A stretch of DNA of 64,000 bases from Roseateles koreensis (GTDB lineage: Bacteria; Pseudomonadota; Gammaproteobacteria; Burkholderiales; Burkholderiaceae_C): NCBI RefSeq assembly GCF_028595305.1, contig NZ_JAQQXS010000020.1:1-64000 (forward strand), in the 5' to 3' direction. The first letter of the stretch is position 1, and each line of letters begins with the position of its first letter. Positions 1-64,000 of the stretch are shown here, piece after piece. The notes under the pieces were generated by a model. The model searched no databases and had not been told where the DNA came from. It saw nothing but the letters and a program-made list of their open reading frames with translations. A program made the position numbers and the translations under genes.

Positions 1-67
1 GACAGTGAAATGCCTCAGCGCCGATGATAGTGCGGATTCCCGTGTGAAAGTAGGTCATCGTCAGGCT
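1..67 (+). rRNA. rrf: 5S ribosomal RNA, 3' end (partial)
   Basis: The first 67 bases match the 3' half of a proteobacterial 5S rRNA: the GCCGATGATAGTG stretch, the CCCGTGTGAAAGTAGG helix region and the terminal GTCAGGCT. The gene begins before the window, so a rRNA operon presumably lies just upstream. The exact 3' end is placed from memory of the family and may be off by one or two bases. Confidence 0.9.
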
Positions 68-77
68 AATATCCAGC

Positions 78-111
78 AAAACCCCCTTCTCGTCAGAGTT
101 GGGGGTTTTTT
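78..111 (+). terminator. Rho-independent terminator of the rRNA operon
   Basis: AAAACCCCC (78-86) and GGGGGTTTT (101-109) form a stem with a 14-base loop, followed by a run of T. It starts 10 bases after the 5S end, the usual place for the terminator of a rRNA operon. Confidence 0.85.
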
Positions 112-261
112 GCTTTTGTGGACTATTTTTTGTTTTGAACGGCTGGGGGCGCTCACGTTTTGAGGAATTGTCTGACCTGCCCCCGAGTTCGACATCAAAT
201 CCCATTTTTCTGCGATTTGCTATGCCCCCCCTATTTGAATCAAGTACGTAGTCGGACCTGC

Positions 262-300
262 AAAACCCCGCCAGCCCACATGAACACTGGTGCTTCGGGG
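262..300 (-). terminator. Possible terminator of spoT
   Basis: Read on the minus strand, CCCC and CCAG arms pair with CTGG and GGGG arms around a loop, and TTTT follows. It lies about 45 bases after the spoT stop. The stem has an asymmetric internal loop, so the call is tentative. The rest of 112-345 shows no gene or RNA that I recognise. Confidence 0.4.
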
Positions 301-345
301 TGAATGCCGATAGCCGGAACTCCTAGGACGGTTGCCTGGGGCCGC

Positions 346-2643
346 TCATGGCCCGCTGGGCTTCACTCGCCATACCCGCAATACCGCAGGAGAACGCTTT
401 AGGGTGCGCAATACGTCGGCCAGATGCAGTCGATCGCGCACTGACAAAAGCAGGTTCATTTCGGCAGTTTCCCGGTGCTGTGATTCATCGCTCATTTGAA
501 TATGGGTGATGTCAGCTTCGGCACTGCTGACGGCTTGGGCCACTTGAGCCAGCACGCCTTTGCCATTGTTAAGTAGCAGTGATACCGCAGCTTCAAAGGG
601 GCGGGTCAGTTCGTCCGCCCAACTTACGGCGATCCAGTGTTCGCTGTCGCGTTGGAAGAGTTTCCGGCCCACCGCGCATTCGGCGGTATGGACCAGAAGT
701 CCTTCGCCACGTCCTAGGTAGCCTTTGATTTCATCCCCAGGGATGGGTCGGCAGCAGGCCGCTAGGCGGACCGATGCGCCTTCGCTGCCGTCGAGCAAGA
801 CCTGTCCCTGAGAGGGCGCATCGTCGTTTACGTAGCGGCCCATCGTCAGCATGACGGCGTCGGGCTTTTGACCTTGATCGGCCAACAGGCGGGCCATTTT
901 TTTGGCGACGATAGTGGCAATTTTCCGGCCAAGACCGATTTCAACCAACAAGTCATCAATGTTGCGGTTGCCCGCCCACCGGGCCAGTTGCTGCCACAGC
1001 AGGGCGTCGGCATCGACATCATCGTCCAGGCTCGGCAACGCCAAACCTTCGGCGCGCAAGGCCTGGGAGAGCATTTTTTCGCCCAGATCGCGTGACTCGT
1101 CTTGCTCCAGGTTTTTGAGGAAATGGCGAATCTTGGAGCGCGCTCGGCCGGTTCGCACGAAGCTCAGCCACGCAGGATTCGGGCGCGCGCCCGTGGCCGT
1201 CACGATTTCGATGACATCGCCGCTGCGAAGCTCTGTTCTGAGCGGGACCGGCTCTCCGTTGATCTGCGCAGCCACACAGTGGTCACCAACATCAGAGTGG
1301 ATGGCATAGGCGAAGTCCACCGGCGTGGCGCCCCTTGGCAGGGCCATGATCTTGGATTTTGGGGTGAAGACGTAAACAGCGTCCGGAAACAAGTCGATCT
1401 TGACGTGCTCCAGAAACTCGTTGGCATCGCGGGTTTCGTCCTGAATGTCGATCAGGGATTGCAGCCATCGTGACCCGAGTTGTTGCGCACTTTGTGGGCC
1501 TAGCTTTTCCCCGGTGTTCTTGTAGAGCCAATGGGCGGCAACGCCGGTCTCTGCGACGAGGTGCATGGCTTCGGTGCGGATTTGAAACTCTACCGGTGTC
1601 CCCAGGGGGCTTACCAAGGTGGTATGAAGGGACTGATAGCCATTGGGCTTAGGAATGGCGATGTAGTCTTTGAATCGACCGGGCTGTGGCTTGTAGAGTT
1701 GGTGCAGCACGCCCAGCGACAAATAGCACTGGGGCAAATCGTGCACCACGATTCGAAACCCGAAGATATCGCTGACCTGGGCAAAGCTCAGGTGTTTGTC
1801 GCGCATTTTTTGGTAAATCGAATACACGGTCTTTTCTCGACCCTGCACTTCGACTTTCACCTCGGACTCACTGAAGGCTTTCAGGACATCGCTCTCGATG
1901 CGTGAAACTAGGTCGCGTCGGTTGCCTCTGGCTTTAGCAATGGCTTTGGTCAAGGCGCTGTGACGCCAAGGGTGGATGTGGGAGAAGCTGCGCTCTTGTA
2001 GTTCGCGGTAGATTTGATTCAAGCCCAGGCGGTGGGCGATCGGGGCGTAGATGTCCAGGGTCTCGCGGGCGATGCGGCGGCGCTTGATGGGGGCCATGGC
2101 GTCCATCGTGCGCATATTGTGCAAACGGTCGGCCAGTTTGATGAGGATGACGCGCACGTCGCGCGCCATCGCCAGCAACATCTTGCGGAAGCTCTCTGCC
2201 TGCGATTCTTCTTTCGTGGAAAACTGGAGCTTGTCCAGCTTGGTGAGACCATCGACCAGTTCCGCCGTAGGGGCTTCAAAGCGCTCGATCAGCTCGGTTT
2301 TGGTGATGCCGCAATCCTCCATGGCATCGTGCATCAGCGCGGCCATGATGGCTTGGGCGTCAAGCCGCCATCCCGCGCAGATGCCTGCCACCGCAATGGG
2401 GTGCGTGATGTAGGGTTCGCCGCTGGCTCGGAATTGCCCTAAATGAGCTTCGTCCGCAAATTTGTAGGCATCCCGGACGCGCTTGATGTCCGCCTTGGGC
2501 AAGTAGTGCAGGAGATGCAACAGCGCGTCAAATGACGCAGCCTCTGCCGCGGTCGGCTCGGCAGGGGGAGTGACAACGCGCAAGCCTGACAAACCGGAGA
2601 GGGCTGCAGGGAAGCGGGAGACAGCAAATGATCGGAAGCCCAT
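346..2643 (-). CDS. spoT: Bifunctional (p)ppGpp synthetase/hydrolase SpoT
   Basis: This 765-residue protein of the long RelA/SpoT family makes and degrades the stringent-response alarmone (p)ppGpp in the cytoplasm. The N-terminal HD hydrolase domain looks active: His81 in THPIAVA, and HDAMED at about 105-110. A RelA/SpoT synthetase domain follows, with RFKDYIAIPKPNGYQSLHTT in the middle of the protein, then a TGS domain (VYVFTPKSKIMALPRGATPVDFAY) and a C-terminal ACT domain. The intact HD motif argues for SpoT rather than monofunctional RelA. It lies downstream of gmk and rpoZ in the classic gmk-rpoZ-spoT order. A strong hairpin separates it from rpoZ, so it may be partly uncoupled from that gene. 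The N-terminal 30 residues are poorly conserved, so the start could lie further in. Confidence 0.93.
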   Translation of the reverse strand: MGFRSFAVSRFPAALSGLSGLRVVTPPAEPTAAEAASFDALLHLLHYLPKADIKRVRDAYKFADEAHLGQFRASGEPYITHPIAVAGICAGWRLDAQAIMAALMHDAMEDCGITKTELIERFEAPTAELVDGLTKLDKLQFSTKEESQAESFRKMLLAMARDVRVILIKLADRLHNMRTMDAMAPIKRRRIARETLDIYAPIAHRLGLNQIYRELQERSFSHIHPWRHSALTKAIAKARGNRRDLVSRIESDVLKAFSESEVKVEVQGREKTVYSIYQKMRDKHLSFAQVSDIFGFRIVVHDLPQCYLSLGVLHQLYKPQPGRFKDYIAIPKPNGYQSLHTTLVSPLGTPVEFQIRTEAMHLVAETGVAAHWLYKNTGEKLGPQSAQQLGSRWLQSLIDIQDETRDANEFLEHVKIDLFPDAVYVFTPKSKIMALPRGATPVDFAYAIHSDVGDHCVAAQINGEPVPLRTELRSGDVIEIVTATGARPNPAWLSFVRTGRARSKIRHFLKNLEQDESRDLGEKMLSQALRAEGLALPSLDDDVDADALLWQQLARWAGNRNIDDLLVEIGLGRKIATIVAKKMARLLADQGQKPDAVMLTMGRYVNDDAPSQGQVLLDGSEGASVRLAACCRPIPGDEIKGYLGRGEGLLVHTAECAVGRKLFQRDSEHWIAVSWADELTRPFEAAVSLLLNNGKGVLAQVAQAVSSAEADITHIQMSDESQHRETAEMNLLLSVRDRLHLADVLRTLKRSPAVLRVWRVKPSGP

Positions 2644-2701
2644 GTGTCGAATTTACAGCATCAACGCCGCCAACTTGCACGCTAGGGCTGTTGCACCCAT
2701 A

Positions 2702-2729
2702 AAAATGGGCACCCGGAGGTGCCCATTTT
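2702..2729. terminator. Symmetric hairpin between rpoZ and spoT
   Basis: AAAATGGGCACC (2702-2713) and GGTGCCCATTTT (2718-2729) are a perfect 12-base inverted repeat with a 4-base loop. T-runs flank the stem on both strands (TTTTTAT on the minus strand), so it can work as a terminator after rpoZ. It sits about 40 bases past the rpoZ stop and 58 bases before the spoT start codon. Confidence 0.8.
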
Positions 2730-2770
2730 GCAATTTGTTCAATTTGCGCTCAGGGCGCGGCAAGCAATGC

Positions 2771-2974
2771 TCAGACCGGGACCTTGCGCAGCATTTCGAT
2801 ACCGACTTCACCGGCGGCAATTTCACGCAGGGCGGTGACGCCGGGCTTGTTCTTGCTTTCGATCTTGGGCGTGTGGCCTTGGCTCAGCATGCGAGCACGG
2901 TATGTGGCGGCCAGAACCAGCTGGAAGCGGTTGGGGATCTTTGTCAGGCAGTCTTCGACAGTGATGCGGGCCAT
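2771..2974 (-). CDS. rpoZ: RNA polymerase omega subunit
   Basis: This 67-residue protein starts [17 protein letters not shown], the characteristic start of the omega subunit, which helps assemble and stabilise RNA polymerase and forms part of a ppGpp site. An in-frame start 24 bases upstream would add eight residues that omega does not have, so the ATG at 2974 is preferred. The gene lies 24 bases downstream of gmk and is almost certainly co-transcribed with it. The length matches betaproteobacterial omega proteins. Confidence 0.95.
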
Positions 2975-2998
2975 ATGTTTTTCCAGTCCAGGTTTCAA

Positions 2999-3619
2999 TC
3001 AGGGAAGTTCGAGGGCGCGGAATACCGCAGAGCGGTTTCGTCGCTGAGCCGCGTATTTTAACCGCTGCGCGTGAACAATGGACTTCAAATCGAACACGGC
3101 GGTGTCAAACACCGCATTGACCACCACAAAATCGAAGTTTTGGGCTTGTGCCACCTCCAAGCGTGCGTTGCTCATGCGCTGTGCGATCACTGCGGGGTCG
3201 GTGTCGCCGCGGCGAGTCAGCCGCTGCTCCAATTCTTCCCAACTGGGGGGCAGGATGAAGATCAGCACTGCATAAGGAAACAATTGCTTGATCTGAAGTG
3301 CGCCCTGGAAGTCGATCTCCAGCACGACATCTTCGCCGTGGGCCATGCGTGCTTCAATGGCCGCCCGGGAGGTGCCATACAAGTTGCCATGCACTTCGGC
3401 CCATTCGAAAAATTCGTCCCTTGCCGCCATGGTGCGAAATTCGTCCACGGTCGTGAACCAATATTCGCGACCATGTTGTTCTTGGCCCCGTGGTGCACGC
3501 GAGGTGTGAGAAATGGACACATTCAGCTTGGAGTCCAATTCCAGCAAGGCCTTGACCAAGCTGGATTTGCCTGCACCACTGGGGGCTGCGACGACGAAGA
3601 GATTGCCTGGGTATTCCAT
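2999..3619 (-). CDS. gmk: Guanylate kinase
   Basis: This 206-residue enzyme phosphorylates GMP or dGMP to the diphosphate with ATP. The Walker A loop is APSGAGKSS near residue 12. The GMP-binding segment follows ([21 protein letters not shown]), then the lid and C-terminal segment ([22 protein letters not shown]). Length and motifs are normal for Gmk. It heads the gmk-rpoZ unit. The 131 bases upstream, to the end of the HD-GYP gene, hold no recognised gene; the YicC-type gene that often precedes gmk is not here. Confidence 0.95.
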
Positions 3620-3750
3620 CTAAAAATGCGTGTGAGTTCGGGACCGTTGCCGTTGCCGCTGCAGTCCCGCTAACTTTGATGTTTGGGGCCGAGGGCGCAG
3701 GATGTTCGTGCATTTTAGGTCTTGACCATATGATCTGTTCCGGTTGGCGG

Positions 3751-4827
3751 CTACAGGAGGGTGTTTAGCAGCGTTGTCCAGTCGTCTTCCTGGTCGTTGA
3801 AGCGTTCTCGGATGACAAGCACCTCGTCCCAAAGCTCCAAAAATACGGCGACACAGGCGGGATCGAAATGCTCGCCTGCGTTGGATTGAATGTGCGCACG
3901 GGCAGCCTCCAGCGACCACGCGGGCTTGTAGGGGCGCGCGGAGGTCAGCGCATCGAACACATCAGCCACAGCCACAATGCGGCTGAACAACGGGATGGCC
4001 TCACCGCGCAATTGCTGCGGATAGCCGCTGCCATTGAACTTTTCGTGATGACCTAGAGCAATTTCAGCACCCGCTTGCAGGATGGAAGATTTGCTGTCTT
4101 TCAGGATTTCGTAGCCGAAGCTGGCGTGCTTCTTCATCAGCTCGAATTCTTCAGGCAGCAGCCGCCCTGGCTTGAGCAGGATGTTGTCGGTGATGCCCAC
4201 TTTGCCAATGTCATGCAGCGGGGCGGCGTGCAACAACAGATCCTGATCTGCTGCGGAAACGCCCAGTCCCCGTGCGATCAGCTGCGAGTAATGGGCCATT
4301 CGCAGAATGTGTGCACCCGTTTCGGGATCGCGATATTCGGCAGCTTTGGACAAACGGATCACCGTTTCTTGTTCACGCTGAAGAATGTCGGCGGTTGCCA
4401 CACGCACTTCGGCCGCCAACGTCAACGCGTGGTCGCTGAGCTTGCGTTGTGCCGCGCTGAGGGCCAGCAGATTGCGCGTCCGTGCCAGAAACTCTAGGCG
4501 GTCGATGGGCTTGGTCAAGAAGTCGCTAGCGCCTGCATCAAGCGCTTGATAGCGCACATCTTTTTGATCATTTGCGGTCACCATCAAAATGAGTTGGTTC
4601 TCTTTGCCCGGGATGCTGCGCAGGCGCTGAATGAACTCAATTCCGTTCAGATTGGGCATCATGTAGTCCAGCACGATCAGGTCAGGTGTATGGGCTTGCG
4701 CCCACAGCAGCCCTTGAACCGGGTCGGCAAACGTGGTGGAACTGCAATTCGCCAGTTTTTTGACTAAGCCCTCAAACAACACGAGATTGATGGGTGTGTC
4801 GTCAACGATGAGAATTTCTTGTTTCAT
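3751..4827 (-). CDS. Response regulator with HD-GYP c-di-GMP phosphodiesterase domain
   Basis: The 358-residue protein has an N-terminal receiver domain with DD at 9-10, the phospho-acceptor Asp54 in IVLDYMMPN and Lys106 in FLTKPID. A short helical linker leads to a C-terminal HD-GYP domain with HDIGK at 205-209 and HHEKFNGSGYP ending in the GYP signature at 268-270. Such proteins (RpfG type) hydrolyse cyclic di-GMP when the receiver is phosphorylated. All diagnostic residues are present, so activity is expected. It starts 12 bases after the hybrid kinase gene and is last in the FIST-kinase-HD-GYP operon, so the kinase is its likely partner; that pairing is inferred from position. Confidence 0.92.
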   Translation of the reverse strand: MKQEILIVDDTPINLVLFEGLVKKLANCSSTTFADPVQGLLWAQAHTPDLIVLDYMMPNLNGIEFIQRLRSIPGKENQLILMVTANDQKDVRYQALDAGASDFLTKPIDRLEFLARTRNLLALSAAQRKLSDHALTLAAEVRVATADILQREQETVIRLSKAAEYRDPETGAHILRMAHYSQLIARGLGVSAADQDLLLHAAPLHDIGKVGITDNILLKPGRLLPEEFELMKKHASFGYEILKDSKSSILQAGAEIALGHHEKFNGSGYPQQLRGEAIPLFSRIVAVADVFDALTSARPYKPAWSLEAARAHIQSNAGEHFDPACVAVFLELWDEVLVIRERFNDQEDDWTTLLNTLL

Positions 4828-4839
4828 GTTGATGCGGGC

Positions 4840-7800
4840 CTATGTAGTGTGAGGTGTCAGCTGTGCTTGAAGGGCGACTACCAAGTGATCCACTTGCTCT
4901 GCAAGAGCCAAGATCAGGGGCTGTAGGTCAGAGGACGGGGGCGTGGCTCCGGGTGCGGACGTCAACTCATGCACGCTGTCGGGCGCTGGTGCAAAGGGCG
5001 TGGCCAGGGTTTCGATCTGCTCCATCAACTCCACGGCCGGCCTGGCGCCAAACATTTTCAAAGTTGACTTGGCAGAATGGCTGACATGGCGGATCGACGC
5101 CAGATTGCCGGTTAGAACGCCCTGATTCAAGGCTTGCAACTCACTGGGCCAATGGGTGATGAAGGTCTCACGAATGATGGCCACCATTTCTTGATCGGCC
5201 TCGCGCAGCGCTTTTGCGTAGTCAAACTGGCCCCGGCCGATGTGGGGGGCGTTGAGGCCAATCGCAGCAACATCCGCCGTCGATGGCGGTGCCGATGTCG
5301 ACAGCGGTGTGCGCATTGTTGTTGACAGCAAAACTGTGGCTGCAGGCATGCCCACTGGCGTTGCGGGTGGCGTCCTCGGGTGGTAGCGGGCGAGCATGCG
5401 GTGGAACTCAGCGACATTGATCGGCTTGGCGATGAAGTCGTCCATGCCTGCTGCCGCACAGCGATCCCGGTCGGTTTGCATTGCGTTGGCGGTCATCGCC
5501 ACAATCGGTGTGTGCCTGCCCGTGCCGATTTCCTGGGCACGAAAGCGCCGTGTGGCCTCCAGCCCGTCCATTTCGGGCATCATCATGTCCATTAGCACCA
5601 AGTCGAACGCTTGTGCGGTCAAGGCCTCGAGCGCCAAGCGGCCGTTGTCGGCCACACGGACTTGGTGGCCCCATCGCTGCAGAATTTCCGTAGCGAACTT
5701 TTGATTGATGGGGTGATCCTCCACCAACAGAATATGCAGCTTGTTGGCCGGCTGACCACTGGAATCGGCGCGAGGTTGGGGCAAGGCTGGCTTGATGGAG
5801 TCCTGGCGCGACACACGAGTGCATGCCTGCAAGAGTTCCGCACGCATCACCGGCTTTGACACGGTGGAGACGTTCAGCACAGCTGCATCCCAGCGGGCAA
5901 TGGGTTTGATGCCCGCGACCGATAGCAGAATCACCTTGGGTGCGGGCTCGCTGCATTTACCGTCACTGCCTTGCCGAGGCGACAAGGCAGTGACGCCGTC
6001 TAGCAGATCTTGCACCTCAGGCAGATAGGCGTCCAACAGCACCAGATCGAAAGCTTTTTCTTGCTGGTGCGCCGCTTGCCAGGCGTTTAAGGCTGCTTGC
6101 GCACTGGCCTGCTGTGTAACCTGCGCGCCAGCGTCTTGCAGCATGTCCGCCAATATCTGACGGCAGGCGGGGTGATCGTCGACCAAGAGCACCCGCAGGT
6201 TGTCCAAGGGCGGCGGGCGTGTGACGGAGCTTTCTGGCGTTGCCGGCGGGCGTTGTTCAATCACAGGTAGCAGGTCGAGTGTGAAGTGGAACTTGCTGCC
6301 CTCGCCGAGCCTGCTGTCCACCCAGATCACGCCGCCCATGGCTTCCACCAGGCGGGAGGAGATGGTGAGCCCCAGCCCCGTGCCGCCGTACCGCCGGGTA
6401 ATGGAGCTGTCCTCCTGCGTGAACGCGTCGAAAATGGTTTGCTGCTTTTCCGGCGGCAGGCCAATGCCGGAATCAAGGATGGTGAAAATCAATTGATGCG
6501 GTTGGTTCGGCGCATCGCCTTTACGCAATTTCAATATAACTTCACCGGCTTCGGTGAACTTGATGGCATTGCCGACCAGGTTGAGCAGCACCTGCTTCAA
6601 TCGACCCGAGTCACCGAAGACGTGACGGGGCACATCAGCGCTTACATCGCAGATCAACTCCAGCGCCTTGTCCTTGGCCTTGGCGGCCAGGCCTTTGAGT
6701 GTGTCGGTCAATGTGCGGTCGAGGTCGAATGGAATGTTCTCGATTTCCATGCGGCCGGCCTCGATTTTGGTGAAATCGAGGATGTCGTTGATCACCCGTC
6801 GCAACCCTTCAGACGAAGACTTCACGAGCTCCAACTGCTCGCGTTGCTCCGGATTCAGCGTGCTGTCCAAAGCCAACTCCGTCATGCCGATGATGCCGTT
6901 GAGCGGCGTGCGGATTTCGTGGCTCATATTGGCGAGAAAATCCGACTTTGCCCGGTTCGCGCTTTCTGCGCCTTCTTTGGCGCGGCGAAGTTCTTCCGAC
7001 ACCTGTTTGGGTTCGGAGATGTCGGCCAAATAGCCGTTCCACAGGATGCCACCGTCATTGGCCTTCTGGGCCTGCCCTTCGCCGTGCACCCAGACCGTTA
7101 TGCCATTGCGTCGATGCCGCAACCTGAAGTCCAATGACCAAGGTTGCAGCAAAACCGCAGACTGCTGAAATTTCTCCCTGAATTCCGCTGCATCCTCGGG
7201 ATGCAGCAGCGCCATAAAGGGGGCGGTACTGTCCTTGACCTCGTCTGGGGTAAGGCCGCAGATCCGCTCCAGTGCCCGGCTGCAGAAGGGAATATGGAGT
7301 TGACCATGCGTGGTCTGATGGGCCTGAAACACCGCAACAGGGATGCTGGCCGTGATGTCATGCAGCCTGGACGTCGCTTCTTTCACCAAGGTAACGTCTT
7401 GCCAGATGCCCGTAAAAACGGTGGCGCCATCTGGGGCGAGTATGGGCTCCGGACGAATCTCTGTGCGGAGCCAGCGTTGACTGCCGTCGGGCATATTAAT
7501 GCGGTATTCGTCCTGCCAACTGCTGTGCCGTCGCGCCGCAGTTTGTATGGACTGAATGCAGTGGGCGCGGTCCTCGGCACAGATCTGGCGCGTGGCGAGT
7601 CTTGCGTCGACCAATAGCTGCGCAGGCTCCAGCGCGCGAACTTCCCGAACGCGATCGCTGACAAAGGTGTACCGCGCACGGCCTGCGGTGGGTTCCACTT
7701 CACAGCGGAACACCACACCGGGTACCGCGTTGGTGATGCTCAGCAAGCGTGATTCGGCGGCCTGCACGGCCTCTTCCATGCGCTTGCGCAGCGTGATGTC

Positions 7801-8580
7801 GGTGCGAATTGCGATGAACTGCTGGGGCTGTCCCGATTCATCCGTCAGCGGCGCGATGGTGGCCTGCACCCAATACAGATGGCCGGATTTGGTGCGATTG
7901 CAGATTTCGCCATGCCACACCTTTCCCGACAAAATGGTTTGCCACAGCTGTGTAAAGAAGGCTTCGGGGTGGCTGCCGGAGTTGATCTTCTGGTGCGTCT
8001 GGCCAATCAGTTCTTCGCGGCTGTAACCGCTGATTTCACAGAATTTGTCGTTGACGTAATTGATTACTCCATTGGTATCAGTGATGCTGACGATGCCGTG
8101 CTGATCGAGGGCGAACTTCTGCGCGGCCAAGCTGGCCAAGGCTTCCTGCAACTTTTTCTGGCTGTTGTCCTTTTGTCGCACCAGATCTGACATCTGGGCC
8201 GACAGAGATTCGAGGGTGTCAGCATTCGGCGCCGGCAAGTCGGCATTGATGGATTGCGACAGGCCTTGCGCCGTCTGCCGCAATGAGTCGATAGCGCGAG
8301 TCCGGCTCAGCAACTCATGACGCAAGCGCTCATTGCTGCTGGTCAGCTCTGCCGAGCTCAGCGCCAGGCTGCGGGAGCGCAACTCCAGGTCACGATCGTT
8401 TTGCGCGTAAGCGCCGTCGACGCGTTGCAGAAAATCATCCAGCCTCTGCAAAAGGCCGGCGGCCTGCACCGATAAACCGGGTTGCGTTGCGAGCGCGCTG
8501 ATTTCCGTCAATACAGCGGCCAACTGCGACTCATCGCTGCCCAGCGAGCGTTTGATTTGACGAAGCAGTAATTTGTGCAT
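4840..8580 (-). CDS. Hybrid sensor histidine kinase (PAS, HisKA, HATPase, two receivers, Hpt)
   Basis: This 1246-residue multidomain kinase has no obvious membrane segment. Order: a helical N-terminus of about 140 residues; a PAS domain (SITDTNGVINYVNDKF); two further PAS/PAC-type modules; a HisKA dimerisation domain with phospho-His in [13 protein letters not shown]; an HATPase domain; a first receiver (VLLVDDHP, Asp in LVLLDAYLPE); a second receiver (ILLVEDHP, Asp in LVLMDMMMPEMDG); and a C-terminal Hpt domain with His in VSHSAKSTLKMFG. This makes a complete internal phosphorelay. The start at 8580 (MHKLLLRQ) is chosen over one 27 bases upstream. The gene sits between a FIST protein and the HD-GYP regulator, suggesting the FIST protein supplies the input and the HD-GYP protein the output. 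The first receiver is divergent around its insert near DLLDGVTALS. Confidence 0.9.
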   Translation of the reverse strand: MHKLLLRQIKRSLGSDESQLAAVLTEISALATQPGLSVQAAGLLQRLDDFLQRVDGAYAQNDRDLELRSRSLALSSAELTSSNERLRHELLSRTRAIDSLRQTAQGLSQSINADLPAPNADTLESLSAQMSDLVRQKDNSQKKLQEALASLAAQKFALDQHGIVSITDTNGVINYVNDKFCEISGYSREELIGQTHQKINSGSHPEAFFTQLWQTILSGKVWHGEICNRTKSGHLYWVQATIAPLTDESGQPQQFIAIRTDITLRKRMEEAVQAAESRLLSITNAVPGVVFRCEVEPTAGRARYTFVSDRVREVRALEPAQLLVDARLATRQICAEDRAHCIQSIQTAARRHSSWQDEYRINMPDGSQRWLRTEIRPEPILAPDGATVFTGIWQDVTLVKEATSRLHDITASIPVAVFQAHQTTHGQLHIPFCSRALERICGLTPDEVKDSTAPFMALLHPEDAAEFREKFQQSAVLLQPWSLDFRLRHRRNGITVWVHGEGQAQKANDGGILWNGYLADISEPKQVSEELRRAKEGAESANRAKSDFLANMSHEIRTPLNGIIGMTELALDSTLNPEQREQLELVKSSSEGLRRVINDILDFTKIEAGRMEIENIPFDLDRTLTDTLKGLAAKAKDKALELICDVSADVPRHVFGDSGRLKQVLLNLVGNAIKFTEAGEVILKLRKGDAPNQPHQLIFTILDSGIGLPPEKQQTIFDAFTQEDSSITRRYGGTGLGLTISSRLVEAMGGVIWVDSRLGEGSKFHFTLDLLPVIEQRPPATPESSVTRPPPLDNLRVLLVDDHPACRQILADMLQDAGAQVTQQASAQAALNAWQAAHQQEKAFDLVLLDAYLPEVQDLLDGVTALSPRQGSDGKCSEPAPKVILLSVAGIKPIARWDAAVLNVSTVSKPVMRAELLQACTRVSRQDSIKPALPQPRADSSGQPANKLHILLVEDHPINQKFATEILQRWGHQVRVADNGRLALEALTAQAFDLVLMDMMMPEMDGLEATRRFRAQEIGTGRHTPIVAMTANAMQTDRDRCAAAGMDDFIAKPINVAEFHRMLARYHPRTPPATPVGMPAATVLLSTTMRTPLSTSAPPSTADVAAIGLNAPHIGRGQFDYAKALREADQEMVAIIRETFITHWPSELQALNQGVLTGNLASIRHVSHSAKSTLKMFGARPAVELMEQIETLATPFAPAPDSVHELTSAPGATPPSSDLQPLILALAEQVDHLVVALQAQLTPHTT

Positions 8581-8652
8581 GAAGACTCGCCCGTGGCGGG
8601 ATGTCAAGCTGGGTGCAGGGTCGGTGGCAAGATCAGGGGGAGGTGGTTCAGA

Positions 8653-9873
8653 TCAGTCGACCAGCGCTTGGCGCACAGGCGCATTGGCCTGGAATTCAGC
8701 CAAGTGGGTGATGGTCATCGTCTGGTTGTGCAAGAGGCAATTTCGGGCGGGATCGGGCGCGTCAGCGGACGCCACCGAGGGCAACGCGACCCTGGGGCTG
8801 ATTTCACCGTTGGAATAGAACCCCGCCACGACCGTGTGTGGCCCGAATACCTCTGCTACTGCTTCGACTTCTTCATCCACCCGGTCACCCATGACCAATT
8901 TCCGGCCCACGCAACTGACCAGTAGGGCGAGGGCGTCGCCTGGGCCTTCCCATGGGGCGGGTTGCCCACGCAAGGTATTGAGCGCGGCCGTTTCGGCGCC
9001 ATCGACCAAGGCGTCGGTACTGGCGTGCATCAGGCGCAGATAGCCCTCCGGATCGATCTCTCCAGCCAGCGTCAAGCTGCCCACCTTGTCGTCTACGCCA
9101 AGAATGGTGCGAATGAGGCCCACTTCTGTGTGATCGCTGCCCAGCATGGCGAAGGGAAAGAGCAAGCCCGAGGCCGGCAAATCCTGTGCATAGGCGCCGA
9201 GGTAACGCTTGTAGACATCCAGGGCGGGTTCGCCGTCGAGCTCATACAGGATGTTGTGATCGCAGCGGGTGACGCGCCGCGCCGGGCCAAAAGCCGACCA
9301 ACCGCCAAATGAAGCGTGAGAGAAGCTCAGGGCATCACCGTACAAGCCAATGCAGATCAGTTGATCGTCCCGCAAGCCGGTTTGACCCAACACCCAGGTC
9401 TGCTTGAAGGCTGCGGCATCGCCCGCCAGCCCGCCGGTAATGGGTACATGCGCATCGAGGTTTTCTGCCAGGCCTTGAATCAAGGCGCTGCCGTTGACAT
9501 TCACACCCTGGCCGAACAGCAGCACGGCCCGTAAGCCGGCCCGTGGCAATTGAACGGCGAGCCGGCGGCCGGCGGCCAAGGAGTCCGCCATGCTGATCAG
9601 TCGCGTGCCAGCTTGCACCAGGGTGCTATGTTCAAAATGCACGGCGGTGACCACGCAGGTGCCGTCGCTCATACCTTGGTCGGAAATCTCACCCGCCGTG
9701 GAGCACCCCGCTACCGTAGCTTGTGAAAAGGTTTCCAAGAGCAGTGGGCTGAGGGTTTGCAGCAGGTCTGCGGCACCAAAAGCTAGCAGCAGTTGAGGGG
9801 CAATCGCTTGCAAGGGGGCCAAGGACTCGCCGATCGACGCACCTGGGTGCAAAACTACTTGGGCGATCTTCAT
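8653..9873 (-). CDS. FIST domain sensory protein
   Basis: The 406-residue protein has a FIST N domain (residues about 30-220; LLAFGAADLLQ, AGCSTAGEISDQG, PITGGLAGD) followed by a FIST C domain (about 225-385; LDVYKRYLG, FYSNGEISP). FIST proteins are thought to bind small ligands, perhaps amino acids, and to signal through partner kinases; the ligand here is unknown. Start 9873 (MKIAQVVLHPG) fits the family better than the 15-residue longer reading. No signal peptide or membrane helix is seen, so it is cytoplasmic. It is first in an operon with the hybrid kinase (72-base gap) and the HD-GYP regulator. Confidence 0.9.
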   Translation of the reverse strand: MKIAQVVLHPGASIGESLAPLQAIAPQLLLAFGAADLLQTLSPLLLETFSQATVAGCSTAGEISDQGMSDGTCVVTAVHFEHSTLVQAGTRLISMADSLAAGRRLAVQLPRAGLRAVLLFGQGVNVNGSALIQGLAENLDAHVPITGGLAGDAAAFKQTWVLGQTGLRDDQLICIGLYGDALSFSHASFGGWSAFGPARRVTRCDHNILYELDGEPALDVYKRYLGAYAQDLPASGLLFPFAMLGSDHTEVGLIRTILGVDDKVGSLTLAGEIDPEGYLRLMHASTDALVDGAETAALNTLRGQPAPWEGPGDALALLVSCVGRKLVMGDRVDEEVEAVAEVFGPHTVVAGFYSNGEISPRVALPSVASADAPDPARNCLLHNQTMTITHLAEFQANAPVRQALVD

Positions 9874-9960
9874 GGCAACACACCCTTCATCTTGAAGCTT
9901 GGTTGAACAATTGTGCACCAGCTAATCGATGCGTTAGGACCGCATAACTGCCGGAGTTGC

Positions 9961-9975
9961 GGCCCTTTTAGGGCC
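9961..9975. other. Small inverted repeat before the FIST operon
   Basis: GGCCC-TTTTA-GGGCC forms a five-base-pair stem in the 174-base gap between the DTW gene and the FIST gene. It may end transcription from the DTW gene, but it lacks a T-run. Nothing else stands out in this gap. Confidence 0.3.
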
Positions 9976-10047
9976 TAGTTGGCTCAATTTGCCCGGTTTA
10001 ACCCAAGGGGCGGTCGGCCTGCTTGCGTTCGGCGCAGCGCCCAGTTG

Positions 10048-10821
10048 TCAGATGCCGAGTGTGTGAAGCTTTTGCAGGCTTTGCAAGTGCTGGTGGACGG
10101 CATTATGGGGATCCAATTTTTGCGTCTGTTTTGCCAGCAAGTAGCGGTGTGTGAAGACGTCGAGGTAGGCGTCCAGGGTTTGTGCGGCCCAGGTTTCTCC
10201 GGCCAGCGCCAGGCACAAGGCCGCCACTTCGGCGGTACAAAAATGGTCGTCGCGGCAGTGGCGCCGCAGACGATAACGAGACAACTGCTCGGGCTGCAAA
10301 CTGAGCACCGGAAACGCGTCCAGATAGGGGCTCTTGCGGAACATCTTGCGCGCCTCGGACCATGTCCCGTCGAGCATGACGAACAAGGGCCGCTTGCCGC
10401 TGCCCTCAAGTGGGGCCGCAGACTGTGGGGCTGAAGAATCGCCGGTCAGCACCTCGGTGCAGACCCGCTGCGCGTCGGCAAATTCCCCCGGAAACACCAC
10501 ATAAGGCTGCCACTGCGGGTCTGCCAGCAAGCGCAGCAGTGCCGGGTCCACACCGGTGCGCGCCCAGGCGAATGCTGACGTTTGTTCAATCACATCGGCA
10601 ATCAACCAACCGGTGTTGCTGGGTTTGAGCGCCTCAAATTCCGCCATGACCAAACAGACGCCTGCCCGGGTGGGCACCCTGGGGCGACAGCCACACATGC
10701 AGTAGTCCGGGGGCAGGCGGCAGGCCTCGCAGCGGGGCTTGCGGGGGCCCGCCCGGTCCAGGCCGGGTTTGGTGGGGAGCGCGAGGCGGGAGGCGCGCAG
10801 GCGCGATACGGCATGAGGCAT
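10048..10821 (-). CDS. DTW-domain tRNA-uridine aminocarboxypropyltransferase (TapT family)
   Basis: This 257-residue protein has an N-terminal four-cysteine metal cluster (Cys31, Cys34, Cys41, Cys43) and the family signature LDGTWSEARKM in the middle. Characterised DTW proteins (TapT/YfiP) transfer the aminocarboxypropyl group of S-adenosylmethionine to uridine 47 of tRNA, giving acp3U. Function here is by family. The start at 10821 is 25 bases after the upstream symporter stop; a longer reading would overlap that gene and add unconserved residues. It may be read through from the xyloglucan operon but is unlikely to belong to it functionally. Confidence 0.85.
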   Translation of the reverse strand: MPHAVSRLRASRLALPTKPGLDRAGPRKPRCEACRLPPDYCMCGCRPRVPTRAGVCLVMAEFEALKPSNTGWLIADVIEQTSAFAWARTGVDPALLRLLADPQWQPYVVFPGEFADAQRVCTEVLTGDSSAPQSAAPLEGSGKRPLFVMLDGTWSEARKMFRKSPYLDAFPVLSLQPEQLSRYRLRRHCRDDHFCTAEVAALCLALAGETWAAQTLDAYLDVFTHRYLLAKQTQKLDPHNAVHQHLQSLQKLHTLGI

Positions 10822-10846
10822 GCCGGAGTTTATCGTGGCTACGGCT

Positions 10847-12346
10847 TTAAACCCGCCCGCGCCGGGCTTCCAGGCCAACGCGAATCTCGCGCATGCGTTC
10901 TTCGGTCAAGCTGAATTTCAGGATGGCGATCAGCGCGATCACCAGGCCGATCACCGGAATGCCCGACAGCAGAATGCGGATCATGAAAATCGCATGCTCG
11001 GTTTGCACCGGCGCTTTGGAGTCGAAGCCGGTGAGCTGCAAAATCCAGCCCGACGCGCCCACGCCCAAGGCGATGCCCACTTTGGAGATCCACGACTGGC
11101 AAGCCGCAAATGAGCCTTCCCGGCGTTGGCCGGTTTCGAGTTCATCGTAGTCAATCACGTCCGCCACGGTCGAGCCGTACAAGGTCCAAAAGCCCGCGCC
11201 GGTGAAGGCCACAAAGCCGCACGCCAACAACTGCAGCGCCGGGTGCGCCGGGTCGTACAGCCACCAGTCACCGATGAAGGCGCAAATCGCCAGTGCGAAC
11301 ACGGTGGCCAGTGCATTGCGCTTGCTGTAGCGGCGGGCCAGCCAGGTGAAGAATGGAATGCCCGCAAAACCAAAGGCCATGCCGGCAATGCCCATCGCCG
11401 TATTCCACTTGGTGGCCAAGCCGATATCGCCATGGCACACGTAGTAGACGGTTGCGTAATAGCCCAGCGCCGCCACCATGGCGGTGCCGATGCCGTAGGC
11501 CATCATCATGGCGAGCACTTGGCGGAAAGGTTCGCAGCGCAGGGTGCGCCACAGCGTGTCGGAGAAGGGGATCTTTTCCTGCTTCTGGCTGACCAGGGTG
11601 TCGTAGTAGCGCTCGCGCACCAAGTAGAAAATGGCAACGGCTGCCACCACCATGATGGCGCCGAGAATGGCGCAATAGGTTTGCGCCCCGCGCAAGATAT
11701 CGGGCTTGCCATTGGCGTCGTTGAAGATGGCCAGGGTAGTGAACTGCGCAGCGAAGAACATCGCCAACTCAGGAATCTTCTGGATCGCGTTGCGGGTGGA
11801 CATCACGCTGGTGCGCTCGTGATAATCGGGCGTCATCTCCGAGCCCAGGCTGGACCAGGGCAGATTGAAGCAGCTCATGATGGGCACATAGATGGCCGTG
11901 GAGACGATCATGAAGATGAAGTACTCCATGTCGCTCCAACCGCGTCCGACGGCAAACATCAGCGGCAAACCGATGCCCGCCAGTACGCCGCCCACCAAAA
12001 TGAAAGGCCGCCGGCGCCCGTGCCGCGTGCGTGTGTTGTCCGACACCCAGCCAAAAAACGCATCTGAAGCCGCGTCGATCAAGATCTTGATCGACTGCGC
12101 CGTGGAAATCAGCCCTGGCGCCATGCCCAGAAACACGTTGTAGACGTGAAAGGCGAGGGTGGGGTACAGCCAATGCCCCCACATGTCGATGAAGGCGCCC
12201 AGCCCGTAGCCCAGCTTTTGGGGCAGCGGCACGCGGTCTGAAACGGGTGATGCGCACATGGGTGGGGCCTTGGGGGCATCCAAGGTTTCATCCAGGCTGA
12301 CACTGGCAGGCAGCGTGGCGACAAGGTCAAGCGAAGGTGAGTTCAT
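10847..12346 (-). CDS. GPH-family sugar:cation symporter
   Basis: The 499-residue inner-membrane protein has about 12 predicted helices and resembles the glycoside-pentoside-hexuronide family. It shows the conserved cytoplasmic loop WVSDNTRTRHGRRRPF and the segment PWSSLGSEMTPDYHERT. It should move an oligosaccharide or disaccharide from periplasm to cytoplasm with a cation. The ATG at 12346 overlaps the GH1 stop by four bases (ATGA), showing translational coupling; the longer open frame upstream is not coding. Being last in the xyloglucan operon, its likely cargo is defucosylated, degalactosylated xyloglucan oligosaccharide. The cargo is inferred. Confidence 0.9.
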   Translation of the reverse strand: MNSPSLDLVATLPASVSLDETLDAPKAPPMCASPVSDRVPLPQKLGYGLGAFIDMWGHWLYPTLAFHVYNVFLGMAPGLISTAQSIKILIDAASDAFFGWVSDNTRTRHGRRRPFILVGGVLAGIGLPLMFAVGRGWSDMEYFIFMIVSTAIYVPIMSCFNLPWSSLGSEMTPDYHERTSVMSTRNAIQKIPELAMFFAAQFTTLAIFNDANGKPDILRGAQTYCAILGAIMVVAAVAIFYLVRERYYDTLVSQKQEKIPFSDTLWRTLRCEPFRQVLAMMMAYGIGTAMVAALGYYATVYYVCHGDIGLATKWNTAMGIAGMAFGFAGIPFFTWLARRYSKRNALATVFALAICAFIGDWWLYDPAHPALQLLACGFVAFTGAGFWTLYGSTVADVIDYDELETGQRREGSFAACQSWISKVGIALGVGASGWILQLTGFDSKAPVQTEHAIFMIRILLSGIPVIGLVIALIAILKFSLTEERMREIRVGLEARRGRV

Positions 12347-13701
12347 AGCACAGTGCGCAGACGCATCACGTCCGCGTAGTAGTAGGCGGAAAGCTTGGGC
12401 GTGCGCACCTGCGTCTGAAAGTCGCAATGCACGATGCCGAAGCGACGTTGGTAGCCATCCTCCCACTCGAAATTGTCGATGAAGGACCAGAGGAAATAAC
12501 CGTCTATGGGGACGCCATCGGCGATCGCGCGGTGCACCTCGCGCAAGTGGTTGCGCAGGTAGTCGCGGCGGTGCAGGTCGACCACCTCGCCATTGACCAC
12601 AGGCTCTTCGTTGTAGCCGCAACCGTTCTCGGTGATGTAGATGGACGGATAGCCGTACAGCTCATGGCACATGCGGGGCGCCCAGTAGATGGCCTGCGGC
12701 ACCAGGTTCAACCAGCTGCTGTCGGCGCGTGGGTAGTTGGCGGGCAGCTGCACTGCCTCGTAGGCCTCGCCCTGGCGGCCGGCGCGTACATAGGTGGCGG
12801 TGTATATGTTGAGGCCCAGAAAATCGGTGGGCAGGCTGATCAGCTCGAAATCACCCGCTTCGACCAGAGGGGCGTCAGCGCCCACTCGGTCCAGGTAGGC
12901 CTGCGCATAACCCTTACCATGGATGGCGCCCAGAATGTGCAGATTCTTGTCGGCGAACCAGGCCTTGGCCGCGGCGATGTCCGCCGGGGTTTCGGTCACC
13001 GGCACGCTGACGTCGACGTTGTCGGTCAAGCCGACGCGGGCACCTTCGCCGCCAAACATGCGCACCGCGCGCACCCCGTGACCATGCGCCAACAAAGCAT
13101 GGTGGTAGGTTTGGTTCACCACCGCAGCGCTTTCCTTGCGGCCGGGGGCTTTGAGCCCGTAGGCATAGGCCAGCAGGGTGAAGCAGCGAATCTCGTTGAG
13201 CGTGATCCAGTCCTTCACCTCGCCGCTGAAGGCCTTCACCACCGTGTCAGCGTAGCGGGCAAAGGCGTCCACCGTGCTGCGGGCGGTCCAGCCGCCCTGG
13301 TCTTCCAGCGCTTGCGGCAAATCCCAGTGGAACAGTGTGACCCAGGGCTTGATCCCATGCTTAGACATGCTGGCGAACAGGCGATGGTAGAAGTCCAGGC
13401 CGGCCGGGTTCACATCTCCGTCGCCGCTGGGATAAATGCGCGGCCAGGCGATGGAGAGGCGGTAGTGTTTGACGCCCAAGGAGGCCATCAACCCAAAGTC
13501 TTCGTCGAAGCGGTGGTAGTGGTCGCAGGCCACGTCAAGGGTGTCGCCGCCGTGAATGGCGCCCGGGCTGCGGGCAAAGCGATCCCAAATGGATTCACCC
13601 TTGCCATCGGCGAAGGCGCCGCCTTCAATTTGTGCAGAAGCCGCAGCAACGCCAAAGACAAAGTCGGACGGAAAGGGAGACGAGTAGGTGATTGATTTCA
13701 T
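12343..13701 (-). CDS. GH1 family beta-glucosidase
   Basis: The 452-residue enzyme spans a full GH1 (beta/alpha)8 barrel: FVFGVAAASAQIEG at the start, WPRIYPSG, LFHWDLPQALED, the acid/base Glu170 in DWITLNE and the nucleophile Glu358 in YITENG. The usual NEP of the acid/base motif is NEI here. With no signal peptide it should act in the cytoplasm, removing beta-glucose units from xyloglucan oligosaccharides once GH31 has taken xylose off the non-reducing end. It is translationally coupled to the downstream symporter. Confidence 0.92.
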   Translation of the reverse strand: MKSITYSSPFPSDFVFGVAAASAQIEGGAFADGKGESIWDRFARSPGAIHGGDTLDVACDHYHRFDEDFGLMASLGVKHYRLSIAWPRIYPSGDGDVNPAGLDFYHRLFASMSKHGIKPWVTLFHWDLPQALEDQGGWTARSTVDAFARYADTVVKAFSGEVKDWITLNEIRCFTLLAYAYGLKAPGRKESAAVVNQTYHHALLAHGHGVRAVRMFGGEGARVGLTDNVDVSVPVTETPADIAAAKAWFADKNLHILGAIHGKGYAQAYLDRVGADAPLVEAGDFELISLPTDFLGLNIYTATYVRAGRQGEAYEAVQLPANYPRADSSWLNLVPQAIYWAPRMCHELYGYPSIYITENGCGYNEEPVVNGEVVDLHRRDYLRNHLREVHRAIADGVPIDGYFLWSFIDNFEWEDGYQRRFGIVHCDFQTQVRTPKLSAYYYADVMRLRTVL

Positions 13702-13770
13702 GGGTCAGGTGCGGGAGAAGCAGTGGGCCTGTGCGGCGTGCTTGTGGCGATGTGCGGTTCTTGTTGACGA

Positions 13771-15162
13771 TCAGGGCTTGCTCAGCAGCTTGAGCAAAGT
13801 GGGATTCATGGCGCTGGCCCAAAGGTCATAGCCTTTTTCGCTGAGGTGCAGCAGGTCGGGCATCACGTCTTTGGTGACCGTGCCGTCCGGGTGCATCAGC
13901 ACATCATTGATGTTCAGGAAATGAACCTTGTCGCTGTAGCCCAGACCGGCGATCAGCGCGTTCACGCGGGCATTCAGTCGGCGTGTGGGGTCCTCAGGCT
14001 TTTCGCCGCGCGGGAAAACGGCCAGCAGCAGAATTTGGGTGTCTGGCAATCGCGCCCGAATTTCTTCGACGATGCGCTGCACGCCTGCTGCGGTGGTGCG
14101 GGGGTCTTCATAGCGGTCGCCAGTGTTGTTGGTGCCGATCATCAGCACCGCCACCCGGGGATGAATGCCGCCCAGCTCGCCGTGCTGCAGGCGCCACAAC
14201 ACGTTCTCGGTGTGGTCGCCGCCGAAGCCCAAATTCAAGGCGTGGTACTGCTCATAATGCTGCGCCCAGACGGCGCGGCCTTCATTCTCCCAACCTTGCG
14301 TGATGGAGTCGCCGATGAAAATCACCTCGGTGTGCTGGCTCGCTTGGCTCAGCTGCTGGATCTCTGCCAGTTTTTTCCGGTGGCGCGGCAACCACCAGTT
14401 GATGGCCCATGATTGATTGAGCATGCTGGGCGTGACCGACTCGGTGCGGTAGTCTGGGCAGGTGGCATTGGGCTGGCCTTGTTTCACGAAGCGCACATTC
14501 GCGACGGAGACTTTTCCTGTGCCGCTGCCGTCCAGGCTGAAGGGTTGTTTGACTGCGCTGAAGTCATCCCCTTCGCGAAAGAAGCACGACATCGCAAACG
14601 CCATGGCGTGCCAGCCGGTACCGGCCAAGGCGCGGGCGGGCACGAGGTAGGGCAGCTTGCGCTCGCAGTCCGTACCGCAGTTGATCTTGAAGGCCAGGCC
14701 GCCTTGCGCCATGTCGTCCACCCGCAAGTCAAAGTTCAACGTGCCTTGGGCCAAAAAAGGGCGCAGGTCCACGGCGTTGGTGCTTTCAAGCCGCAGGGCG
14801 GCGTACCAGGCGTCCTTCCATTGCAGAGTCAAGGCGTCGCCGGGGCTGTCTTTGTCGCTGCGGCTGGCGCTGACTTGGCTCTCCGGCACGCGGGCTTGTG
14901 CAGGCTTGGGCACGGTGGCGCTGTTGCCTGTCAAAACTTGCTGCGCCTCGAAATCAGCGACGACGATGGAGCTGCCAGGGTTGGCTTGTCGCGAGAGGAG
15001 GATCAGCGTGTCCGTAGAGTTAGGTGCCTGGGTGCCGAGCGGCGGCGGCTGGTGGGCCGTGGCGCAGGCCGACAACGCTGCAATGAGCGCCGGCATACCC
15101 AGTGTGGCGAGCGCGCGTATTGCCTTGCCAGGGGCGTGCTTCTTCAGGAAGGGAGAGGTCAT
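13771..15162 (-). CDS. SGNH/GDSL esterase lipoprotein with N-terminal ExoP-like domain
   Basis: The 463-residue protein begins with a lipoprotein signal (LSAC, Cys33), so it is probably membrane-anchored in the periplasm or at the cell surface. Residues about 105-230 resemble the ExoP galactose-binding-like beta-sandwich usually found at the end of GH3 beta-glucosidases (WKDAWYAAL, FDLRVDD, LAFKINCG). Residues about 275-463 form an SGNH hydrolase: GDSITQGW with Ser286, GFGGDHTENVLWRL, GTNNTGDR and DLLHLSEKGYD with Asp436 and His439. Its place between fucosidase and glucosidase genes suggests removal of O-acetyl groups from xyloglucan. Substrate is inferred; the catalytic set is seen directly. 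Confidence 0.85.
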   Translation of the reverse strand: MTSPFLKKHAPGKAIRALATLGMPALIAALSACATAHQPPPLGTQAPNSTDTLILLSRQANPGSSIVVADFEAQQVLTGNSATVPKPAQARVPESQVSASRSDKDSPGDALTLQWKDAWYAALRLESTNAVDLRPFLAQGTLNFDLRVDDMAQGGLAFKINCGTDCERKLPYLVPARALAGTGWHAMAFAMSCFFREGDDFSAVKQPFSLDGSGTGKVSVANVRFVKQGQPNATCPDYRTESVTPSMLNQSWAINWWLPRHRKKLAEIQQLSQASQHTEVIFIGDSITQGWENEGRAVWAQHYEQYHALNLGFGGDHTENVLWRLQHGELGGIHPRVAVLMIGTNNTGDRYEDPRTTAAGVQRIVEEIRARLPDTQILLLAVFPRGEKPEDPTRRLNARVNALIAGLGYSDKVHFLNINDVLMHPDGTVTKDVMPDLLHLSEKGYDLWASAMNPTLLKLLSKP

Positions 15163-15181
15163 GGTTGAGGCAGTCCTTGAG

Positions 15182-17611
15182 TCAAAGCTCGTTGCCAAGT
15201 TCACGGGTTTCACCCGGCTTGAGATGGAGGTCCAAAGTTTTGTTGTCGCCGTCGGCGCTATAGCGAACACGAACTTGATCGCTGCCGCTAGCCGCCAACG
15301 CACGAATGCGGGCGGCCTTGAGCCGGCCGTCGGCCCAGCGGAGGTCGACTTCAAAGCCTCCGCGTGCGCGCAGGCCTTTGACGCTGCCGGATTTCCAGGC
15401 GTTGGGCAGCGCCGGCAGCAGATGAATTTCGCCGTTATGGGACTGCAGCAGCATCTCTGCCATTGCGGCGGTGGCCCCAAAATTGCCGTCGATCTGGAAG
15501 GGCGGATGCGCGTCGAACAAATTCGGATAGGTGCCGCCGGCGTTGTTTACCTCGCTGCCGGTGCTGCTTTGCTGCGCAGCGCGTGCACCCGGCTTGGCGA
15601 GCAAGCCGCCCAGCATGCGATAGGCATGGTCGCCGTCGCCCAGCCGCGCCCAGTAGGCGGCCTTCCAGGCCATGGACCAGCCGGTGCCGGCGTCGCCGCG
15701 GGACTCCAGCGTTTTTCGGGCGGCTCGTGCCAACTCGGGCGTGCGCGTGGGTGAAATTTGGCGGCCCGGAAAGAGCGCGAACAGGTGCGATACGTGGCGA
15801 TGCGTGTCGCCCGGTTGGTCCAGCACGGGGTCTTGCTTTTCGTCCAGCCACTCCAGCAACTGACCCCAACTGCCGACGCGAGGTGCGGCGAGGCGGTCGC
15901 GCAGGGCGGCGATTTCATCGCGAAAGGCGTGGTCGATGCCCAGCGTGTCAGCAGCGGCTACGGTGTTGTTGAACAAGTCCCAAACAATTTCCTGGTCGTA
16001 AGTCACGCCATCTTCGATCGGGCCGTGCTCCGGCGACCACCCTTGTGGCGCAACGAGGCGGCCGTCCGGCAGGGCCTTGAGATGGTCCTGCCAGAACTGG
16101 CTGACCTCTTTCATCAGCGGATACGCCGAATCGCGCAGGAAGGCCCGGTCCTGGGTGAAGGCAAAGTGCTCCCAGAAATGCAAGGCATACCAAGCGTTGC
16201 CGGTCTTGTTCCACACATAGCCCAGCGCGCCAAAGGGGTTGGACTCGGTGCGCACGGTCCAGCCGCGCAGGGGCTTGCCCGCGCTGCTGACAAAGGTTTC
16301 TTCAGGCGGTGGCACCATGGCGCCCAATTGATCGCCAAAGGGCATCAAACCCGGGCGGGGCGGGGTGCCTGGGTGGGCCAGTGCATCGGCGGCCGTTTGG
16401 GCCAACTGCTGGCGATAGATGGGCGCCAGGTGCTCGACGAAGTTGAAAAACGGTCGAGCCATCTCGCTCAGATTGGCGGGCTCGGCCGGCCAATAGTTCA
16501 TCTGCAGATTGATGTTGGTGTGATAGTCGGCATTCCAGGGTGGGGTCAAGCTGTTGTTCCAGAGCCCTTGCAGATTGGCGGGCAGGCTGTCGCGAGAACT
16601 GGCGATGAGGAGGTAGCGGCCCATTTGAAAGTACAGCGCCTCCAACTCGGGGTCTTGGCCGTCGCGGGTGTAGGCCTCAATGCGGGCATCAGTGGGCAAG
16701 GTGCGGCGCTCGGGCGGGCTTTGCCCGAGGTCCAGTGCCACGCGCCCAAACAGGCGGCGATGGTCGCTTTCATGCGCCGTCCGCAGGCGGCCCCATGAGC
16801 GAGCGGCCGCCGCATCGACCTGCGCGCTCACGCGGGCCCGTGGGGTTTGCGCTTGCACCGGCGCTGGGGATTCCTGCAATCGCCGGGCAGCATCGGCCGC
16901 GTAGCTGGTGCCCGCACCCAGAATCAGGGTCAAGGCATCGCAGCCCTTGAAGGTGAGTTGGTGGCCTTTGATCGCCACCGTGCCTCCTTCATGTTGGAGT
17001 TGGAGTTGGCTGGCATAACGCATACCTTGCGCTGACCCCTCGGCCACCGCCAAGGCGCCATCGGCGTAAAGGCGTTGGCCTGCTGCGAAGAGCGCCGCGC
17101 CGTGCATGTCCGTCAGTGAAATCGAGCCCGTGTACTGTCCTTTTTTTTCCGCCGTCAGCCGCATCACGATGACTTGCGCGGGGTGGCTGGCAAAGGCTTC
17201 GCGGTGAAAGTTCACCCCGCCCAGCGTGTAGTCCAGGCTGTGAATTCCGCCGTCGAGATGCAGGGCGCGCCGGTAATTTGATACCGTTTTTTGATGCCCC
17301 GCCAGCTCAATGAACACATCACCAAAGGGCTGATAAGCGCCCATCACCTGGGCGTTGCCGGTCCACAGGGTGATGTCGTTGAACTGAATGTGCTCGCGGG
17401 CGACCTGGCCAAAAATCATCGCGCCGAGGCGGCCATTGCCGATGGGCAGCGCCTCGCGCTCCCAGCCGTGTGCGGTGTCCTGGGCGGCTTGCTCATAACG
17501 GAGGATCAGTGGGGCCATGTCTTGCGCAGCTCCGGCCGTAGCGGGCAAGCCAGCGGCCAGCAAGGTGCCGGCCCAGGCCAGCAGCCTCCACGCGCTTGGG
17601 CGCCACCTCAC
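15182..17611 (-). CDS. GH95 family alpha-L-fucosidase
   Basis: The 809-residue protein has a signal peptide ([14 protein letters not shown]) and the full GH95 layout: N-terminal beta domain ([24 protein letters not shown]), linker and (alpha/alpha)6 barrel. Motifs linked to catalysis in the family are present: [11 protein letters not shown] with the paired Asn, [16 protein letters not shown] with the acidic residue, and FQIDGNFG with Asp. GH95 enzymes remove alpha-1,2-fucose (some also alpha-L-galactose) by inversion. In this locus the expected substrate is the fucosyl-galactosyl side chain of xyloglucan, in the periplasm. A GTG start overlaps the GH74 stop (GTGA), so translation is probably coupled. 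Confidence 0.92.
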
Positions 17612-19872
17612 GAGATGCCCGCCTTAGGGCGGCCCATGATGATGCCGCGGCCATGGGGCGCCAGATAGACGGTGCCATGTTCCAGCGGGTCGGCGGTCAT
17701 GGAGAGCAAGAAGCCATAACGGTGGCGATCGTCGTTGATGCGCAAGAAATTGCGGCCTTCATCATCCGTGCGGAACAGGCCTTCGCTTGTGGCGCCCGCC
17801 GTGCGGACCTTGCCCCACACATACAAGCTGTGCAGCCCCGCCCCGCTGCCGGGGGCCGGGCCTTTGCCCACTGCGATCAACCAGGGCTCGGCCACAGATT
17901 TGATGGCTTTGGCGGCTTTGTCCAGGCCCGGGAAATGCAGCAGCACGTCAGGCAGGGCCAACCAGAGGTCGCGCAGGGTGCCCGGCGCGCAGATCAGCTG
18001 CGCGCTTTGGTAGCTGGCCACGCTGGGCAGGCCGGTGATGCAGGGTTTGAAGGCCTTGCCGCCGTCCACGCTTTGCAGGATCTGACCATTCGCACGGTCA
18101 TGGACGTAGAACACGCCGTCCAACGTTCGGTCGGCCACGGGGTCCAGGCTCACCTCGCGGGCGTCGGGCCAGCCTTCACAGCGGTGCCAGGTCTTGCCTT
18201 GGTCGTGCGAGTACAGCGCGGCTTGCTTTTCAGGTACCCACACAAAGGCCGAGCCCTTGGCCGATACGGCGATGCGGCCGGTGGGCATGTGCTGCCCCTG
18301 CGGCGACTTGGCCACGCGCGGTGAGGGCCCGAAGGGGCGCCAGCTGGCGCCGCCATCGGCCGACGCATAACCGCCCGTGGCGGCGAAGTCGGAGGTGCGG
18401 GCGAGGAGGGCGGGGTTCAGCTCCGCAAAGTCCACCGAGCGGTTGGTCTCCGAGCTGGGGGCGAACAAGCCCGCGCCGGGCGTCTTTCTCACATCGTCCC
18501 AAGCGGCGCCGGAGACATCGCCCATCGCGCCGAGCAGGGCGGCCCCGCCGGAGGGGCTTTTGATCTCCAGGGTGGCGGTTTCTTCCAGATTGGCGACCGT
18601 GAAGTCCCAGTGGACGGGGTCGTTGCTCTGCGCCGCACCCAGCGCGTCGCTCATCCACAGCCCGAAGCCGGTGCCGTAAAGCGCCCGCTCGCTGTTGAAG
18701 GGGTCCATCTTCACGTCTGAAATCCAGTGCCCCATCCTGTCTTCACCGCGCATGAAGTTCATGAGCCAGGGATAGGCGCTGGCGTCGTGGCGCGAGCGGG
18801 GGCCAAGTGCCGCCCAGTGATCGCCGTGGTCGTCGGTGATGAAGAGCTCGTCACCCTCAGTCCAGCGTTCAATGGTGGAGACGATGATGCGCCCGGGTTT
18901 TTTCGGGTCTGCGTCGAGCCCGGAGTAGCCGAAACCGAACTTGCCGGCGCCGGGCTTCACCGGCGTGATGTCGTGCCAGTGGCCTTGGGGGTCGCGCCGC
19001 CAAACCCCGCCGGTTTGGGCATTACCCGGGTTGCCCGCAAAGGGCTCATCACCGTGCGCGAAGCACACGAGCAGGGCACCGTCTGCCGTGAAGACAGCGC
19101 GCTGCGGCACCTGCGCAGGCGTGCCGGGCTCCCGCGTGAAACTGCGGCCGCCGTCGTGCGAGGCGTAGAGACCCGGTTGGTCGTGACTGCCCACATAGAC
19201 TGACTGAGAGGCCTCGCCCGGCGTGCCGCTGCGGGGATCGAACACCACCAGCGACACATGGCGCGGCGCGAAGCTCAGGCGACTGAAGCTCTTGCCGCGA
19301 TCGGCGCTTTTCAGCAAACCGTCGCGTGAGCTGCCCAGCAGCAGAATCTCACCCAGATTGGGATCCACCTGCAGGCGCTCGCCGGTGCCACGCCCGGGCT
19401 CATTGCCTCCCAGCTTGATGCCCAACTCCGTCACCTGCCAGCTGGCACCGCGGTCGTTGGAGGCCAGCAACGCGCCGGCGCGTGCCCAGTCGCCCAAGTA
19501 CAGGCCGCAGGCCAGGTACACCCTTCCTGTGTCATTCGGGTCCAGCGCCAGGCTCAGTACGCCCATGAGGTCGCTGTCGGCACGGGGCAGGTGGTCGAGC
19601 AAGGGCTGCCACGACTTCGCGGCGGGGTCGAAGCGGTAGGCGCCGCCAATGTCCGTGCGGGCATAGAGCAGTCCGCGCTCTTTCGGATGAAAGACAAAGC
19701 CGTTGATGAAGCCGCCGCCGCCAAATGGCACGCTTTTCCAGTCGTAGGCGTTCGCCGCTGCGCTGGCAAGGGGGGCGTCTTGCGTTCGCGCGGCGCTGCC
19801 CCATGCGGCAGCGCGAGGGCCGAGGACGGCACACAAGCCCGCCCCTTGGATGAATGCGCGTCGAGAGCTCAC
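17608..19872 (-). CDS. GH74 family endo-xyloglucanase, Tat-exported
   Basis: The 754-residue enzyme starts with a twin-arginine signal (SRRAFIQG) and then two seven-bladed propeller halves full of Asp-box-like repeats ([40 protein letters not shown]). Catalytic aspartates are predicted at Asp74 ([11 protein letters not shown]) and Asp386 ([11 protein letters not shown]), by comparison with characterised GH74 proteins. It should cut the beta-1,4-glucan backbone of xyloglucan outside the cytoplasm. GTG at 19872 is preferred because AAGGA lies eight bases before it; an in-frame TTG at 19905 overlapping the GH35 stop is the alternative. It is the defining gene of the xyloglucan locus. Confidence 0.93.
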
Positions 19873-19901
19873 GGCTTGAGTCCTTGTGGTGCGGCCATGG
19901 G

Positions 19902-21596
19902 TCAATACCGGCCCATGCGCACTTTGAGCACCACGGGCTGGGCGGGCAGGTTGAGCCCCCAGTCCACCTGGTCGCCATTCCAGTTGCGCTCCATCACCCA
20001 GGCCCCCGAGGGCGTGAAATGGCCCTCTTCGACGCGGAGGTGCATGCTGCCGTTGAACGGGGCGCCGGTGCCGGACGTGGCGGGCAGGGCGTCCAGCCGC
20101 ACCCGTGCGTGTTGGCCGACGATCACGAATTCGTCGTCGCCGATCTGCGCGATGGAGACGCCGCCCACAGGCTTTTCAGTGCCGTCCGGGCGCTCGGCGC
20201 TGTTTTGCGGCCAGTCCTTTTCGCCAAACTGCCACTGACCGAATGAGACCTTGGCCGACCAACCCTTCATGTCAACGCGCTGGTCGCCACGGTCATCTCC
20301 TTCCGCCACGCCATGGGTGCGGCCCTCAAAGGCCCATTGCGCCCATTGGCGCTGCATGGGCGCGAAGACGGCGTAAATCCGGGCGAACGGCGCCACCATG
20401 CGTGCATCGGTGAATTTGGAGCCCAGCGGAAAGTTGCGGTAGTCCGCATAGTCGATGCCAAACGGTGCAATGCCGAGCGAGCCGCGCCCCAGTACCTGGT
20501 AGACATAACGGGCATACGCCTCGGCATTGCTCATCTCCGGCACCCACAGCGGGTTGTCGGCGCGTTGGAAGAGCTTGAGCGTCGCGTCCATCTGTACCGA
20601 CTCCGGGTTGTAGATGTCCGGCCCGACGATGTCGAGATGTGGCGCAGCGGCCTTGTAGATGTCGATCACGTCATAGCCGGGGCCGCCGCTGGAGAAGTTG
20701 TTCTTCCACGGCGCCAGGGCTTCAATCGGGTTGCGCTGCGCGTTGTTGACGTACATCGGCAGGTCGTAGGCAGCGCGACCGGCCTTGGCGATTTCTTCGA
20801 TATAGCGGGCGATGGCGTAAGCGTGAAAATACTCATCGGCATAGTCGCCATACACCGCGCGCCAGTTGCCGGCGCTGGCCAGTGCCACGGGCGACTTCTT
20901 ACGCTGCAGCACCTCGGGTGGCACGGCTTGCTCAAAAGCGGCCTGCGCCTTGGCGCTGAAATCGCGCACCAGGCCGTAGGTGCCGACTTCGTTTTCCACC
21001 TGCACCATCAGCACCGTGTGCTGCGCCTGGTCGATCTTGCGCAGGTGCTGCATCAGGGCCACAAAGGCTTTGCGATCGGCCTTCAGCGTTTCTTCACCAA
21101 AGGGCGAGAAGCAATAGCTCAGCTTGCCCTCGCGGTCCTGCATGCGTGGGAATCGCTGGTTATTGGACTTCACCCATTCGGGGCTGTATTGCGGGCTGGT
21201 GTTCTTCCAGGTGCCAAACCACAGCAACACCACGTGCACCTGCTTGTCGCGGGCCTGCTTGAGCAAGGTGTCGATAAAGTTGAAGTCGAAATGGCCTTCC
21301 ACAGGCTCGATTTGCTCCCAGGCCACCGGCACCTCGACCGTGTTGGCGTGCAGGTCGTGCACAGCGGGCCAGACTTTTTCCAGGGCTTGCGGGTAATTGC
21401 TGGAGTTGTGAACCTGCGCACCCAGGATCAGATAAGGCGCGCCGTCAACCATCAAGGCATGCCGACCCGCATGCTCGACCAGATGCGGTCGATTGACTGG
21501 CTTGTCTGCGGCCAGGGCCCAAAGGCTGGCCGTGGACAGCGTGACGAGGGCGAGGCCTCGGCGCGCGGCGTTCAGGATCGGGTGTGGCTTGTGCAT
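19902..21596 (-). CDS. GH35 family beta-galactosidase
   Basis: The 564-residue exported protein (signal LALVTLSTASLWALAAD) has a GH35 barrel: LILGAQVHNSSNYP at the start, VPVAWEQIEPVEGHFDF, acid/base Glu203 in VQVENEVGTYG and nucleophile Glu354 in PLWVPEM. A C-terminal beta domain (about residues 400-564) resembles the extra domain of the Cellvibrio-type xyloglucan GH35 enzymes. It should remove beta-1,2-galactose from xyloglucan oligosaccharides in the periplasm after GH95 has removed fucose. ATG at 21596 is used because it opens the signal peptide. The stop overlaps or nearly touches the GH74 start. Confidence 0.92.
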   Translation of the reverse strand: MHKPHPILNAARRGLALVTLSTASLWALAADKPVNRPHLVEHAGRHALMVDGAPYLILGAQVHNSSNYPQALEKVWPAVHDLHANTVEVPVAWEQIEPVEGHFDFNFIDTLLKQARDKQVHVVLLWFGTWKNTSPQYSPEWVKSNNQRFPRMQDREGKLSYCFSPFGEETLKADRKAFVALMQHLRKIDQAQHTVLMVQVENEVGTYGLVRDFSAKAQAAFEQAVPPEVLQRKKSPVALASAGNWRAVYGDYADEYFHAYAIARYIEEIAKAGRAAYDLPMYVNNAQRNPIEALAPWKNNFSSGGPGYDVIDIYKAAAPHLDIVGPDIYNPESVQMDATLKLFQRADNPLWVPEMSNAEAYARYVYQVLGRGSLGIAPFGIDYADYRNFPLGSKFTDARMVAPFARIYAVFAPMQRQWAQWAFEGRTHGVAEGDDRGDQRVDMKGWSAKVSFGQWQFGEKDWPQNSAERPDGTEKPVGGVSIAQIGDDEFVIVGQHARVRLDALPATSGTGAPFNGSMHLRVEEGHFTPSGAWVMERNWNGDQVDWGLNLPAQPVVLKVRMGRY

Positions 21597-21759
21597 GGCA
21601 GGCAGGTGGAGCGTGGGAGAAAAATGCCAGGCCGCACGCGCAGCCTGGCCAACAGACCCCTGAGAACAGGGGGCACCCATAAACACGTTCTTAGAGAAAA
21701 CAAAGAAAAGGTGGCGTGATGGCGGAGAGAAGACGCAGAGAAAGCGCGCTTCTTTTGAG

Positions 21760-21796
21760 GGCCGGCACGTGCTTCAGGTCGAGGTGCGTGCCGACC
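21760..21796 (-). terminator. Hairpin after the xyloglucan TBDR gene
   Basis: On the minus strand GGTCGGCACG pairs with CGTGCCGGCC (10 pairs, one G-U), 10 bases after the TBDR stop. No clear T-run follows, so it may be a partial terminator or an mRNA-stabilising stem that lets the receptor be made in excess over the enzymes. The rest of the 209-base gap to GH35 holds no gene. Confidence 0.55.
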
Positions 21797-21805
21797 CTCA
21801 CCGCA

Positions 21806-24800
21806 TCAGAACGAGTAGCTCGCTTGCACGCTGTAGCTCGGGCCCACTGCAAACCAGGCGCGGCCCTTCATGCCGATGTGCTGGTCCATCAGCTGCTTGT
21901 AGGTCGAGTCGGTGAGGTTGCGACCTTCCAGGCCGATGGTGAACTTGTCGGTGACCTTGTAGAAGATCGACGCGTCCATCTGCCCATAGGCATCAGCCCA
22001 CACCGGCAAGCCCCAGGCCACGTTGTGCTGACCCACGGTGGAGCTGGCGGGGTTGGTGTCCGTGCCATCGGTGCCCTGTGTGCCGTTGACGTTCACGGCT
22101 TGCAGGTATTTGGAGCGCCAGCTGTACGCGATGCGCGCCGAGATCGGGCCCTGGTCATACAAGAAGGCCAGGTTGTACGAGTGGCGGGACATATTGGCCA
22201 GCGGCAGGTCGCCGAAGGTGCGGCCGTTCACGTCGCAACCGTTGAGGTTCAGGTTCAGATTGGCTGCAGTGCCGTCGCCGCCCGAGCAATAGGCCTGGTT
22301 GACGGGGTTGTACAGGGACTGGTGGCTGTCCACAAAGGTGTAGTTGGCCGACACGCCGAAGCCTGACATCCAACCCGGCAGCTTGTCGAAGTACTGCTGG
22401 AAAGCCAGCTCCACGCCGCGAGCCGTGCCATTGGCGCCGTTGACCGGGCCAGTCACGGTGAAGTCTTGCGGCTTGCCGTTCACGTCCATCAATTGCTTGA
22501 CATAGGTCTGGTTGATGATGATGTCGTGCATCTGCTTGTTGAACGCGGCGACCGTGAAGGAGCCGGTGCGGTCGAAGTACCACTCCGCCGTCAAGTCCGT
22601 GTTCTGCGCCGTGATGGGCTTGAGCATCGGGTTGCCGGAAGCGGTGCCCGTTTGATGGACGGCATCGATGACGATGGAGGTCGAGCCATCCGGGTTGGCC
22701 ACCGTGTGCTTGTCGACCGTCTGCGTCAGCGAGGTGTAGGCCTGCAGCTGCGAGAAGTCGGGGCGCGACATCGACGTGGCGAAGCCGAAGCGGAACTGCA
22801 GCTTGTCGCTGGCCTTCAGACGCAGGTTCAGGCTGGGCAGGGCGTTGGTGTAGGCGTTGCTGAAGTTCTGCGCCTCTGCGAAGGCGGGGATGATGGGCAC
22901 GGGGCTGCCGGCAAGGCTGCTACCCGATGGCGGGGTCGGCACGTTGGACGTGAAGACGGTGTAGCCATGTGCGGTGGCGTCGGTGTGTACCAGGCGCAGA
23001 CCCACATTGCCGTCCACCGGCAGCTTCCAGTCATCAAAGCCGAAACGCAGCTGGCTGAACGCGGCTTGCGTGCGCTCGCGCTGGTCGTTGGTGCCGGCAG
23101 GGTCGGTGCCAAAAGTGGCCGCCTTCCAGGCATCGCAACTGCCCCAGCCTTGCGCGGCCGTTTGCTCAGCACACAAGATGTCGTGGTACTTGTGCAGAGC
23201 TGTATAGCTGTCCGGGAAGCCGGAGGCGGTGGAGGTGTTCGGGAAGACCAGCGATGGAACCGAGGTGTTGTTGTTGAAGAAGTTGTTGAAGGCGTGCAAG
23301 TTGGTGTTGCCGCTGAAGCGCGGGTCGCCCAACTTGGCCAGCCCGCTGATGTTCCAGCCCACTTGCCACGGTTGTGTGATGGCGGCCCAGTTATAGCCAG
23401 GGTTGGAGTTCTGGGTCAATGCATCGCGGTCGGTCAGCCGCACGCCAAAGCGCAGGTCGATCAGCACCGGGTCTTCAAACTTGAACAGGGCATCACCCTT
23501 CCATGACTTCTCGTTGGCGACACTCTTGTCCATGTGTTCCATGGTGAAGGCCCAGTAGTAGCTGGACGGGTCGGCCAGGGCGGCGCGGTCGGCGGCATCA
23601 AAGCTCAGGCGCGGCACGCCACCCGAGAGGTCGATGTTTTCCTTGGCCATCTGCACGCCGGTGGCGACGGTGGAGTCGAGGCTTGAGGTCTCGGCCTTCA
23701 CGAATTGCAGGTCAGAGCGGAAGGTCCAGCGGTCGGAGGCGTGCCAGGTAAATTTCCAGGCCAGATCCTGGGTACTGGAGTTGCGTGTGGCCACACGGGT
23801 GTCGGCGCCGAAGTTGATGCCACCATCGGCGGCATCACGCAAGGTGCCCTTGACCAGCGCGCCGTTGGCATCGTAGGTGGCGCCGGGATCGACCGTGATG
23901 TTGTAGGGGGTGGACTGGGCGAAGATGGCGTTCTCGTTCCAGGTCATCTTGTACTTGGAGCGGAAGTAGGTCACGTCGGACGCGAACTTCTCGTTCTTCC
24001 ACTGCAAGGCGAGGTACTGGCCGTCGCGCTTGCGGTCGAACTCCAGGGTGCGCCATTGCGAGCCCTTGGGAATCCACACGGTCTGGCCGGCCACCACATC
24101 GCTGCGGGGGTAGTAGGGCTCGACCTGGAAAGCGTCGGTGCGCAGGGCGCTCTCTGAATGCGCCAAGTCGACCAGCAGGCCGAAGTCGCCCACATCCGTC
24201 TTCCAGCGGTTCGAGAACATGCCCGACACCGAGGGCGAGGACTTGCGGCGCAGCACGGAGTAGGAGTCTTGCACCGAGACCGCGGCCTTCATGCCGTCGA
24301 AATCAAAGGGCATGGCGGTGCGCAGATTGACCAAGCCGCCGATGGAGCCTTCGATCTGCTCGGCCGACGGGTTCTTGTACACATCCACGCCGGCCATCAA
24401 CTCGGGCGGCACATCCTCGAAGTTGAGTGAGCGGCCCCCATTGGCGGAGAAGGCGTCGCGGCCGTTCAACTCCGAGCGCACAAAGGTCAGGCCGCGGATG
24501 GTGATGCCCGAGCCTTCGATCGAGAAGTGCTCCGGGTCGCCCTTGGCCATGGTGCGGTCGATGGCCACGCCGACAATGCGTTGCAGCACCTCGGTGACCG
24601 AGCGGTCGGGCAGTTTGCCGATATCGTCAGCGACGATCGAATCGACGATTTCGTCCGAGTTTTGTTTGATCTTTTGCGCGGATGCCAGTGCGGCCCGTTG
24701 GCCCTTGATCACCACCGTTTCCAAAGCCATGGGTGACTTTGAATTGCCGCTGGCTGCCGGGGAGGCCGCAGCATCAGGGGAGGCGGGCGGCGTGGATTGC

Positions 24801-24877
24801 GCCATCGCAGCGGCGCTCCAAAACAGGGCGGCTTGGGCGGCCGCGATTGACAACGCTGTCCTTTGAAATTGTCTCAT
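21806..24877 (-). CDS. TonB-dependent receptor for xyloglucan oligosaccharides
   Basis: The 1023-residue outer-membrane protein has a signal peptide (LSIAAAQAALFWSAAAMAQ), a plug domain (ETVVIKGQRAALASAQ, LPDRSVTEVLQRIVGVAIDR, GSGITIRGL) and a long beta-barrel ending in an aromatic residue (VQASYSF), as outer-membrane proteins do. Size and plug type match the large Caulobacter/Xanthomonas carbohydrate receptors. It presumably takes up products of GH74. The ATG at 24877 lacks a good ribosome-binding site nearby; a GGGGAGAG run is about 30 bases upstream and an in-frame TTG there would add 13 residues. It leads the seven-gene minus-strand operon. Confidence 0.93.
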   Translation of the reverse strand: MRQFQRTALSIAAAQAALFWSAAAMAQSTPPASPDAAASPAASGNSKSPMALETVVIKGQRAALASAQKIKQNSDEIVDSIVADDIGKLPDRSVTEVLQRIVGVAIDRTMAKGDPEHFSIEGSGITIRGLTFVRSELNGRDAFSANGGRSLNFEDVPPELMAGVDVYKNPSAEQIEGSIGGLVNLRTAMPFDFDGMKAAVSVQDSYSVLRRKSSPSVSGMFSNRWKTDVGDFGLLVDLAHSESALRTDAFQVEPYYPRSDVVAGQTVWIPKGSQWRTLEFDRKRDGQYLALQWKNEKFASDVTYFRSKYKMTWNENAIFAQSTPYNITVDPGATYDANGALVKGTLRDAADGGINFGADTRVATRNSSTQDLAWKFTWHASDRWTFRSDLQFVKAETSSLDSTVATGVQMAKENIDLSGGVPRLSFDAADRAALADPSSYYWAFTMEHMDKSVANEKSWKGDALFKFEDPVLIDLRFGVRLTDRDALTQNSNPGYNWAAITQPWQVGWNISGLAKLGDPRFSGNTNLHAFNNFFNNNTSVPSLVFPNTSTASGFPDSYTALHKYHDILCAEQTAAQGWGSCDAWKAATFGTDPAGTNDQRERTQAAFSQLRFGFDDWKLPVDGNVGLRLVHTDATAHGYTVFTSNVPTPPSGSSLAGSPVPIIPAFAEAQNFSNAYTNALPSLNLRLKASDKLQFRFGFATSMSRPDFSQLQAYTSLTQTVDKHTVANPDGSTSIVIDAVHQTGTASGNPMLKPITAQNTDLTAEWYFDRTGSFTVAAFNKQMHDIIINQTYVKQLMDVNGKPQDFTVTGPVNGANGTARGVELAFQQYFDKLPGWMSGFGVSANYTFVDSHQSLYNPVNQAYCSGGDGTAANLNLNLNGCDVNGRTFGDLPLANMSRHSYNLAFLYDQGPISARIAYSWRSKYLQAVNVNGTQGTDGTDTNPASSTVGQHNVAWGLPVWADAYGQMDASIFYKVTDKFTIGLEGRNLTDSTYKQLMDQHIGMKGRAWFAVGPSYSVQASYSF

Positions 24878-24882
24878 ATCGT

Positions 24883-24896
24883 TTAGTTTGTTAGTT
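24883..24896. promoter_or_regulatory. Candidate ROK/XylR half-sites at the TBDR start
   Basis: TTAGTT-TG-TTAGTT lies just before the TBDR start codon. The TTAGTTTGTT portion looks like the half-site of Firmicute XylR operators, and the same TTAGTT hexamers occur in the ROK regulator's own promoter. A repressor bound here would block initiation or translation. Confidence 0.4.
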
Positions 24897-24910
24897 GGTT
24901 TCAGGACTCT

Positions 24911-24926
24911 CCCCAATCACTTGGGG
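24911..24926. promoter_or_regulatory. Inverted repeat in the TBDR leader
   Basis: CCCCAA-TCAC-TTGGGG is a perfect six-base-pair hairpin in the leader of the TBDR transcript. On the minus strand the 3' arm runs into a GGGGAGAG purine tract. The remaining part of the 318-base gap (24927-25195) shows no gene; it must contain the TBDR promoter, but I cannot place -35 and -10 boxes with confidence. Confidence 0.4.
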
Positions 24927-25195
24927 CCACAAGCGCAAAGCGGGGTCAGCCGCCACAAAACAAATTCGCCGAATCGATACGATTGAAAATCGTGGTGGCG
25001 ATCATCAACATCGCCAATAGAAGCCGCCGGGTCGCCGGGTAGGCGGGGCAGCTTTTGATGCGCTCCAATAACGCATTACGTAGGCGGACTCTACAAAAAT
25101 GGCAAGCGCTGGCTCAAACTCAAGCTGCACGCTCGGGGTGCAGCCCGACCGTGGTGTGGCGAGACGGTTGAGCGGCAGGCACAAGCACATGGGGT

Positions 25196-26512
25196 TCAGA
25201 TGCAAATGCGGTTGAAGAGGTTCTCAAGCATTTCCTGGCGGCCTGAGACTGGCATCACATCGGCGTTCTGGGTCAGTACCTGGTCGGCCAGTTGGTCCAG
25301 CGAGACGCGGCCGGCGAGGATGTCTTGCCCGGCCTTGGTGTCCCATCCGGCGTAGCGTGCGTCCAGGGCTTGGCCCAGGCGGCCGTCGTTGATCATCTTT
25401 TCGGCGATCAGCAGGGCACGGGCGCAAACGTCCATGCCGCCGATGTGGCCGTGGAACAGGTCTTCAGGGTCGATGGACTGGCGGCGCACCTTGGCGTCGA
25501 AGTTCATCCCGCCACTCCCCAGGCCGCCGGCGCGCAAGATGTGGTACAGCGCCGTGGCGGTTTCGGGCACGTTGTTGGGGAACTGGTCGGTGTCCCAGCC
25601 CAGCTGAGGGTCGCCCCGGTTCATGTCGATGCTGCCCAGGATGCCCAGCGCCGCTGCAGTTTCAATCTCATGCTCGAAGCTGTGGCCTGACAAGGTGGCG
25701 TGGTTGGCCTCGATGTTGACCTTGACTTCTTTTTCCAGGCCGTAGCGCACCAGGAAGCCGTAAACGCTGGCGGTGTCGAAGTCGTACTGGTGCTTGGAGG
25801 GCTCGCGCGGCTTGGGCTCGATCAGAATGGTGCCCTTGAAGCCGATCTTGTGCTTGTACTCAACCACCATATTGAGGAAGCGGCCGAGTTGGTCCAGCTC
25901 CTGGCCCAGGCGCGTGTTGAGCAGGGTTTCATAGCCCTCGCGGCCGCCCCACAGCACGTAGTTTTCGCCGCCCAGCTTCAGGGTCGCGTCCATGGCGTCA
26001 CGCACTTGCGCGGCGGCCATGGCGAAGATGGCGGGGTCAGGGTTGCTGGCCGCGCCAGACATGAAGCGGCGGTGGCTGAACAAATTGGCCGTGCCCCACA
26101 GCAGCTTCATGCCGGTGCGTTGTTGGTGGGCGCCGAGCACGTCCACCATACGCAGGAAGTTCTCGTGGCTCTCGCGCGGCGTGGCCCCTTCGGGTGCCAC
26201 GTCTCGGTCGTGGAAGCAGTAGTACGGCGCACCCAGTTTGGCGAAAAATTCAAACGCGGCTTCGGCCTTGGCGTGCGCCAATTCCATGGGCGTGCCGCCC
26301 TCGAACCAGGGCCGTTGGAAGGTGCCGCTGCCAAAGGGGTCCAGCCCCGTCCAGCAGAAGGTGTGCCAATAGCAAACGGCGAAGCGCAGATGCTCTTCCA
26401 TGCGTTTGCCCAGTACGAGGCGGTCTTTGTCGTAGTGCTGAAAGGCCAGAGCGTCAGTGCTGTTCGCGCCGCGGTATTCAATCTTTGAGATGTCTTGGAA
26501 GTAAGTCTTCAT
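25196..26512 (-). CDS. xylA: Xylose isomerase
   Basis: This 438-residue enzyme converts D-xylose to D-xylulose in the cytoplasm. It aligns by eye with E. coli XylA from the start ([36 protein letters not shown]) and holds the active-site [20 protein letters not shown], metal-binding [16 protein letters not shown] and [17 protein letters not shown]. The ATG at 26512 gives the family N-terminus; the longer frame is spurious. It follows xylB by 43 bases in the ROK-xylB-xylA unit. The xylose presumably comes from GH31 action on xyloglucan. Confidence 0.96.
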
Positions 26513-26555
26513 GAGCAAGTGGGGCTGGACAGTTGGGGGCTTGGCGACGCTCAGT

Positions 26556-28052
26556 TCAGGCCAATGGGGCTGAAAGTGATTGCAGCTGCGAATAAATCTT
26601 GCGAAATCTCTGCAGCCGCAGCTGCAAGGTTTGATGGCGTTGGGCTTGAGGGGTGTGGCGGGCCGCAATGCCCGGCTTGCTGCACACCTGCGCCGGATCG
26701 CCGCCGGCGGCCAGCCAGCCCAGGCGCGCGGCACCCAGGGCGCCGCCGGCTTCAGCGCCGGTGTGCCGCACGATGTCGACATTCAAGGTGTCTGCGATGA
26801 GTTGCGCCCAATAGGCGCTGCGGGCACCGCCGCCGACCAGCGGCAAAACCTGTACCTCGGTGCCGGAGGCCTGCAGTGCGGCCAGGCCGTCGGCCAGCCC
26901 GAAGGTCACGCCTTCGAGCACGGCATAGGCGCAGCGTGCGCGGTCGCTTTGGTGGTTCAGGCCGTAGAACATGCCTTGCGCGAAGGGGTCGTTGTGGGGC
27001 GTGCGTTCGCCGGCCAGATAGGGCAGAAAAGTGGGCGCGTCAGCGAGCGCCTCGGCGGGCAGGGCTTCCACCTCGGTCAGCAGTTGGGCCTCATCGGCGG
27101 CGCCGCTGAGTTGCACAAACCATTTCAGGCAACTGGCCGCTGACAACATCACGCTCATCTGGTGCCAGCGTTGCGGCAGCGCATGGCAGAAGGCATGCAC
27201 GGCGGATTCAGGATTAGGGCGGTAGCGGTCGTTCACCACGAACAGCACGCCCGAGGTGCCCAGCGAGATGAAGCCGTCGCCCGGCTGCGTGGCGCCGATG
27301 CCGATGGCACTGGCCGCGTTGTCGCCCGCACCGCCGGCAATCACCACCTCGTGCGTCAGGCCCCAGGCGGCCGCCAGTTCAGGGCGCAAGCGGGCTGAAA
27401 TTTGATTGCTTTCAACCAGGCGTGGCATGTGCGCGCGGCTGAGGTGGCAGGCGGCGAGCAACTCGTTCGACCAATCGCGTGCAGCAACGTCCAGCCACAA
27501 GGTGCCGGCTGCGTCCGAAGGGTCAGACACCTTTTCACCACTGAGCAAGAGGCGCAGATAGTCTTTGGGTAGCAGCACGGTGCGGATCTGCGCAAAGAGT
27601 TGCGGCTCGTGCTTTTCAAGCCACAACAACTTCGGGGCAGTGAAGCCGGGCATGGCGAGGTTGCCAGCAATGGCGTGCAGTTGCGGGGCGCGCTGGGTGA
27701 GCTCGACGCATTCGGCGTGGCTGCGGCCATCGTTCCACAAAATGGCAGGGCGCAGCACTTGGTCTTGCGCATCGAGCAGCACGGCACCATGCATCTGGCC
27801 CGACAAGCCGATGGCGCGCACTTGTGAGAATGCGAGAGGATGCGCCGCCCGCAATTGGGCGACTGCGCGCTCGGTGGCAACCCACCAGTCCTGCGGCGCT
27901 TGCTCGGCCCAAAGCGGTTGCGGGCGTGACACGCCGAGTGCCGCGCCGGCCTGCCCGACGACGAGGCCATCGGCATTCAAGAGCAGTAGCTTGACTTCGG
28001 AGGTGCCGAGGTCGATGCCGAGAAAGCTGGCTTGCTGCGCGCCCATCGTCAT
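26556..28052 (-). CDS. xylB: Xylulokinase
   Basis: The 498-residue FGGY-family sugar kinase phosphorylates D-xylulose to xylulose 5-phosphate with ATP. Visible features are the N-terminal phosphate loop [15 protein letters not shown], the [11 protein letters not shown] substrate motif, [14 protein letters not shown], and the second-domain [14 protein letters not shown] and [13 protein letters not shown] motifs. Length is normal. Its ATG overlaps the ROK regulator's stop (ATGA), so the two are translationally coupled, and xylA follows directly. Confidence 0.95.
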
Positions 28053-29320
28053 GCCCCTGCGGTGCCGCTGAAGGCGGGTGCCGCCAAGGGGCGGGTCAGG
28101 CGGTAGCGGGCTAGGGCGGCAGCACCCACGGCGACGGCATCGGCGCCGAAGCGGGACACCCGAACGTCCGGGGGCGCCAGATTGGCGGCGGCGGCATAAG
28201 CATTCAGCGTTTGCAATGCAGGCTGCACAAACCCGTCACCCAGCTCAACGCCGGCACCCCCCAACACAATGCATGCGGGGTCGTAGGCGGCGGTGAGGTT
28301 TTGCAGCAAGACGCCCAGATAGGTACCGGCCTTTTTGACGGCGCGCATCGTGCCGGTGTCACGGGCTTGCAGGCCGCGCTGGATGGCGGCCCAGGGCGAT
28401 TCGCCTGATGCCGTTGGGGCAGTTTGGGCGGCCTCGCCTTGGTTGACCTTGTCGGACTTTTCCGACTTATCGGCGCCGCGGCTCATGGCGCGCAGGCCGA
28501 TCAAGGCCTCGGCGCAACCCTTGCGGCCACACGAACACAGGGGGCCGTTGAGCTGCAGAATGATGTGGCCGACTTCACCCGCGAAGCCGTGCCAGCCCGT
28601 CAGCAGGCGGTCGCCCACGATGACGCCAGCACCCACGCCCTGGTTGACGCTGACGTAGAGCAAGGGGTCGGACGCCCGCGAGGGGTTGAATTCCATCTCG
28701 CCGAGCACGGCAACATCGGCTTCGTTTTGCAGAAACATCGGGATGCCGGCCAGGGCCGTGCTTGCCAGCTTTTCGCCCAGCAGGGTGCCGAAGGGCACAT
28801 CACGCCAACCCAGGTTGGGTGCAAAGTTCAAGACCCCGCTGAGTTCGTCGACGCCGCCAGGCAAACCTACGCCGATGCCGATGATCTGGTGCTCGGCCGA
28901 CTCCAGTTGTTTGCGTACCTTCAGCAAGGCCGCCGACAAGCCGGCGATGCAGGCCTTGGCGCTGTTGTTGGCGCCATGCCGCGAAACGGTGGAGGCCAGG
29001 ATCTCGCCAGTCAAGGAGGTGGCCACCACACGCGTGGTGTCGATGCCCACTTCCGCCCCCAGCAGGAGCAGGCGAGACGGATGAATGAACAAGGGCGTGG
29101 GGCGGCGCCCCAAGTCGCCGGAGGCCACGATGTCTCGCTCGACCAGCCAGCCTTCGTCCAGCAGCTCGCGCACCAGCAGGCTGACGGTTGATTTGGTCAA
29201 GCGCACCGCCACGGCCAAATCAGCGCGGGAAACACCTGGGTTTGCGCATAGATGCCGCACCAAGGCCATTCTGTTGATGCCCTTGAGCAGCTGTTGACTT
29301 CCTGCGGTATCCGTCAGCAA
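28049..29320 (-). CDS. ROK family transcriptional regulator (XylR type)
   Basis: The 423-residue protein has an N-terminal winged helix-turn-helix (residues about 18-70; VSRADLAVAVRLTKSTVSLLVRELL) followed by a ROK sugar-binding domain with GIGVGLPGGVD, GVGAGVIVGD and a zinc motif (GEVGHI, CSCGRKGCAEA). Such XylR proteins repress xylose genes until xylose binds. The TTG start at 29320 is supported by AGGAGA six bases upstream. It is coupled to xylB. A palindrome in its own promoter (29366-29384) suggests autoregulation. It probably controls xylose and perhaps xyloglucan genes; that range is inferred. Confidence 0.92.
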   Translation of the reverse strand: MLTDTAGSQQLLKGINRMALVRHLCANPGVSRADLAVAVRLTKSTVSLLVRELLDEGWLVERDIVASGDLGRRPTPLFIHPSRLLLLGAEVGIDTTRVVATSLTGEILASTVSRHGANNSAKACIAGLSAALLKVRKQLESAEHQIIGIGVGLPGGVDELSGVLNFAPNLGWRDVPFGTLLGEKLASTALAGIPMFLQNEADVAVLGEMEFNPSRASDPLLYVSVNQGVGAGVIVGDRLLTGWHGFAGEVGHIILQLNGPLCSCGRKGCAEALIGLRAMSRGADKSEKSDKVNQGEAAQTAPTASGESPWAAIQRGLQARDTGTMRAVKKAGTYLGVLLQNLTAAYDPACIVLGGAGVELGDGFVQPALQTLNAYAAAANLAPPDVRVSRFGADAVAVGAAALARYRLTRPLAAPAFSGTAGA

Positions 29321-29365
29321 GGCTTGTCTCCTGAATTTTTATGAACTTCTTATGGATTGTGATAA

Positions 29366-29384
29366 TAGTTCGATCGATGAACTA
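29366..29384. promoter_or_regulatory. Candidate operator between the ROK gene and the halogenase gene
   Basis: TAGTTC-GATCGAT-GAACTA has perfect six-base arms around a seven-base spacer, and AACTAACTAA (29380-29389) extends the right side. On the minus strand it overlaps a TATTAT -10-like box (29362-29367) for the ROK gene. Its position in the 279-base divergent gap suits joint control of the ROK-xylB-xylA unit and the plus-strand halogenase gene. Confidence 0.5.
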
Positions 29385-29599
29385 ACTAAAGCAGGTGAAA
29401 ACACCTAGCCCCGAAAATTCGCGGCTCCACTACCTTTGCGCGTTAGCAATACCGGCTGGGAGGGCGCGCACAAGCCGCCTTTATCGCCGCCGATGTATCG
29501 GCAGCGGCCAGCCAAATACAAGCACCCAACACCCGAAAAGGGGCAAAGCCATTGGCGCCGCGCAAAGCCCGCAGGCGCAGGGGGCTTGAAAGGAGACGC

Positions 29600-31150
29600 A
29601 TGAACGACAAACGCATTCGCAAGATAGTCATCGTGGGCGGTGGCACGGCCGGGTGGATGGCTGCCGCACCTTTGGCGCAGAAGCTCCGCCCGGGCGGGCA
29701 GAGTGGGTGTGAAATCGTGCTGATCGAGTCGCCCGATATCGGGACGATCGGGGTGGGCGAGGCCACCTTGCCAACCATCCGCTACTACAACCTGGCCCTG
29801 GGCCTGGAGGGGGCGGACTTCGTCAAAAAGACCCAGGCCACTTTCAAGCTTGGCATCGAGTTCAGGGACTGGGGGCATCTGGGGAATCGATTCTTTCATG
29901 GCTTCGGCGACTTTGGCCCGGCCATCGACAACCGGCCGGCTTATATGCACTGGCTGCGTCTGTTGCGGACGCAGGGGGGAGGAGCGCTCCCCCCCTATGA
30001 AGACTGGTCCACCGCGACGGTCATGGCCCGGCAGAACCGGTTCACGCCGCCGCAGGGGGAGCAACCGTCGGCGGCCAACGCGTACTCGTTTGCTTACCAC
30101 TTTGATGCCGGCCTCTATGCCGCTTATTTGCGTGATTACGCGATGCAACGGGGGGCGTCCCGCGTTGAGGGCACGGTGGTCGATGTAGAGCTGCGTTCCA
30201 CCAACGGCTTTGTGACCTCGGTGAAGTTGGCAGACGGCCGCCGGATCGAGGGCGATCTGTTCATCGACTGCTCGGGGTTTCGGGGTCTGTTGATCGAGGG
30301 CGTGATGCAGGCCGGCTACGACGATTGGAGCGATTTGCTGCCCTGCAACAGTGCATTGGCGGTGCCCAGTGAACGGGTGGGGCCGTTGACGCCCTACACA
30401 AGGTCTACCGCCAAGGCCAGTGGTTGGCAATGGCGCATTCCGCTGCAGCATCGCACGGGCAATGGCCATGTGTATTGCAGTGGCTACACCAGCGACGAAG
30501 ACGCACAGCGGGTGCTGCTGGAGGGTTTGGACAGCAAGGCCCTGGCGGAGCCCCGGCAGTTGCGCTTCACCACCGGGCGCCGGCGCAAATCGTGGGTCAA
30601 GAATGTCGTGGCTTTGGGTTTGGCGGCAGGCTTTCTGGAGCCGCTGGAGTCCACCAGCATTCAGCTGATCATGGATGGTGTGGGGCGCTTGATTCAGAAT
30701 TTTCCGGACCGTGATTTTCACCCCACCCATGCGGCGGAGTTCAACCGCAAGGTCTTGTCGCAATACGAGTCGATCCGCGATTTCATCGTCATGCACTACA
30801 AGCTGACACGCCGCACGGACTCGGCGTTTTGGCGCTATTGCGCGGCCATGCCGATCCCGGAGCGTTTGCAACACCAGATCGAACTGTTTCGCCATACCGG
30901 CCGGGTGGCGGTGCTCGATCCAGAAGGCTTTTTGGAGCCCTCGCTGGTGTCCATCATGATGGGCCTGGGCGTGACGCCAGAGCGTTATGACCCGATGGTC
31001 GATTTGATCGACGAGGTGGCCTTGAAAACGCATTTCGCGCGCCTGCGTGCCGCCATTGCTCAAACAGTGCAGAGCATGCCGGATCACGCGCAATACATCG
31101 CCCGCCATGCGCAGGCCGAACCTGCAGCGGTGGTGGCCCAAGCCGCATGA
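29600..31150 (+). CDS. Tryptophan-halogenase-like flavin-dependent enzyme
   Basis: The 516-residue protein has the FAD-binding GGGTAGWM (13-20), the Lys83 of ATFKLGIEF that matches the catalytic lysine of flavin halogenases, the WxWxIP signature (Trp276-Pro281, GWQWRIP) and the C-terminal LEPLESTSIQLI. The halogenase signature set is complete, so it may be active, but the substrate is unknown and many relatives next to TonB receptors are uncharacterised. SD AGGAGA precedes the ATG at 29600. It is divergent from the ROK regulator and followed by GH31, which places it in the xyloglucan locus. A role in sugar-linked regulation or surface modification cannot be told from sequence. Confidence 0.88.
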   Translation: MNDKRIRKIVIVGGGTAGWMAAAPLAQKLRPGGQSGCEIVLIESPDIGTIGVGEATLPTIRYYNLALGLEGADFVKKTQATFKLGIEFRDWGHLGNRFFHGFGDFGPAIDNRPAYMHWLRLLRTQGGGALPPYEDWSTATVMARQNRFTPPQGEQPSAANAYSFAYHFDAGLYAAYLRDYAMQRGASRVEGTVVDVELRSTNGFVTSVKLADGRRIEGDLFIDCSGFRGLLIEGVMQAGYDDWSDLLPCNSALAVPSERVGPLTPYTRSTAKASGWQWRIPLQHRTGNGHVYCSGYTSDEDAQRVLLEGLDSKALAEPRQLRFTTGRRRKSWVKNVVALGLAAGFLEPLESTSIQLIMDGVGRLIQNFPDRDFHPTHAAEFNRKVLSQYESIRDFIVMHYKLTRRTDSAFWRYCAAMPIPERLQHQIELFRHTGRVAVLDPEGFLEPSLVSIMMGLGVTPERYDPMVDLIDEVALKTHFARLRAAIAQTVQSMPDHAQYIARHAQAEPAAVVAQAA

Positions 31151-31234
31151 GTACTTGGTCTTGGTGCTCATGAGGCGGCCGGCTCAGACGCAGCAGAAAT
31201 ACGCAGCAATTGACAGATGCCCTGGCCACATCGT

Positions 31235-31287
31235 GGGGCTGGCGAGGGCGGACTCCCTGGTTTGTAGGGAATGCGCGCCCCTTTTTT
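31235..31287 (+). terminator. Terminator-like structure directly before GH31
   Basis: GGGGC (31235-31239) pairs with GCCCC (31277-31281), with further short pairings inside (CCCT/AGGG), and TTTTTT follows at 31282-31287. This should end the halogenase transcript, yet it lies only 22 bases before the GH31 start codon. It could be an attenuator. The rest of 31151-31309 holds no gene. Confidence 0.6.
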
Positions 31288-31309
31288 CTTATAGCTATTG
31301 GATTGTTTT

Positions 31310-33595
31310 ATGAAGTTCACCGATGGGCAGTGGATGTTGCAGCCCGGGGTCACCGCGCACTACGCCGCGCAGGCGTATGACGTTGAGGTGGCCGGCGATC
31401 AATTGGTGGTGTTGGCGACCACGCGACCCATTCGCCACCGCGGCGATACCTTGCAGGGGCCGACTTTGACGGTCACCTTGAGCTCGCCCTTGCCCGGCGT
31501 GATCCGCGTGCAGGTTCAGCACTACGCCGAAGCCGATGCACCGCGCCTGCACATCCCCATGCCGGGTGCCACGCGGCCGACGGTCACGATTGAAAACGGC
31601 ACCGACCGTGCTGTTCTGCGCAGCGGCGGTTTGTCGGTGGAGGTGAACAAGGCGGAGGGATGGAGCCTGATCTTCCGCGAGGGCGACCGCGTGTTGACTC
31701 GCAGCGACTGGCGGGGCCTGGGTTATGTGCAGTGGGCGGACAAGGGTAACTTTGTGCACGAGCAGTTGTCGCTGGGGGTGGGCGAGAACGTTTACGGCTT
31801 GGGCGAGCGCTTCACGCCCTGGGTTAAAAACGGTCAGGTGGTGGAGAACAGCAACCGCGACGGCGGCACGGCGTGCGAGCAGGCCTACAAGAGCGTGCCG
31901 TTCTACCTAACTAGTAAAGGCTACGGCGTGCTGGTGAACGAAGCCGGCCCGGTGTCTTTCGAGGTGGCGTCTGAAAAGGTGGCGCGGGTCCAGTTCAGCC
32001 GTGAAGGCGAGAGTCTCGACTACATGGTCATTCAAGGACCCACACAGAAGGACGTGCTGCAGCGCCTGACCGCCTTGACCGGGCGCGCCGCCTTGCCGCC
32101 CGCCTGGAGCTTTGGCCTGTGGCTGACCACTTCCTTCACGACCAATTACGACGAAGCAACGACCACCTCTTTCATCGACGAGATGAAGCGGCGCGAACTG
32201 CCGCTGAGCGTGTTCCACTTTGACTGCTTCTGGATGCGTGAGTTCCAGTGGTGTGACTTCGAGTGGGACCGCCGCCAGTTCCCCGAGCCCGAAGCGATGC
32301 TGCGCCGCTTGGCCGAACGCGGCCTGAAGATCAGCCTCTGGATCAACCCCTACATTGCGCAGAAGTCGCCCTTGTTTGCCGAGGGCGCCCGCGAGGGCTA
32401 CTTCATCAAGCGCAGCAATGGCCGCGTGTGGCAAACCGATCTGTGGCAGCCCGGCATGGCGATTGTTGATTTCACCAACCCTGCCGCCATCACCTGGTAC
32501 CAGGGGCATCTGCGCCGCTTGCTGGCCATGGGCGTGGATTGCTTCAAGACCGATTTTGGTGAACGTATCCCCGACACCGGCGTGGTTTATCACGATGGCT
32601 CCGACCCGGTTGAAATGCATAACCTCTATGCGCTGCGGTACAACGAGGTGGTCTACCAACTCATTCAAGAGGTGCGTGGCGTCGATGATGCGGTGGTGTT
32701 CGCGCGCTCTACCTATGCGTCTGGTCAGCGTTTTCCAGTGCACTGGGGCGGCGACTGTTGGTCCAACTTCGAGTCGATGGCGGAGAGCCTGCGTGGCGGC
32801 CTGTCGCTCACCAGTTGCGGCTTCGCCTTCTGGAGCCACGACATCGGCGGCTTCGAGGGCAACCCGCCGCCTGCCGTTTACAAGCGCTGGATTCAGTTCG
32901 GCCTGTTGTCGTCACACAGCCGCTTGCATGGCAGCAGCTTCTACCGTGTGCCATGGCTGGTGGACGAAGAAAGCTGCGTGGTCCTGCAGGCCTTCACCCG
33001 CCTGAAGCACCGCTTGATGCCCTATCTGTACGCCAAGGCCATCGAGGCGACGCAGACCGGCGTACCGATGATGCGCTCGATGGTGCTGGAGCATCCGCAA
33101 GATCCCGCCTGCGCGAGCCTGGACCGCCAATACCATCTGGGCGAATCGCTGCTGGTGGCGCCGATTTTCACCGAGAGCGGCGAGGTGGATTTCTACCTGC
33201 CGCAAGGCACGGGCGAGGGCCGCTGGACGCACCTGCTGTCGGGCCAGACCGTGCCTGGCGGGCGGTGGCATCAGGAGGCCCACGACTTTCTCAGCCTGCC
33301 GCTGTACGTGGCGCCCAATACCGTGCTGCCCTGGGGGGCTGAAACCGAGCGTCCTGATTACGACTACACAAAGGGACTGACGCTGCGTGTCTTCGCGCTG
33401 GCGGACGGTGCCACGACCTCGTTCGAGGTGGCTTCAGTGCAAGGGCAGATCGCCGCACGCGGCACCGTTCATCGGCAGGGGCCGTGCTACACCACGTCGA
33501 TCACCGAGGGCACTTTGCAGGACTGGTGCCTGGAGGTCGACGGGCAGCGCAGTTCCGTGCAGGCCAGCGCCAACAGCTTGGTTTGGCAGCCGTGA
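31310..33595 (+). CDS. GH31 family alpha-xylosidase
   Basis: The 761-residue enzyme resembles E. coli YicI throughout. Motifs: GLGERFTPWVKNGQ, FHFDCFWMREFQWCDFEWD, nucleophile Asp415 in FKTDFGERIP and acid/base Asp482 in VHWGGDCWSNF, the same spacing as in YicI. It has no signal peptide, so it acts in the cytoplasm and removes alpha-1,6-xylose from the non-reducing end of xyloglucan oligosaccharides, alternating with GH1. No good ribosome-binding site precedes the ATG at 31310, and a terminator-like hairpin ends 22 bases upstream, which suggests unusual expression control. Confidence 0.93.
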   Translation: MKFTDGQWMLQPGVTAHYAAQAYDVEVAGDQLVVLATTRPIRHRGDTLQGPTLTVTLSSPLPGVIRVQVQHYAEADAPRLHIPMPGATRPTVTIENGTDRAVLRSGGLSVEVNKAEGWSLIFREGDRVLTRSDWRGLGYVQWADKGNFVHEQLSLGVGENVYGLGERFTPWVKNGQVVENSNRDGGTACEQAYKSVPFYLTSKGYGVLVNEAGPVSFEVASEKVARVQFSREGESLDYMVIQGPTQKDVLQRLTALTGRAALPPAWSFGLWLTTSFTTNYDEATTTSFIDEMKRRELPLSVFHFDCFWMREFQWCDFEWDRRQFPEPEAMLRRLAERGLKISLWINPYIAQKSPLFAEGAREGYFIKRSNGRVWQTDLWQPGMAIVDFTNPAAITWYQGHLRRLLAMGVDCFKTDFGERIPDTGVVYHDGSDPVEMHNLYALRYNEVVYQLIQEVRGVDDAVVFARSTYASGQRFPVHWGGDCWSNFESMAESLRGGLSLTSCGFAFWSHDIGGFEGNPPPAVYKRWIQFGLLSSHSRLHGSSFYRVPWLVDEESCVVLQAFTRLKHRLMPYLYAKAIEATQTGVPMMRSMVLEHPQDPACASLDRQYHLGESLLVAPIFTESGEVDFYLPQGTGEGRWTHLLSGQTVPGGRWHQEAHDFLSLPLYVAPNTVLPWGAETERPDYDYTKGLTLRVFALADGATTSFEVASVQGQIAARGTVHRQGPCYTTSITEGTLQDWCLEVDGQRSSVQASANSLVWQP

Positions 33596-33688
33596 TTTCG
33601 TATCGCACATAGGCGCAATCAAGGGCAAATCAACGCGGGCAAACCCCTGCAAATGCGGGCGCCCGCGTGCTGACATGCTGCTTAATTA

Positions 33689-33708
33689 ACCCCCTATTTA
33701 AGGGGGGT
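33689..33708. repeat. Inverted repeat between GH31 and the PEP-CTERM gene
   Basis: ACCCCCT-attta-AGGGGGGT is an almost perfect stem within the 177-base gap. A GCGGGCGCCCGC palindrome lies shortly before it (about 33655-33666). Neither has a T-run. Either might end the GH31 transcript or mark the start of the cassette downstream. Confidence 0.4.
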
Positions 33709-33772
33709 GACCCAGAGCGGGAAAGCTGTTCAGATGCACCTTGCTGATCCAGCGCAAGGCAGGGGTTGTCAT

Positions 33773-34498
33773 ATGAGCACTTCGCATCGACTGATTTGGA
33801 GCCTTGTTTCGGGGCTGTCGGGTTTGGCCTTGGTCAGCACTGCGCAAGCCAGCCTGATCGGGTCTGTGACCGTTGACTTGTATGCGCCCGGCGGATTGAC
33901 CTCTGACGGCACGCCGGGCAACACTGTTTCAACGGCAATCCATGTGACCGAGAGCACCTCGGTGTCAACGGGCATTTTTGCCAGTTCGCTGGATCCGGGG
34001 CCGATCGGCGGCGCAGCGGGGTTCATGCTCGACCATGAGCAGATCACCTTTGTGGGTAACTCCATCTTGCTGCATGTCGATGCCGGTGAACAAACGCCTG
34101 GCAATTTGTTCTACACCGGTTACCTGGGCAGTGGTGCAGAACATGCACGTTATCAATTCTCTGGCCTCAACATTCCTGGTGAAACCATCACCGGCTTCAA
34201 GGTCTATGACTTTGATGGTTATGGCACGTCGGGCACCACGGGTGCAGTGAACCTGACAGACCCCAATGATCTGGTCCACCTGATTGACGCCAGCACGCTG
34301 AGTTTCGATCTGGACACTCTGCAATTCAAAGATCGTTTGAGGGAAACCTACAACTACGCGGAATTTCGAATTGACCTAATCACCCAAGCGAATGGCAACG
34401 GTGGCGGTGGCGATTTGCCGGAGCCATCATCGCTGGCGTGCCTGGGGGCCGCTGGCTTGATGATGTTTGCGGCGCGTCGTCGTGGTTGGCTGCGCTAG
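33773..34498 (+). CDS. PEP-CTERM sorting domain protein
   Basis: The 241-residue secreted protein has a signal peptide (IWSLVSGLSGLALVSTAQAS) and a C-terminal PEP-CTERM tail: LPEPSSLACLG, a hydrophobic stretch and a basic RRRGWLR end. Such tails are recognised and cut by an exosortase that works with exopolysaccharide production. The middle (about 30-205) is Gly/Thr-rich and beta-predicted, with no family I recognise; NGNGGGG forms a short linker before the tail. ATG 33773 follows an AGGGG ribosome-binding site. Its stop is 14 bases before the DUF6916-like gene, so it probably opens the collar-protein operon. No exosortase gene is in the window. Confidence 0.85.
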   Translation: MSTSHRLIWSLVSGLSGLALVSTAQASLIGSVTVDLYAPGGLTSDGTPGNTVSTAIHVTESTSVSTGIFASSLDPGPIGGAAGFMLDHEQITFVGNSILLHVDAGEQTPGNLFYTGYLGSGAEHARYQFSGLNIPGETITGFKVYDFDGYGTSGTTGAVNLTDPNDLVHLIDASTLSFDLDTLQFKDRLRETYNYAEFRIDLITQANGNGGGGDLPEPSSLACLGAAGLMMFAARRRGWLR

Positions 34499-34512
34499 TT
34501 GGGGGCGGCGAG

Positions 34513-34803
34513 GTGCTGTCCCTCACGCATTTCAGCCCCTTTGTGGGCGAGCATTTTGGATTTAGCACGGCGGCTGAAGGGCCAGCCCAGGCGCATGCCA
34601 CGTTGATTGAGGCCGCCTTGTTGACGTCGCCAGCGTTCGGGGCGCGTCAACCGTTTCACCTGATTTTTGAAGGCCCGGTCGAGTCACTGTTGGACCAGCG
34701 GACCTATCAAGTCCGGCACGCCGCGTTTTCAGGCCTGGAATTGTTCATCGTGCCAGTCGGCCAAAGTCGTTCAGGCATTCGCTACGAAGCCGTTTTTAAT
34801 TAG
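34513..34803 (+). CDS. DUF6916-like small protein
   Basis: The 96-residue protein carries the pattern SLTHFSPFVGEHF, FHLIFEGPVES and a hydrophobic end (LELFIVPVGQ) that I associate with DUF6916, a small beta-rich domain often encoded beside collar-domain proteins. A GTG start at 34513 gives the usual N-terminus; the frame is open further upstream but overlaps the PEP-CTERM gene. The next gene starts 12 bases after the stop, with its SD overlapping the stop. Function unknown; perhaps a chaperone or structural partner of the collar proteins. Confidence 0.7.
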   Translation: MLSLTHFSPFVGEHFGFSTAAEGPAQAHATLIEAALLTSPAFGARQPFHLIFEGPVESLLDQRTYQVRHAAFSGLELFIVPVGQSRSGIRYEAVFN

Positions 34804-34815
34804 GAGTCGACGACC

Positions 34816-35328
34816 ATGGGAACACCCTATCTCGGCGAGATCCGCTTGATGAGTTTTGCCTATGCTCCCAGAGGCTGGGCGCAGTGCAATGGGCAGTTGC
34901 TGCCCATCAATCAGTACCAGGCGCTTTTCGCGCTCTTGGGAACGTATTACGGCGGCAACGGCCAAAGCAACTTCGCGCTGCCCAATCTGCAAGGACGCAC
35001 CCCTTTGCACGTGGGGCCTACCACCGTTCAAGGCCAGTCAGGCGGCGCGGAAAACGTCACACTGCTGCAGGCCCACTTGCCCGTGCATTCTCACGGGCTC
35101 AGTGGCACGAGTGACTTGGCCAACGCCAGCGCGCCCGGCTTGGCCGTGCCGGCCGCCAAAGGCCGCGGTGGTGTCAATCACTATGCGGGCGCGGGCTCGG
35201 TCAATGCGAGCCTGGACGCTTCGTCGGTCAGCTTGGTGGGGGGCAACCAGCCGCACAGCAATATGCAGCCCTACCTGGTGATGAATTATGTGATTGCCCT
35301 GCAGGGCATCTTCCCGTCACGTAACTGA
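34816..35328 (+). CDS. Phage tail collar domain protein (MdpB-like), copy 1
   Basis: The 170-residue protein opens with the collar pattern GTPYLGEIRLMSFAYAPRGW, then CNGQLLPINQYQALFALLGTYYGGNGQSNFALPNLQGR, a variable His-rich middle (LPVHSHGLSG) and the conserved end MNYVIALQGIFPSRN. The family shares the short-tail-fibre collar fold (PF07484) and includes microcystin-dependent protein MdpB. No signal peptide is seen. First of three tandem paralogues, preceded by a TAGGAG ribosome-binding site. No other phage genes are near, so a cellular role is likely. The role is unknown. Confidence 0.9.
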   Translation: MGTPYLGEIRLMSFAYAPRGWAQCNGQLLPINQYQALFALLGTYYGGNGQSNFALPNLQGRTPLHVGPTTVQGQSGGAENVTLLQAHLPVHSHGLSGTSDLANASAPGLAVPAAKGRGGVNHYAGAGSVNASLDASSVSLVGGNQPHSNMQPYLVMNYVIALQGIFPSRN

Positions 35329-35356
35329 TGTCGATCGGACAGGACAGGAGGTCCAA

Positions 35357-35857
35357 ATGTCAGAGCCTTATGTGGGTGAAATTCGTTTGTTCGCAGGGAG
35401 TTTCGCGCCTGTCGGTTGGTATTTCTGCAACGGCGCGCTGTTGCCGATTTCCGAGTTCGACACCTTGTTCAATTTGATTGGCACCACCTATGGTGGCGAT
35501 GGTCAAAGCACGTTTGCCCTGCCGGATTTGCAAGGCCGTGTGCCGGTGCATCAAGGCAGTGGCCATGTGATGGGCGAGCGTGCGGGCGTCGAAGCGGTCA
35601 CGCTCAGCGTGAGCCAGATGCCCATGCACACCCACACACCACAGGGCAGCAGCACGACCGCGATTGCCGGGTCGCCGGGTGGCAATGTGCTGGCCGCGCC
35701 GCCCATCAATTCTTACGGGCCCGGGCCGGCCACGGTGGCCATGGCTGACGCCGCTATTGCAGTGCAAGGCGGCTCGCAGCCTCACAACAATATGGCGCCA
35801 TTCACGACGCTGAACTACATCATTTCATTGTTCGGCGTTTATCCGTCACAGAACTGA
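35357..35857 (+). CDS. Phage tail collar domain protein (MdpB-like), copy 2
   Basis: The 166-residue second paralogue starts SEPYVGEIRLFAGSFAPVGW, has CNGALLPISEFDTLFNLIGTTYGGDG, ALPDLQGRVPVH, a His/Thr-rich middle (MPMHTHTPQGSS) and the end LNYIISLFGVYPSQN. GGAGGT lies just before the ATG at 35357; the open frame extends upstream over copy 1 but is not needed. It differs from copy 1 mainly in the middle third, where ligand or assembly specificity would be expected in a trimeric fibre tip. Spacing to copy 3 is 10 bases. Confidence 0.9.
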   Translation: MSEPYVGEIRLFAGSFAPVGWYFCNGALLPISEFDTLFNLIGTTYGGDGQSTFALPDLQGRVPVHQGSGHVMGERAGVEAVTLSVSQMPMHTHTPQGSSTTAIAGSPGGNVLAAPPINSYGPGPATVAMADAAIAVQGGSQPHNNMAPFTTLNYIISLFGVYPSQN

Positions 35858-35867
35858 GGAGTTCGTC

Positions 35868-36386
35868 ATGGCAGACCAATTTGTTGCCGAGGTCCGGATG
35901 TTTGGCTTTGGCTTTGCGCCAACGGGGTGGGCGGCTTGCAATGGGCAACTCTTGCCCCTTTCGCAAAACACGGCGCTGTTCTCCCTGCTTGGCACGTTCT
36001 ACGGCGGCAATGGCACCTCCAATTTTGCCTTGCCCAATTTGCAGGATCAATTCGCGGTGGGCATGGGCAGTGGGCCCGGGCTTTCGCAGCGAAGCCTGGG
36101 GGAGCAGGGTGGCGAGGCGACGGTGGCTTTGTCGCCGTCAACAATGCCGCAGCATACCCATGCCTTGAAGGCCGGCGCGGCGGCCAGCAGCACCAATCCG
36201 ACCGGCGCAGTCATGGCGCCGCCGGCCGGCGGGGCGCTTGAATACCGCATTCCTGCCAACCCAACCCCGATGGCGGGGGCGAGCCTGGCAAATGCCGGCA
36301 ATGGACAGCCTCATGAGAATCGCCAGCCCTTTTTGGCCGTGAACTTTTGCATCGCCATGCAGGGGATTTATCCCGCCCGCGGCTGA
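35868..36386 (+). CDS. Phage tail collar domain protein (MdpB-like), copy 3
   Basis: The 172-residue third paralogue starts ADQFVAEVRMFGFGFAPTGW, has CNGQLLPLSQNTALFSLLGTFYGGNG, a middle with MPQHTHALKAG and the end VNFCIAMQGIYPARG. GAGGAG precedes the ATG. The triplet arrangement, with one copy starting GxPYLGEIRL, one SEPYVGEIRL and one ADQFVAEVR, recurs in other bacteria as I know it, which suggests the three products assemble together. Short TGAGCGGC repeats surround the stop. Confidence 0.9.
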   Translation: MADQFVAEVRMFGFGFAPTGWAACNGQLLPLSQNTALFSLLGTFYGGNGTSNFALPNLQDQFAVGMGSGPGLSQRSLGEQGGEATVALSPSTMPQHTHALKAGAAASSTNPTGAVMAPPAGGALEYRIPANPTPMAGASLANAGNGQPHENRQPFLAVNFCIAMQGIYPARG

Positions 36387-36412
36387 GCGGCTGAGCGGTT
36401 GAGCGCTTGATC

Positions 36413-36943
36413 ATGCGAGTCCAACTCCGCCCCGCCGACGCTGTACACGATCAGGCCTTGATGCGCCAGATTTATGCCAGTACCCGCGAAGACGAGTTGG
36501 CCTTGACCCCGTGGTCGGCGGAACAACGCCGCGCCTTCACGGACATGCAGTTCAACGCCCAGCAGGCGCACTACCTTCTGCATTACCCGCAATCGATCTG
36601 CCAAGTGATTTCTGTCGTCGAGGGTGATGCGCTCAGGGGCGGCGTGCAAGACGTTGGCCGCCTTTGGGTGGATCAGCGCAGCAACTCGGTCCATGTGCTG
36701 GACATCAGCGTCTTGAGTGCGGCCCGAGGCCAGGGCATTGGCACCTTGTGCCTGGAGCAACTCCAACGTGAGGCGCACCAGCGGGGGCATTCGGTGACCA
36801 TCTTTGTCGAGTTGCACAACCCCGCCCGCCGACTTTATGAGCGCTTGGGATTTGAGGCCGAGGGTGCACCCCAGGGCCTGTACCAATTCATGGCCTGCAG
36901 GCAGCCGGTCAGCCACACCGTCAATGAGGAATGTCTATCATGA
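36413..36943 (+). CDS. GNAT family N-acetyltransferase
   Basis: This 176-residue protein has the GNAT fold: an N-terminal RPADAVHDQALMRQIY region, the acetyl-CoA loop LSAARGQGIGTLCLEQL (about 100-120), and the C-terminal NPARRLYERLGFEAEG. It would move an acetyl group from acetyl-CoA to an amine. The substrate is unknown; its position in the collar operon suggests it modifies a cassette product. Its stop overlaps the next gene (ATGA), showing co-translation. ATG 36413 is preferred over an in-frame TTG two codons earlier. Confidence 0.88.
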   Translation: MRVQLRPADAVHDQALMRQIYASTREDELALTPWSAEQRRAFTDMQFNAQQAHYLLHYPQSICQVISVVEGDALRGGVQDVGRLWVDQRSNSVHVLDISVLSAARGQGIGTLCLEQLQREAHQRGHSVTIFVELHNPARRLYERLGFEAEGAPQGLYQFMACRQPVSHTVNEECLS

Positions 36944-37371
36944 AGAAGAGATCCTTTGTCTTGGGGGCTTGCGCCGTGCTGGTGGCGCCGCATGCAATGG
37001 CTTGCCCGTCGCCAGTGTCCTTGGCGTCCTCGGCTGGCCACAGTGCCGCAGGTGCAACCGGAGCCCAAGTACCGGGTTTGGGGCAGTTGCGTGACGGCGA
37101 AGCTTGGCAGCAATGGGTCCAGCAGGAGTTCGTCATCCACGGTGCAGACGGTAGCCGCAGCGTCGCTGTTCTCGACCAGTGTGCACAGGCTGCGGTGGCC
37201 GACGGCGTCAGCCACCAATTCGTGTTGGGGTTCAGTTGCGCACAGGCCTTGCCGTCGGGGCTTTACCGGCTTGAGCACCGCAACGGTGAACGGATAGACA
37301 TTTTTCTCAACGAGTCGGGCCTGGCGTCTGCGGCCCGGATGCGCGCTGAGTTCAATGTGTTGACGACGTAG
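36940..37371 (+). CDS. Secreted DUF6916-like protein
   Basis: The 143-residue protein has a signal peptide (KKRSFVLGACAVLVAPHAMA, cut before Cys) and a domain that echoes the small protein at 34513: QEFVIHGADGS, VSHQFVLGFSCAQALPSGLYRLEHRNGERIDIFLNE. The resemblance to DUF6916 is by pattern only. Four cysteines (mature region) may form disulfides in the periplasm. GAGGA lies before the ATG at 36940, which overlaps the GNAT stop by four bases. It closes the collar cassette. A paralogue of the first gene that gained export is a reasonable reading. Confidence 0.65.
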   Translation: MKKRSFVLGACAVLVAPHAMACPSPVSLASSAGHSAAGATGAQVPGLGQLRDGEAWQQWVQQEFVIHGADGSRSVAVLDQCAQAAVADGVSHQFVLGFSCAQALPSGLYRLEHRNGERIDIFLNESGLASAARMRAEFNVLTT

Positions 37372-37488
37372 CCCTCGGCAGTTGTTGCTGATCGTGCTGA
37401 TGGTGCTGACAACGAGGGGCGCCGAGCACGTCTGAGCTCGCGGTTGGGTGCCCACAAACAGGGAGGGCATTCGCGGCACAATAGTCTT

Positions 37489-38064
37489 ATGAACAAGGCA
37501 TTTACGCGCGAGAGTGACTCTCAGGACGATGACGACGACGAAGTGGGCTTGCCCGCTGTTCCTGCAGGTGCCCGCAACTACATGACGCCGCAAGGGTACG
37601 CGCGCCTGAGGGCGGAGTTCATGACCTTGCTGGACGACGAGCGCCCCAAGATCGTGGAGATTGTTTCCTGGGCGGCCAAGAATGGCGACCGTTCGGAGAA
37701 TGGCGACTACCTCTATGGCAAGAAGCGTTTGCGGGAGATTGACCGCCGGCTGCGCTTTCTCACCAAGCGGCTGGATATTGCGGAGGTGGCGGATCCTAGC
37801 GCCCATTTTGGCAGTGACCAGATCTTTTTTGGCGCCACGGTCACCTACGCCAACGCCCGGGGTGAGGAACGCACCATCACCATCAAGGGCATTGATGAGT
37901 CCAACAGCCTAGCGGGTGAGGTGAGCTGGGTATCGCCCATTGCCCGGGTCTTGCTGAAGGCCCGGGAGGGCGATGAACTTCAACTCTTGACGCCGGGAGG
38001 CGTGGAGCAGATTGAGGTGGTGGAAGTGCGCTACCCGGCGCCCAAGGCGGCCGGCGCGGCGTGA
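37489..38064 (+). CDS. greB: Transcription elongation factor GreB
   Basis: The 191-residue protein has the Gre coiled coil (GYARLRAEFMTLLDDERPKIVEIVSWAAKNGDRSENGDYLYGKKRLREIDRRLRFL) with the acidic tip residues D and E in NGDRSENGDY, then the FKBP-like C-terminal domain (FGATVTYANARGEERTITIKG, SPIARVLLKAREGDEL). It rescues backtracked RNA polymerase by stimulating transcript cleavage. An acidic Asp-rich N-terminal extension (ESDSQDDDDDE) precedes the fold. GKKRLREID is typical of GreB rather than GreA. ATG 37489 gives the plausible N-terminus. Confidence 0.93.
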   Translation: MNKAFTRESDSQDDDDDEVGLPAVPAGARNYMTPQGYARLRAEFMTLLDDERPKIVEIVSWAAKNGDRSENGDYLYGKKRLREIDRRLRFLTKRLDIAEVADPSAHFGSDQIFFGATVTYANARGEERTITIKGIDESNSLAGEVSWVSPIARVLLKAREGDELQLLTPGGVEQIEVVEVRYPAPKAAGAA

Positions 38065-38079
38065 CACCTGCTTGATTGC

Positions 38080-38105
38080 TGACCGGTCATTTCCCGGTCA
38101 TGTTT
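38080..38105 (+). terminator. Likely terminator of greB
   Basis: TGACCGG (38080-38086) and CCGGTCA (38094-38100) form a seven-base-pair stem with a seven-base loop, followed by TGTTT. It lies 15 bases after the greB stop. The T-run is short. Confidence 0.55.
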
Positions 38106-38233
38106 AAGCCCGCTTTATTGACTGATTTCGGGTTGATTCCAGACTGGCTTCCGGTTTGTTGACGCGGTCCACTTTTCGCCTTAGTGGGCGTAGCGCCGTC
38201 TGCGCTATCGCATTTAGCAGCTTGCTTCATGCA

Positions 38234-38286
38234 TTGCAATCGATTTCCATAAATACGGGTTTACTATTGTTTGCAATCGATTGCAA
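38234..38286. promoter_or_regulatory. Paired LacI-type operators before the sucrose locus
   Basis: TTGCAATCGATTGCAA (38271-38286) is a perfect 16-base palindrome. A second site, TTGCAATCGATTTCC (38234-38248), keeps the left half and part of the right, 37 bases upstream. The CG-centred palindrome is typical of LacI-family repressors. The perfect site overlaps the -35 box described next. Confidence 0.75.
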
Positions 38287-38309
38287 TTTTGATTTTTCAG
38301 TTTCACAAT
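38281..38309 (+). promoter_or_regulatory. Putative sigma-70 promoter of the sucrose operon
   Basis: TTGCAA (38281-38286) and CACAAT (38304-38309) are separated by 17 bases and stand about 137 bases before the receptor start. The -35 box is the right half of the perfect operator, so a bound repressor would exclude RNA polymerase. Together with the greB terminator and operators this accounts for the 382-base gap 38065-38446; the remaining leader shows nothing I recognise. Confidence 0.5.
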
Positions 38310-38446
38310 AGCGCCACGGTTGACGCCTGCTGCAATGTTTGCCTCCTTCACGGAATATTTGCAGTGCGGACGAGCCGCCACAGAGCACCGAAGTTCCAAA
38401 GTTGCGATCACCAAGGCTTTTCAGACCTTGCAAGCGGAGACAAACC

Positions 38447-40723
38447 ATGCATACCCCCATTCAACGTGTTCTTTTGAGCGCCACGCCACTCGCCTTGGCC
38501 ATTTCTCTGGCGTATTCGCCGGCCAACGCGCAAGAAGTGCAGCCGGCGGTTCCGCAGGGCGCTGCCGCCAATTCGGGAGACACACTCAAGCTCGACCAAG
38601 TGGTGGTGACTGGCGCGTCCACCCGCGTTACCAAGATGCAGCAAAGCTTGTCGGTCAGCTCCATGGACGCCGAGCAAATCACCAAATCCGGCGCCACCAA
38701 TGCTGCTGAGTTGCTGCGTTCGGTACCCGGCTTGCGGGCCGAATCAAGCGGCGGCGAGGGCAATGCCAACATCACCGTGCGGGGCGTGCCGCTGTCAGCC
38801 GGTGGGTCGCGTTATGTGCAGATGCAGGAAGACGGCTTGCCAGTATTGTTGTTTGGCGATATCGCCTTCGGTACGGCGGACGAGTTTGTTCGCGCCGACA
38901 TCAATACCGATCGCCTCGAAGTGGTACGCGGTGGGTCGGCGTCGACGCTGGCTTCAAACTCACCGGGCGGTGTCATCAACTTCATCAGCAAGACCGGGAA
39001 GGAGCAGGGTGGATCGATCGGCCTGACGGCGGGCCTGGGCAACAAGCTGTGGCGCGTGGACGCCGATTACGGCGGCAGCCTTGGGAACGGGACGAGCTTC
39101 CACGTGGGCGCCTTTCAGCGCATTGGCGAGGGCGGCCGTCCGACCGGGCAAGACCTTGAAAAAGGCGGGCAACTCAAGGCCAACATCACGCAAAAGTTCG
39201 ACGGCGGCTTTGTCCGCGTGAACTTCAAGGCGCTGGACGACAAGACCCCTTCGCTCATGCCGGTACCTGTCACGGTCAGCAACGGCAAGATCAACACCAT
39301 CGCCGGGATTGATCCCCGCACCGCGTTCTTCATTTCGCCAAGTCTGAATTCCGACAGCACCTACAACAAGGATGGGGGCACCTCGGTGTCTGATCCGCGG
39401 GACGGCTTGCGGGTGAAAAGCACGGCCATTGGTTTTGAAGCAGGGCTGGAACTGGGCCAGGGTTTCAATGTGGACGAAAAGTTCCGCACGGCATCCAATT
39501 CGGGGCGCTTCATCGCCTTGTTCCCGGCCGACAACGGCAGCAACGGCACTGCGAAGTTTTTCACCGGCACCTTGTTCAACACCTCGTTGGACAATATGAA
39601 CAACACCTTCAACGACTTGAAGGTGAGCAAGGTCATCAAGGGTGATGACATCAAGACCACCTTGGTGGGCGGCTTGTTCTATGGCAAGCAGACAGTGGCG
39701 CAAACCTGGTTCTGGAATCAGTACAACATCACCATGAGCGGCGAAAACTCGCATGTGGTGGACGCCAACGGCAACGCGTCGTCAGCGCCGGTCGCGCAAG
39801 GGTGGTCAACCTGGGGTGGCTGCTGCACCCGCACCTTCAATGTGGATTACACCGAAACCTCACCCTACGCCGCCGCTACAGTCGAGGTGGGCAAGCTGAT
39901 CATCGACGGCAGCTTGCGCCGTGACGAACAAAAGGCCAAGGGCTACACCTTCAGCGGCGACAACACCAACAAGGTTTGGGATGCGGCCAGCAAGAAGTTG
40001 GTGGACTACAAGGTTTCACATACTTCCTATTCGCTGGGCGGCAACTACACGCTCAACAAAGATCTGGCGGCTTTTGCACGCGAGAGCAACGGCGTGGCCT
40101 TCAGCGCTGACCGGTTGCTGTATGGCAATCCGCTGGACGGCTCGGTGCCCATCAGCATCAACGAGATTGATCAGGTGGAAGGCGGCCTCAAATGGCGGGG
40201 CCAAGGCATGAGTGTGTTTGCCACCCTGTTCAACGCCCGTACCAAAGAAAGCAATTTTGAGGTGACGACGCAGAAATTCACTGCCAACAAGTACGAGGCC
40301 AATGGCCTAGAGTTGGAGATGGCCTACCAGATGGGAGAATTCCGCCTAGCGGGCGGCGCGACTTATACGCACGCCCGAATCAAGGACTCCAGCGACGCCA
40401 CCACGGTGGGCAAGACACCGCGCCGCCAAGCTGATTTTGTGTACCAGATTTCGCCCAGTTACGCCTTTGGCAACCTCGATCTGGGCGCCGCCTTGATCGG
40501 CTCAGGCAAGTCCTACGGCGATGATGCCAACACCATCACCATGCCGGCCTATGTGGTGATTAACGCCTTTGCAAACTACCAGTTCAACGACAAGATGCAA
40601 CTCTCCTTGTCGGCCAACAACCTCTTCAACGCCTTGGCTTACACCGAGATTGAGGGTGATGGGCATGCGGCGCGCGCGTTGACGGGCCGCACCGTTCGGG
40701 CGACCCTGAAGTACAGCTTCTGA
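38447..40723 (+). CDS. TonB-dependent receptor, probably for sucrose
   Basis: The 758-residue outer-membrane protein has a signal peptide (LSATPLALAISLAYSPANAQ), a TonB-box-like region (LKLDQVVVTGAS), a plug (GATNAAELLRSVPGLRAESSGGEGNANITVRGVP, LEVVRGGSASTLASNSPGG) and a barrel ending LKYSF. It heads an operon with fructokinase, symporter and sucrose phosphorylase, so sucrose or a related fructoside is the likely cargo, as with SuxA of Xanthomonas. ATG 38447 follows GCGGAGA and opens the signal peptide; the longer frame is not coding. Substrate is inferred from neighbours. Confidence 0.9.
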   Translation: MHTPIQRVLLSATPLALAISLAYSPANAQEVQPAVPQGAAANSGDTLKLDQVVVTGASTRVTKMQQSLSVSSMDAEQITKSGATNAAELLRSVPGLRAESSGGEGNANITVRGVPLSAGGSRYVQMQEDGLPVLLFGDIAFGTADEFVRADINTDRLEVVRGGSASTLASNSPGGVINFISKTGKEQGGSIGLTAGLGNKLWRVDADYGGSLGNGTSFHVGAFQRIGEGGRPTGQDLEKGGQLKANITQKFDGGFVRVNFKALDDKTPSLMPVPVTVSNGKINTIAGIDPRTAFFISPSLNSDSTYNKDGGTSVSDPRDGLRVKSTAIGFEAGLELGQGFNVDEKFRTASNSGRFIALFPADNGSNGTAKFFTGTLFNTSLDNMNNTFNDLKVSKVIKGDDIKTTLVGGLFYGKQTVAQTWFWNQYNITMSGENSHVVDANGNASSAPVAQGWSTWGGCCTRTFNVDYTETSPYAAATVEVGKLIIDGSLRRDEQKAKGYTFSGDNTNKVWDAASKKLVDYKVSHTSYSLGGNYTLNKDLAAFARESNGVAFSADRLLYGNPLDGSVPISINEIDQVEGGLKWRGQGMSVFATLFNARTKESNFEVTTQKFTANKYEANGLELEMAYQMGEFRLAGGATYTHARIKDSSDATTVGKTPRRQADFVYQISPSYAFGNLDLGAALIGSGKSYGDDANTITMPAYVVINAFANYQFNDKMQLSLSANNLFNALAYTEIEGDGHAARALTGRTVRATLKYSF

Positions 40724-40743
40724 CCTGCGCCGAGGAGACCCAC

Positions 40744-41751
40744 GTGACTGCAATTGAAGGGGGCGTCTGCCTGCTGGGGGAAACCTTGGTGGATGAGTTT
40801 CACGACCGGAAGGTTGCGGGCGGGGCGCCCTTCAATGTGGCGCGATCGCTGGCGGCCTTGGTCGCCCCGGCGAAGGTTTTGTTGCTGTCGGCACTCAATT
40901 CAGACGATACAGCGGGTCAGTGCATTTTGGCCAGTATGCGTCGATTCCATCTGGATGAAGCGGGCTTACAGCTGACACCGGCATGGCCCAGCGGCCGAGT
41001 CAGCGTCAGCGAGCAAGCGGGTGCAGGGAGCCCGGATGATGCAGGTGAGGGCAGCGGGGCCCATGTTTTCACCATTCATGGGCCCGCCGCCTGGGAGCAC
41101 ATTGCGCTGGCGCCCGCGCAGGCCTTGCTTGCCCACACGCGGCCGCGTATTTTTTATTTTGGCAGCCTGGCGCAACGCAGCGAACCCTCACGGCGGAGCG
41201 TGCGCGCGCTGGCCGAGCAAGCCCGGGCTCAGGCGGCGCTGTGCTATTTGGACCTGAATCTTCGTCCGGGCAGCAGTGAGCCAGATCTGGCGGCGCAGAG
41301 CTTGTCTCGCGCTGATTGGGTCAAGGTCAGCGAAGGCGAGTTGGCGCAGCTGTTCGCATGGTTCGGCCGGGCGAGTGATGCCGAGTTGGACCCTCTCGCG
41401 GCACCGATTGAATTGAGTGGCGCGGTGGACGCCTTACAACAGCGCTTTGGTTTGCGCATGCTGGTGTTGACGCGCGGTGCGGCGGGCTACGCTGCCTTCG
41501 GCGCAGGGGGGCAGGTCTTGATGGAGGGCGCTGCGGCGCCGGTGCCGCGCTTGGTGGATACGGTTGGCGCGGGCGATGCCTTCTCCGCCATGTTGTTGGC
41601 GGCGACCCTGCGTCGCCAAACCCTGGTACAGGCCCTGGCCTTGGCAAATCGCTACGCGGCAGCGCTGTGCGGTGAGCGAGGGCCGATACCGGATGGTGAC
41701 GCGTTCTTCGCGCCTTGGCGGGCGGCCTTGGCGGAGGAGACCCGTACATGA
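40744..41751 (+). CDS. PfkB-family fructokinase
   Basis: The 335-residue ribokinase-like sugar kinase has the N-terminal CLLGETLVDEFHD, GGAPFNVARSLAAL substrate motif, YLDLNLRPG and the C-terminal anion-hole motif VDTVGAGDAFSAMLLAA with catalytic Asp. It should phosphorylate fructose to fructose 6-phosphate, using the fructose released by sucrose phosphorylase. The GTG start at 40744 is supported by GAGGAG. Its stop overlaps the symporter start (ATGA), so translation is coupled. The sugar is inferred from the locus. Confidence 0.88.
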   Translation: MTAIEGGVCLLGETLVDEFHDRKVAGGAPFNVARSLAALVAPAKVLLLSALNSDDTAGQCILASMRRFHLDEAGLQLTPAWPSGRVSVSEQAGAGSPDDAGEGSGAHVFTIHGPAAWEHIALAPAQALLAHTRPRIFYFGSLAQRSEPSRRSVRALAEQARAQAALCYLDLNLRPGSSEPDLAAQSLSRADWVKVSEGELAQLFAWFGRASDAELDPLAAPIELSGAVDALQQRFGLRMLVLTRGAAGYAAFGAGGQVLMEGAAAPVPRLVDTVGAGDAFSAMLLAATLRRQTLVQALALANRYAAALCGERGPIPDGDAFFAPWRAALAEETRT

Positions 41752-43148
41752 ACACCTCTTCGGCAGTGGCCACGACAACGACAACGACAACGACAACGAC
41801 AGCGGCAGCGGCAACCGCGTCGGACCCGGCCAAACCGCATTTGAGCTTCTGGCAGATCGTCAACATGAATGTCGGGTTCTTCGGCATTCAGTTCAGCTTT
41901 GGTCTGCAACAAAGCAATATGAGCCCCATCTACAAATACCTGGGGGCGGACGAGGCCAGCTTGCCTTTGCTGTGGCTGGCGGGGCCGTTGACGGGCTTGC
42001 TAGTGCAGCCCCTCATCGGCGCGATGAGCGACCGCACGGTCACGCGGTGGGGGCGCCGCACGCCGTACTTCATGATTGGCGCGCTGCTCTGCAGCTTGGG
42101 GCTGTTGCTGATGCCAGGCAGCCCCACGCTGTGGTTTGCCGCTGGATTGTTGTGGATTCTGGATGCCGCCAACAACGTGACCATGGAGCCTTATCGCGCC
42201 TATGTCAGCGACCGCCTGAATCCCGCCCAACATGCGCAAGGCTTTCTCACGCAGAGCGCGTTTACCGGGCTGGCGCAGACACTGGCCTACCTCACGCCGT
42301 CTCTCATGGTGTGGCTGGGCATGGATCGTGACGCCGTCAACGGCAGCCATATTCCGCAGACCACGGTGGTGGCCTTCATGGTCGGTGCGGTTTTTTCTTT
42401 CACCACGGTGTGGTGGTCGGTGCGGCGTGTGCCTGAACTGCCGCTGAGTACCGATGAGTTGCAGCGTTTGGCGCAGTTGCCACGTGGCTTGGGGTCGACC
42501 TGGCGGGAGATTGTCGGCGCCATCAAAGACATGCCGCCCACCATGCGCCAGTTGTGGTGGATGAAACTGTTTCAGTGGTACGGCATGATGTGCTACTGGA
42601 TCTACATCGTGCCAGCACTGGCGCAAACGATCTTTGGCAGCAGCGACGCCACCTCAAGCGGTTTTCGTGAGGCCGGTTTGTTGAATGGGCAGATCGGGGG
42701 CTTCTATAACTTCGTCGCCTTCTTCGCGGCCTTTGCGCTGCTGCCCTTCACCCGCCGCTTCGGTGCGCAGAAGGTTCACGCGCTTTGCCTGACGCTGGCC
42801 GGCGTGGGCCTGTGGGCCGTCCCCGAGATCAGCAACCGCTGGCTGCTTTTTGTCCCCATGGTGGGCATGGGGCTGGCTTGGGCCAGCATCATGGGCAACC
42901 CCTATGTGCTTTTGGCGGGCAGCATTCCGCCGCAGCGGGCGGGCGTGTACATGGGCATTTTCAATATGTTCATCGTCATCCCGATGCTGATCCAGATGTT
43001 GACGTTGCCGCTGATCTACAACAGCTGGCTCGGCGGGCAACCCGCAAACGTCATCCGCCTCGCCGGTGGCCTGTTGCTGCTTGCCGCTGTGGCGGTGCTG
43101 CGCGTTAAAACCGCGCCCTCGGCTTCTACGCCGGTTGATGCCGGTTGA
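41748..43148 (+). CDS. Sucrose/sugar MFS-type symporter
   Basis: The 466-residue inner-membrane protein has about 12 helices and the loop [20 protein letters not shown] common to sucrose transporters of the SuxC/plant SUT group, with a large central loop. It likely brings sucrose across the inner membrane with protons. The N-terminus is odd: ten threonines then alanines, coded by a CGACAA hexamer repeat (about 41771-41801). ATG 41748 overlaps the fructokinase stop. The stop codon lies in a tandem duplication of CCGGTTGATG (43131-43150). Confidence 0.88.
41771..41801 (+). repeat. Hexanucleotide repeat coding for a Thr tract
   Basis: CGACAA is repeated about four times in tandem, with partial copies at the edges, near the start of the symporter gene. 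Because each unit is two codons, gain or loss of copies changes the Thr tract length but not the frame. Confidence 0.85.
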
Positions 43149-43209
43149 TGCCCGCTGAACGCACCGGCTCCCAAATTTCGCCCCGTCCTTTCGCCTGAAT
43201 TGCTCTGCC

Positions 43210-44703
43210 ATGAAGAACCAAGTACAACTCATTACCTATGTCGACCGGATGGGCGGCGGCGACATCGCCAGCCTGCGCCAATGGCTCAAAGGCCCCATGC
43301 AGGGCGTGTTTGGTGGCGTTCATCTGCTGCCATTTTTCTACCCTATTGATGGTGCGGACGCTGGCTTCGATCCGATTGATCACACGCAGGTGGACCCTCG
43401 GCTCGGCGATTGGTCCGACATTCTGGCGCTCAGCCAAGACACGGAGGTGATGGCCGATGTCATCGTCAATCACGTGTCTGCGGACTCGCCGCAATTTCTG
43501 GACTATTCGGAGCGGGGCGATGCGTCGCCCTACGCTGGCATGTTTCTGACCTTGGACGCGGTGTTTCCTGACGGCGCCAATGAGCGGAGTTTGCTGAAGG
43601 TCTATCGCCCAAGGCCAGGGCTGCCGCTGCATTGCGTGCAGCTCAAAAATGGCCAGAAAAAAATTCTCTGGACCACCTTCACGCCCAAGCAGTTGGACAT
43701 CGACGTGCAGCACCCGGAAGGGCGAGCCTATCTGGACAGCATCTTGCAGCGCTTTGCGGCGTCAGGCATTCGCATGGTGCGCCTGGATGCTGCGGGTTAT
43801 GCCATCAAAAAAGCGGGCGACAACTGCTTCATGATGCCCGAGACCTTCGACTTCATCGCCGAATTTGCCGGGCGCGCCAAGGCGCTGGGCATTGAGGTGC
43901 TGGTGGAAATTCATTCTTATTTCCAAAGGCAGATCGAGATCGCGCGGCAGGTCGACTGGGTGTACGACTTCGCCTTGCCGCCGCTGGCGCTGCATGCCTT
44001 CTTCTTCAAGACCGCCGAACCCTTGAAGCGCTGGATTGCGCAGCGGCCCTGCAATGCCCTGACCGTGCTGGACACGCATGACGGTATTGGCATCATCGAC
44101 ATTGGTGCCGATGGCGCGGATCGGGTCGGTTCACCCGGTCTGGTGCCACCCGCGGAGTTGGATGCCCTGGTGGAGCGTATTCACAGCCTGAGCCAAGGGC
44201 AGAGCCGCCAAGCCACGGGCGCTGCGGCCTCCAATCTGGATCTGTATCAGGTCAATTGCACTTTCTACGACGCCCTGGGCCGCGATGATTGCCGCTATCT
44301 GCTGGCGCGGGCCTTGCAGTTCTTTCTGCCCGGTGTGCCCCAGGTCTATTACGTGGGCTTGTTGGCCGGGCATAACGACATGGAACTGCTGTCCCGCACA
44401 GGCGTCGGGCGCGACATCAACCGACATCGCTACGACGCGGCTGAAGTCGAGTTGGCGCTGCGGCGCCCGGTGGTGCAGTCCTTGGTCCAGTTGATTCGCC
44501 TGCGCAACGCGCATCCTGCGTTTACTGGCACCTTCGAATTGTTGCCCTCAAGCGCACAAGCCTTGCACATGCGCTGGCGCACCGGCATACATGAGGCACG
44601 TTTGAGCGTGGATTTTGAGACGCTGGCACATGAGCTTTTCTTCAGCGGGAATGGTGAGGCTGGCGTTGAGGGCGCTGGTCGGTTGATCCGCTATCCGCAA
44701 TAG
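43210..44703 (+). CDS. Sucrose phosphorylase (GH13 subfamily 18)
   Basis: The 497-residue enzyme has the compact GH13_18 layout: QLITYVDRMGGGDI, GGVHLLPFFYPIDGADAGFDPIDH, VMADVIVNHVS, nucleophile Asp in VRLDAAGYAIKK, acid/base Glu in EVLVEIHSYF, and the LDTHDGIGIID motif. It splits sucrose with phosphate into glucose 1-phosphate and fructose. It has no signal peptide and acts in the cytoplasm; the fructose goes to the fructokinase two genes upstream. Related glucosylglycerate or glucosylglycerol phosphorylases are possible, but the locus favours sucrose. Confidence 0.9.
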   Translation: MKNQVQLITYVDRMGGGDIASLRQWLKGPMQGVFGGVHLLPFFYPIDGADAGFDPIDHTQVDPRLGDWSDILALSQDTEVMADVIVNHVSADSPQFLDYSERGDASPYAGMFLTLDAVFPDGANERSLLKVYRPRPGLPLHCVQLKNGQKKILWTTFTPKQLDIDVQHPEGRAYLDSILQRFAASGIRMVRLDAAGYAIKKAGDNCFMMPETFDFIAEFAGRAKALGIEVLVEIHSYFQRQIEIARQVDWVYDFALPPLALHAFFFKTAEPLKRWIAQRPCNALTVLDTHDGIGIIDIGADGADRVGSPGLVPPAELDALVERIHSLSQGQSRQATGAAASNLDLYQVNCTFYDALGRDDCRYLLARALQFFLPGVPQVYYVGLLAGHNDMELLSRTGVGRDINRHRYDAAEVELALRRPVVQSLVQLIRLRNAHPAFTGTFELLPSSAQALHMRWRTGIHEARLSVDFETLAHELFFSGNGEAGVEGAGRLIRYPQ

Positions 44704-44779
44704 TCGTCGTGATGCTCAGGTCGGCGTCAGCTTTGACGTCAACAATCGCGCATCGAAATTGACTTGCGAGATACGCACC

Positions 44780-44986
44780 ATGTGGAAATTATTCGTCGGC
44801 TTCATCCTCTTCGCAGCGCTGGCGCTCTTCATCTTGAGCAAGAGCGGCGGCAGCATCGACATGGGCGGAGAAAAGCATGATGTGGCCGCACAACACACCG
44901 ACGCCCCGGCCTCCGCGGCCAGCGAAGCTGCTCCGGTGGACGGCGCTGCGTCGGCAGCCCCTGCAGCCTCAGCGGCTTCCATGTAA
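44780..44986 (+). CDS. Small single-span membrane protein, Ala-rich tail
   Basis: The 68-residue protein has one N-terminal membrane helix (LFVGFILFAALALFIL) and a low-complexity Ala/Ser/Pro tail facing probably the periplasm. I do not recognise a family. It starts at MWKLF (44780); a GCGAG stretch 8 bases upstream is a weak ribosome-binding site. It ends before a two-way terminator. Codon use and third-position GC look like the neighbours, so it is probably a real gene. Confidence 0.6.
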   Translation: MWKLFVGFILFAALALFILSKSGGSIDMGGEKHDVAAQHTDAPASAASEAAPVDGAASAAPAASAASM

Positions 44987-45006
44987 GTCCCAAGAGACCC
45001 GAAATG

Positions 45007-45050
45007 AACAAAGGGCCGATGCCATTGCCGTACCGACCCTTTGTTATTTC
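45007..45050. terminator. Bidirectional terminator between convergent genes
   Basis: AACAAAGGG (45007-45015) and CCCTTTGTT (45037-45045) pair as a nine-base stem, followed by ATTTC. It lies between the plus-strand small protein and the minus-strand beta-barrel gene and may serve both. An AGCGCT-GAA-AGCGCT repeat follows. Confidence 0.6.
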
Positions 45051-45066
45051 GAAGCGCTGAAAGCGC

Positions 45067-45645
45067 TCAGAAACGATAGTTCACGCCCACCGTCCAGGTG
45101 TCGAGCGTCTTGTCGTACAGCCCGGCGGTAGGGGCGTTGTTGTAACGGGTTACTTCGGTGCGCAGCGACCAGTTTTTATCCAAAGCGTAGTCGGCGCCCA
45201 AACCTACTTTGAGGCCAGTGGAGTTGCCGCCGTCGATGGTGCTCAGGCCTTTGAAGTCGCGATCCAGATGCGCAACACCCAGGCGCCCGAAGAGGCTGAA
45301 CTGGTCGTTGACAGGCAGGCGCCCGATGGCATCCAGCGAAATCACGGTGGTTTTGGCCTCGGTGTCGCCGATCTTGTGCTTGCCCAGTGCGTTGAGGCTC
45401 AGTTCCGTGCCGAAATATTGATTGAACTGGTAGCCGCCGTGGATGCCGTAGCTGGTGTCACGCTTTTCCAGGCTGGGGGCCGGAGATTGGGCGCTGCTCA
45501 GGTCGGTGTTTGAGCGACCGATTTCGCCGCCAACGTAATAGCCGGTATCGGCTCGACGGGGCTCATCTGCGGATGCCGCCGTGACCATGGCCGCCAGCGT
45601 TGTGAACGCCAGCACAGTGACAGAGTTTGTTTTTTTGAAGTTCAT
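45067..45645 (-). CDS. Outer-membrane beta-barrel protein (OmpA-like/Opa-type)
   Basis: The 192-residue protein has a signal peptide (SVTVLAFTTLAAMVTAASA) and an eight-stranded barrel pattern: GYYVGGEIGRS, SYGIHGGYQFNQYFGTELSLN, FGRLGVAHLD, LKVGLGADYAL and terminal WTVGVNYRF with C-terminal Phe. It has no peptidoglycan-binding domain, so it is the short OmpX/OmpW-like kind. Function unknown; perhaps stress or adhesion. AAGGA precedes the start at 45645. It is single, with a 161-base gap to the kinase gene upstream. Confidence 0.82.
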   Translation of the reverse strand: MNFKKTNSVTVLAFTTLAAMVTAASADEPRRADTGYYVGGEIGRSNTDLSSAQSPAPSLEKRDTSYGIHGGYQFNQYFGTELSLNALGKHKIGDTEAKTTVISLDAIGRLPVNDQFSLFGRLGVAHLDRDFKGLSTIDGGNSTGLKVGLGADYALDKNWSLRTEVTRYNNAPTAGLYDKTLDTWTVGVNYRF

Positions 45646-45806
45646 GACTAATGCATTCCTTGAACGGTTCACCAGAAATTTGGCTTCGCCCTAAACGGCC
45701 TGAAAAGCAGTTTTGTGACGATGTCTTCATTGTGGTGATGGTGTCCGGAATACTCGGTACAAACCCTGTATTGCGAGTGTGACCTCTTTTGACGTTGAGT
45801 AAATTT

Positions 45807-47369
45807 CTACAAAGTGCTGTCGGTGGCCTCGGTGGCGCGCTGCGGCGCAATACACGGCATGCGAATCACCATGCTGGAGCCCTGGCCGGGGCTGCTGATG
45901 ACTTCGATCTGGCCGCCCAGCACGTGGGTGACGAGGTTGTGCACGATGTGCATGCCCAGGCCCGACCCGCCGGTGCCCAATTTGGTGGTGAAGAAGGGGT
46001 CGAAAATCCGCCGGCGCACGGCTTCGTCCATGCCGCCGCCGTCGTCGGTGACAGTCAACTCCGCTTCGCCAGGGCTCAGGCGCCGGCATTGCAGGGTCAG
46101 CACGCCATGGTCTCTACCGTCAAAGCCGTGCACGAGCGCGTTGATCATCAGATTGGTCAGCACCTGGCCCAGTGAGCCGGGGTAGCTGTTCATCAAAATG
46201 TCGGGGCTCAAATCGATTTGCAACTTGTAGGGGGTGTGCTTGAAGCTGGGCTCCACCATCACCAGCACGTCTTCCACCACTTTGGCGAGGTCGAAGTCCC
46301 GGCGCAGGTCTGAGGTTTGGTCGATCGCCACTTGTTTGAATTCGCGCACCAAATCCGCCGCCTTCTGTACGTTGCGCTGCAGAATGTCTTGGCCTCGGCG
46401 GGCGTCACGCACCAATTCTTCGAGCACACTGCGGCGCATGGGCGTGTTGTTGGCGAGCATGTCTTCCATGCGGCGGAAGCGGTCCTCCAGCGAGGACACC
46501 ACGGTCAGCGAATTACCCAGCGGTGTGTTCAATTCGTGGGCTACGCCAGCCACCAAACGACCCAGAGAGGCCAATTTTTCGGACTCCACCAATTCGTGCT
46601 GGGCGGTGCGCAGGTGCCCAAGCGCTTGACGGAGGTCTTCGTTGCTGTGGGTCAACTCGAGCGTGCGTTGTTTGACTTGATCTTCCAGTGTGCTGGCATG
46701 CTGGCGCAAGGATTCGAAGGCGTGCAGAAGCGATTGGCGCATGCGCTCCATCGCCAGGCCGACGCGGGCAATCTCATCGCTGCCGCCTAAGCGGAGCGGT
46801 TTGTCGAGTTCACCTGCGGCGAGCGCCTCGGCGGCTTGGGTCAGGCGCGTCATGGGTTTGAGCACCCTGGACTGCATCACGATCAGAATCAGCACCAATG
46901 AAAAGGTGAGGGTGGCACCGCTGCGCCACAGGGTTCGCACCATGTCGGCCTGTTTTTCGGCCAGCAGTGGCGCTGCGCTCATTTGCACCGTGACGGTGGC
47001 GATTTGGCGGCCGTCTCGAATGACGGGGTGCGATGCTTCAAGTGTCAAGTCTTGCTCACCCGCCGGTTGCGCCCTGCGGTGTTCTTGGAAGGGCACCGGA
47101 GTTGATGGTTCCCGCACGACCACGGAGACAAAACGAGGGTCATCGAATTGGGCCTTGATCATCGGCTCCGCCAAATCGGGTGACACCTGCCACACCGGTT
47201 CCGCCAAAGAAAGAGCCATCACTTCGGCGCTGCGATTGAGGTCGCGCTTGACGTCTTCAAGCGCCACACGCCGGGTTTTTTGCAGGTCAAACAACAACAC
47301 CAAGGTGGTCGGCAAGAGCAAGCCCAGCAACAGAGCCAGCACGACAGCAAAGCGCAGAGACGACCGCAT
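45807..47369 (-). CDS. Membrane sensor histidine kinase with HAMP domain
   Basis: The 520-residue protein has two membrane helices (about 8-28 and 148-167) enclosing a periplasmic sensor of about 120 residues, then a HAMP domain (168-220), a coiled coil, a HisKA with His278 in VAGVAHELNTPLG and a HATPase with DDGGGMDE and GGSGLGMHI. This is the NtrB/DctB-like class with ELNTP. No response regulator is adjacent. The diguanylate cyclase 204 bases upstream on the same strand may be co-regulated. The signal is unknown. Confidence 0.9.
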   Translation of the reverse strand: MRSSLRFAVVLALLLGLLLPTTLVLLFDLQKTRRVALEDVKRDLNRSAEVMALSLAEPVWQVSPDLAEPMIKAQFDDPRFVSVVVREPSTPVPFQEHRRAQPAGEQDLTLEASHPVIRDGRQIATVTVQMSAAPLLAEKQADMVRTLWRSGATLTFSLVLILIVMQSRVLKPMTRLTQAAEALAAGELDKPLRLGGSDEIARVGLAMERMRQSLLHAFESLRQHASTLEDQVKQRTLELTHSNEDLRQALGHLRTAQHELVESEKLASLGRLVAGVAHELNTPLGNSLTVVSSLEDRFRRMEDMLANNTPMRRSVLEELVRDARRGQDILQRNVQKAADLVREFKQVAIDQTSDLRRDFDLAKVVEDVLVMVEPSFKHTPYKLQIDLSPDILMNSYPGSLGQVLTNLMINALVHGFDGRDHGVLTLQCRRLSPGEAELTVTDDGGGMDEAVRRRIFDPFFTTKLGTGGSGLGMHIVHNLVTHVLGGQIEVISSPGQGSSMVIRMPCIAPQRATEATDSTL

Positions 47370-47573
47370 GTTCAGGCCTGAAGAGGGTTGCGACCGAAGA
47401 TGCGGCGGGGCTGTTTTCGGGATGAACTTTGTCTGTGCAGATAGAGCGTCATGGTGAGGCGATAAAGCACATTGCGCGGTGAACGCAGTGTAGGCCCAAG
47501 CTGCTTATTTCAGAAGCCGGGCATACCCGCCAGTTGCAAATTCCCTGCCATTGGCCAAGAACTTGTTCTTAAC

Positions 47574-48677
47574 CTAAGCCCTTAATTTGACGGGTTCTTG
47601 CGCGTCGTTGCTGTCGGATGTCAGTACGGTGACGCGATTGCGGCCTTGATGTTTGGATGCATAGAGGGCACGGTCAGCTCGGTTGAGAAAATCGTTCGCG
47701 CTCTCGCCGGGGGCGAGTTGTGTCACGCCGAAGGAAATGGTGACGTTCTGCTGCTCCTGCGCTTGTTCGCCTCGGCGAATTCGGCCCTTGGCCACGGTGC
47801 TGCGCATTTTTTCCGCCAAGCCTTCTGCCTGGTCGAGACTGCTGCGGGGCAGCAGGAGTGCAAATTCTTCGCCCCCGATGCGGGCGGTGATGATGTCGTT
47901 GGCGGCGACAGTTTTGAGTGTTTGAGCGACAGCCCGCAGCACCTGGTCGCCAAATCCATGGCCGAAGCTGTCGTTGATTCGCTTGAAGAAGTCAATATCG
48001 CCCAGCACCAAGCAGGGCGCGGTGCTGGCGGCGGCCTTGGGGTCATCGGGCTTGTGCGCGCTGTTGGCAAGGCATGTACTCAAGGCCTGATCGAAGGCGC
48101 GGCGGTTGGATAGGCCCGTCAACGCATCAACCAACGCTTCATTGCGGGCGTGTCGAACTTCTTGGCGAAGGGCTTCAATCTCGTGCTGACTCTGGCTGAG
48201 TTGGCTTTGAAGCGCGCCCACGGCGCCGCGAATTTCGCGACTGCCACTGAGTAGTTCTTGAAGTACGTCGGCTTGTGTCTGTTGGTTGGGGTCACCCAAC
48301 AATTGTTCGACCCAGGTGTTGAGCGAGTTGTCGAAACGGGCAGTTTCTTGTCCGGCTTCGGCCGCTGAAGCCGCCATGGTGTCGAGCACCCGGGCCAGGC
48401 CGTCGCCGACTTTTTGGGCAGTTGCGGCGTCCAGGGATGTCAGTTGGCTGCCAATGTGGTCCTGATAGAGCGCCCAGGTTTGTGCTTCATCCAGCGTGGC
48501 GCCGTCGCGGGTGTGCGTCAACACAGCTTGGTGCAAAGCCAGGTTGCGGGCACTAACGAACTCATACCAAACCGCATAGCTGACCGGATGCAGGGCGGCG
48601 CGTTGGCGGGTCATTAGGGGCAAGGCAGCGCGCAAGTGTTCGGCACTGCGGGCAAGACTGTCTGTATATCTCATCAT
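47574..48677 (-). CDS. GGDEF diguanylate cyclase
   Basis: The 367-residue protein has a helical N-terminus of about 180 residues with no membrane segment and a C-terminal GGDEF domain: DALTGLSNRRAFD, GDIDFFKRINDSFGHGFGD and the active-site GGEEF at 268-272, which supports cyclic di-GMP synthesis. The inhibitory I-site RxxD is changed to AAND (258-261), so product feedback is probably lost. AAGGAA precedes the start. A 12-base-pair hairpin is encoded about 87-119 bases upstream of the start codon. The N-terminal domain is not recognised. Confidence 0.9.
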   Translation of the reverse strand: MMRYTDSLARSAEHLRAALPLMTRQRAALHPVSYAVWYEFVSARNLALHQAVLTHTRDGATLDEAQTWALYQDHIGSQLTSLDAATAQKVGDGLARVLDTMAASAAEAGQETARFDNSLNTWVEQLLGDPNQQTQADVLQELLSGSREIRGAVGALQSQLSQSQHEIEALRQEVRHARNEALVDALTGLSNRRAFDQALSTCLANSAHKPDDPKAAASTAPCLVLGDIDFFKRINDSFGHGFGDQVLRAVAQTLKTVAANDIITARIGGEEFALLLPRSSLDQAEGLAEKMRSTVAKGRIRRGEQAQEQQNVTISFGVTQLAPGESANDFLNRADRALYASKHQGRNRVTVLTSDSNDAQEPVKLRA

Positions 48678-48763
48678 CCGATTCCTTCGAGCGCGGTTCG
48701 TGTTCGTGGTGTTCGACCTGGCCGCTCCTTGTCAGGGCGCTTGCGGCTGCTGGCGGGCGGCGA

Positions 48764-48796
48764 GCTTCAAGCGCCCTGTGGGTCGGCGCTTGAAGC
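48764..48796. repeat. Perfect 12-base inverted repeat upstream of the diguanylate cyclase
   Basis: GCTTCAAGCGCC (48764-48775) and GGCGCTTGAAGC (48785-48796) form a 12-pair stem with a nine-base loop and no T-run. It lies in the 355-base divergent gap 48678-49032 between the cyclase and the nitronate-monooxygenase-like gene. Nothing else recognisable is in this gap. Confidence 0.75.
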
Positions 48797-49032
48797 GGGG
48801 CCACCTCGGCGCCTTTCATGAAGACTTGATGGGCGCCAACCCCTGATGGTTGGGCTATCGGTCATCAGCGCATCCAAAAAAAGTTCAATTTAGGGGGACG
48901 AATCGAATCTGGCCTGATATTTGTCAACTATTCCCGCAGTGACTGGCCTTACGGTGTCGACTTGGCAATTTTTCGCGCCAGGCGGCGGCGTGGTTCTTTC
49001 CTGGAACTGCGTTGCGGTACTCGCGCATCATC

Positions 49033-50244
49033 ATGACTGTGAATTCCATTGCTCCCGATTTGATGCCTTTGTTTGAGCGTAGCGGCTTGGCGCCCCTCAT
49101 CATCAAGGGACGGCGCCTGTTGCCGGTGGTGCAGGGCGGCATGGGCGTTGGGGTCAGTGCCCAGCGTCTTGCGGGCAGCGTGGCATCCCTGGGCGGCGTG
49201 GGCACGCTGAGTTCGGTCGACTTGCGGCGTCATCACCCTGATTTGATGGCTCGTACCGAAGGGCACAACGCGGGTGACGCGGCCAAGGCATTGATCGATG
49301 AAGTGAATCTGATCGCCCTGGAGCGTGAAATCGCTGGCGCGCGTGAACGCAGTGGCGGCATGGGCCTGGTGGCCTTGAATGTGATGCGAGCGGTGACTGA
49401 ATACGCCTCCTCGATCAAGCGCGCCTTGGAGCACGGTGTCGATGCGATCGTTGTTGGTGCGGGCTTGCCCTTGGATTTGCCTGACTTGGCGGTTGATCAC
49501 CCGAATGTTGCACTGATTCCCATCTTGAGCGATGCGCGGGGCGTGCAACTCATCGTGCGCAAATGGGAGCGCAAGAACCGCTTGCCCGATGCCATCGTGA
49601 TTGAACACCCCCGCTTGGCAGGCGGCCATCTGGGTGCGGCCAAGGTGGACGATTTGAATGACCCCCGCTTTGATTTCGAGCGGGTGATCCCTGAATGCTT
49701 GGCGTACTTCGAGAAAGCAGGCATCGCGGGCAAGATCCCTTTGATCGTGGCCGGTGGTGTGCGCAGCTTTGAAGACATTCAACGCCTGCAGGCACTGGGC
49801 GCGGCGGGCGTGCAACTGGGCACGCCGTTCGCCGTGACCACCGATTGCGATGCGCACGCGGAATTCAAGCGCGTTCTGGCCGAAGCCAGCGATGAGGATC
49901 TGGTGGAGTTCACCAGCGTTGCCGGGCTGCCCGCGCGGGCGGTCGGCACCCCCTGGTTGCGCAACTACCTGCGCGCCGCACCCAAGCTGCAGGCCGTGGC
50001 GCAAGTCAAGAGCCGCTGCACCAAGGCGTTTGACTGCTTGGCGCAATGCGGCTTGCGCGATGGCTTGAAGGATTGGGGCCAGTTTTGCATCGACAACCAA
50101 TTGGCTGCCGCCCTGCGCGGCGACACTCACAAGGGGTTGTTCTTCCGTGGCGCGGGTGCGTTGCCATTTGGCAAGGAAATCCGCTCGGCACGTGAATTGA
50201 TGATGCGTTTGCTGGGCGCACCCTTGCAGCCTTACACAGCCTGA
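49033..50244 (+). CDS. Nitronate monooxygenase-like flavoprotein
   Basis: The 403-residue TIM-barrel protein of the NPD/2-nitropropane dioxygenase family shows the FMN-binding PVVQGGMGVGVSAQRLAGSVAS, DAIVVGAGLPLDLPD, EHPRLAGGHLG and VAGGVRSFEDIQRLQALGAAGVQLGT. A C-terminal extension has four cysteines (RCTKAFDCLAQCGLRD and FCIDN), seen in a long subgroup whose substrate I do not know. It may oxidise alkyl nitronates or be an enoyl-reductase relative. The start at 49033 avoids seven unconserved residues. It is transcribed alone, divergent from the diguanylate cyclase. Confidence 0.82.
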   Translation: MTVNSIAPDLMPLFERSGLAPLIIKGRRLLPVVQGGMGVGVSAQRLAGSVASLGGVGTLSSVDLRRHHPDLMARTEGHNAGDAAKALIDEVNLIALEREIAGARERSGGMGLVALNVMRAVTEYASSIKRALEHGVDAIVVGAGLPLDLPDLAVDHPNVALIPILSDARGVQLIVRKWERKNRLPDAIVIEHPRLAGGHLGAAKVDDLNDPRFDFERVIPECLAYFEKAGIAGKIPLIVAGGVRSFEDIQRLQALGAAGVQLGTPFAVTTDCDAHAEFKRVLAEASDEDLVEFTSVAGLPARAVGTPWLRNYLRAAPKLQAVAQVKSRCTKAFDCLAQCGLRDGLKDWGQFCIDNQLAAALRGDTHKGLFFRGAGALPFGKEIRSARELMMRLLGAPLQPYTA

Positions 50245-50307
50245 GTTGCCCATTCGGCAAGCGTAAGGACAGGGGCTTGAAAGCCCGGGCTCTTAAAATG
50301 CCCGGAC

Positions 50308-51228
50308 ATGACTGCACACGCCCTGCCTAAAGTTTCGTCCAAGCCCATCTGGCCGGGTTTGTTGTTGGCCTCATTGGGCGCTGTTGCCTTCTCGGGCAAG
50401 GTCATCATCGTGAAGCTGGCCTATCGCTACGGCGTTGACGCAGTCACCTTGATCATGTTGCGCATGTTGTTTGCGCTACCGCTGTTTGTTGTGCTGGCCT
50501 GGTGGGCAGGGCGTGGCCAACCGGCGCTGACCCGCCGAGACGGCTGGGTGATTCTGGGCCTGGGTTTTTCGGGCTACTACTTGGCGAGCTTTCTTGATTT
50601 TGCGGGTCTGGCCTATGTCTCCGCCAGCTTTGAGCGCCTGATCCTGTACCTCAACCCCACCCTGGTGCTCTTGCTCGGTTGGGTGTTTTTCAAACGCCGG
50701 GTCAGCACGCGGCAGTTGGTGGCTTTGGCTGTGAGTTATTCAGGCGTGCTGCTGGTGTTTGGCCAGGAGTTGCATGTCCAGGGCAGCCATGTCTGGCTGG
50801 GTGCGGGGCTGGTGTTTGGCAGCGCTGTCAGCTATGCGCTGTACCTGCTGTTCAGCGGTGAGGAGGTTCGGCGCTTGGGCGCTTTGCGCCTGACTGGGTT
50901 GGCCTCCAGTGTGGCTTGTGTGCTGTGCATTGGGCAGTTCTTGTTGGTACGCGGCACGCACAGCTGGAGCGCGCTGCAGGCGGTGGACCCGCAAGTGATT
51001 CGTCTGTCGATCTTGAACGCGACGGCCTGCACATTTGCACCGGTGTTGATGGTCATGATGGCCATCGAACGCGTCGGGGCCACCCTGGCCGCGCAGACCG
51101 GCATGATTGGGCCGATGTCTACCATCTTGATGGGCGTGGTGATTTTGGGCGAGCCCTTCACGCCCTGGGTGGCGGCGGGTACCGTGCTGGTGATGGGCGG
51201 CGTTTGGCTGCTGACGCGCTGGCGCTGA
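50308..51228 (+). CDS. EamA-family DMT permease
   Basis: The 306-residue inner-membrane protein has ten predicted helices in two EamA repeats (about 12-145 and 165-303), the layout of drug/metabolite exporters such as RhaT or YdcZ relatives. The second repeat ends GEPFTPWVAAGTVLVMGGVWLL. The compound moved cannot be told from sequence. It starts 63 bases after the flavoprotein and 105 bases before the oxidoreductase on the same strand. Confidence 0.88.
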   Translation: MTAHALPKVSSKPIWPGLLLASLGAVAFSGKVIIVKLAYRYGVDAVTLIMLRMLFALPLFVVLAWWAGRGQPALTRRDGWVILGLGFSGYYLASFLDFAGLAYVSASFERLILYLNPTLVLLLGWVFFKRRVSTRQLVALAVSYSGVLLVFGQELHVQGSHVWLGAGLVFGSAVSYALYLLFSGEEVRRLGALRLTGLASSVACVLCIGQFLLVRGTHSWSALQAVDPQVIRLSILNATACTFAPVLMVMMAIERVGATLAAQTGMIGPMSTILMGVVILGEPFTPWVAAGTVLVMGGVWLLTRWR

Positions 51229-51333
51229 GATAGAGGCTGGCAAGAGCGCAGGCAAGAATCATGGCCCTGCGCAAGCAAGATTCCTGCGGCCGTGGCAGCA
51301 TCGTGCGCATTGATTCCATGGGAGCATGTTGCG

Positions 51334-52341
51334 ATGACAAGTACTTGGACCTCTAGCGAAAAGGTCGTGCGTATCGACCAGGTCGGCGGGCCGGAGCAGC
51401 TCAAGCTGGTGAGCATTGAAGTGGGCATGCCTGGCCCTGGCGAGGTGCGCATCCGCCACAAGGCGTGTGGCCTCAACTTCATCGACATCTATCACCGCAA
51501 TGGTGTCTATCCGCTGCCCATGCCGCACAGCCTGGGCATGGAGGGCGCGGGCGTGGTGGAGGCGGTGGGCGAGGGTGTCACCCATCTGGCTGTGGGCGAC
51601 CGTGCGGCTTATGCCAGCCCGCCGCCCGGCGCATACGCGACCGCTCGGGTGCTGCCCGCCCGTTCGGTTTGCAAGCTACCTGACGACATTTCTTTTGAAA
51701 CCGGTGCCGCCATGATGCTCAAGGGGCTGACGGCTCAGTACCTGCTGCGCCGCACCTTGCCTCAGGGCGGCTTGCAGGCTGGTGACACGGTCTTGTTTCA
51801 TGCCGCTGCCGGGGGTGTGGGCTTGATCGCCTGTCAGTGGGCCAAGGCGTTGGGGCTGCAATTGATCGGCACAGCGGGCTCGGACGAGAAGTGCGAGCTG
51901 GCCCGGCAAGCCGGCGCGGCCCATGTCATCAACTACCGCAGCGAGCCTGATTTTGCGACCCGCGTGCGTGAAATTACCGAAGGCCGGGGCGTCAAGGTGG
52001 TTTACGACTCGGTGGGCGCTGACACCTGGGAGGGCTCTTTGAACAGTCTGGCGCCTTTTGGCCTGATGGTGAGCTTTGGCAACGCGTCGGGCGTTGTGCC
52101 GCCGGTCAATCTGGGTACCTTGGCGGCCAAGGGGTCTTTGTATCTGACCCGGCCTACCTTGTTCACCCATCTCGCCACCCGCGAGGCCAGCCAGGCCATG
52201 GCCGATGAATTGTTCGCCATGGTGAGCCGTGGCACGCTGAGAATCCCTGTTGAACAGCGCTACCCCTTGGCGGAAGTCGTCCAGGCGCATCGCGACATGG
52301 AAGCGCGGACCACCGTGGGCTGCGGCGTGCTGTTAACCTGA
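51334..52341 (+). CDS. NADPH:quinone oxidoreductase (zinc-free MDR family)
   Basis: The 335-residue enzyme is of the QorA type: KACGLNFIDIYHRNGVYPLPMPHSLGMEGAGVVEAVG at the N-terminus, the NADPH-binding AAAGGVGLIACQWAKALG, and GRGVKVVYDSVG. It reduces quinones by electron transfer from NADPH; there are no zinc-binding residues. GGGAG stands about 10 bases before the ATG at 51334. Length is slightly above the 325 residues usual for the family due to an N-terminal tail (MTSTWTSSEKV). Confidence 0.92.
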   Translation: MTSTWTSSEKVVRIDQVGGPEQLKLVSIEVGMPGPGEVRIRHKACGLNFIDIYHRNGVYPLPMPHSLGMEGAGVVEAVGEGVTHLAVGDRAAYASPPPGAYATARVLPARSVCKLPDDISFETGAAMMLKGLTAQYLLRRTLPQGGLQAGDTVLFHAAAGGVGLIACQWAKALGLQLIGTAGSDEKCELARQAGAAHVINYRSEPDFATRVREITEGRGVKVVYDSVGADTWEGSLNSLAPFGLMVSFGNASGVVPPVNLGTLAAKGSLYLTRPTLFTHLATREASQAMADELFAMVSRGTLRIPVEQRYPLAEVVQAHRDMEARTTVGCGVLLT

Positions 52342-52387
52342 CGCGAGCTGATATCGCTAGAGGTGGCTTGAATCAAGCCGCGGGGCA

Positions 52388-53944
52388 TCAGGCTTGGGGC
52401 GCGGTCTGGGAGGCCGGCGCTGTGGGCCCCGTATTGGCTGCGGCTGCGGTAGGCGCCTCTTCCACGGCCTTGCTCTGGCGGTGCAGCGGCACTTCAAAGC
52501 TGAAGCAAGAGCCGGTGCCCGAGAGGCTTTCCACCTGCACCTGACCGCCCATCAGCAAGACCAGGCGCTGCACGATGGTCAGGCCCAGGCCGGTGCCACC
52601 AAAGCGGCGGGTGATGCTGCCGTCCGCCTGGGTGAAGGGCTCGAAGATTTTCGAGATTTGCTCGCGGGTCATGCCAATGCCGGTGTCATGCACCGCAAAG
52701 CGCAGGCGAAGTTGCGGAGATTCAGGATCGATTTCTTGGCCGTCTTCGTTCAGGTCAAGGCGTTGCACTTCCACCCGTACTTCGCCTTTTTCGGTGAATT
52801 TGAGGGCGTTGCCGACCAGATTGACCAGCACCTGGCGCAGCCGCAAGGCGTCCCCCACGGCATGCTGGGGCACACCGGGTTGCACGCGGGCATTGAGCTG
52901 AATGCCTTTTTCATGCGCCTGCAGCAGCAGCGGGTGAAGGGCTTCGCGCAGGCAGTCGTGCAGGGAGAAGGGGGCTTGTTCAATCACCACCCGGCCCGAC
53001 TCGATCTTGGCCACGTCCAGCAAGTCGTTGATGATGACCATCAGCCCCTTGGCCGAGCTGTGGGCCAGCTCGATGAAGCGGCGCTGCTTGTCATTCAGCT
53101 CGGTTTGCAGCACCAATTCGGTCAGGCCCAGCACACCATTCATGGGGGTGCGGATCTCGTGGCTCATATTGGCCAGAAAACTGCTTTTGGCCAGGCTGGC
53201 CGCCTCAGCGGCTTCGCGGGCGGCCACCAGGGCGGCCTGGCTGGCCTTGAGGTCGGCAATGTCACGGGCGTTGAGCAGCAGCGTTGGCTCGCCCGTCACC
53301 GGGTCGCGCATGGGGCGGGCGTTGACCGCGTGCCAGCAGGGGCCTTGCGCGGTCATCAACTCAACCTCGTTGCGGTAGCTTTCATCTGCATGCACTTGGG
53401 CGAAGATGGCTTGCGCGTCCGAGGGGTCGACAAAAATGCCGGCAAAGTCGTTGAACACCGCCGCACCTTGGCCGGTGAAGGCCAGCGCGGCCGCGGGGTT
53501 GCGCATCAGCACGCTGCCGTCTTTGAGGCTGAAGACGGCAATGCGCACCGAAGTGTGCTGCAGGGCTTCCACGCCACGTAGCAAACCCAGATCGTCGCCA
53601 CTGGCCAGTGAGTCCGCCGCAAACAGCATGACTTGGCGGCGGTCCGGGGTGCGAATGCCCCGTGACACCAGCATGGCCGTGGTGGGTTGGCCTTTCGGGT
53701 AGAGCGTCCATTGCTCGCGAACGATTTTTTCTTGGGCGTGGTCGGCGGCGGTGACGGCCAGGCGCTCGCGCACGGCTTCGGCCGTGTCGGAGTAGTCTTG
53801 CGACAGAAACTCTTCGGCGCTGCCGGCCTGCCAGAAGCGCAATGCCGCTGCATTGGCCCACAGATTGCGCTGTCGTTCATGGTCGAACACCCACATGGGC
53901 ACGTCGAGCCAGTCGTAGTGGGTCAGGCAGGAAAAGTCGAGCAT
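52388..53944 (-). CDS. PAS-containing sensor histidine kinase
   Basis: The 518-residue soluble kinase begins with a PAS-like region (about 5-115; [25 protein letters not shown]), a second PAS (about 125-240), a HisKA with phospho-His in [17 protein letters not shown] and an HATPase with [14 protein letters not shown] and GGTGLGLTI. It lacks a receiver, although its HisKA is of the hybrid type. The tail is Ala/Pro-rich. ATG 53944 is chosen over an in-frame TTG 36 bases upstream. No partner regulator is adjacent. Confidence 0.9.
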
Positions 53945-54063
53945 GGCTGTGTGGGCGGCGGTATACAGCGGAGGAGGCAAACGCCGATTGTCTCTTGCCT
54001 CACCGAGCTTGGCCGCTGGGGCTGGCCCGCCAAATTCAATTAATTCGGCATGATTTGCTCAAC

Positions 54064-54091
54064 TAACGGGCAATGTCTAACGGGCAATGTC
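54064..54091. repeat. Tandem 14-base duplication
   Basis: TAACGGGCAATGTC is present twice in perfect tandem in the gap between the PAS kinase and the DUF2189 gene. It looks like a recent slippage duplication. Otherwise the 196-base gap holds nothing seen. Confidence 0.85.
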
Positions 54092-54140
54092 AGCGGAGGC
54101 TGTGTTCGTGAGGGCGATGTCTGTGGAAGCGACGGGTCAC

Positions 54141-54971
54141 TCAAGCGCCAGGGGCGTCAACCACTGCTTCGCGGTAAGCGTGCCAACTGGCATGGCCCAG
54201 CACAGGCCCCACCACCAGCAGCCCGGCAAAGCCAGGAATCATCGCCAGCACCACGAGGATTGTGATCAGGCTGCCCCACAAAATCATGACGCCGGTTTGG
54301 GTCAATACCAGGCGCAAGCTGGTGAGGCCGGCGGTGATGGCATCGGTGTCCCGGTGCAGCAGCATGGGGATGGAGATCACGCAGACGGCGTAGATCAGCC
54401 CGGCAAACACGGCACCAACGGCCAGGTAGGCGACAATGAAGCCAAGGTTTTCGAGGTCAAGCAGCTTGGCGATGGAACCTGCAAAGTCTGGCATGCCGTT
54501 GAAGCTCACTGCAAACACCACCAAGGCGGAGCGGGCCCACAGCATCTCCAGAATCAACAAGACAAAGCCAAAGATGGCGAGTTGCGATATGCGGCGGCGC
54601 CAGGAGGTCAGTGAATCCAGCAACCCCGGCACCTCACCTGCCTCCAAGCGATAGCTCACTTGATACAGGCCCAGGCACATGAAGGGGCCGACCAGCAAAA
54701 AGCCTGCAGACAACGCCAGGGTGTACACCGGCGCTGTTTGAAATACCCGAAGCACGGCCCAGCCCATCAAGGTGAAGCACAAGCCGTAGAAGAGGCCGAT
54801 GGCGGGCGCGCGGCGAAAATCACGCCAACCGGCCTTCAGCCATCGCCAAGGAGCACTCCAGGGCAAGGGCCGCAATTCGATGTCGAAAACGCTGTCGGCG
54901 GGGCGGGCTTCCGGTGTGGGAATGGACACCGGAATGGGCTGGGATGGGGCGGGAGTATCGTGGGGCGTCAT
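54141..54971 (-). CDS. DUF2189 family membrane protein
   Basis: The 276-residue inner-membrane protein has a soluble N-terminal part (about 1-60, PLPWSAPWRWLKAGWRDFRRAPAIG) and six predicted helices. The segment GPFMCLGLYQVSYRLEAGE and the ending GHASWHAYREAV fit DUF2189, a family of unknown function common in betaproteobacteria. It stands 98 bases after lspA on the same strand, so transcription from the ribF-ileS-lspA unit may reach it. Confidence 0.85.
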   Translation of the reverse strand: MTPHDTPAPSQPIPVSIPTPEARPADSVFDIELRPLPWSAPWRWLKAGWRDFRRAPAIGLFYGLCFTLMGWAVLRVFQTAPVYTLALSAGFLLVGPFMCLGLYQVSYRLEAGEVPGLLDSLTSWRRRISQLAIFGFVLLILEMLWARSALVVFAVSFNGMPDFAGSIAKLLDLENLGFIVAYLAVGAVFAGLIYAVCVISIPMLLHRDTDAITAGLTSLRLVLTQTGVMILWGSLITILVVLAMIPGFAGLLVVGPVLGHASWHAYREAVVDAPGA

Positions 54972-55069
54972 GCCCTCAGCTTAGGGCAGGCCCGGGCGCA
55001 CAGAAAGCGGGGTTTTCAGCAGGCAAGCCTGATGGAAAACCCGCTCTGTTGGCGAAGCCGCCTGGGCAA

Positions 55070-55579
55070 TTAGCTGCGGCGCACCCGGCGTAATTCGTCC
55101 CAAATCAGCAGCGCCGCACCGACGGTGATGCCGCTGTCAGCGATGTTGAACGCCGGGAAGTAGTACGCATTGCGCCAATGCACCTGAATGAAGTCGACCA
55201 CATAGCCGTGCAGCAGGCGGTCAATCACATTGCCGATGGCGCCGCCCAAGATCAGGCTCAGCGCCGTGGCAAACAGGGTTTGATGGCCGTGACGGCGCAG
55301 CATCCAGACAATGACGCCCGTGGCCACAACCCCCAGCCCGACAAAGAACCAACGCTGCCAGCCGCCCGCGTCATGCAGAAAACTGAAGGCCGCGCCCAGG
55401 TTGTGCACCCGCACCACGTTGAAGAAGCTGGTGACATAGCGGCTGTCTCCCAGTTGAAAGGTGCCAACGATCAGCACCTTGGTGAACTGGTCCAGCAAAA
55501 TGACGATCAGTGCCAAAGCCAGCCAGCGGTTCAGGCTGATCTGCTGGCTTGAACCGCCCCCCGATTTTCTTGTTGCCAT
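55070..55579 (-). CDS. lspA: Lipoprotein signal peptidase II
   Basis: The 169-residue inner-membrane aspartic protease cuts the signal from prolipoproteins. It has four predicted helices and the two catalytic aspartates in GNVIDR (Asp120) and FPAFNIADS (Asp148), plus NLGAAFSFL. It lies 23 bases after ileS, the standard ileS-lspA arrangement. A substrate in this window is the SGNH lipoprotein. Confidence 0.95.
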
Positions 55580-55602
55580 GTTTGAATTGCTTTCGGGCCG
55601 GG

Positions 55603-58446
55603 TCAGGCGATGAGACGGGTTTCACCGGCACCATGCAGATTGCTGTCGCAACGGCTGCACAGCGTCGGATGCTCGGGGTTGCTGCCCACATCGGCGCAGT
55701 AATGCCAGCAGCGTTCGCATTTGGCTTGGGCGGATGGAGTGACGGCCACGGTCAACTCAGGCGCCTCGACGAGACGGGCGGCCGAGGTGATGAAGACGAA
55801 CTTCAAATCCCCGCCCAGCGACTGCAGCAGTTGCAGATCGGCGGCGGCCACACCGAGGGTGACTTCGGCTTGCAAGGAAGAACCTACCGCGCCTTCGCTG
55901 CGCACGGCCTCGATGGCCTTGTTGACTGCCTCGCGGATCTCGCGGATGCGCGACCATTTGGTGCGCAAGGCCGCATCGGGTTCCGCAAACTGCCAATAGG
56001 TTTCGGTGAAGATGCTGTCACCCGGCTGGGCGCCGGCGAAAACCTTCCAGGCTTCTTCGGCCGTGAAGCTGAGGAAGGGCGCCATCCAGCGCAGCATGGC
56101 ATTGGTCAGGTGCCACAAGGTGGTCTGTGCCGAGCGGCGTGCCAAGCTCTTGGGTGCGGTGGTGTAGAGGCGGTCTTTCAGCACGTCGAGGTAGAAGGCG
56201 CCGAGGTCTTCGGAGCAATAGACCTGCAGCTTGGCCACCACGGGGTGAAATTCATAGCGTTCGAAGTGGGCGAGGATGTCGGCCTGCAACTCTGCGGCGC
56301 GAGCCAGGGCAAAGCGGTCCACTTCCAGCAACTCTGCCAGCGGCACGGCGTCGGCCTGGGCGTCGAAGTCGCTGACGTTGGCGAGCAGGAAGCGCAAGGT
56401 GTTGCGGATGCGGCGGTAGCCGTCCACCACACGGGCGAGGATTTTTTCGTCCAGGCCAAGGTCGCCTGAATAATCGGTCGAGGCGCACCACAGGCGGATG
56501 ATTTCAGCGCCCATCTTTTCGCTGACGGTTTGTGGCGCCACCACATTGCCCTCTGACTTGCTCATCTTGCGGCCCTTGCCGTCAACGACAAAGCCGTGCG
56601 TCAGCAAGCCCTTGTAGGGCGCGCGGCCGTACAAGGCGCAGGCGATCAGCAAGCTGGAGTGGAACCAGCCACGGTGCTGATCGTGGCCTTCCAGATAGAG
56701 GTCGGCTTCGGGGCCTTGCGCGTGGGCTGCACCCTGGTGGCTCCCTTTGAGCACGTGCTCAAACGTGGAGCCGGAGTCGAACCACACGTCCAGAATGTCG
56801 GCGCCCTTGCTGTAGGACTCGGCTTCAGCGCCCAGCCATTCGGCGGCGTCCAACTTGGCCCAGGCTTCCACACCGCCGGTTTCCACCAAAGCGGCGGCGC
56901 GTTCGATGAAGGCCAGGGTGTCGGGGTGCGGCAGACCGGTGTCCTTGTGCAAGAAGATGGGCAGGGGTACGCCCCAGCTGCGCTGGCGCGAGATGCACCA
57001 GTCGGGGCGGCCGGCGATCATGTCGCGCAGCCGGGCGCGGCCATTTTCGGGGTAGAAGCTGGTTGCTTCGATGGCGTCCAGTGCGGTTTGCCGCAGGCAT
57101 TTCTCCGGCGCCTCTTGGGCAAATACGCCCACGCCCTCGTCCATGCGCACAAACCATTGGGCTGCGGCGCGGTAGATCACTGGCGTCTTGTGGCGCCAGC
57201 AGTGCGGGTAGCTGTGGGTGATCTTGGTGTGCGAGAGCAGGCGACCGGCGGCTTCCAGCGCCTCGGCGATCACCGGGTTGGCCTTCCAGATGTGCAGGCC
57301 GCCGAACAGCGGCAGCGCAGCTTCGTACTGGCCGTTGCCTTGCACCGGGTTCAAAATGTCTTTGAACGCCATGCCGTGCGCAACACAGCTCTGGAAGTCG
57401 TCCAGGCCGTAGGCTGGCGCGGAGTGGACCACGCCAGTGCCGTCTTCGGCAGTGGCGTAATCGGCCAGGTAGACGGGGCTCACGCGGTCGTAGCCGGCAT
57501 CCACATGGGCGAGAGGGTGTTTGAACTGCTGCATCGCCAGGTTCTTGCCCAGAGTGGTGGCCAGCACGCGGCCTTGGCCTTCAAGCTGCCAACGGATCAG
57601 GCACTTTTCCACCAGCGCTTCAGCCACCATGAAGATGCCGCGCGGCGTGTCCACCAAGGCGTAGCTCAGCTCGGGGTTGAGGTTGAGCGCTTGGTTGGCC
57701 GGGATGGTCCAGGGGGTGGTGGTCCAGATGACGGTGAACGCGTCTTTGTCCAGCGCGGGCAGGCCGAAGGCCGCGGCAAGCTTGGCGGGCTCGGCGCTGA
57801 GGAACGCCACGTCCACCGCAGGGCTTTGCTTGTCGGCGTATTCGATCTCGAACTCGGCCAGCGAGGAGCCGCAGTCAAAGCACCAGTACACGGGTTTCAG
57901 GCCGCGGTAGACGAAGCCGCGCTCGAACAAACGCTTCAAGACGCGGATCTCGCCGGCCTCGTTCGCAAAGTTCATGGTGCGATACGGGTTGTCCCATTCG
58001 CCGAGCACGCCCAGGCGTTTGAAGTCTGCGCGTTGGGCGTCGATTTGCTCGCCGGCATAGGCACGGCTCTTGGCCTGCACCTCATCGCGCGGCAGGCCGC
58101 GGCCGAAGGTTTTTTCGATCTGGTTTTCGATCGGCAAGCCGTGGCAGTCCCAGCCGGGGATGTAGGCGGCGTCCATGCCCTTCAACTGCCGGGCCTTGAC
58201 GATCATGTCTTTCAGGATCTTGTTGGCGGCGTGGCCGATGTGGATCTGGCCGTTGGCATAGGGCGGGCCGTCGTGCAGCACGAACTTGGGCGCGCCGCAG
58301 CGGGCATCGCGCAGCTTTTTGTAGACGCCATGCGTCTCCCACTCCTTGACCATGCCCGGCTCGCGCTTGGGCAGGTCGCCGCGCATGGGGAAGGGCGTGT
58401 CCGGCAGGTTCAGGGTGGCGCGGTAGTCTTTGGCGTTGGTCGTCAT
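55603..58446 (-). CDS. ileS: Isoleucyl-tRNA synthetase
   Basis: The 947-residue class I synthetase charges tRNA-Ile. It has the HIGH motif at 69-72, an editing CP1 domain ([20 protein letters not shown]), KMSKS in [10 protein letters not shown], an anticodon-binding domain and a C-terminal zinc finger with Cys pairs (CERCW and LCSRC). Start 58446 ([15 protein letters not shown]) gives the conserved N-terminus. It follows ribF by 99 bases and precedes lspA by 23. Confidence 0.97.
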
Positions 58447-58545
58447 GGCGAAACTTTCGGGCCGCGCGAAGTCGGCGGCCAGGAGATGCATTGAGCAGGA
58501 GGGCGGAGGGCTGCAAAGATCAGCGGGGCAGGCCCGCTGTCAGCC

Positions 58546-59586
58546 TCAAATTCGGTCGCGCGTGGTCTGGCGCCGCAGTGCCGCGTGCGGTCCCTGGGCC
58601 GGCGTGCCAGCGAGAAAGGCGCGAGCATCCCGCACATCTTGGGCGATGGCGGCCGTCAGGGCGGGCAGCCCGTCAAAACGGGCTTCATCGCGAATTTTGT
58701 GCAGGAGTTCCACGTGCACGAGTTTACCGTAGCCGCCGCTCTGGCCCAGTTTGGCTGGCCAGTCCAGGCAATGGACTTCAAGCAGCACCCGGCCGGCGTC
58801 TTCTACCGTAGGGCGCACGCCCAGCGAGGCCACACCGTCCAACGGCGTGGCGGCCAGCCCATGCACGCGCACCGCAAAGATGCCGTGGGCGGCTGGCTTG
58901 TCGTGGGTGAAGCGCAGGTTCAAGGTGCGAAAGCCATCGGCAGCCGCAGGGCTGGATTCACCCAGGCTGCGCCCCAGCTTGGCACCGTGAACCACATGCC
59001 CGGAGATGGCGTAGGGCCGACCCAGCAGCCGGGCAGCGGCGTCCATGTCACCGCCATGCAAGGCCTCGCGAACCGCCGAACTGCTGACGCGCAGGCCATG
59101 CACCTCATAGCTCATCATGCGGGCCACGTCGAAACCGTGGCTGCGGCCGGCCGCGTCCAGCGTGGCGTAGTCGCCCTGGCGCTTGGCGCCAAAGCGGAAG
59201 TCATCGCCCACCAGAATGTATTTGGCACCCAGGCCTAGGATCAGTACTTGTCGAATGAAATCCTGCGCGCTCAGGCTGGCCAAGGTTTCATCGAAGCGCA
59301 GCACCACGGCCTGGTCGATGCCGCAGCGCTCTAACTCGCTGAGCTTGTCGCGCAGCAGGGCAATGCGGGCGGGAGCCAGCTCCGGCTTGCTCAGCCGTGC
59401 CGCGAAGTAGTCCCGCGGGTGGGGCTCGAAGGTCATCACGCAACTCGGCAAGCCCCGGTGCGCCGCCTCTGATTTGAGCAAGGCCAACATGGCCTGATGG
59501 CCTCGATGGACGCCATCGAAATTACCGATCGTCAAGGCGCAAGCGCTGGCGATGCCGGGATGATGAAAACCGCGAAATACCTGCAT
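58546..59586 (-). CDS. ribF: Bifunctional riboflavin kinase/FAD synthetase
   Basis: The 346-residue enzyme makes FMN and then FAD from riboflavin. The N-terminal FAD synthetase domain has TIGNFDGVHRGHQAML, SCVMTFEPHPRDYF and ILVGDDFRFGAKRQGD; the C-terminal flavokinase domain has GRPYAISGHVVHGAKLGRSLG, GVASLGVRPTV and the LLEVHCLDW region. The ATG at 59586 is used; a TTG directly before it is an alternative. It is first in ribF-ileS-lspA. Confidence 0.95.
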   Translation of the reverse strand: MQVFRGFHHPGIASACALTIGNFDGVHRGHQAMLALLKSEAAHRGLPSCVMTFEPHPRDYFAARLSKPELAPARIALLRDKLSELERCGIDQAVVLRFDETLASLSAQDFIRQVLILGLGAKYILVGDDFRFGAKRQGDYATLDAAGRSHGFDVARMMSYEVHGLRVSSSAVREALHGGDMDAAARLLGRPYAISGHVVHGAKLGRSLGESSPAAADGFRTLNLRFTHDKPAAHGIFAVRVHGLAATPLDGVASLGVRPTVEDAGRVLLEVHCLDWPAKLGQSGGYGKLVHVELLHKIRDEARFDGLPALTAAIAQDVRDARAFLAGTPAQGPHAALRRQTTRDRI

Positions 59587-59613
59587 CAAGGGATTATCGC
59601 CGCCCGGCGCGCT

Positions 59614-61563
59614 TCAAGCGGGTGTGGCCACCTGCAAATGACGTTGCGCCACACCGAGTAGATCATCCATTTCGAAGGGCTTGACGAGGTAGTCGTCCAT
59701 GCCGCACTGGATGCAGCGCTCACGGTCGCCGTTCACCGCACTGGCGGTCAGCGCAACGATGGGGATGCGCGGCGAGAATTGGGCGCGCTCATGGCTGCGC
59801 CAGCGACGGGTGGCCTCGAAGCCGTCCATCACGGGCATCTGGCAGTCCATCAGCACCAAGTCGTAGGCCTGGTCTTGCAGGCGATCAAGCGCCTCCTGGC
59901 CGTTTTCAGCCTGATCGACGCGCAAGCCACACTGTTGCAACATGGACGAGGCAACCAGTACATTGACCGCACTATCGTCCACCAACAGTACTCGGCCGCT
60001 GAGCTGCGGCATCACGCGCGCTGCCCGCTTGCTGCTTTGGCGGGTGTCGGTGATGGGCGAGGGCGCATTGTTTGCGATGACAGGCGCTGCGTCCTGCTTC
60101 ACAAGGTGAGCTTCGATCGTGGGTAGATTCTGGCTCGGCGAATCGCCGGGCTTTTCAGTAGCCCCTGTCTCACAGGGCAGCAAGGGCAGGGTGAATTCAA
60201 ACAAAGAGCCATGGCCAGGCGCGGAGCTGCAGCGCAGGTCGCCGCCCATGGCGCGGGCCAGTTCGCGGGAGATGGTCAGCCCAAGCCCGGTGCCATCCTG
60301 ACGGCGCGGCGCCTTGTGGCGCTGGTCTTGTGCTTGCTCGAAGGGCGCGAACACGCGCTCCAATTGGTCGGCAGCAATGCCTTCACCGCTGTCTTGCACT
60401 GCAAACCGGAGCAGGCTGCCGGCCCGCATGTCGCGGATGGTGCCGATGTCCACTCGCACAAATCCCTGTTCGGTGAACTTGATGGCATTGCCGATCAGGT
60501 TGTGTAGCACCTGTTTGATGCGGGAGGCGTCACCCAGCGCGAATTGCGGCAGCGCGGGGCTGAGCTTGAGTTCGAAATTCAAGCCCTTTTCATGTGCGGT
60601 TTGCGACAGCAGCTGGCACACATCTTCAACCGTTTCGTGCAAATTGACCGGCCCGGTGTCCACGGCCAGCTTGCCGGATTCAATGCGCGCAAGGTCGAGG
60701 ATGTCATTGACCAAGGCCAGCAAGTGCTGGCCGGAGCGCCGCATGATGTTGACGTGCTCACGCTGCTGGGTATCGAGCGACGAGCGTTCCAGCAATTGCG
60801 TCATGCCCAGGATGCCGTTGAGTGGCGTGCGGATTTCGTGGCTCATCACCGCCACGAAACGGCTCTTGCTGGTGCTCGAATGCTCGGCGGATTGCAAAGC
60901 CAGTTGGCGTTGCTCGGCGACCCATGCATTGGCAAACCGGTTGCGGAGCAGGGCTGTGACGCGCTGATCCATCTTGCGTGACTCGTTCAGGGCCAAGCCC
61001 AGAAAGCCAATCAAGCCCAAGGCCGTGACTGCGCCCAATTGAGTGCCCAGGCTGAATTGGTGCACCACCATAGGCGCCAGCGACAAGGTCGAAAAAGTCA
61101 GATTGGTGCTGAAGGCATTGCCCAGCGTGAACAGGCTGATGGCCATCACCGCCACGACGGCCGCGAGAATGATGGCGTTGAGTTCGGCCGCGCCGGGCAT
61201 GTAGAACAAATAGGCCATCAAGCCCCAGCTCAGTGCGTCCATCCCGAGCAGCAGGAAATAGCGTTTGCGCCAAGTCTCGAGGCGGTCCGTGCTCAGGCGT
61301 AGCGACTTCATGCGCTTGAAGCGCAAGGAATCCGTCACCCGGAGCACCACCAGAATCGTGCGGGCAACCAGCCAGCACAGCAGCACCGCGTGCGGCAGGT
61401 AGGCCCAGAAGAGGATCACCGGAATCACGCTGAATATCAGCCCGGCGATGCTGGGCGTGATGGTTCGCCCCAGCAAGGACGCCAGTTGCTCTGACTTCAC
61501 GTTGCCGGTGATGTCAGGGCACTGCGTTTCGGCACCCGTGACCGGGGTCGGTACTGCGATCAT
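59614..61563 (-). CDS. Membrane hybrid histidine kinase
   Basis: The 649-residue protein has an N-terminal membrane domain of about six helices (residues 40-200) with little outside the membrane, a HisKA ([17 protein letters not shown]), a HATPase ([31 protein letters not shown]) and a C-terminal receiver ([10 protein letters not shown], Asp in [13 protein letters not shown], Lys in YLVKPFE). GAGGG lies eight bases before ATG 61563 (MIAVPTP), favouring it over upstream TTG or ATG. The stop is 28 bases before ribF, on the same strand. Signal unknown. Confidence 0.9.
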
Positions 61564-61795
61564 TCTCATATCCCTCAATAAGCGAGTCGCCTGTCAGCGA
61601 CCCCTTTGGGGCGGGGTGGCCTCTACGTGCCACACTCAAGCTCCAAGGAATGATTTTGTACCTTCAATATGTTACAAATTACCCGGGATGAACCCTGAAA
61701 CGTCGTAAATACGTCGCACATTCATGGGTAAACCCGTGGGTGTTTGCGCCGTGTCAAATGCGCACCGAGGCCGTATTCGGACCCTGTTGGAGATA

Positions 61796-62605
61796 TCAGG
61801 GCGTGATGAGTTTGGGGCTGCTGATCCAAATCCATTCACCCGGTTTCAGATCGACCGGCAGTTCGAGTGCGCCAAAGCGCGGGCGGTGCAGGCTCTCCAC
61901 CCGATTGCCCACCGCCGCCACCATGCGTTTGACTTGGTGGTATTTGCCTTCGGTCAGTGTCAGGCGCAGGCCATGGGTGCCAAAGGCTTCGGCGCCTTCA
62001 GCGCGAACCTCTTCTGGCGTGTAGGCGGGCTTGGCGTCGGCGCCCGGCTTGGGCGAGGGTTTGCCGGCGGACTTGAAGTTGGACGAAGCACTGGCCGCAC
62101 GCCCCGCGACCTCGGCCTTGGGCTCCGGCTCACGCAGGGTCACGCCGGCCAACAACTGAGCCACTTGCTCGGGCGTCACGGGGTGCTTGCACTGCGCCTC
62201 ATACACCTTGGGCACATGGTGTTTGGGGCTGGTGAGCTTGTGAATCAACGTGCCGTCGTCGGTCAGCAGTAGCAGGCCCGTAGTGTCTTCGTCCAAACGG
62301 CCGATGGGCTGAACATCGCGCTCGCGCAGCGGTGCGGGCAGCAGGTTCATCACGCTGGGGTGATGCTTGGGTTTGCGCGAACACTCATAGCCCGTCGGCT
62401 TGTTCAGCAAAATCAAGGCCTTGTCGTAGAAGGGCCAAGTTTTGCCGCTGACTTCAAAGCTGAAGCCTTCGCACTCAAATTCGGCGTCCGGGTCATCGAC
62501 CACCTCGCCGTTGACACTGACCTCTTCGTTGTAGATCAGACCGGCGCACAGCCGCCGGGTGCCGAAGCCCTGGGAAAAGAGAATTTGGGACAGACGCATT
62601 TTCAT
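61796..62605 (-). CDS. rsuA: 16S rRNA pseudouridine(516) synthase
   Basis: The 269-residue enzyme makes pseudouridine 516 of 16S rRNA. It has an S4 RNA-binding domain (about 1-50; VSVNGEVVDDPD) and a RsuA catalytic domain with Asp105 in GRLDEDTTGLLLLTDDG and KYHQVKRMVAAVGNRV. A Pro/Lys/Ala-rich insert of about 45-50 residues (160-208) interrupts the catalytic domain before HGLRLTLTEG; usual RsuA proteins are about 230 residues. The related RluB/RluE type is possible but less likely. Confidence 0.85.
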   Translation of the reverse strand: MKMRLSQILFSQGFGTRRLCAGLIYNEEVSVNGEVVDDPDAEFECEGFSFEVSGKTWPFYDKALILLNKPTGYECSRKPKHHPSVMNLLPAPLRERDVQPIGRLDEDTTGLLLLTDDGTLIHKLTSPKHHVPKVYEAQCKHPVTPEQVAQLLAGVTLREPEPKAEVAGRAASASSNFKSAGKPSPKPGADAKPAYTPEEVRAEGAEAFGTHGLRLTLTEGKYHQVKRMVAAVGNRVESLHRPRFGALELPVDLKPGEWIWISSPKLITP

Positions 62606-62681
62606 GCGTCTATTGTCCCTCAGTCGCGTTCTTCAGCCACTTCTTGGGCCGCGCCCAGCCGTGCAGCAGTCGGCTGCGTGC

Positions 62682-63803
62682 TCAGACGAATACGCCAGCG
62701 CTGTCTTGCAGACGCGCGCTGACTTCACCCAAATGATGCAGATCGTCGCCAAACTGCAGGCACATGACCGTCAGGCGCTTGAAGTAGTGGCTGCTGATGT
62801 ACTCGTCCGTCACGCCGATGCCACCGTGCAGCTGTGTGCATTGTTGGCCCACATAGCGCATGGATTTGCACAGTTGCAGCTTGGCCTGCGAGAGCGCCAT
62901 GCGCCGGGCGGCCGGGGCCTCGTTGATCTTGAGTGTGGCGAAGTAGCTCATCGAGCGTGCGAGTTCAAGCTGCATCTTCACGTCGGCAACGCGATGGCGC
63001 AGCGCCTGGAAGCTGCTGATGACGATGCCAAACTGCTTGCGCGTGTTGAGGTACTCGACCGTGATGGCCAGCATTTTCTCCATGGCGCCCACGCCCTCCG
63101 CGCACAGGGCGGCAATGCCAACATCAACGGCACGCTCCAGCACCGCCAAACCTTGCTCGGGGCCAACCAGCAAGGTGGCTGGCGTGTTGTGCAGGGTCAG
63201 CTCTGCGGCACGCGAACCGTCTTGCTGGCTGTAAGCACGGGTGCCGACACCCGCAGCGCCGCGTTCCACCAGATACAGCGCCACACCCGCTTGCAGGCCT
63301 TCGCCGCTGCGCGCCGGAATGATCCAGGCATCCGCCTGATCACCCGCCAGCACCAAGGACTTGGCGCCAGTGAGCAGGCCATTCTGAGCCACGGTGGTGG
63401 GTTGATCCAGTCGGTAGCGGGCACCGCGCTCTTGATGCGCCAGCACGATCAGGGCCTCGCCGCCGGCAATGCGGGGCATCCATTGCGACTGGACGCTCTG
63501 CGGCGCTTCGCGCAGCACGGTGGGGGCAATCAGCCCGGCCTGGGCGTAGGGCTCTATGACGATGCCCCGCCCGAGTTCTTCCATCACCACCATGGCGTCG
63601 ACCGGGCCAAAGCCCAGGCCGCCATGGTCTTCAGAGACGGCCAAGCCCATCAGGCCCAGCCCGGCCAATCCATCCCAGGCCTCGCGAGAAAAACCGCCCG
63701 CTTTGACGATCTCGCGCCGGCGCTCGAAGCTGTAGTCTTTGTCCACCCAGCGGCGTACCGCATCGCGCAGGGATTCTTGGTCTTCGGTGAAATCAAAATC
63801 CAT
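62682..63803 (-). CDS. Acyl-CoA dehydrogenase (second of a pair)
   Basis: The 373-residue flavoenzyme oxidises an acyl-CoA at the alpha-beta bond. It starts MDFDFTEDQESLRDAVRRWV and shows PVDAMVVMEELGRGIV, the central beta domain and the C-terminal helix segment QLHGGIGVTDEY with the RSMSYFATL region. The substrate is unknown. ATG 63803 gives the conserved N-terminus. It is 17 bases downstream of another acyl-CoA dehydrogenase, a pairing typical of heterodimeric enzymes for bulky acyl chains such as steroid or pimeloyl side chains. Confidence 0.92.
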   Translation of the reverse strand: MDFDFTEDQESLRDAVRRWVDKDYSFERRREIVKAGGFSREAWDGLAGLGLMGLAVSEDHGGLGFGPVDAMVVMEELGRGIVIEPYAQAGLIAPTVLREAPQSVQSQWMPRIAGGEALIVLAHQERGARYRLDQPTTVAQNGLLTGAKSLVLAGDQADAWIIPARSGEGLQAGVALYLVERGAAGVGTRAYSQQDGSRAAELTLHNTPATLLVGPEQGLAVLERAVDVGIAALCAEGVGAMEKMLAITVEYLNTRKQFGIVISSFQALRHRVADVKMQLELARSMSYFATLKINEAPAARRMALSQAKLQLCKSMRYVGQQCTQLHGGIGVTDEYISSHYFKRLTVMCLQFGDDLHHLGEVSARLQDSAGVFV

Positions 63804-63820
63804 GATGTTCTCGCTTCCTC

Positions 63821-64000
63821 TCAGCCCAGCACGGTTTGCGCGACGATGTTGCGCTGCACTTCGTTGGACCCACCATAGATGGTGGTCTTGCGGTAGTTGA
63901 AATAGTGGCTGGCCAGGGGGGCGCAGTGGGCGGCGCCCACGTGGTCGCCTTGCCAACCCGCTTCCATCGCTTCATGGATGAAGGGCAGGGCAAACGGGCC
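63821..64000 (-). CDS. Acyl-CoA dehydrogenase, C-terminal part (cut by window edge)
   Basis: The 59 residues seen end with HYFNYRKTTIYGGSNEVQ and RNIVAQTVLG, the standard C-terminus of acyl-CoA dehydrogenases; YGGSNEVQRNI holds the FAD-contacting residues. The stop is the TGA at 63821-63823 on the minus strand. The rest lies beyond the window. Together with the downstream gene it probably forms a two-subunit enzyme. Confidence 0.88.
   Translation of the reverse strand, partial: GPFALPFIHEAMEAGWQGDHVGAAHCAPLASHYFNYRKTTIYGGSNEVQRNIVAQTVLG

Follow-up and report, generated by a model that had tools for sequence, protein, structure and literature searches.

Gene content of the locus

The window analysed here is a stretch of 64,000 nucleotides from Roseateles koreensis (NCBI RefSeq assembly GCF_028595305.1, contig NZ_JAQQXS010000020.1). 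It contains a block of seven genes, in which three consecutive genes for collar proteins (PF07484) are accompanied by genes encoding a PEP-CTERM protein, two DUF6916 proteins (PF21880) and a GNAT acetyltransferase. The genes and the H-x-H motifs of the collar proteins are:

33773..34498, + strand: PEP-CTERM protein, proposed as the partner anchored at the surface; a signal peptide is visible by eye and the C-terminus carries a PEP sorting tail
34513..34803, + strand: DUF6916 protein D1, GTG start, 96 aa, PF21880 5.5e-24, no signal peptide seen
34816..35328, + strand: collar protein alpha, 170 aa, PF07484 1.7e-27, subfamily a
35086..35094, + strand: H-x-H at residues 91-93 of collar alpha, which may correspond to the zinc site of T4 gp12
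35357..35857, + strand: collar protein beta, 166 aa, PF07484 8.8e-27, subfamily b
35627..35635, + strand: H-x-H of collar beta, residues 91-93
35868..36386, + strand: collar protein gamma, 172 aa, PF07484 2.4e-24, subfamily c
36153..36161, + strand: H-x-H of collar gamma, residues 96-98
36413..36943, + strand: GNAT acetyltransferase, 176 aa, PF13508 2e-11, PF00583 2.5e-11; an alternative upstream TTG start is possible at 36407
36940..37371, + strand: DUF6916 protein D2, PF21880 2.6e-8, Tat-like (KR) signal by pattern

The initial annotation had described tightly packed plus-strand genes, and this was borne out: all seven lie on the plus strand at about the place assigned to them, separated in gene order by 14, 12, 28, 10 and 26 bases and, lastly, joined by an ATGA overlap of the GNAT stop with the start of D2. 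The spacing is compatible with co-transcription of the block; a promoter scan found no site, and terminator-like sites were no commoner than by chance. The three collar proteins score 85.5-95.6 bits against the PF07484 profile (curated cut-off 24) and are the only PF07484 matches of the whole genome, just as D1 and D2 are its only PF21880 matches. None of the seven proteins matched the PADLOC anti-phage defence models at an E value of 0.01.

Conservation of the collar trio across bacteria

A search for conserved synteny of PF07484 triplets with DUF6916 and GNAT was positive. Exactly three PF07484 genes were present in 80 of 90 loci, distributed over seven phyla as named in the records, with GNAT in 75 and DUF6916 in 61 of the 90 loci, some of which have short flanks; the proposed tie of an acetyltransferase to the collar set is thereby supported. 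The 90 loci comprise the window together with six relatives and three plasmids (those opened among 24 plasmid records), all picked by DUF6916, plus 80 loci, the best among 205 named ones, picked via collar alpha. The tree and the subfamily count are based on the 80 three-collar loci, the other ten being excluded. The collars fall into three ancient subfamilies, a, b and c, with deep splits supported at 85-88, below the 95 mark. One member of each is present in 71 of the 80 three-collar loci and in 17 of 20 loci of a later set, which supports the earlier view of three specialised paralogues; nine and three loci, respectively, do not sort in this way. The gene order varies among the 80 loci, with abc in 37, bac in 27 and bca in seven. 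Single-collar loci were found in 7 of 36 strong clusters. One cluster sample, in which weak cluster members are possibly missing among the matches listed, takes in the genome of the window and G041, both already used. In a class sample, two of the four DUF6916 genomes other than that of the window had no collar within 1.5 kb.

Predicted fold and proposed assembly of the collar proteins

Single-chain AF2 models predict a fibre-tip fold for the collars. Their ends are conserved (52-61% identity at residues 1-66, 41-55% at residues 142-170) and the most divergent region comprises residues about 95-141, with a pairwise identity of 20-26%. It had been noted that the paralogues differ mainly in the middle third. 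That the middle is divergent was confirmed; that divergence is confined to it was not, since by strict thirds identities are 54-63%, 31-45% and 34-36%, the last third being equally divergent. An H-x-H motif is present in 222 of 223 collars (240 minus 17 without clear start), and H91 and H93 of collar alpha are aligned in 103 of 104 rows of alignment A1. T4 gp12 has an H-x-H zinc site in the parts of the source available (PMC3004832), and the comparison is made at the level of the motif. Together, the H-x-H motif and the modelled fold point to the trimeric fibre tip of T4 gp12/gp37.

The collars resemble gp12 and gp37 in the collar domain, the predicted fibre-tip fold and a variable part between conserved ends. 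Unlike these T4 proteins, which form homotrimers ending long phage fibres, the window collars are heads of 166-172 aa without a stalk, occur as three paralogues and have no virion genes among eight neighbours. A closer counterpart is the virophage DSLV2, for which the accessible parts of the report describe three consecutive PF07484 proteins that have a fibre-tip fold, co-purify 1:1:1 as a heterotrimer and, as tail proteins, bind Synechococcus (PMC12724248). There each position likewise has its own clade, a likeness limited by the possibly permuted bacterial order and the support of 85-88 for the deep splits. According to the same parts, the virophage trio belongs to the virion and adjoins a minor capsid gene (PMC12724248), whereas in the window and on three plasmids the bacterial trio lies among bacterial genes and has no such neighbour; its companions are GNAT and DUF6916 and, in many loci, a surface-anchored protein.

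By analogy, alpha, beta and gamma may intertwine into a metal-pinned heterotrimer with the gp12/gp37 tip fold and no stalk. If each collar instead formed its own homotrimer, or if all three were subunits of one repeating fibre, the surface role would be unaffected. Such an arrangement would agree with the homotrimers reported in the available parts for gp12 (PMC3004832) and gp37 (PMC12724248), with the single-collar loci and with the permuted gene order. We nevertheless regard this arrangement as unlikely, given that one of each subfamily is kept across seven phyla and that the virophage trio is described, in those same parts, as a 1:1:1 heterotrimer (PMC12724248).

Probable surface location and proposed anchored partner proteins

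In two genomes from the same genus as the window, the trio has Sec-like signal peptides, and neither GNAT nor DUF6916 lies beside it. Signal peptides were called by pattern and not by a trained predictor; with such calls, none of 119 loci combined collar signals with GNAT or DUF6916. In 17 of the 119 loci, six of them stretches of 3.5 kb, fewer than half of the collars had signals and no GNAT or DUF6916 was in reach. The count was given 120 loci after removal of eight short duplicates of longer loci, with L154-L166 unused and L167 and L168 representing G008 and G015; L170 (G049) fell out because its sole collar lacks a start motif, though its N-terminus is signal-like. Some signal-bearing loci are closely related to one another (L087/L088, L096/L099, L167/L168), so that the p-value of this exclusion treats them as more independent than they are. 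Since signal-bearing trios exist in the same genus, and signals and GNAT/DUF6916 occur together in none of the 119 loci, the mature trio probably lies outside the cytoplasm.

Partner proteins agree with this location. The PEP-CTERM protein of the window scores 16.6 bits against TIGR02595 (cut-off 16) and 18.6 bits against PF07589, below the cut-off of 20.7. With its sorting tail and the two exosortases of the genome (PF09721 matches) it resembles PEP-CTERM/exosortase systems; no pairing of PEP-CTERM proteins with a collar trio was found in a literature search for it. Homologues adjoin the collars in L015, L016, L017 and L020-L023, of which L021 comes from Roseateles saccharophilus DSM 654, and PEP-CTERM proteins lie upstream in L167 and L168. 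A large repeat-rich or PEP-CTERM-like protein was detected near 71 of 97 collar loci, some of them without full trio, versus one of 20 control regions; these were taken from the searched phylum only, were not phylum-matched and had all of their 12.5 kb scanned. By the pattern used, 26 of the 97 loci had no partner; its PEP component missed L015, L022 and L168. Other lineages have giant proteins beside the trio that are rich in Ig/PKD/HYR/Big repeats and carry different sorting tails, six of 12 scanned being without visible anchor. The surface location suggested earlier is thus supported by signal-bearing trios of the same genus and by anchored partners. The trio would lie outside the cytoplasmic membrane, held on the cell surface by the co-encoded anchored protein (PEP-CTERM in the window, the giant repeat proteins elsewhere), and the variable tip, residues about 95-141, may bind a glycan or another surface.

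Possible roles of GNAT and DUF6916

Against the RimI equivalog model the acetyltransferase reaches 36.4 bits (cut-off 86.4); judged by profile it is a GNAT enzyme and not RimI itself. A RimI-like enzyme is not expected to use M-D N-termini, and such a start is present in 15 of the 223 collars. In the window form, with subunits lacking signal peptides, a dedicated GNAT would act in the cytoplasm on the collars, its likeliest target being the N-terminus exposed after removal of Met, and the DUF6916 proteins may help in collar folding or export. D1 is predicted as a helix and six strands (pLDDT 92.1). Three Paenibacillus genomes have signal-less collars and GNAT, DUF6916 being absent genome-wide.

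GNAT and DUF6916 could also form a dedicated export module, in which a Tat-bearing D2 carries the folded, signal-less collars as hitchhikers and for which signal-bearing sets have no need. The 26 Tat-like calls on D2 proteins in 25 of 90 loci (pattern only; the two of L021 are doubtful) fit such a module, with twin-arginine RR in 18 of them and KR in the window, as do the mutual exclusion of collar signals and GNAT/DUF6916 among the loci counted and the RR-type N-termini of Hymenobacter collars, where both genomes are without DUF6916. Against it, a D2-type protein was called in those 25 loci only, ten of 16 genomes checked hold a single DUF6916, one holds two and five none, and the signals rest on patterns. 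We consider a module of this kind quite unlikely.

Distinction from prophages

The block is real and, by its surroundings, no prophage, in line with the initial annotation, which had argued this from gene content: none of the eight window neighbours scanned is phage-like, the next gene being greB. One terminase family searched genome-wide was absent, the window DUF6916 found no match by tblastn in 50,697 phage records, and the neighbours on the three annotated plasmids are bacterial. A location within an intact prophage of close relatives, named beforehand as refuting, was not found in the material covered: the window neighbours, the genome for that terminase family and the phage records for DUF6916. 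A cytoplasmic role, or a phage-tail or tailocin leftover without surface role, could draw on the frequency of PF07484 in phages, the signal-less window collars, phage relatives of up to about 40% identity, and the eight of 80 viral_contigs loci with at least three collars, two of them with adjacent GNAT. It is nonetheless highly improbable in view of the signal-bearing trios of the same genus, the anchored partners, DUF6916 not being found in those phage records, the non-phage surroundings and the single collar of 64 of the 80 viral loci.

A putative three-part surface binding head

What the sequences themselves establish are the gene sets, the three subfamilies, the motifs, the exchange of signal peptides for GNAT and DUF6916, and the neighbouring genes. 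With slightly better than even confidence we propose that the collars represent a fibre-tip lectin or adhesin that has been domesticated: a metal-pinned heterotrimer, attached through a surface-anchored partner and served by GNAT and DUF6916 in its signal-less form. Points against this proposal are the varying gene order, the loci that do not sort as one of each, the support of the deep splits, the 17 loci with neither signals nor GNAT/DUF6916, the Paenibacillus genomes lacking DUF6916, the two DUF6916 genomes with no collar close by, the collar loci without a partner, the giants without an anchor and the M-D starts. More tentatively, and on the doubtful side, it may represent a widespread bacterial appendage class in at least seven phyla, with an obligate heterotrimeric, phage-derived, glycan-binding head, an exchangeable tip, lineage-specific anchors and GNAT/DUF6916 export, in which Tat-borne DUF6916 would be the carrier in part of the lineages. 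If the proposal is true, proteins now labelled as isolated 'tail fiber protein' entries, examples of which are found on the three plasmids, turn out to be parts of a defined cell-surface system of three components in seven phyla or more, and DUF6916 gains a function. That signal peptides and the GNAT/DUF6916 pair replace each other in nature offers a direct genetic handle on the partner roles and bears on how a folded phage-like head leaves the cell without a signal peptide.

In the literature searched, no description of a three-part surface binding head was found, and no paper found on COG4675/PF07484 proteins deals with the triplet, with the proteins that accompany it or with a functional role. 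COG4675 ('microcystin-dependent protein') is, going by its name, presumably the same family as the bacterial PF07484 proteins. The trio is carried on bacterial chromosomes and megaplasmids, and many of its records come from soil, water and plants. In the parts available, a soil metaproteome lists COG4675/PF07484-type proteins (PMC5579227) and a Ruegeria exoproteome one PF07484 protein (PMC4949626).

Organization and Surroundings of the Gene Block

The set of genes proposed in the initial annotation was confirmed at window positions 33773..37371 and comprises seven ORFs, all on the plus strand:
33773..34498, plus, PEP-CTERM protein
34513..34803, plus, D1, a DUF6916 (PF21880) protein
between D1 and the GNAT gene, plus, collars alpha, beta and gamma, three PF07484 proteins of about 170 aa
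36413..36943, plus, GNAT acetyltransferase
36940..37371, plus, D2, a second DUF6916 protein with an N-terminal signal

Neighboring genes are 10-28 bases apart, except for one ATGA overlap. Beyond the block, the genome contains no further PF07484 or PF21880 genes. A GH31 glycosidase and a tryptophan-halogenase-like gene are located 5' of the block, and greB followed by genes for a TonB receptor, a pfkB kinase and an MFS transporter 3' of it. Because these upstream and downstream neighbors are non-phage genes, the earlier statement that the block is not a prophage remnant was borne out. One terminase family was searched across the genome and gave no match.

Two apparent sugar-utilization regions enclose the block. 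In the first (window 15182-28052, minus strand), ORFs read by eye encode glycosidase-like, TonB receptor, xylose-isomerase-like and xylulokinase-like proteins, and the second (38339-44703, plus strand) combines the TonB receptor, pfkB kinase and MFS transporter with a possible GH13-type enzyme that has no Pfam match at 1e-8. Within the N-terminus predicted for the MFS transporter, a short DNA repeat (window about 41770-41800) encodes a run of ten threonines and then alanines; this start may be phase-variable or mis-called.

Distribution of the Collar Trio

For the synteny search suggested in the initial annotation, named genomes were scanned with collar alpha. The best 80 of 205 loci encoding a relative were combined with the window, six relatives and three plasmids to a set of 90 loci. 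Exactly three collars were present in 80 of these, a GNAT of the block's kind in 75 and DUF6916 in 61; all three kinds of gene occurred together in 61 of the 90. According to their record titles, the named loci derive from Pseudomonadota, Acidobacteriota, Bacteroidota, Actinomycetota, Bacillota, Chloroflexota and Verrucomicrobiota. In a sample of 398 genomes of the phylum, which was not selected by triplets, the collar profile matched 90 (own genome included). Among the matches listed, 36 tandem clusters scored 180 bits or more at their best match; they comprise 24 triplets, five pairs and seven singles. Within the window's genus five of 18 genomes, own counted, carry the set. Three annotated plasmids, from Sinorhizobium, Ruegeria and Pontibrevibacter, each have three "tail fiber" genes, GNAT and DUF6916 next to a giant gene; its label is putative Ig domain in the first, choice-of-anchor D in the second and hypothetical protein in the third. 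The bacterial set of three is real and widespread; no description of it was found in the literature searched.

Collar trios also occur on five IMG/VR contigs filed as viral (L175, L176, L177, L179, L183). L175 has two sets and L176 three, and a GNAT is next to the trio in L177 and L179. By eye, a GGDEF-like protein is encoded in L183 and a Tat-signal-like one in L175. These contigs are either bacterial DNA called viral or trios on mobile elements.

Three Collar Subfamilies and the Predicted Fiber-Tip Fold

In a tree, the 240 collars of the 80 triplets divided into three large groups (81, 73 and 81 rows), with five rows outside. These sets cut across phyla; the deepest splits had support values of 85-88, and a 65-row core within the third set reached 96. 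When the collars were sorted by three profiles seeded by the window's collar proteins (subfamilies a, b and c for alpha, beta and gamma), 71 of 80 loci had one member of each subfamily (2000 label shuffles: mean 18, maximum 31). When each fifth of the loci was kept out of the profiles, 75 of 80 were one-of-each, with labels from the full clustering. Among 20 later triplets, 17 were one-of-each. The gene order varies (abc 37, bac 27, bca 7 of 80). Retention of one-of-each is the trace expected from obligate assembly of three different subunits.

The predicted single-chain model of collar alpha (pLDDT 84.6) matches a cyanophage tail fiber, the receptor-binding domain of T4 gp12 and the gp37 needle tip. 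In T4 gp12, an H-x-H histidine pair from each of three chains binds zinc on the threefold axis (PMC3004832). This motif is shared by 222 of 223 collars inside residues 71-130, aligned in 103 of 104 rows, and is by motif a candidate counterpart of the zinc site. Collars are most variable at residues about 95-141, flanked by conserved ends, a layout as expected of a fiber-tip head. Three consecutive PF07484 proteins of virophage DSLV2 are reported to form a stable 1:1:1 heterotrimer, visible as fibers with a length of about 16 nm, which binds Synechococcus, and each position has a separate clade (PMC12724248). Bacterial chromosomal sets are not mentioned in the sections of that paper covered here. 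By analogy, the bacterial trio would be a new version of this three-part collar fiber tip, apparently used as a cell-surface head.

Three short IMG/VR viral contigs (L178, L180, L181) each encode three collars, all nearest to subfamily c, and could hold sets of the virophage kind.

Collar N-Termini and Possible Roles of GNAT and DUF6916

Collars in the window and most loci start with M-x-x-P-[FY]-x-G-E-I and have no signal peptide. A clear start was available for 223 collars (17 of 240 had none); F/Y-x-G-E-I follows exactly four residues after Met in 202 of them, and residue 2 is small (S, A, G, T or P) in 205 and D in 15. In two genomes of the window's genus (G008, G015) all three collars carry Sec-like signal peptides, whose cleavage, judged by eye, would give a similar short N-terminus. 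A PEP-CTERM gene lies immediately upstream of these collars; DUF6916 is absent from both genomes and a GNAT of the block's kind from the 19.5 kb examined. Further signal-bearing collars were found in L087, L088, L096, L099 and G625. The N-terminus is signal-like in G049, and in Hymenobacter (L050, L091) some collars have an RR-type N-terminus. Among 119 loci compared, none of the seven in which half or more of the collars bear signal peptides had GNAT or DUF6916. Of the 112 loci without such signals, 95 had one or both and 17 neither. The mature trio is therefore probably destined for the outside of the cell, and GNAT and DUF6916 accompany the signal-less collar form.

The block's GNAT resembles RimI but is not RimI. 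Since the collar N-terminus is precisely kept and GNAT is absent where signal peptidase would make that end, the simplest guess is that GNAT would acetylate the collar N-termini; collars starting M-D count against one simple acetylation rule. The Tat-like signal of D2, seen in the window and about two dozen loci, suggests that in those lineages a complex, already folded, would be carried through the Tat pathway. This cannot be the general export route, because DUF6916 occurs no more than once in 15 of 16 further genomes.

Proposed Surface-Anchored Partners

Within 4 kb, 71 of 97 collar loci encode a T/G/S/N/V-rich protein of at least 500 aa or a PEP-CTERM-like protein, vs. one of 20 control regions. 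Twelve giant partner proteins (giants) were scanned for domains, with the scan of ten limited to a C-terminal piece of 900 aa, and most contain Ig, PKD, HYR, Big or CBM repeats. Six carry an anchor or sorting tail suited to their lineage, namely an autotransporter barrel (Sinorhizobium), a T9SS tail (two Bacteroidota), SLH (Paenibacillus), IPTL-CTERM (Diaphorobacter) and a dockerin (an acidobacterium); none was seen in the other six, of which one was truncated and one had no match at all. In the window's relatives the PEP-CTERM protein fills the giant's place, and the window genome encodes two exosortases.

PEP-CTERM-like proteins, recognized by pattern, also adjoin trios in L174 (11401-12801) and L045 (5183-5896), beyond the window's close relatives, and the pairing therefore recurs. 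Giants of several phyla have in common a domain of about 160 residues that is repeat-like and often has a Cys-Pro motif at its end; it is located at the C-terminus in L037, L048, L033, L079, L038, L065 and L063 and in an inner part in L029.
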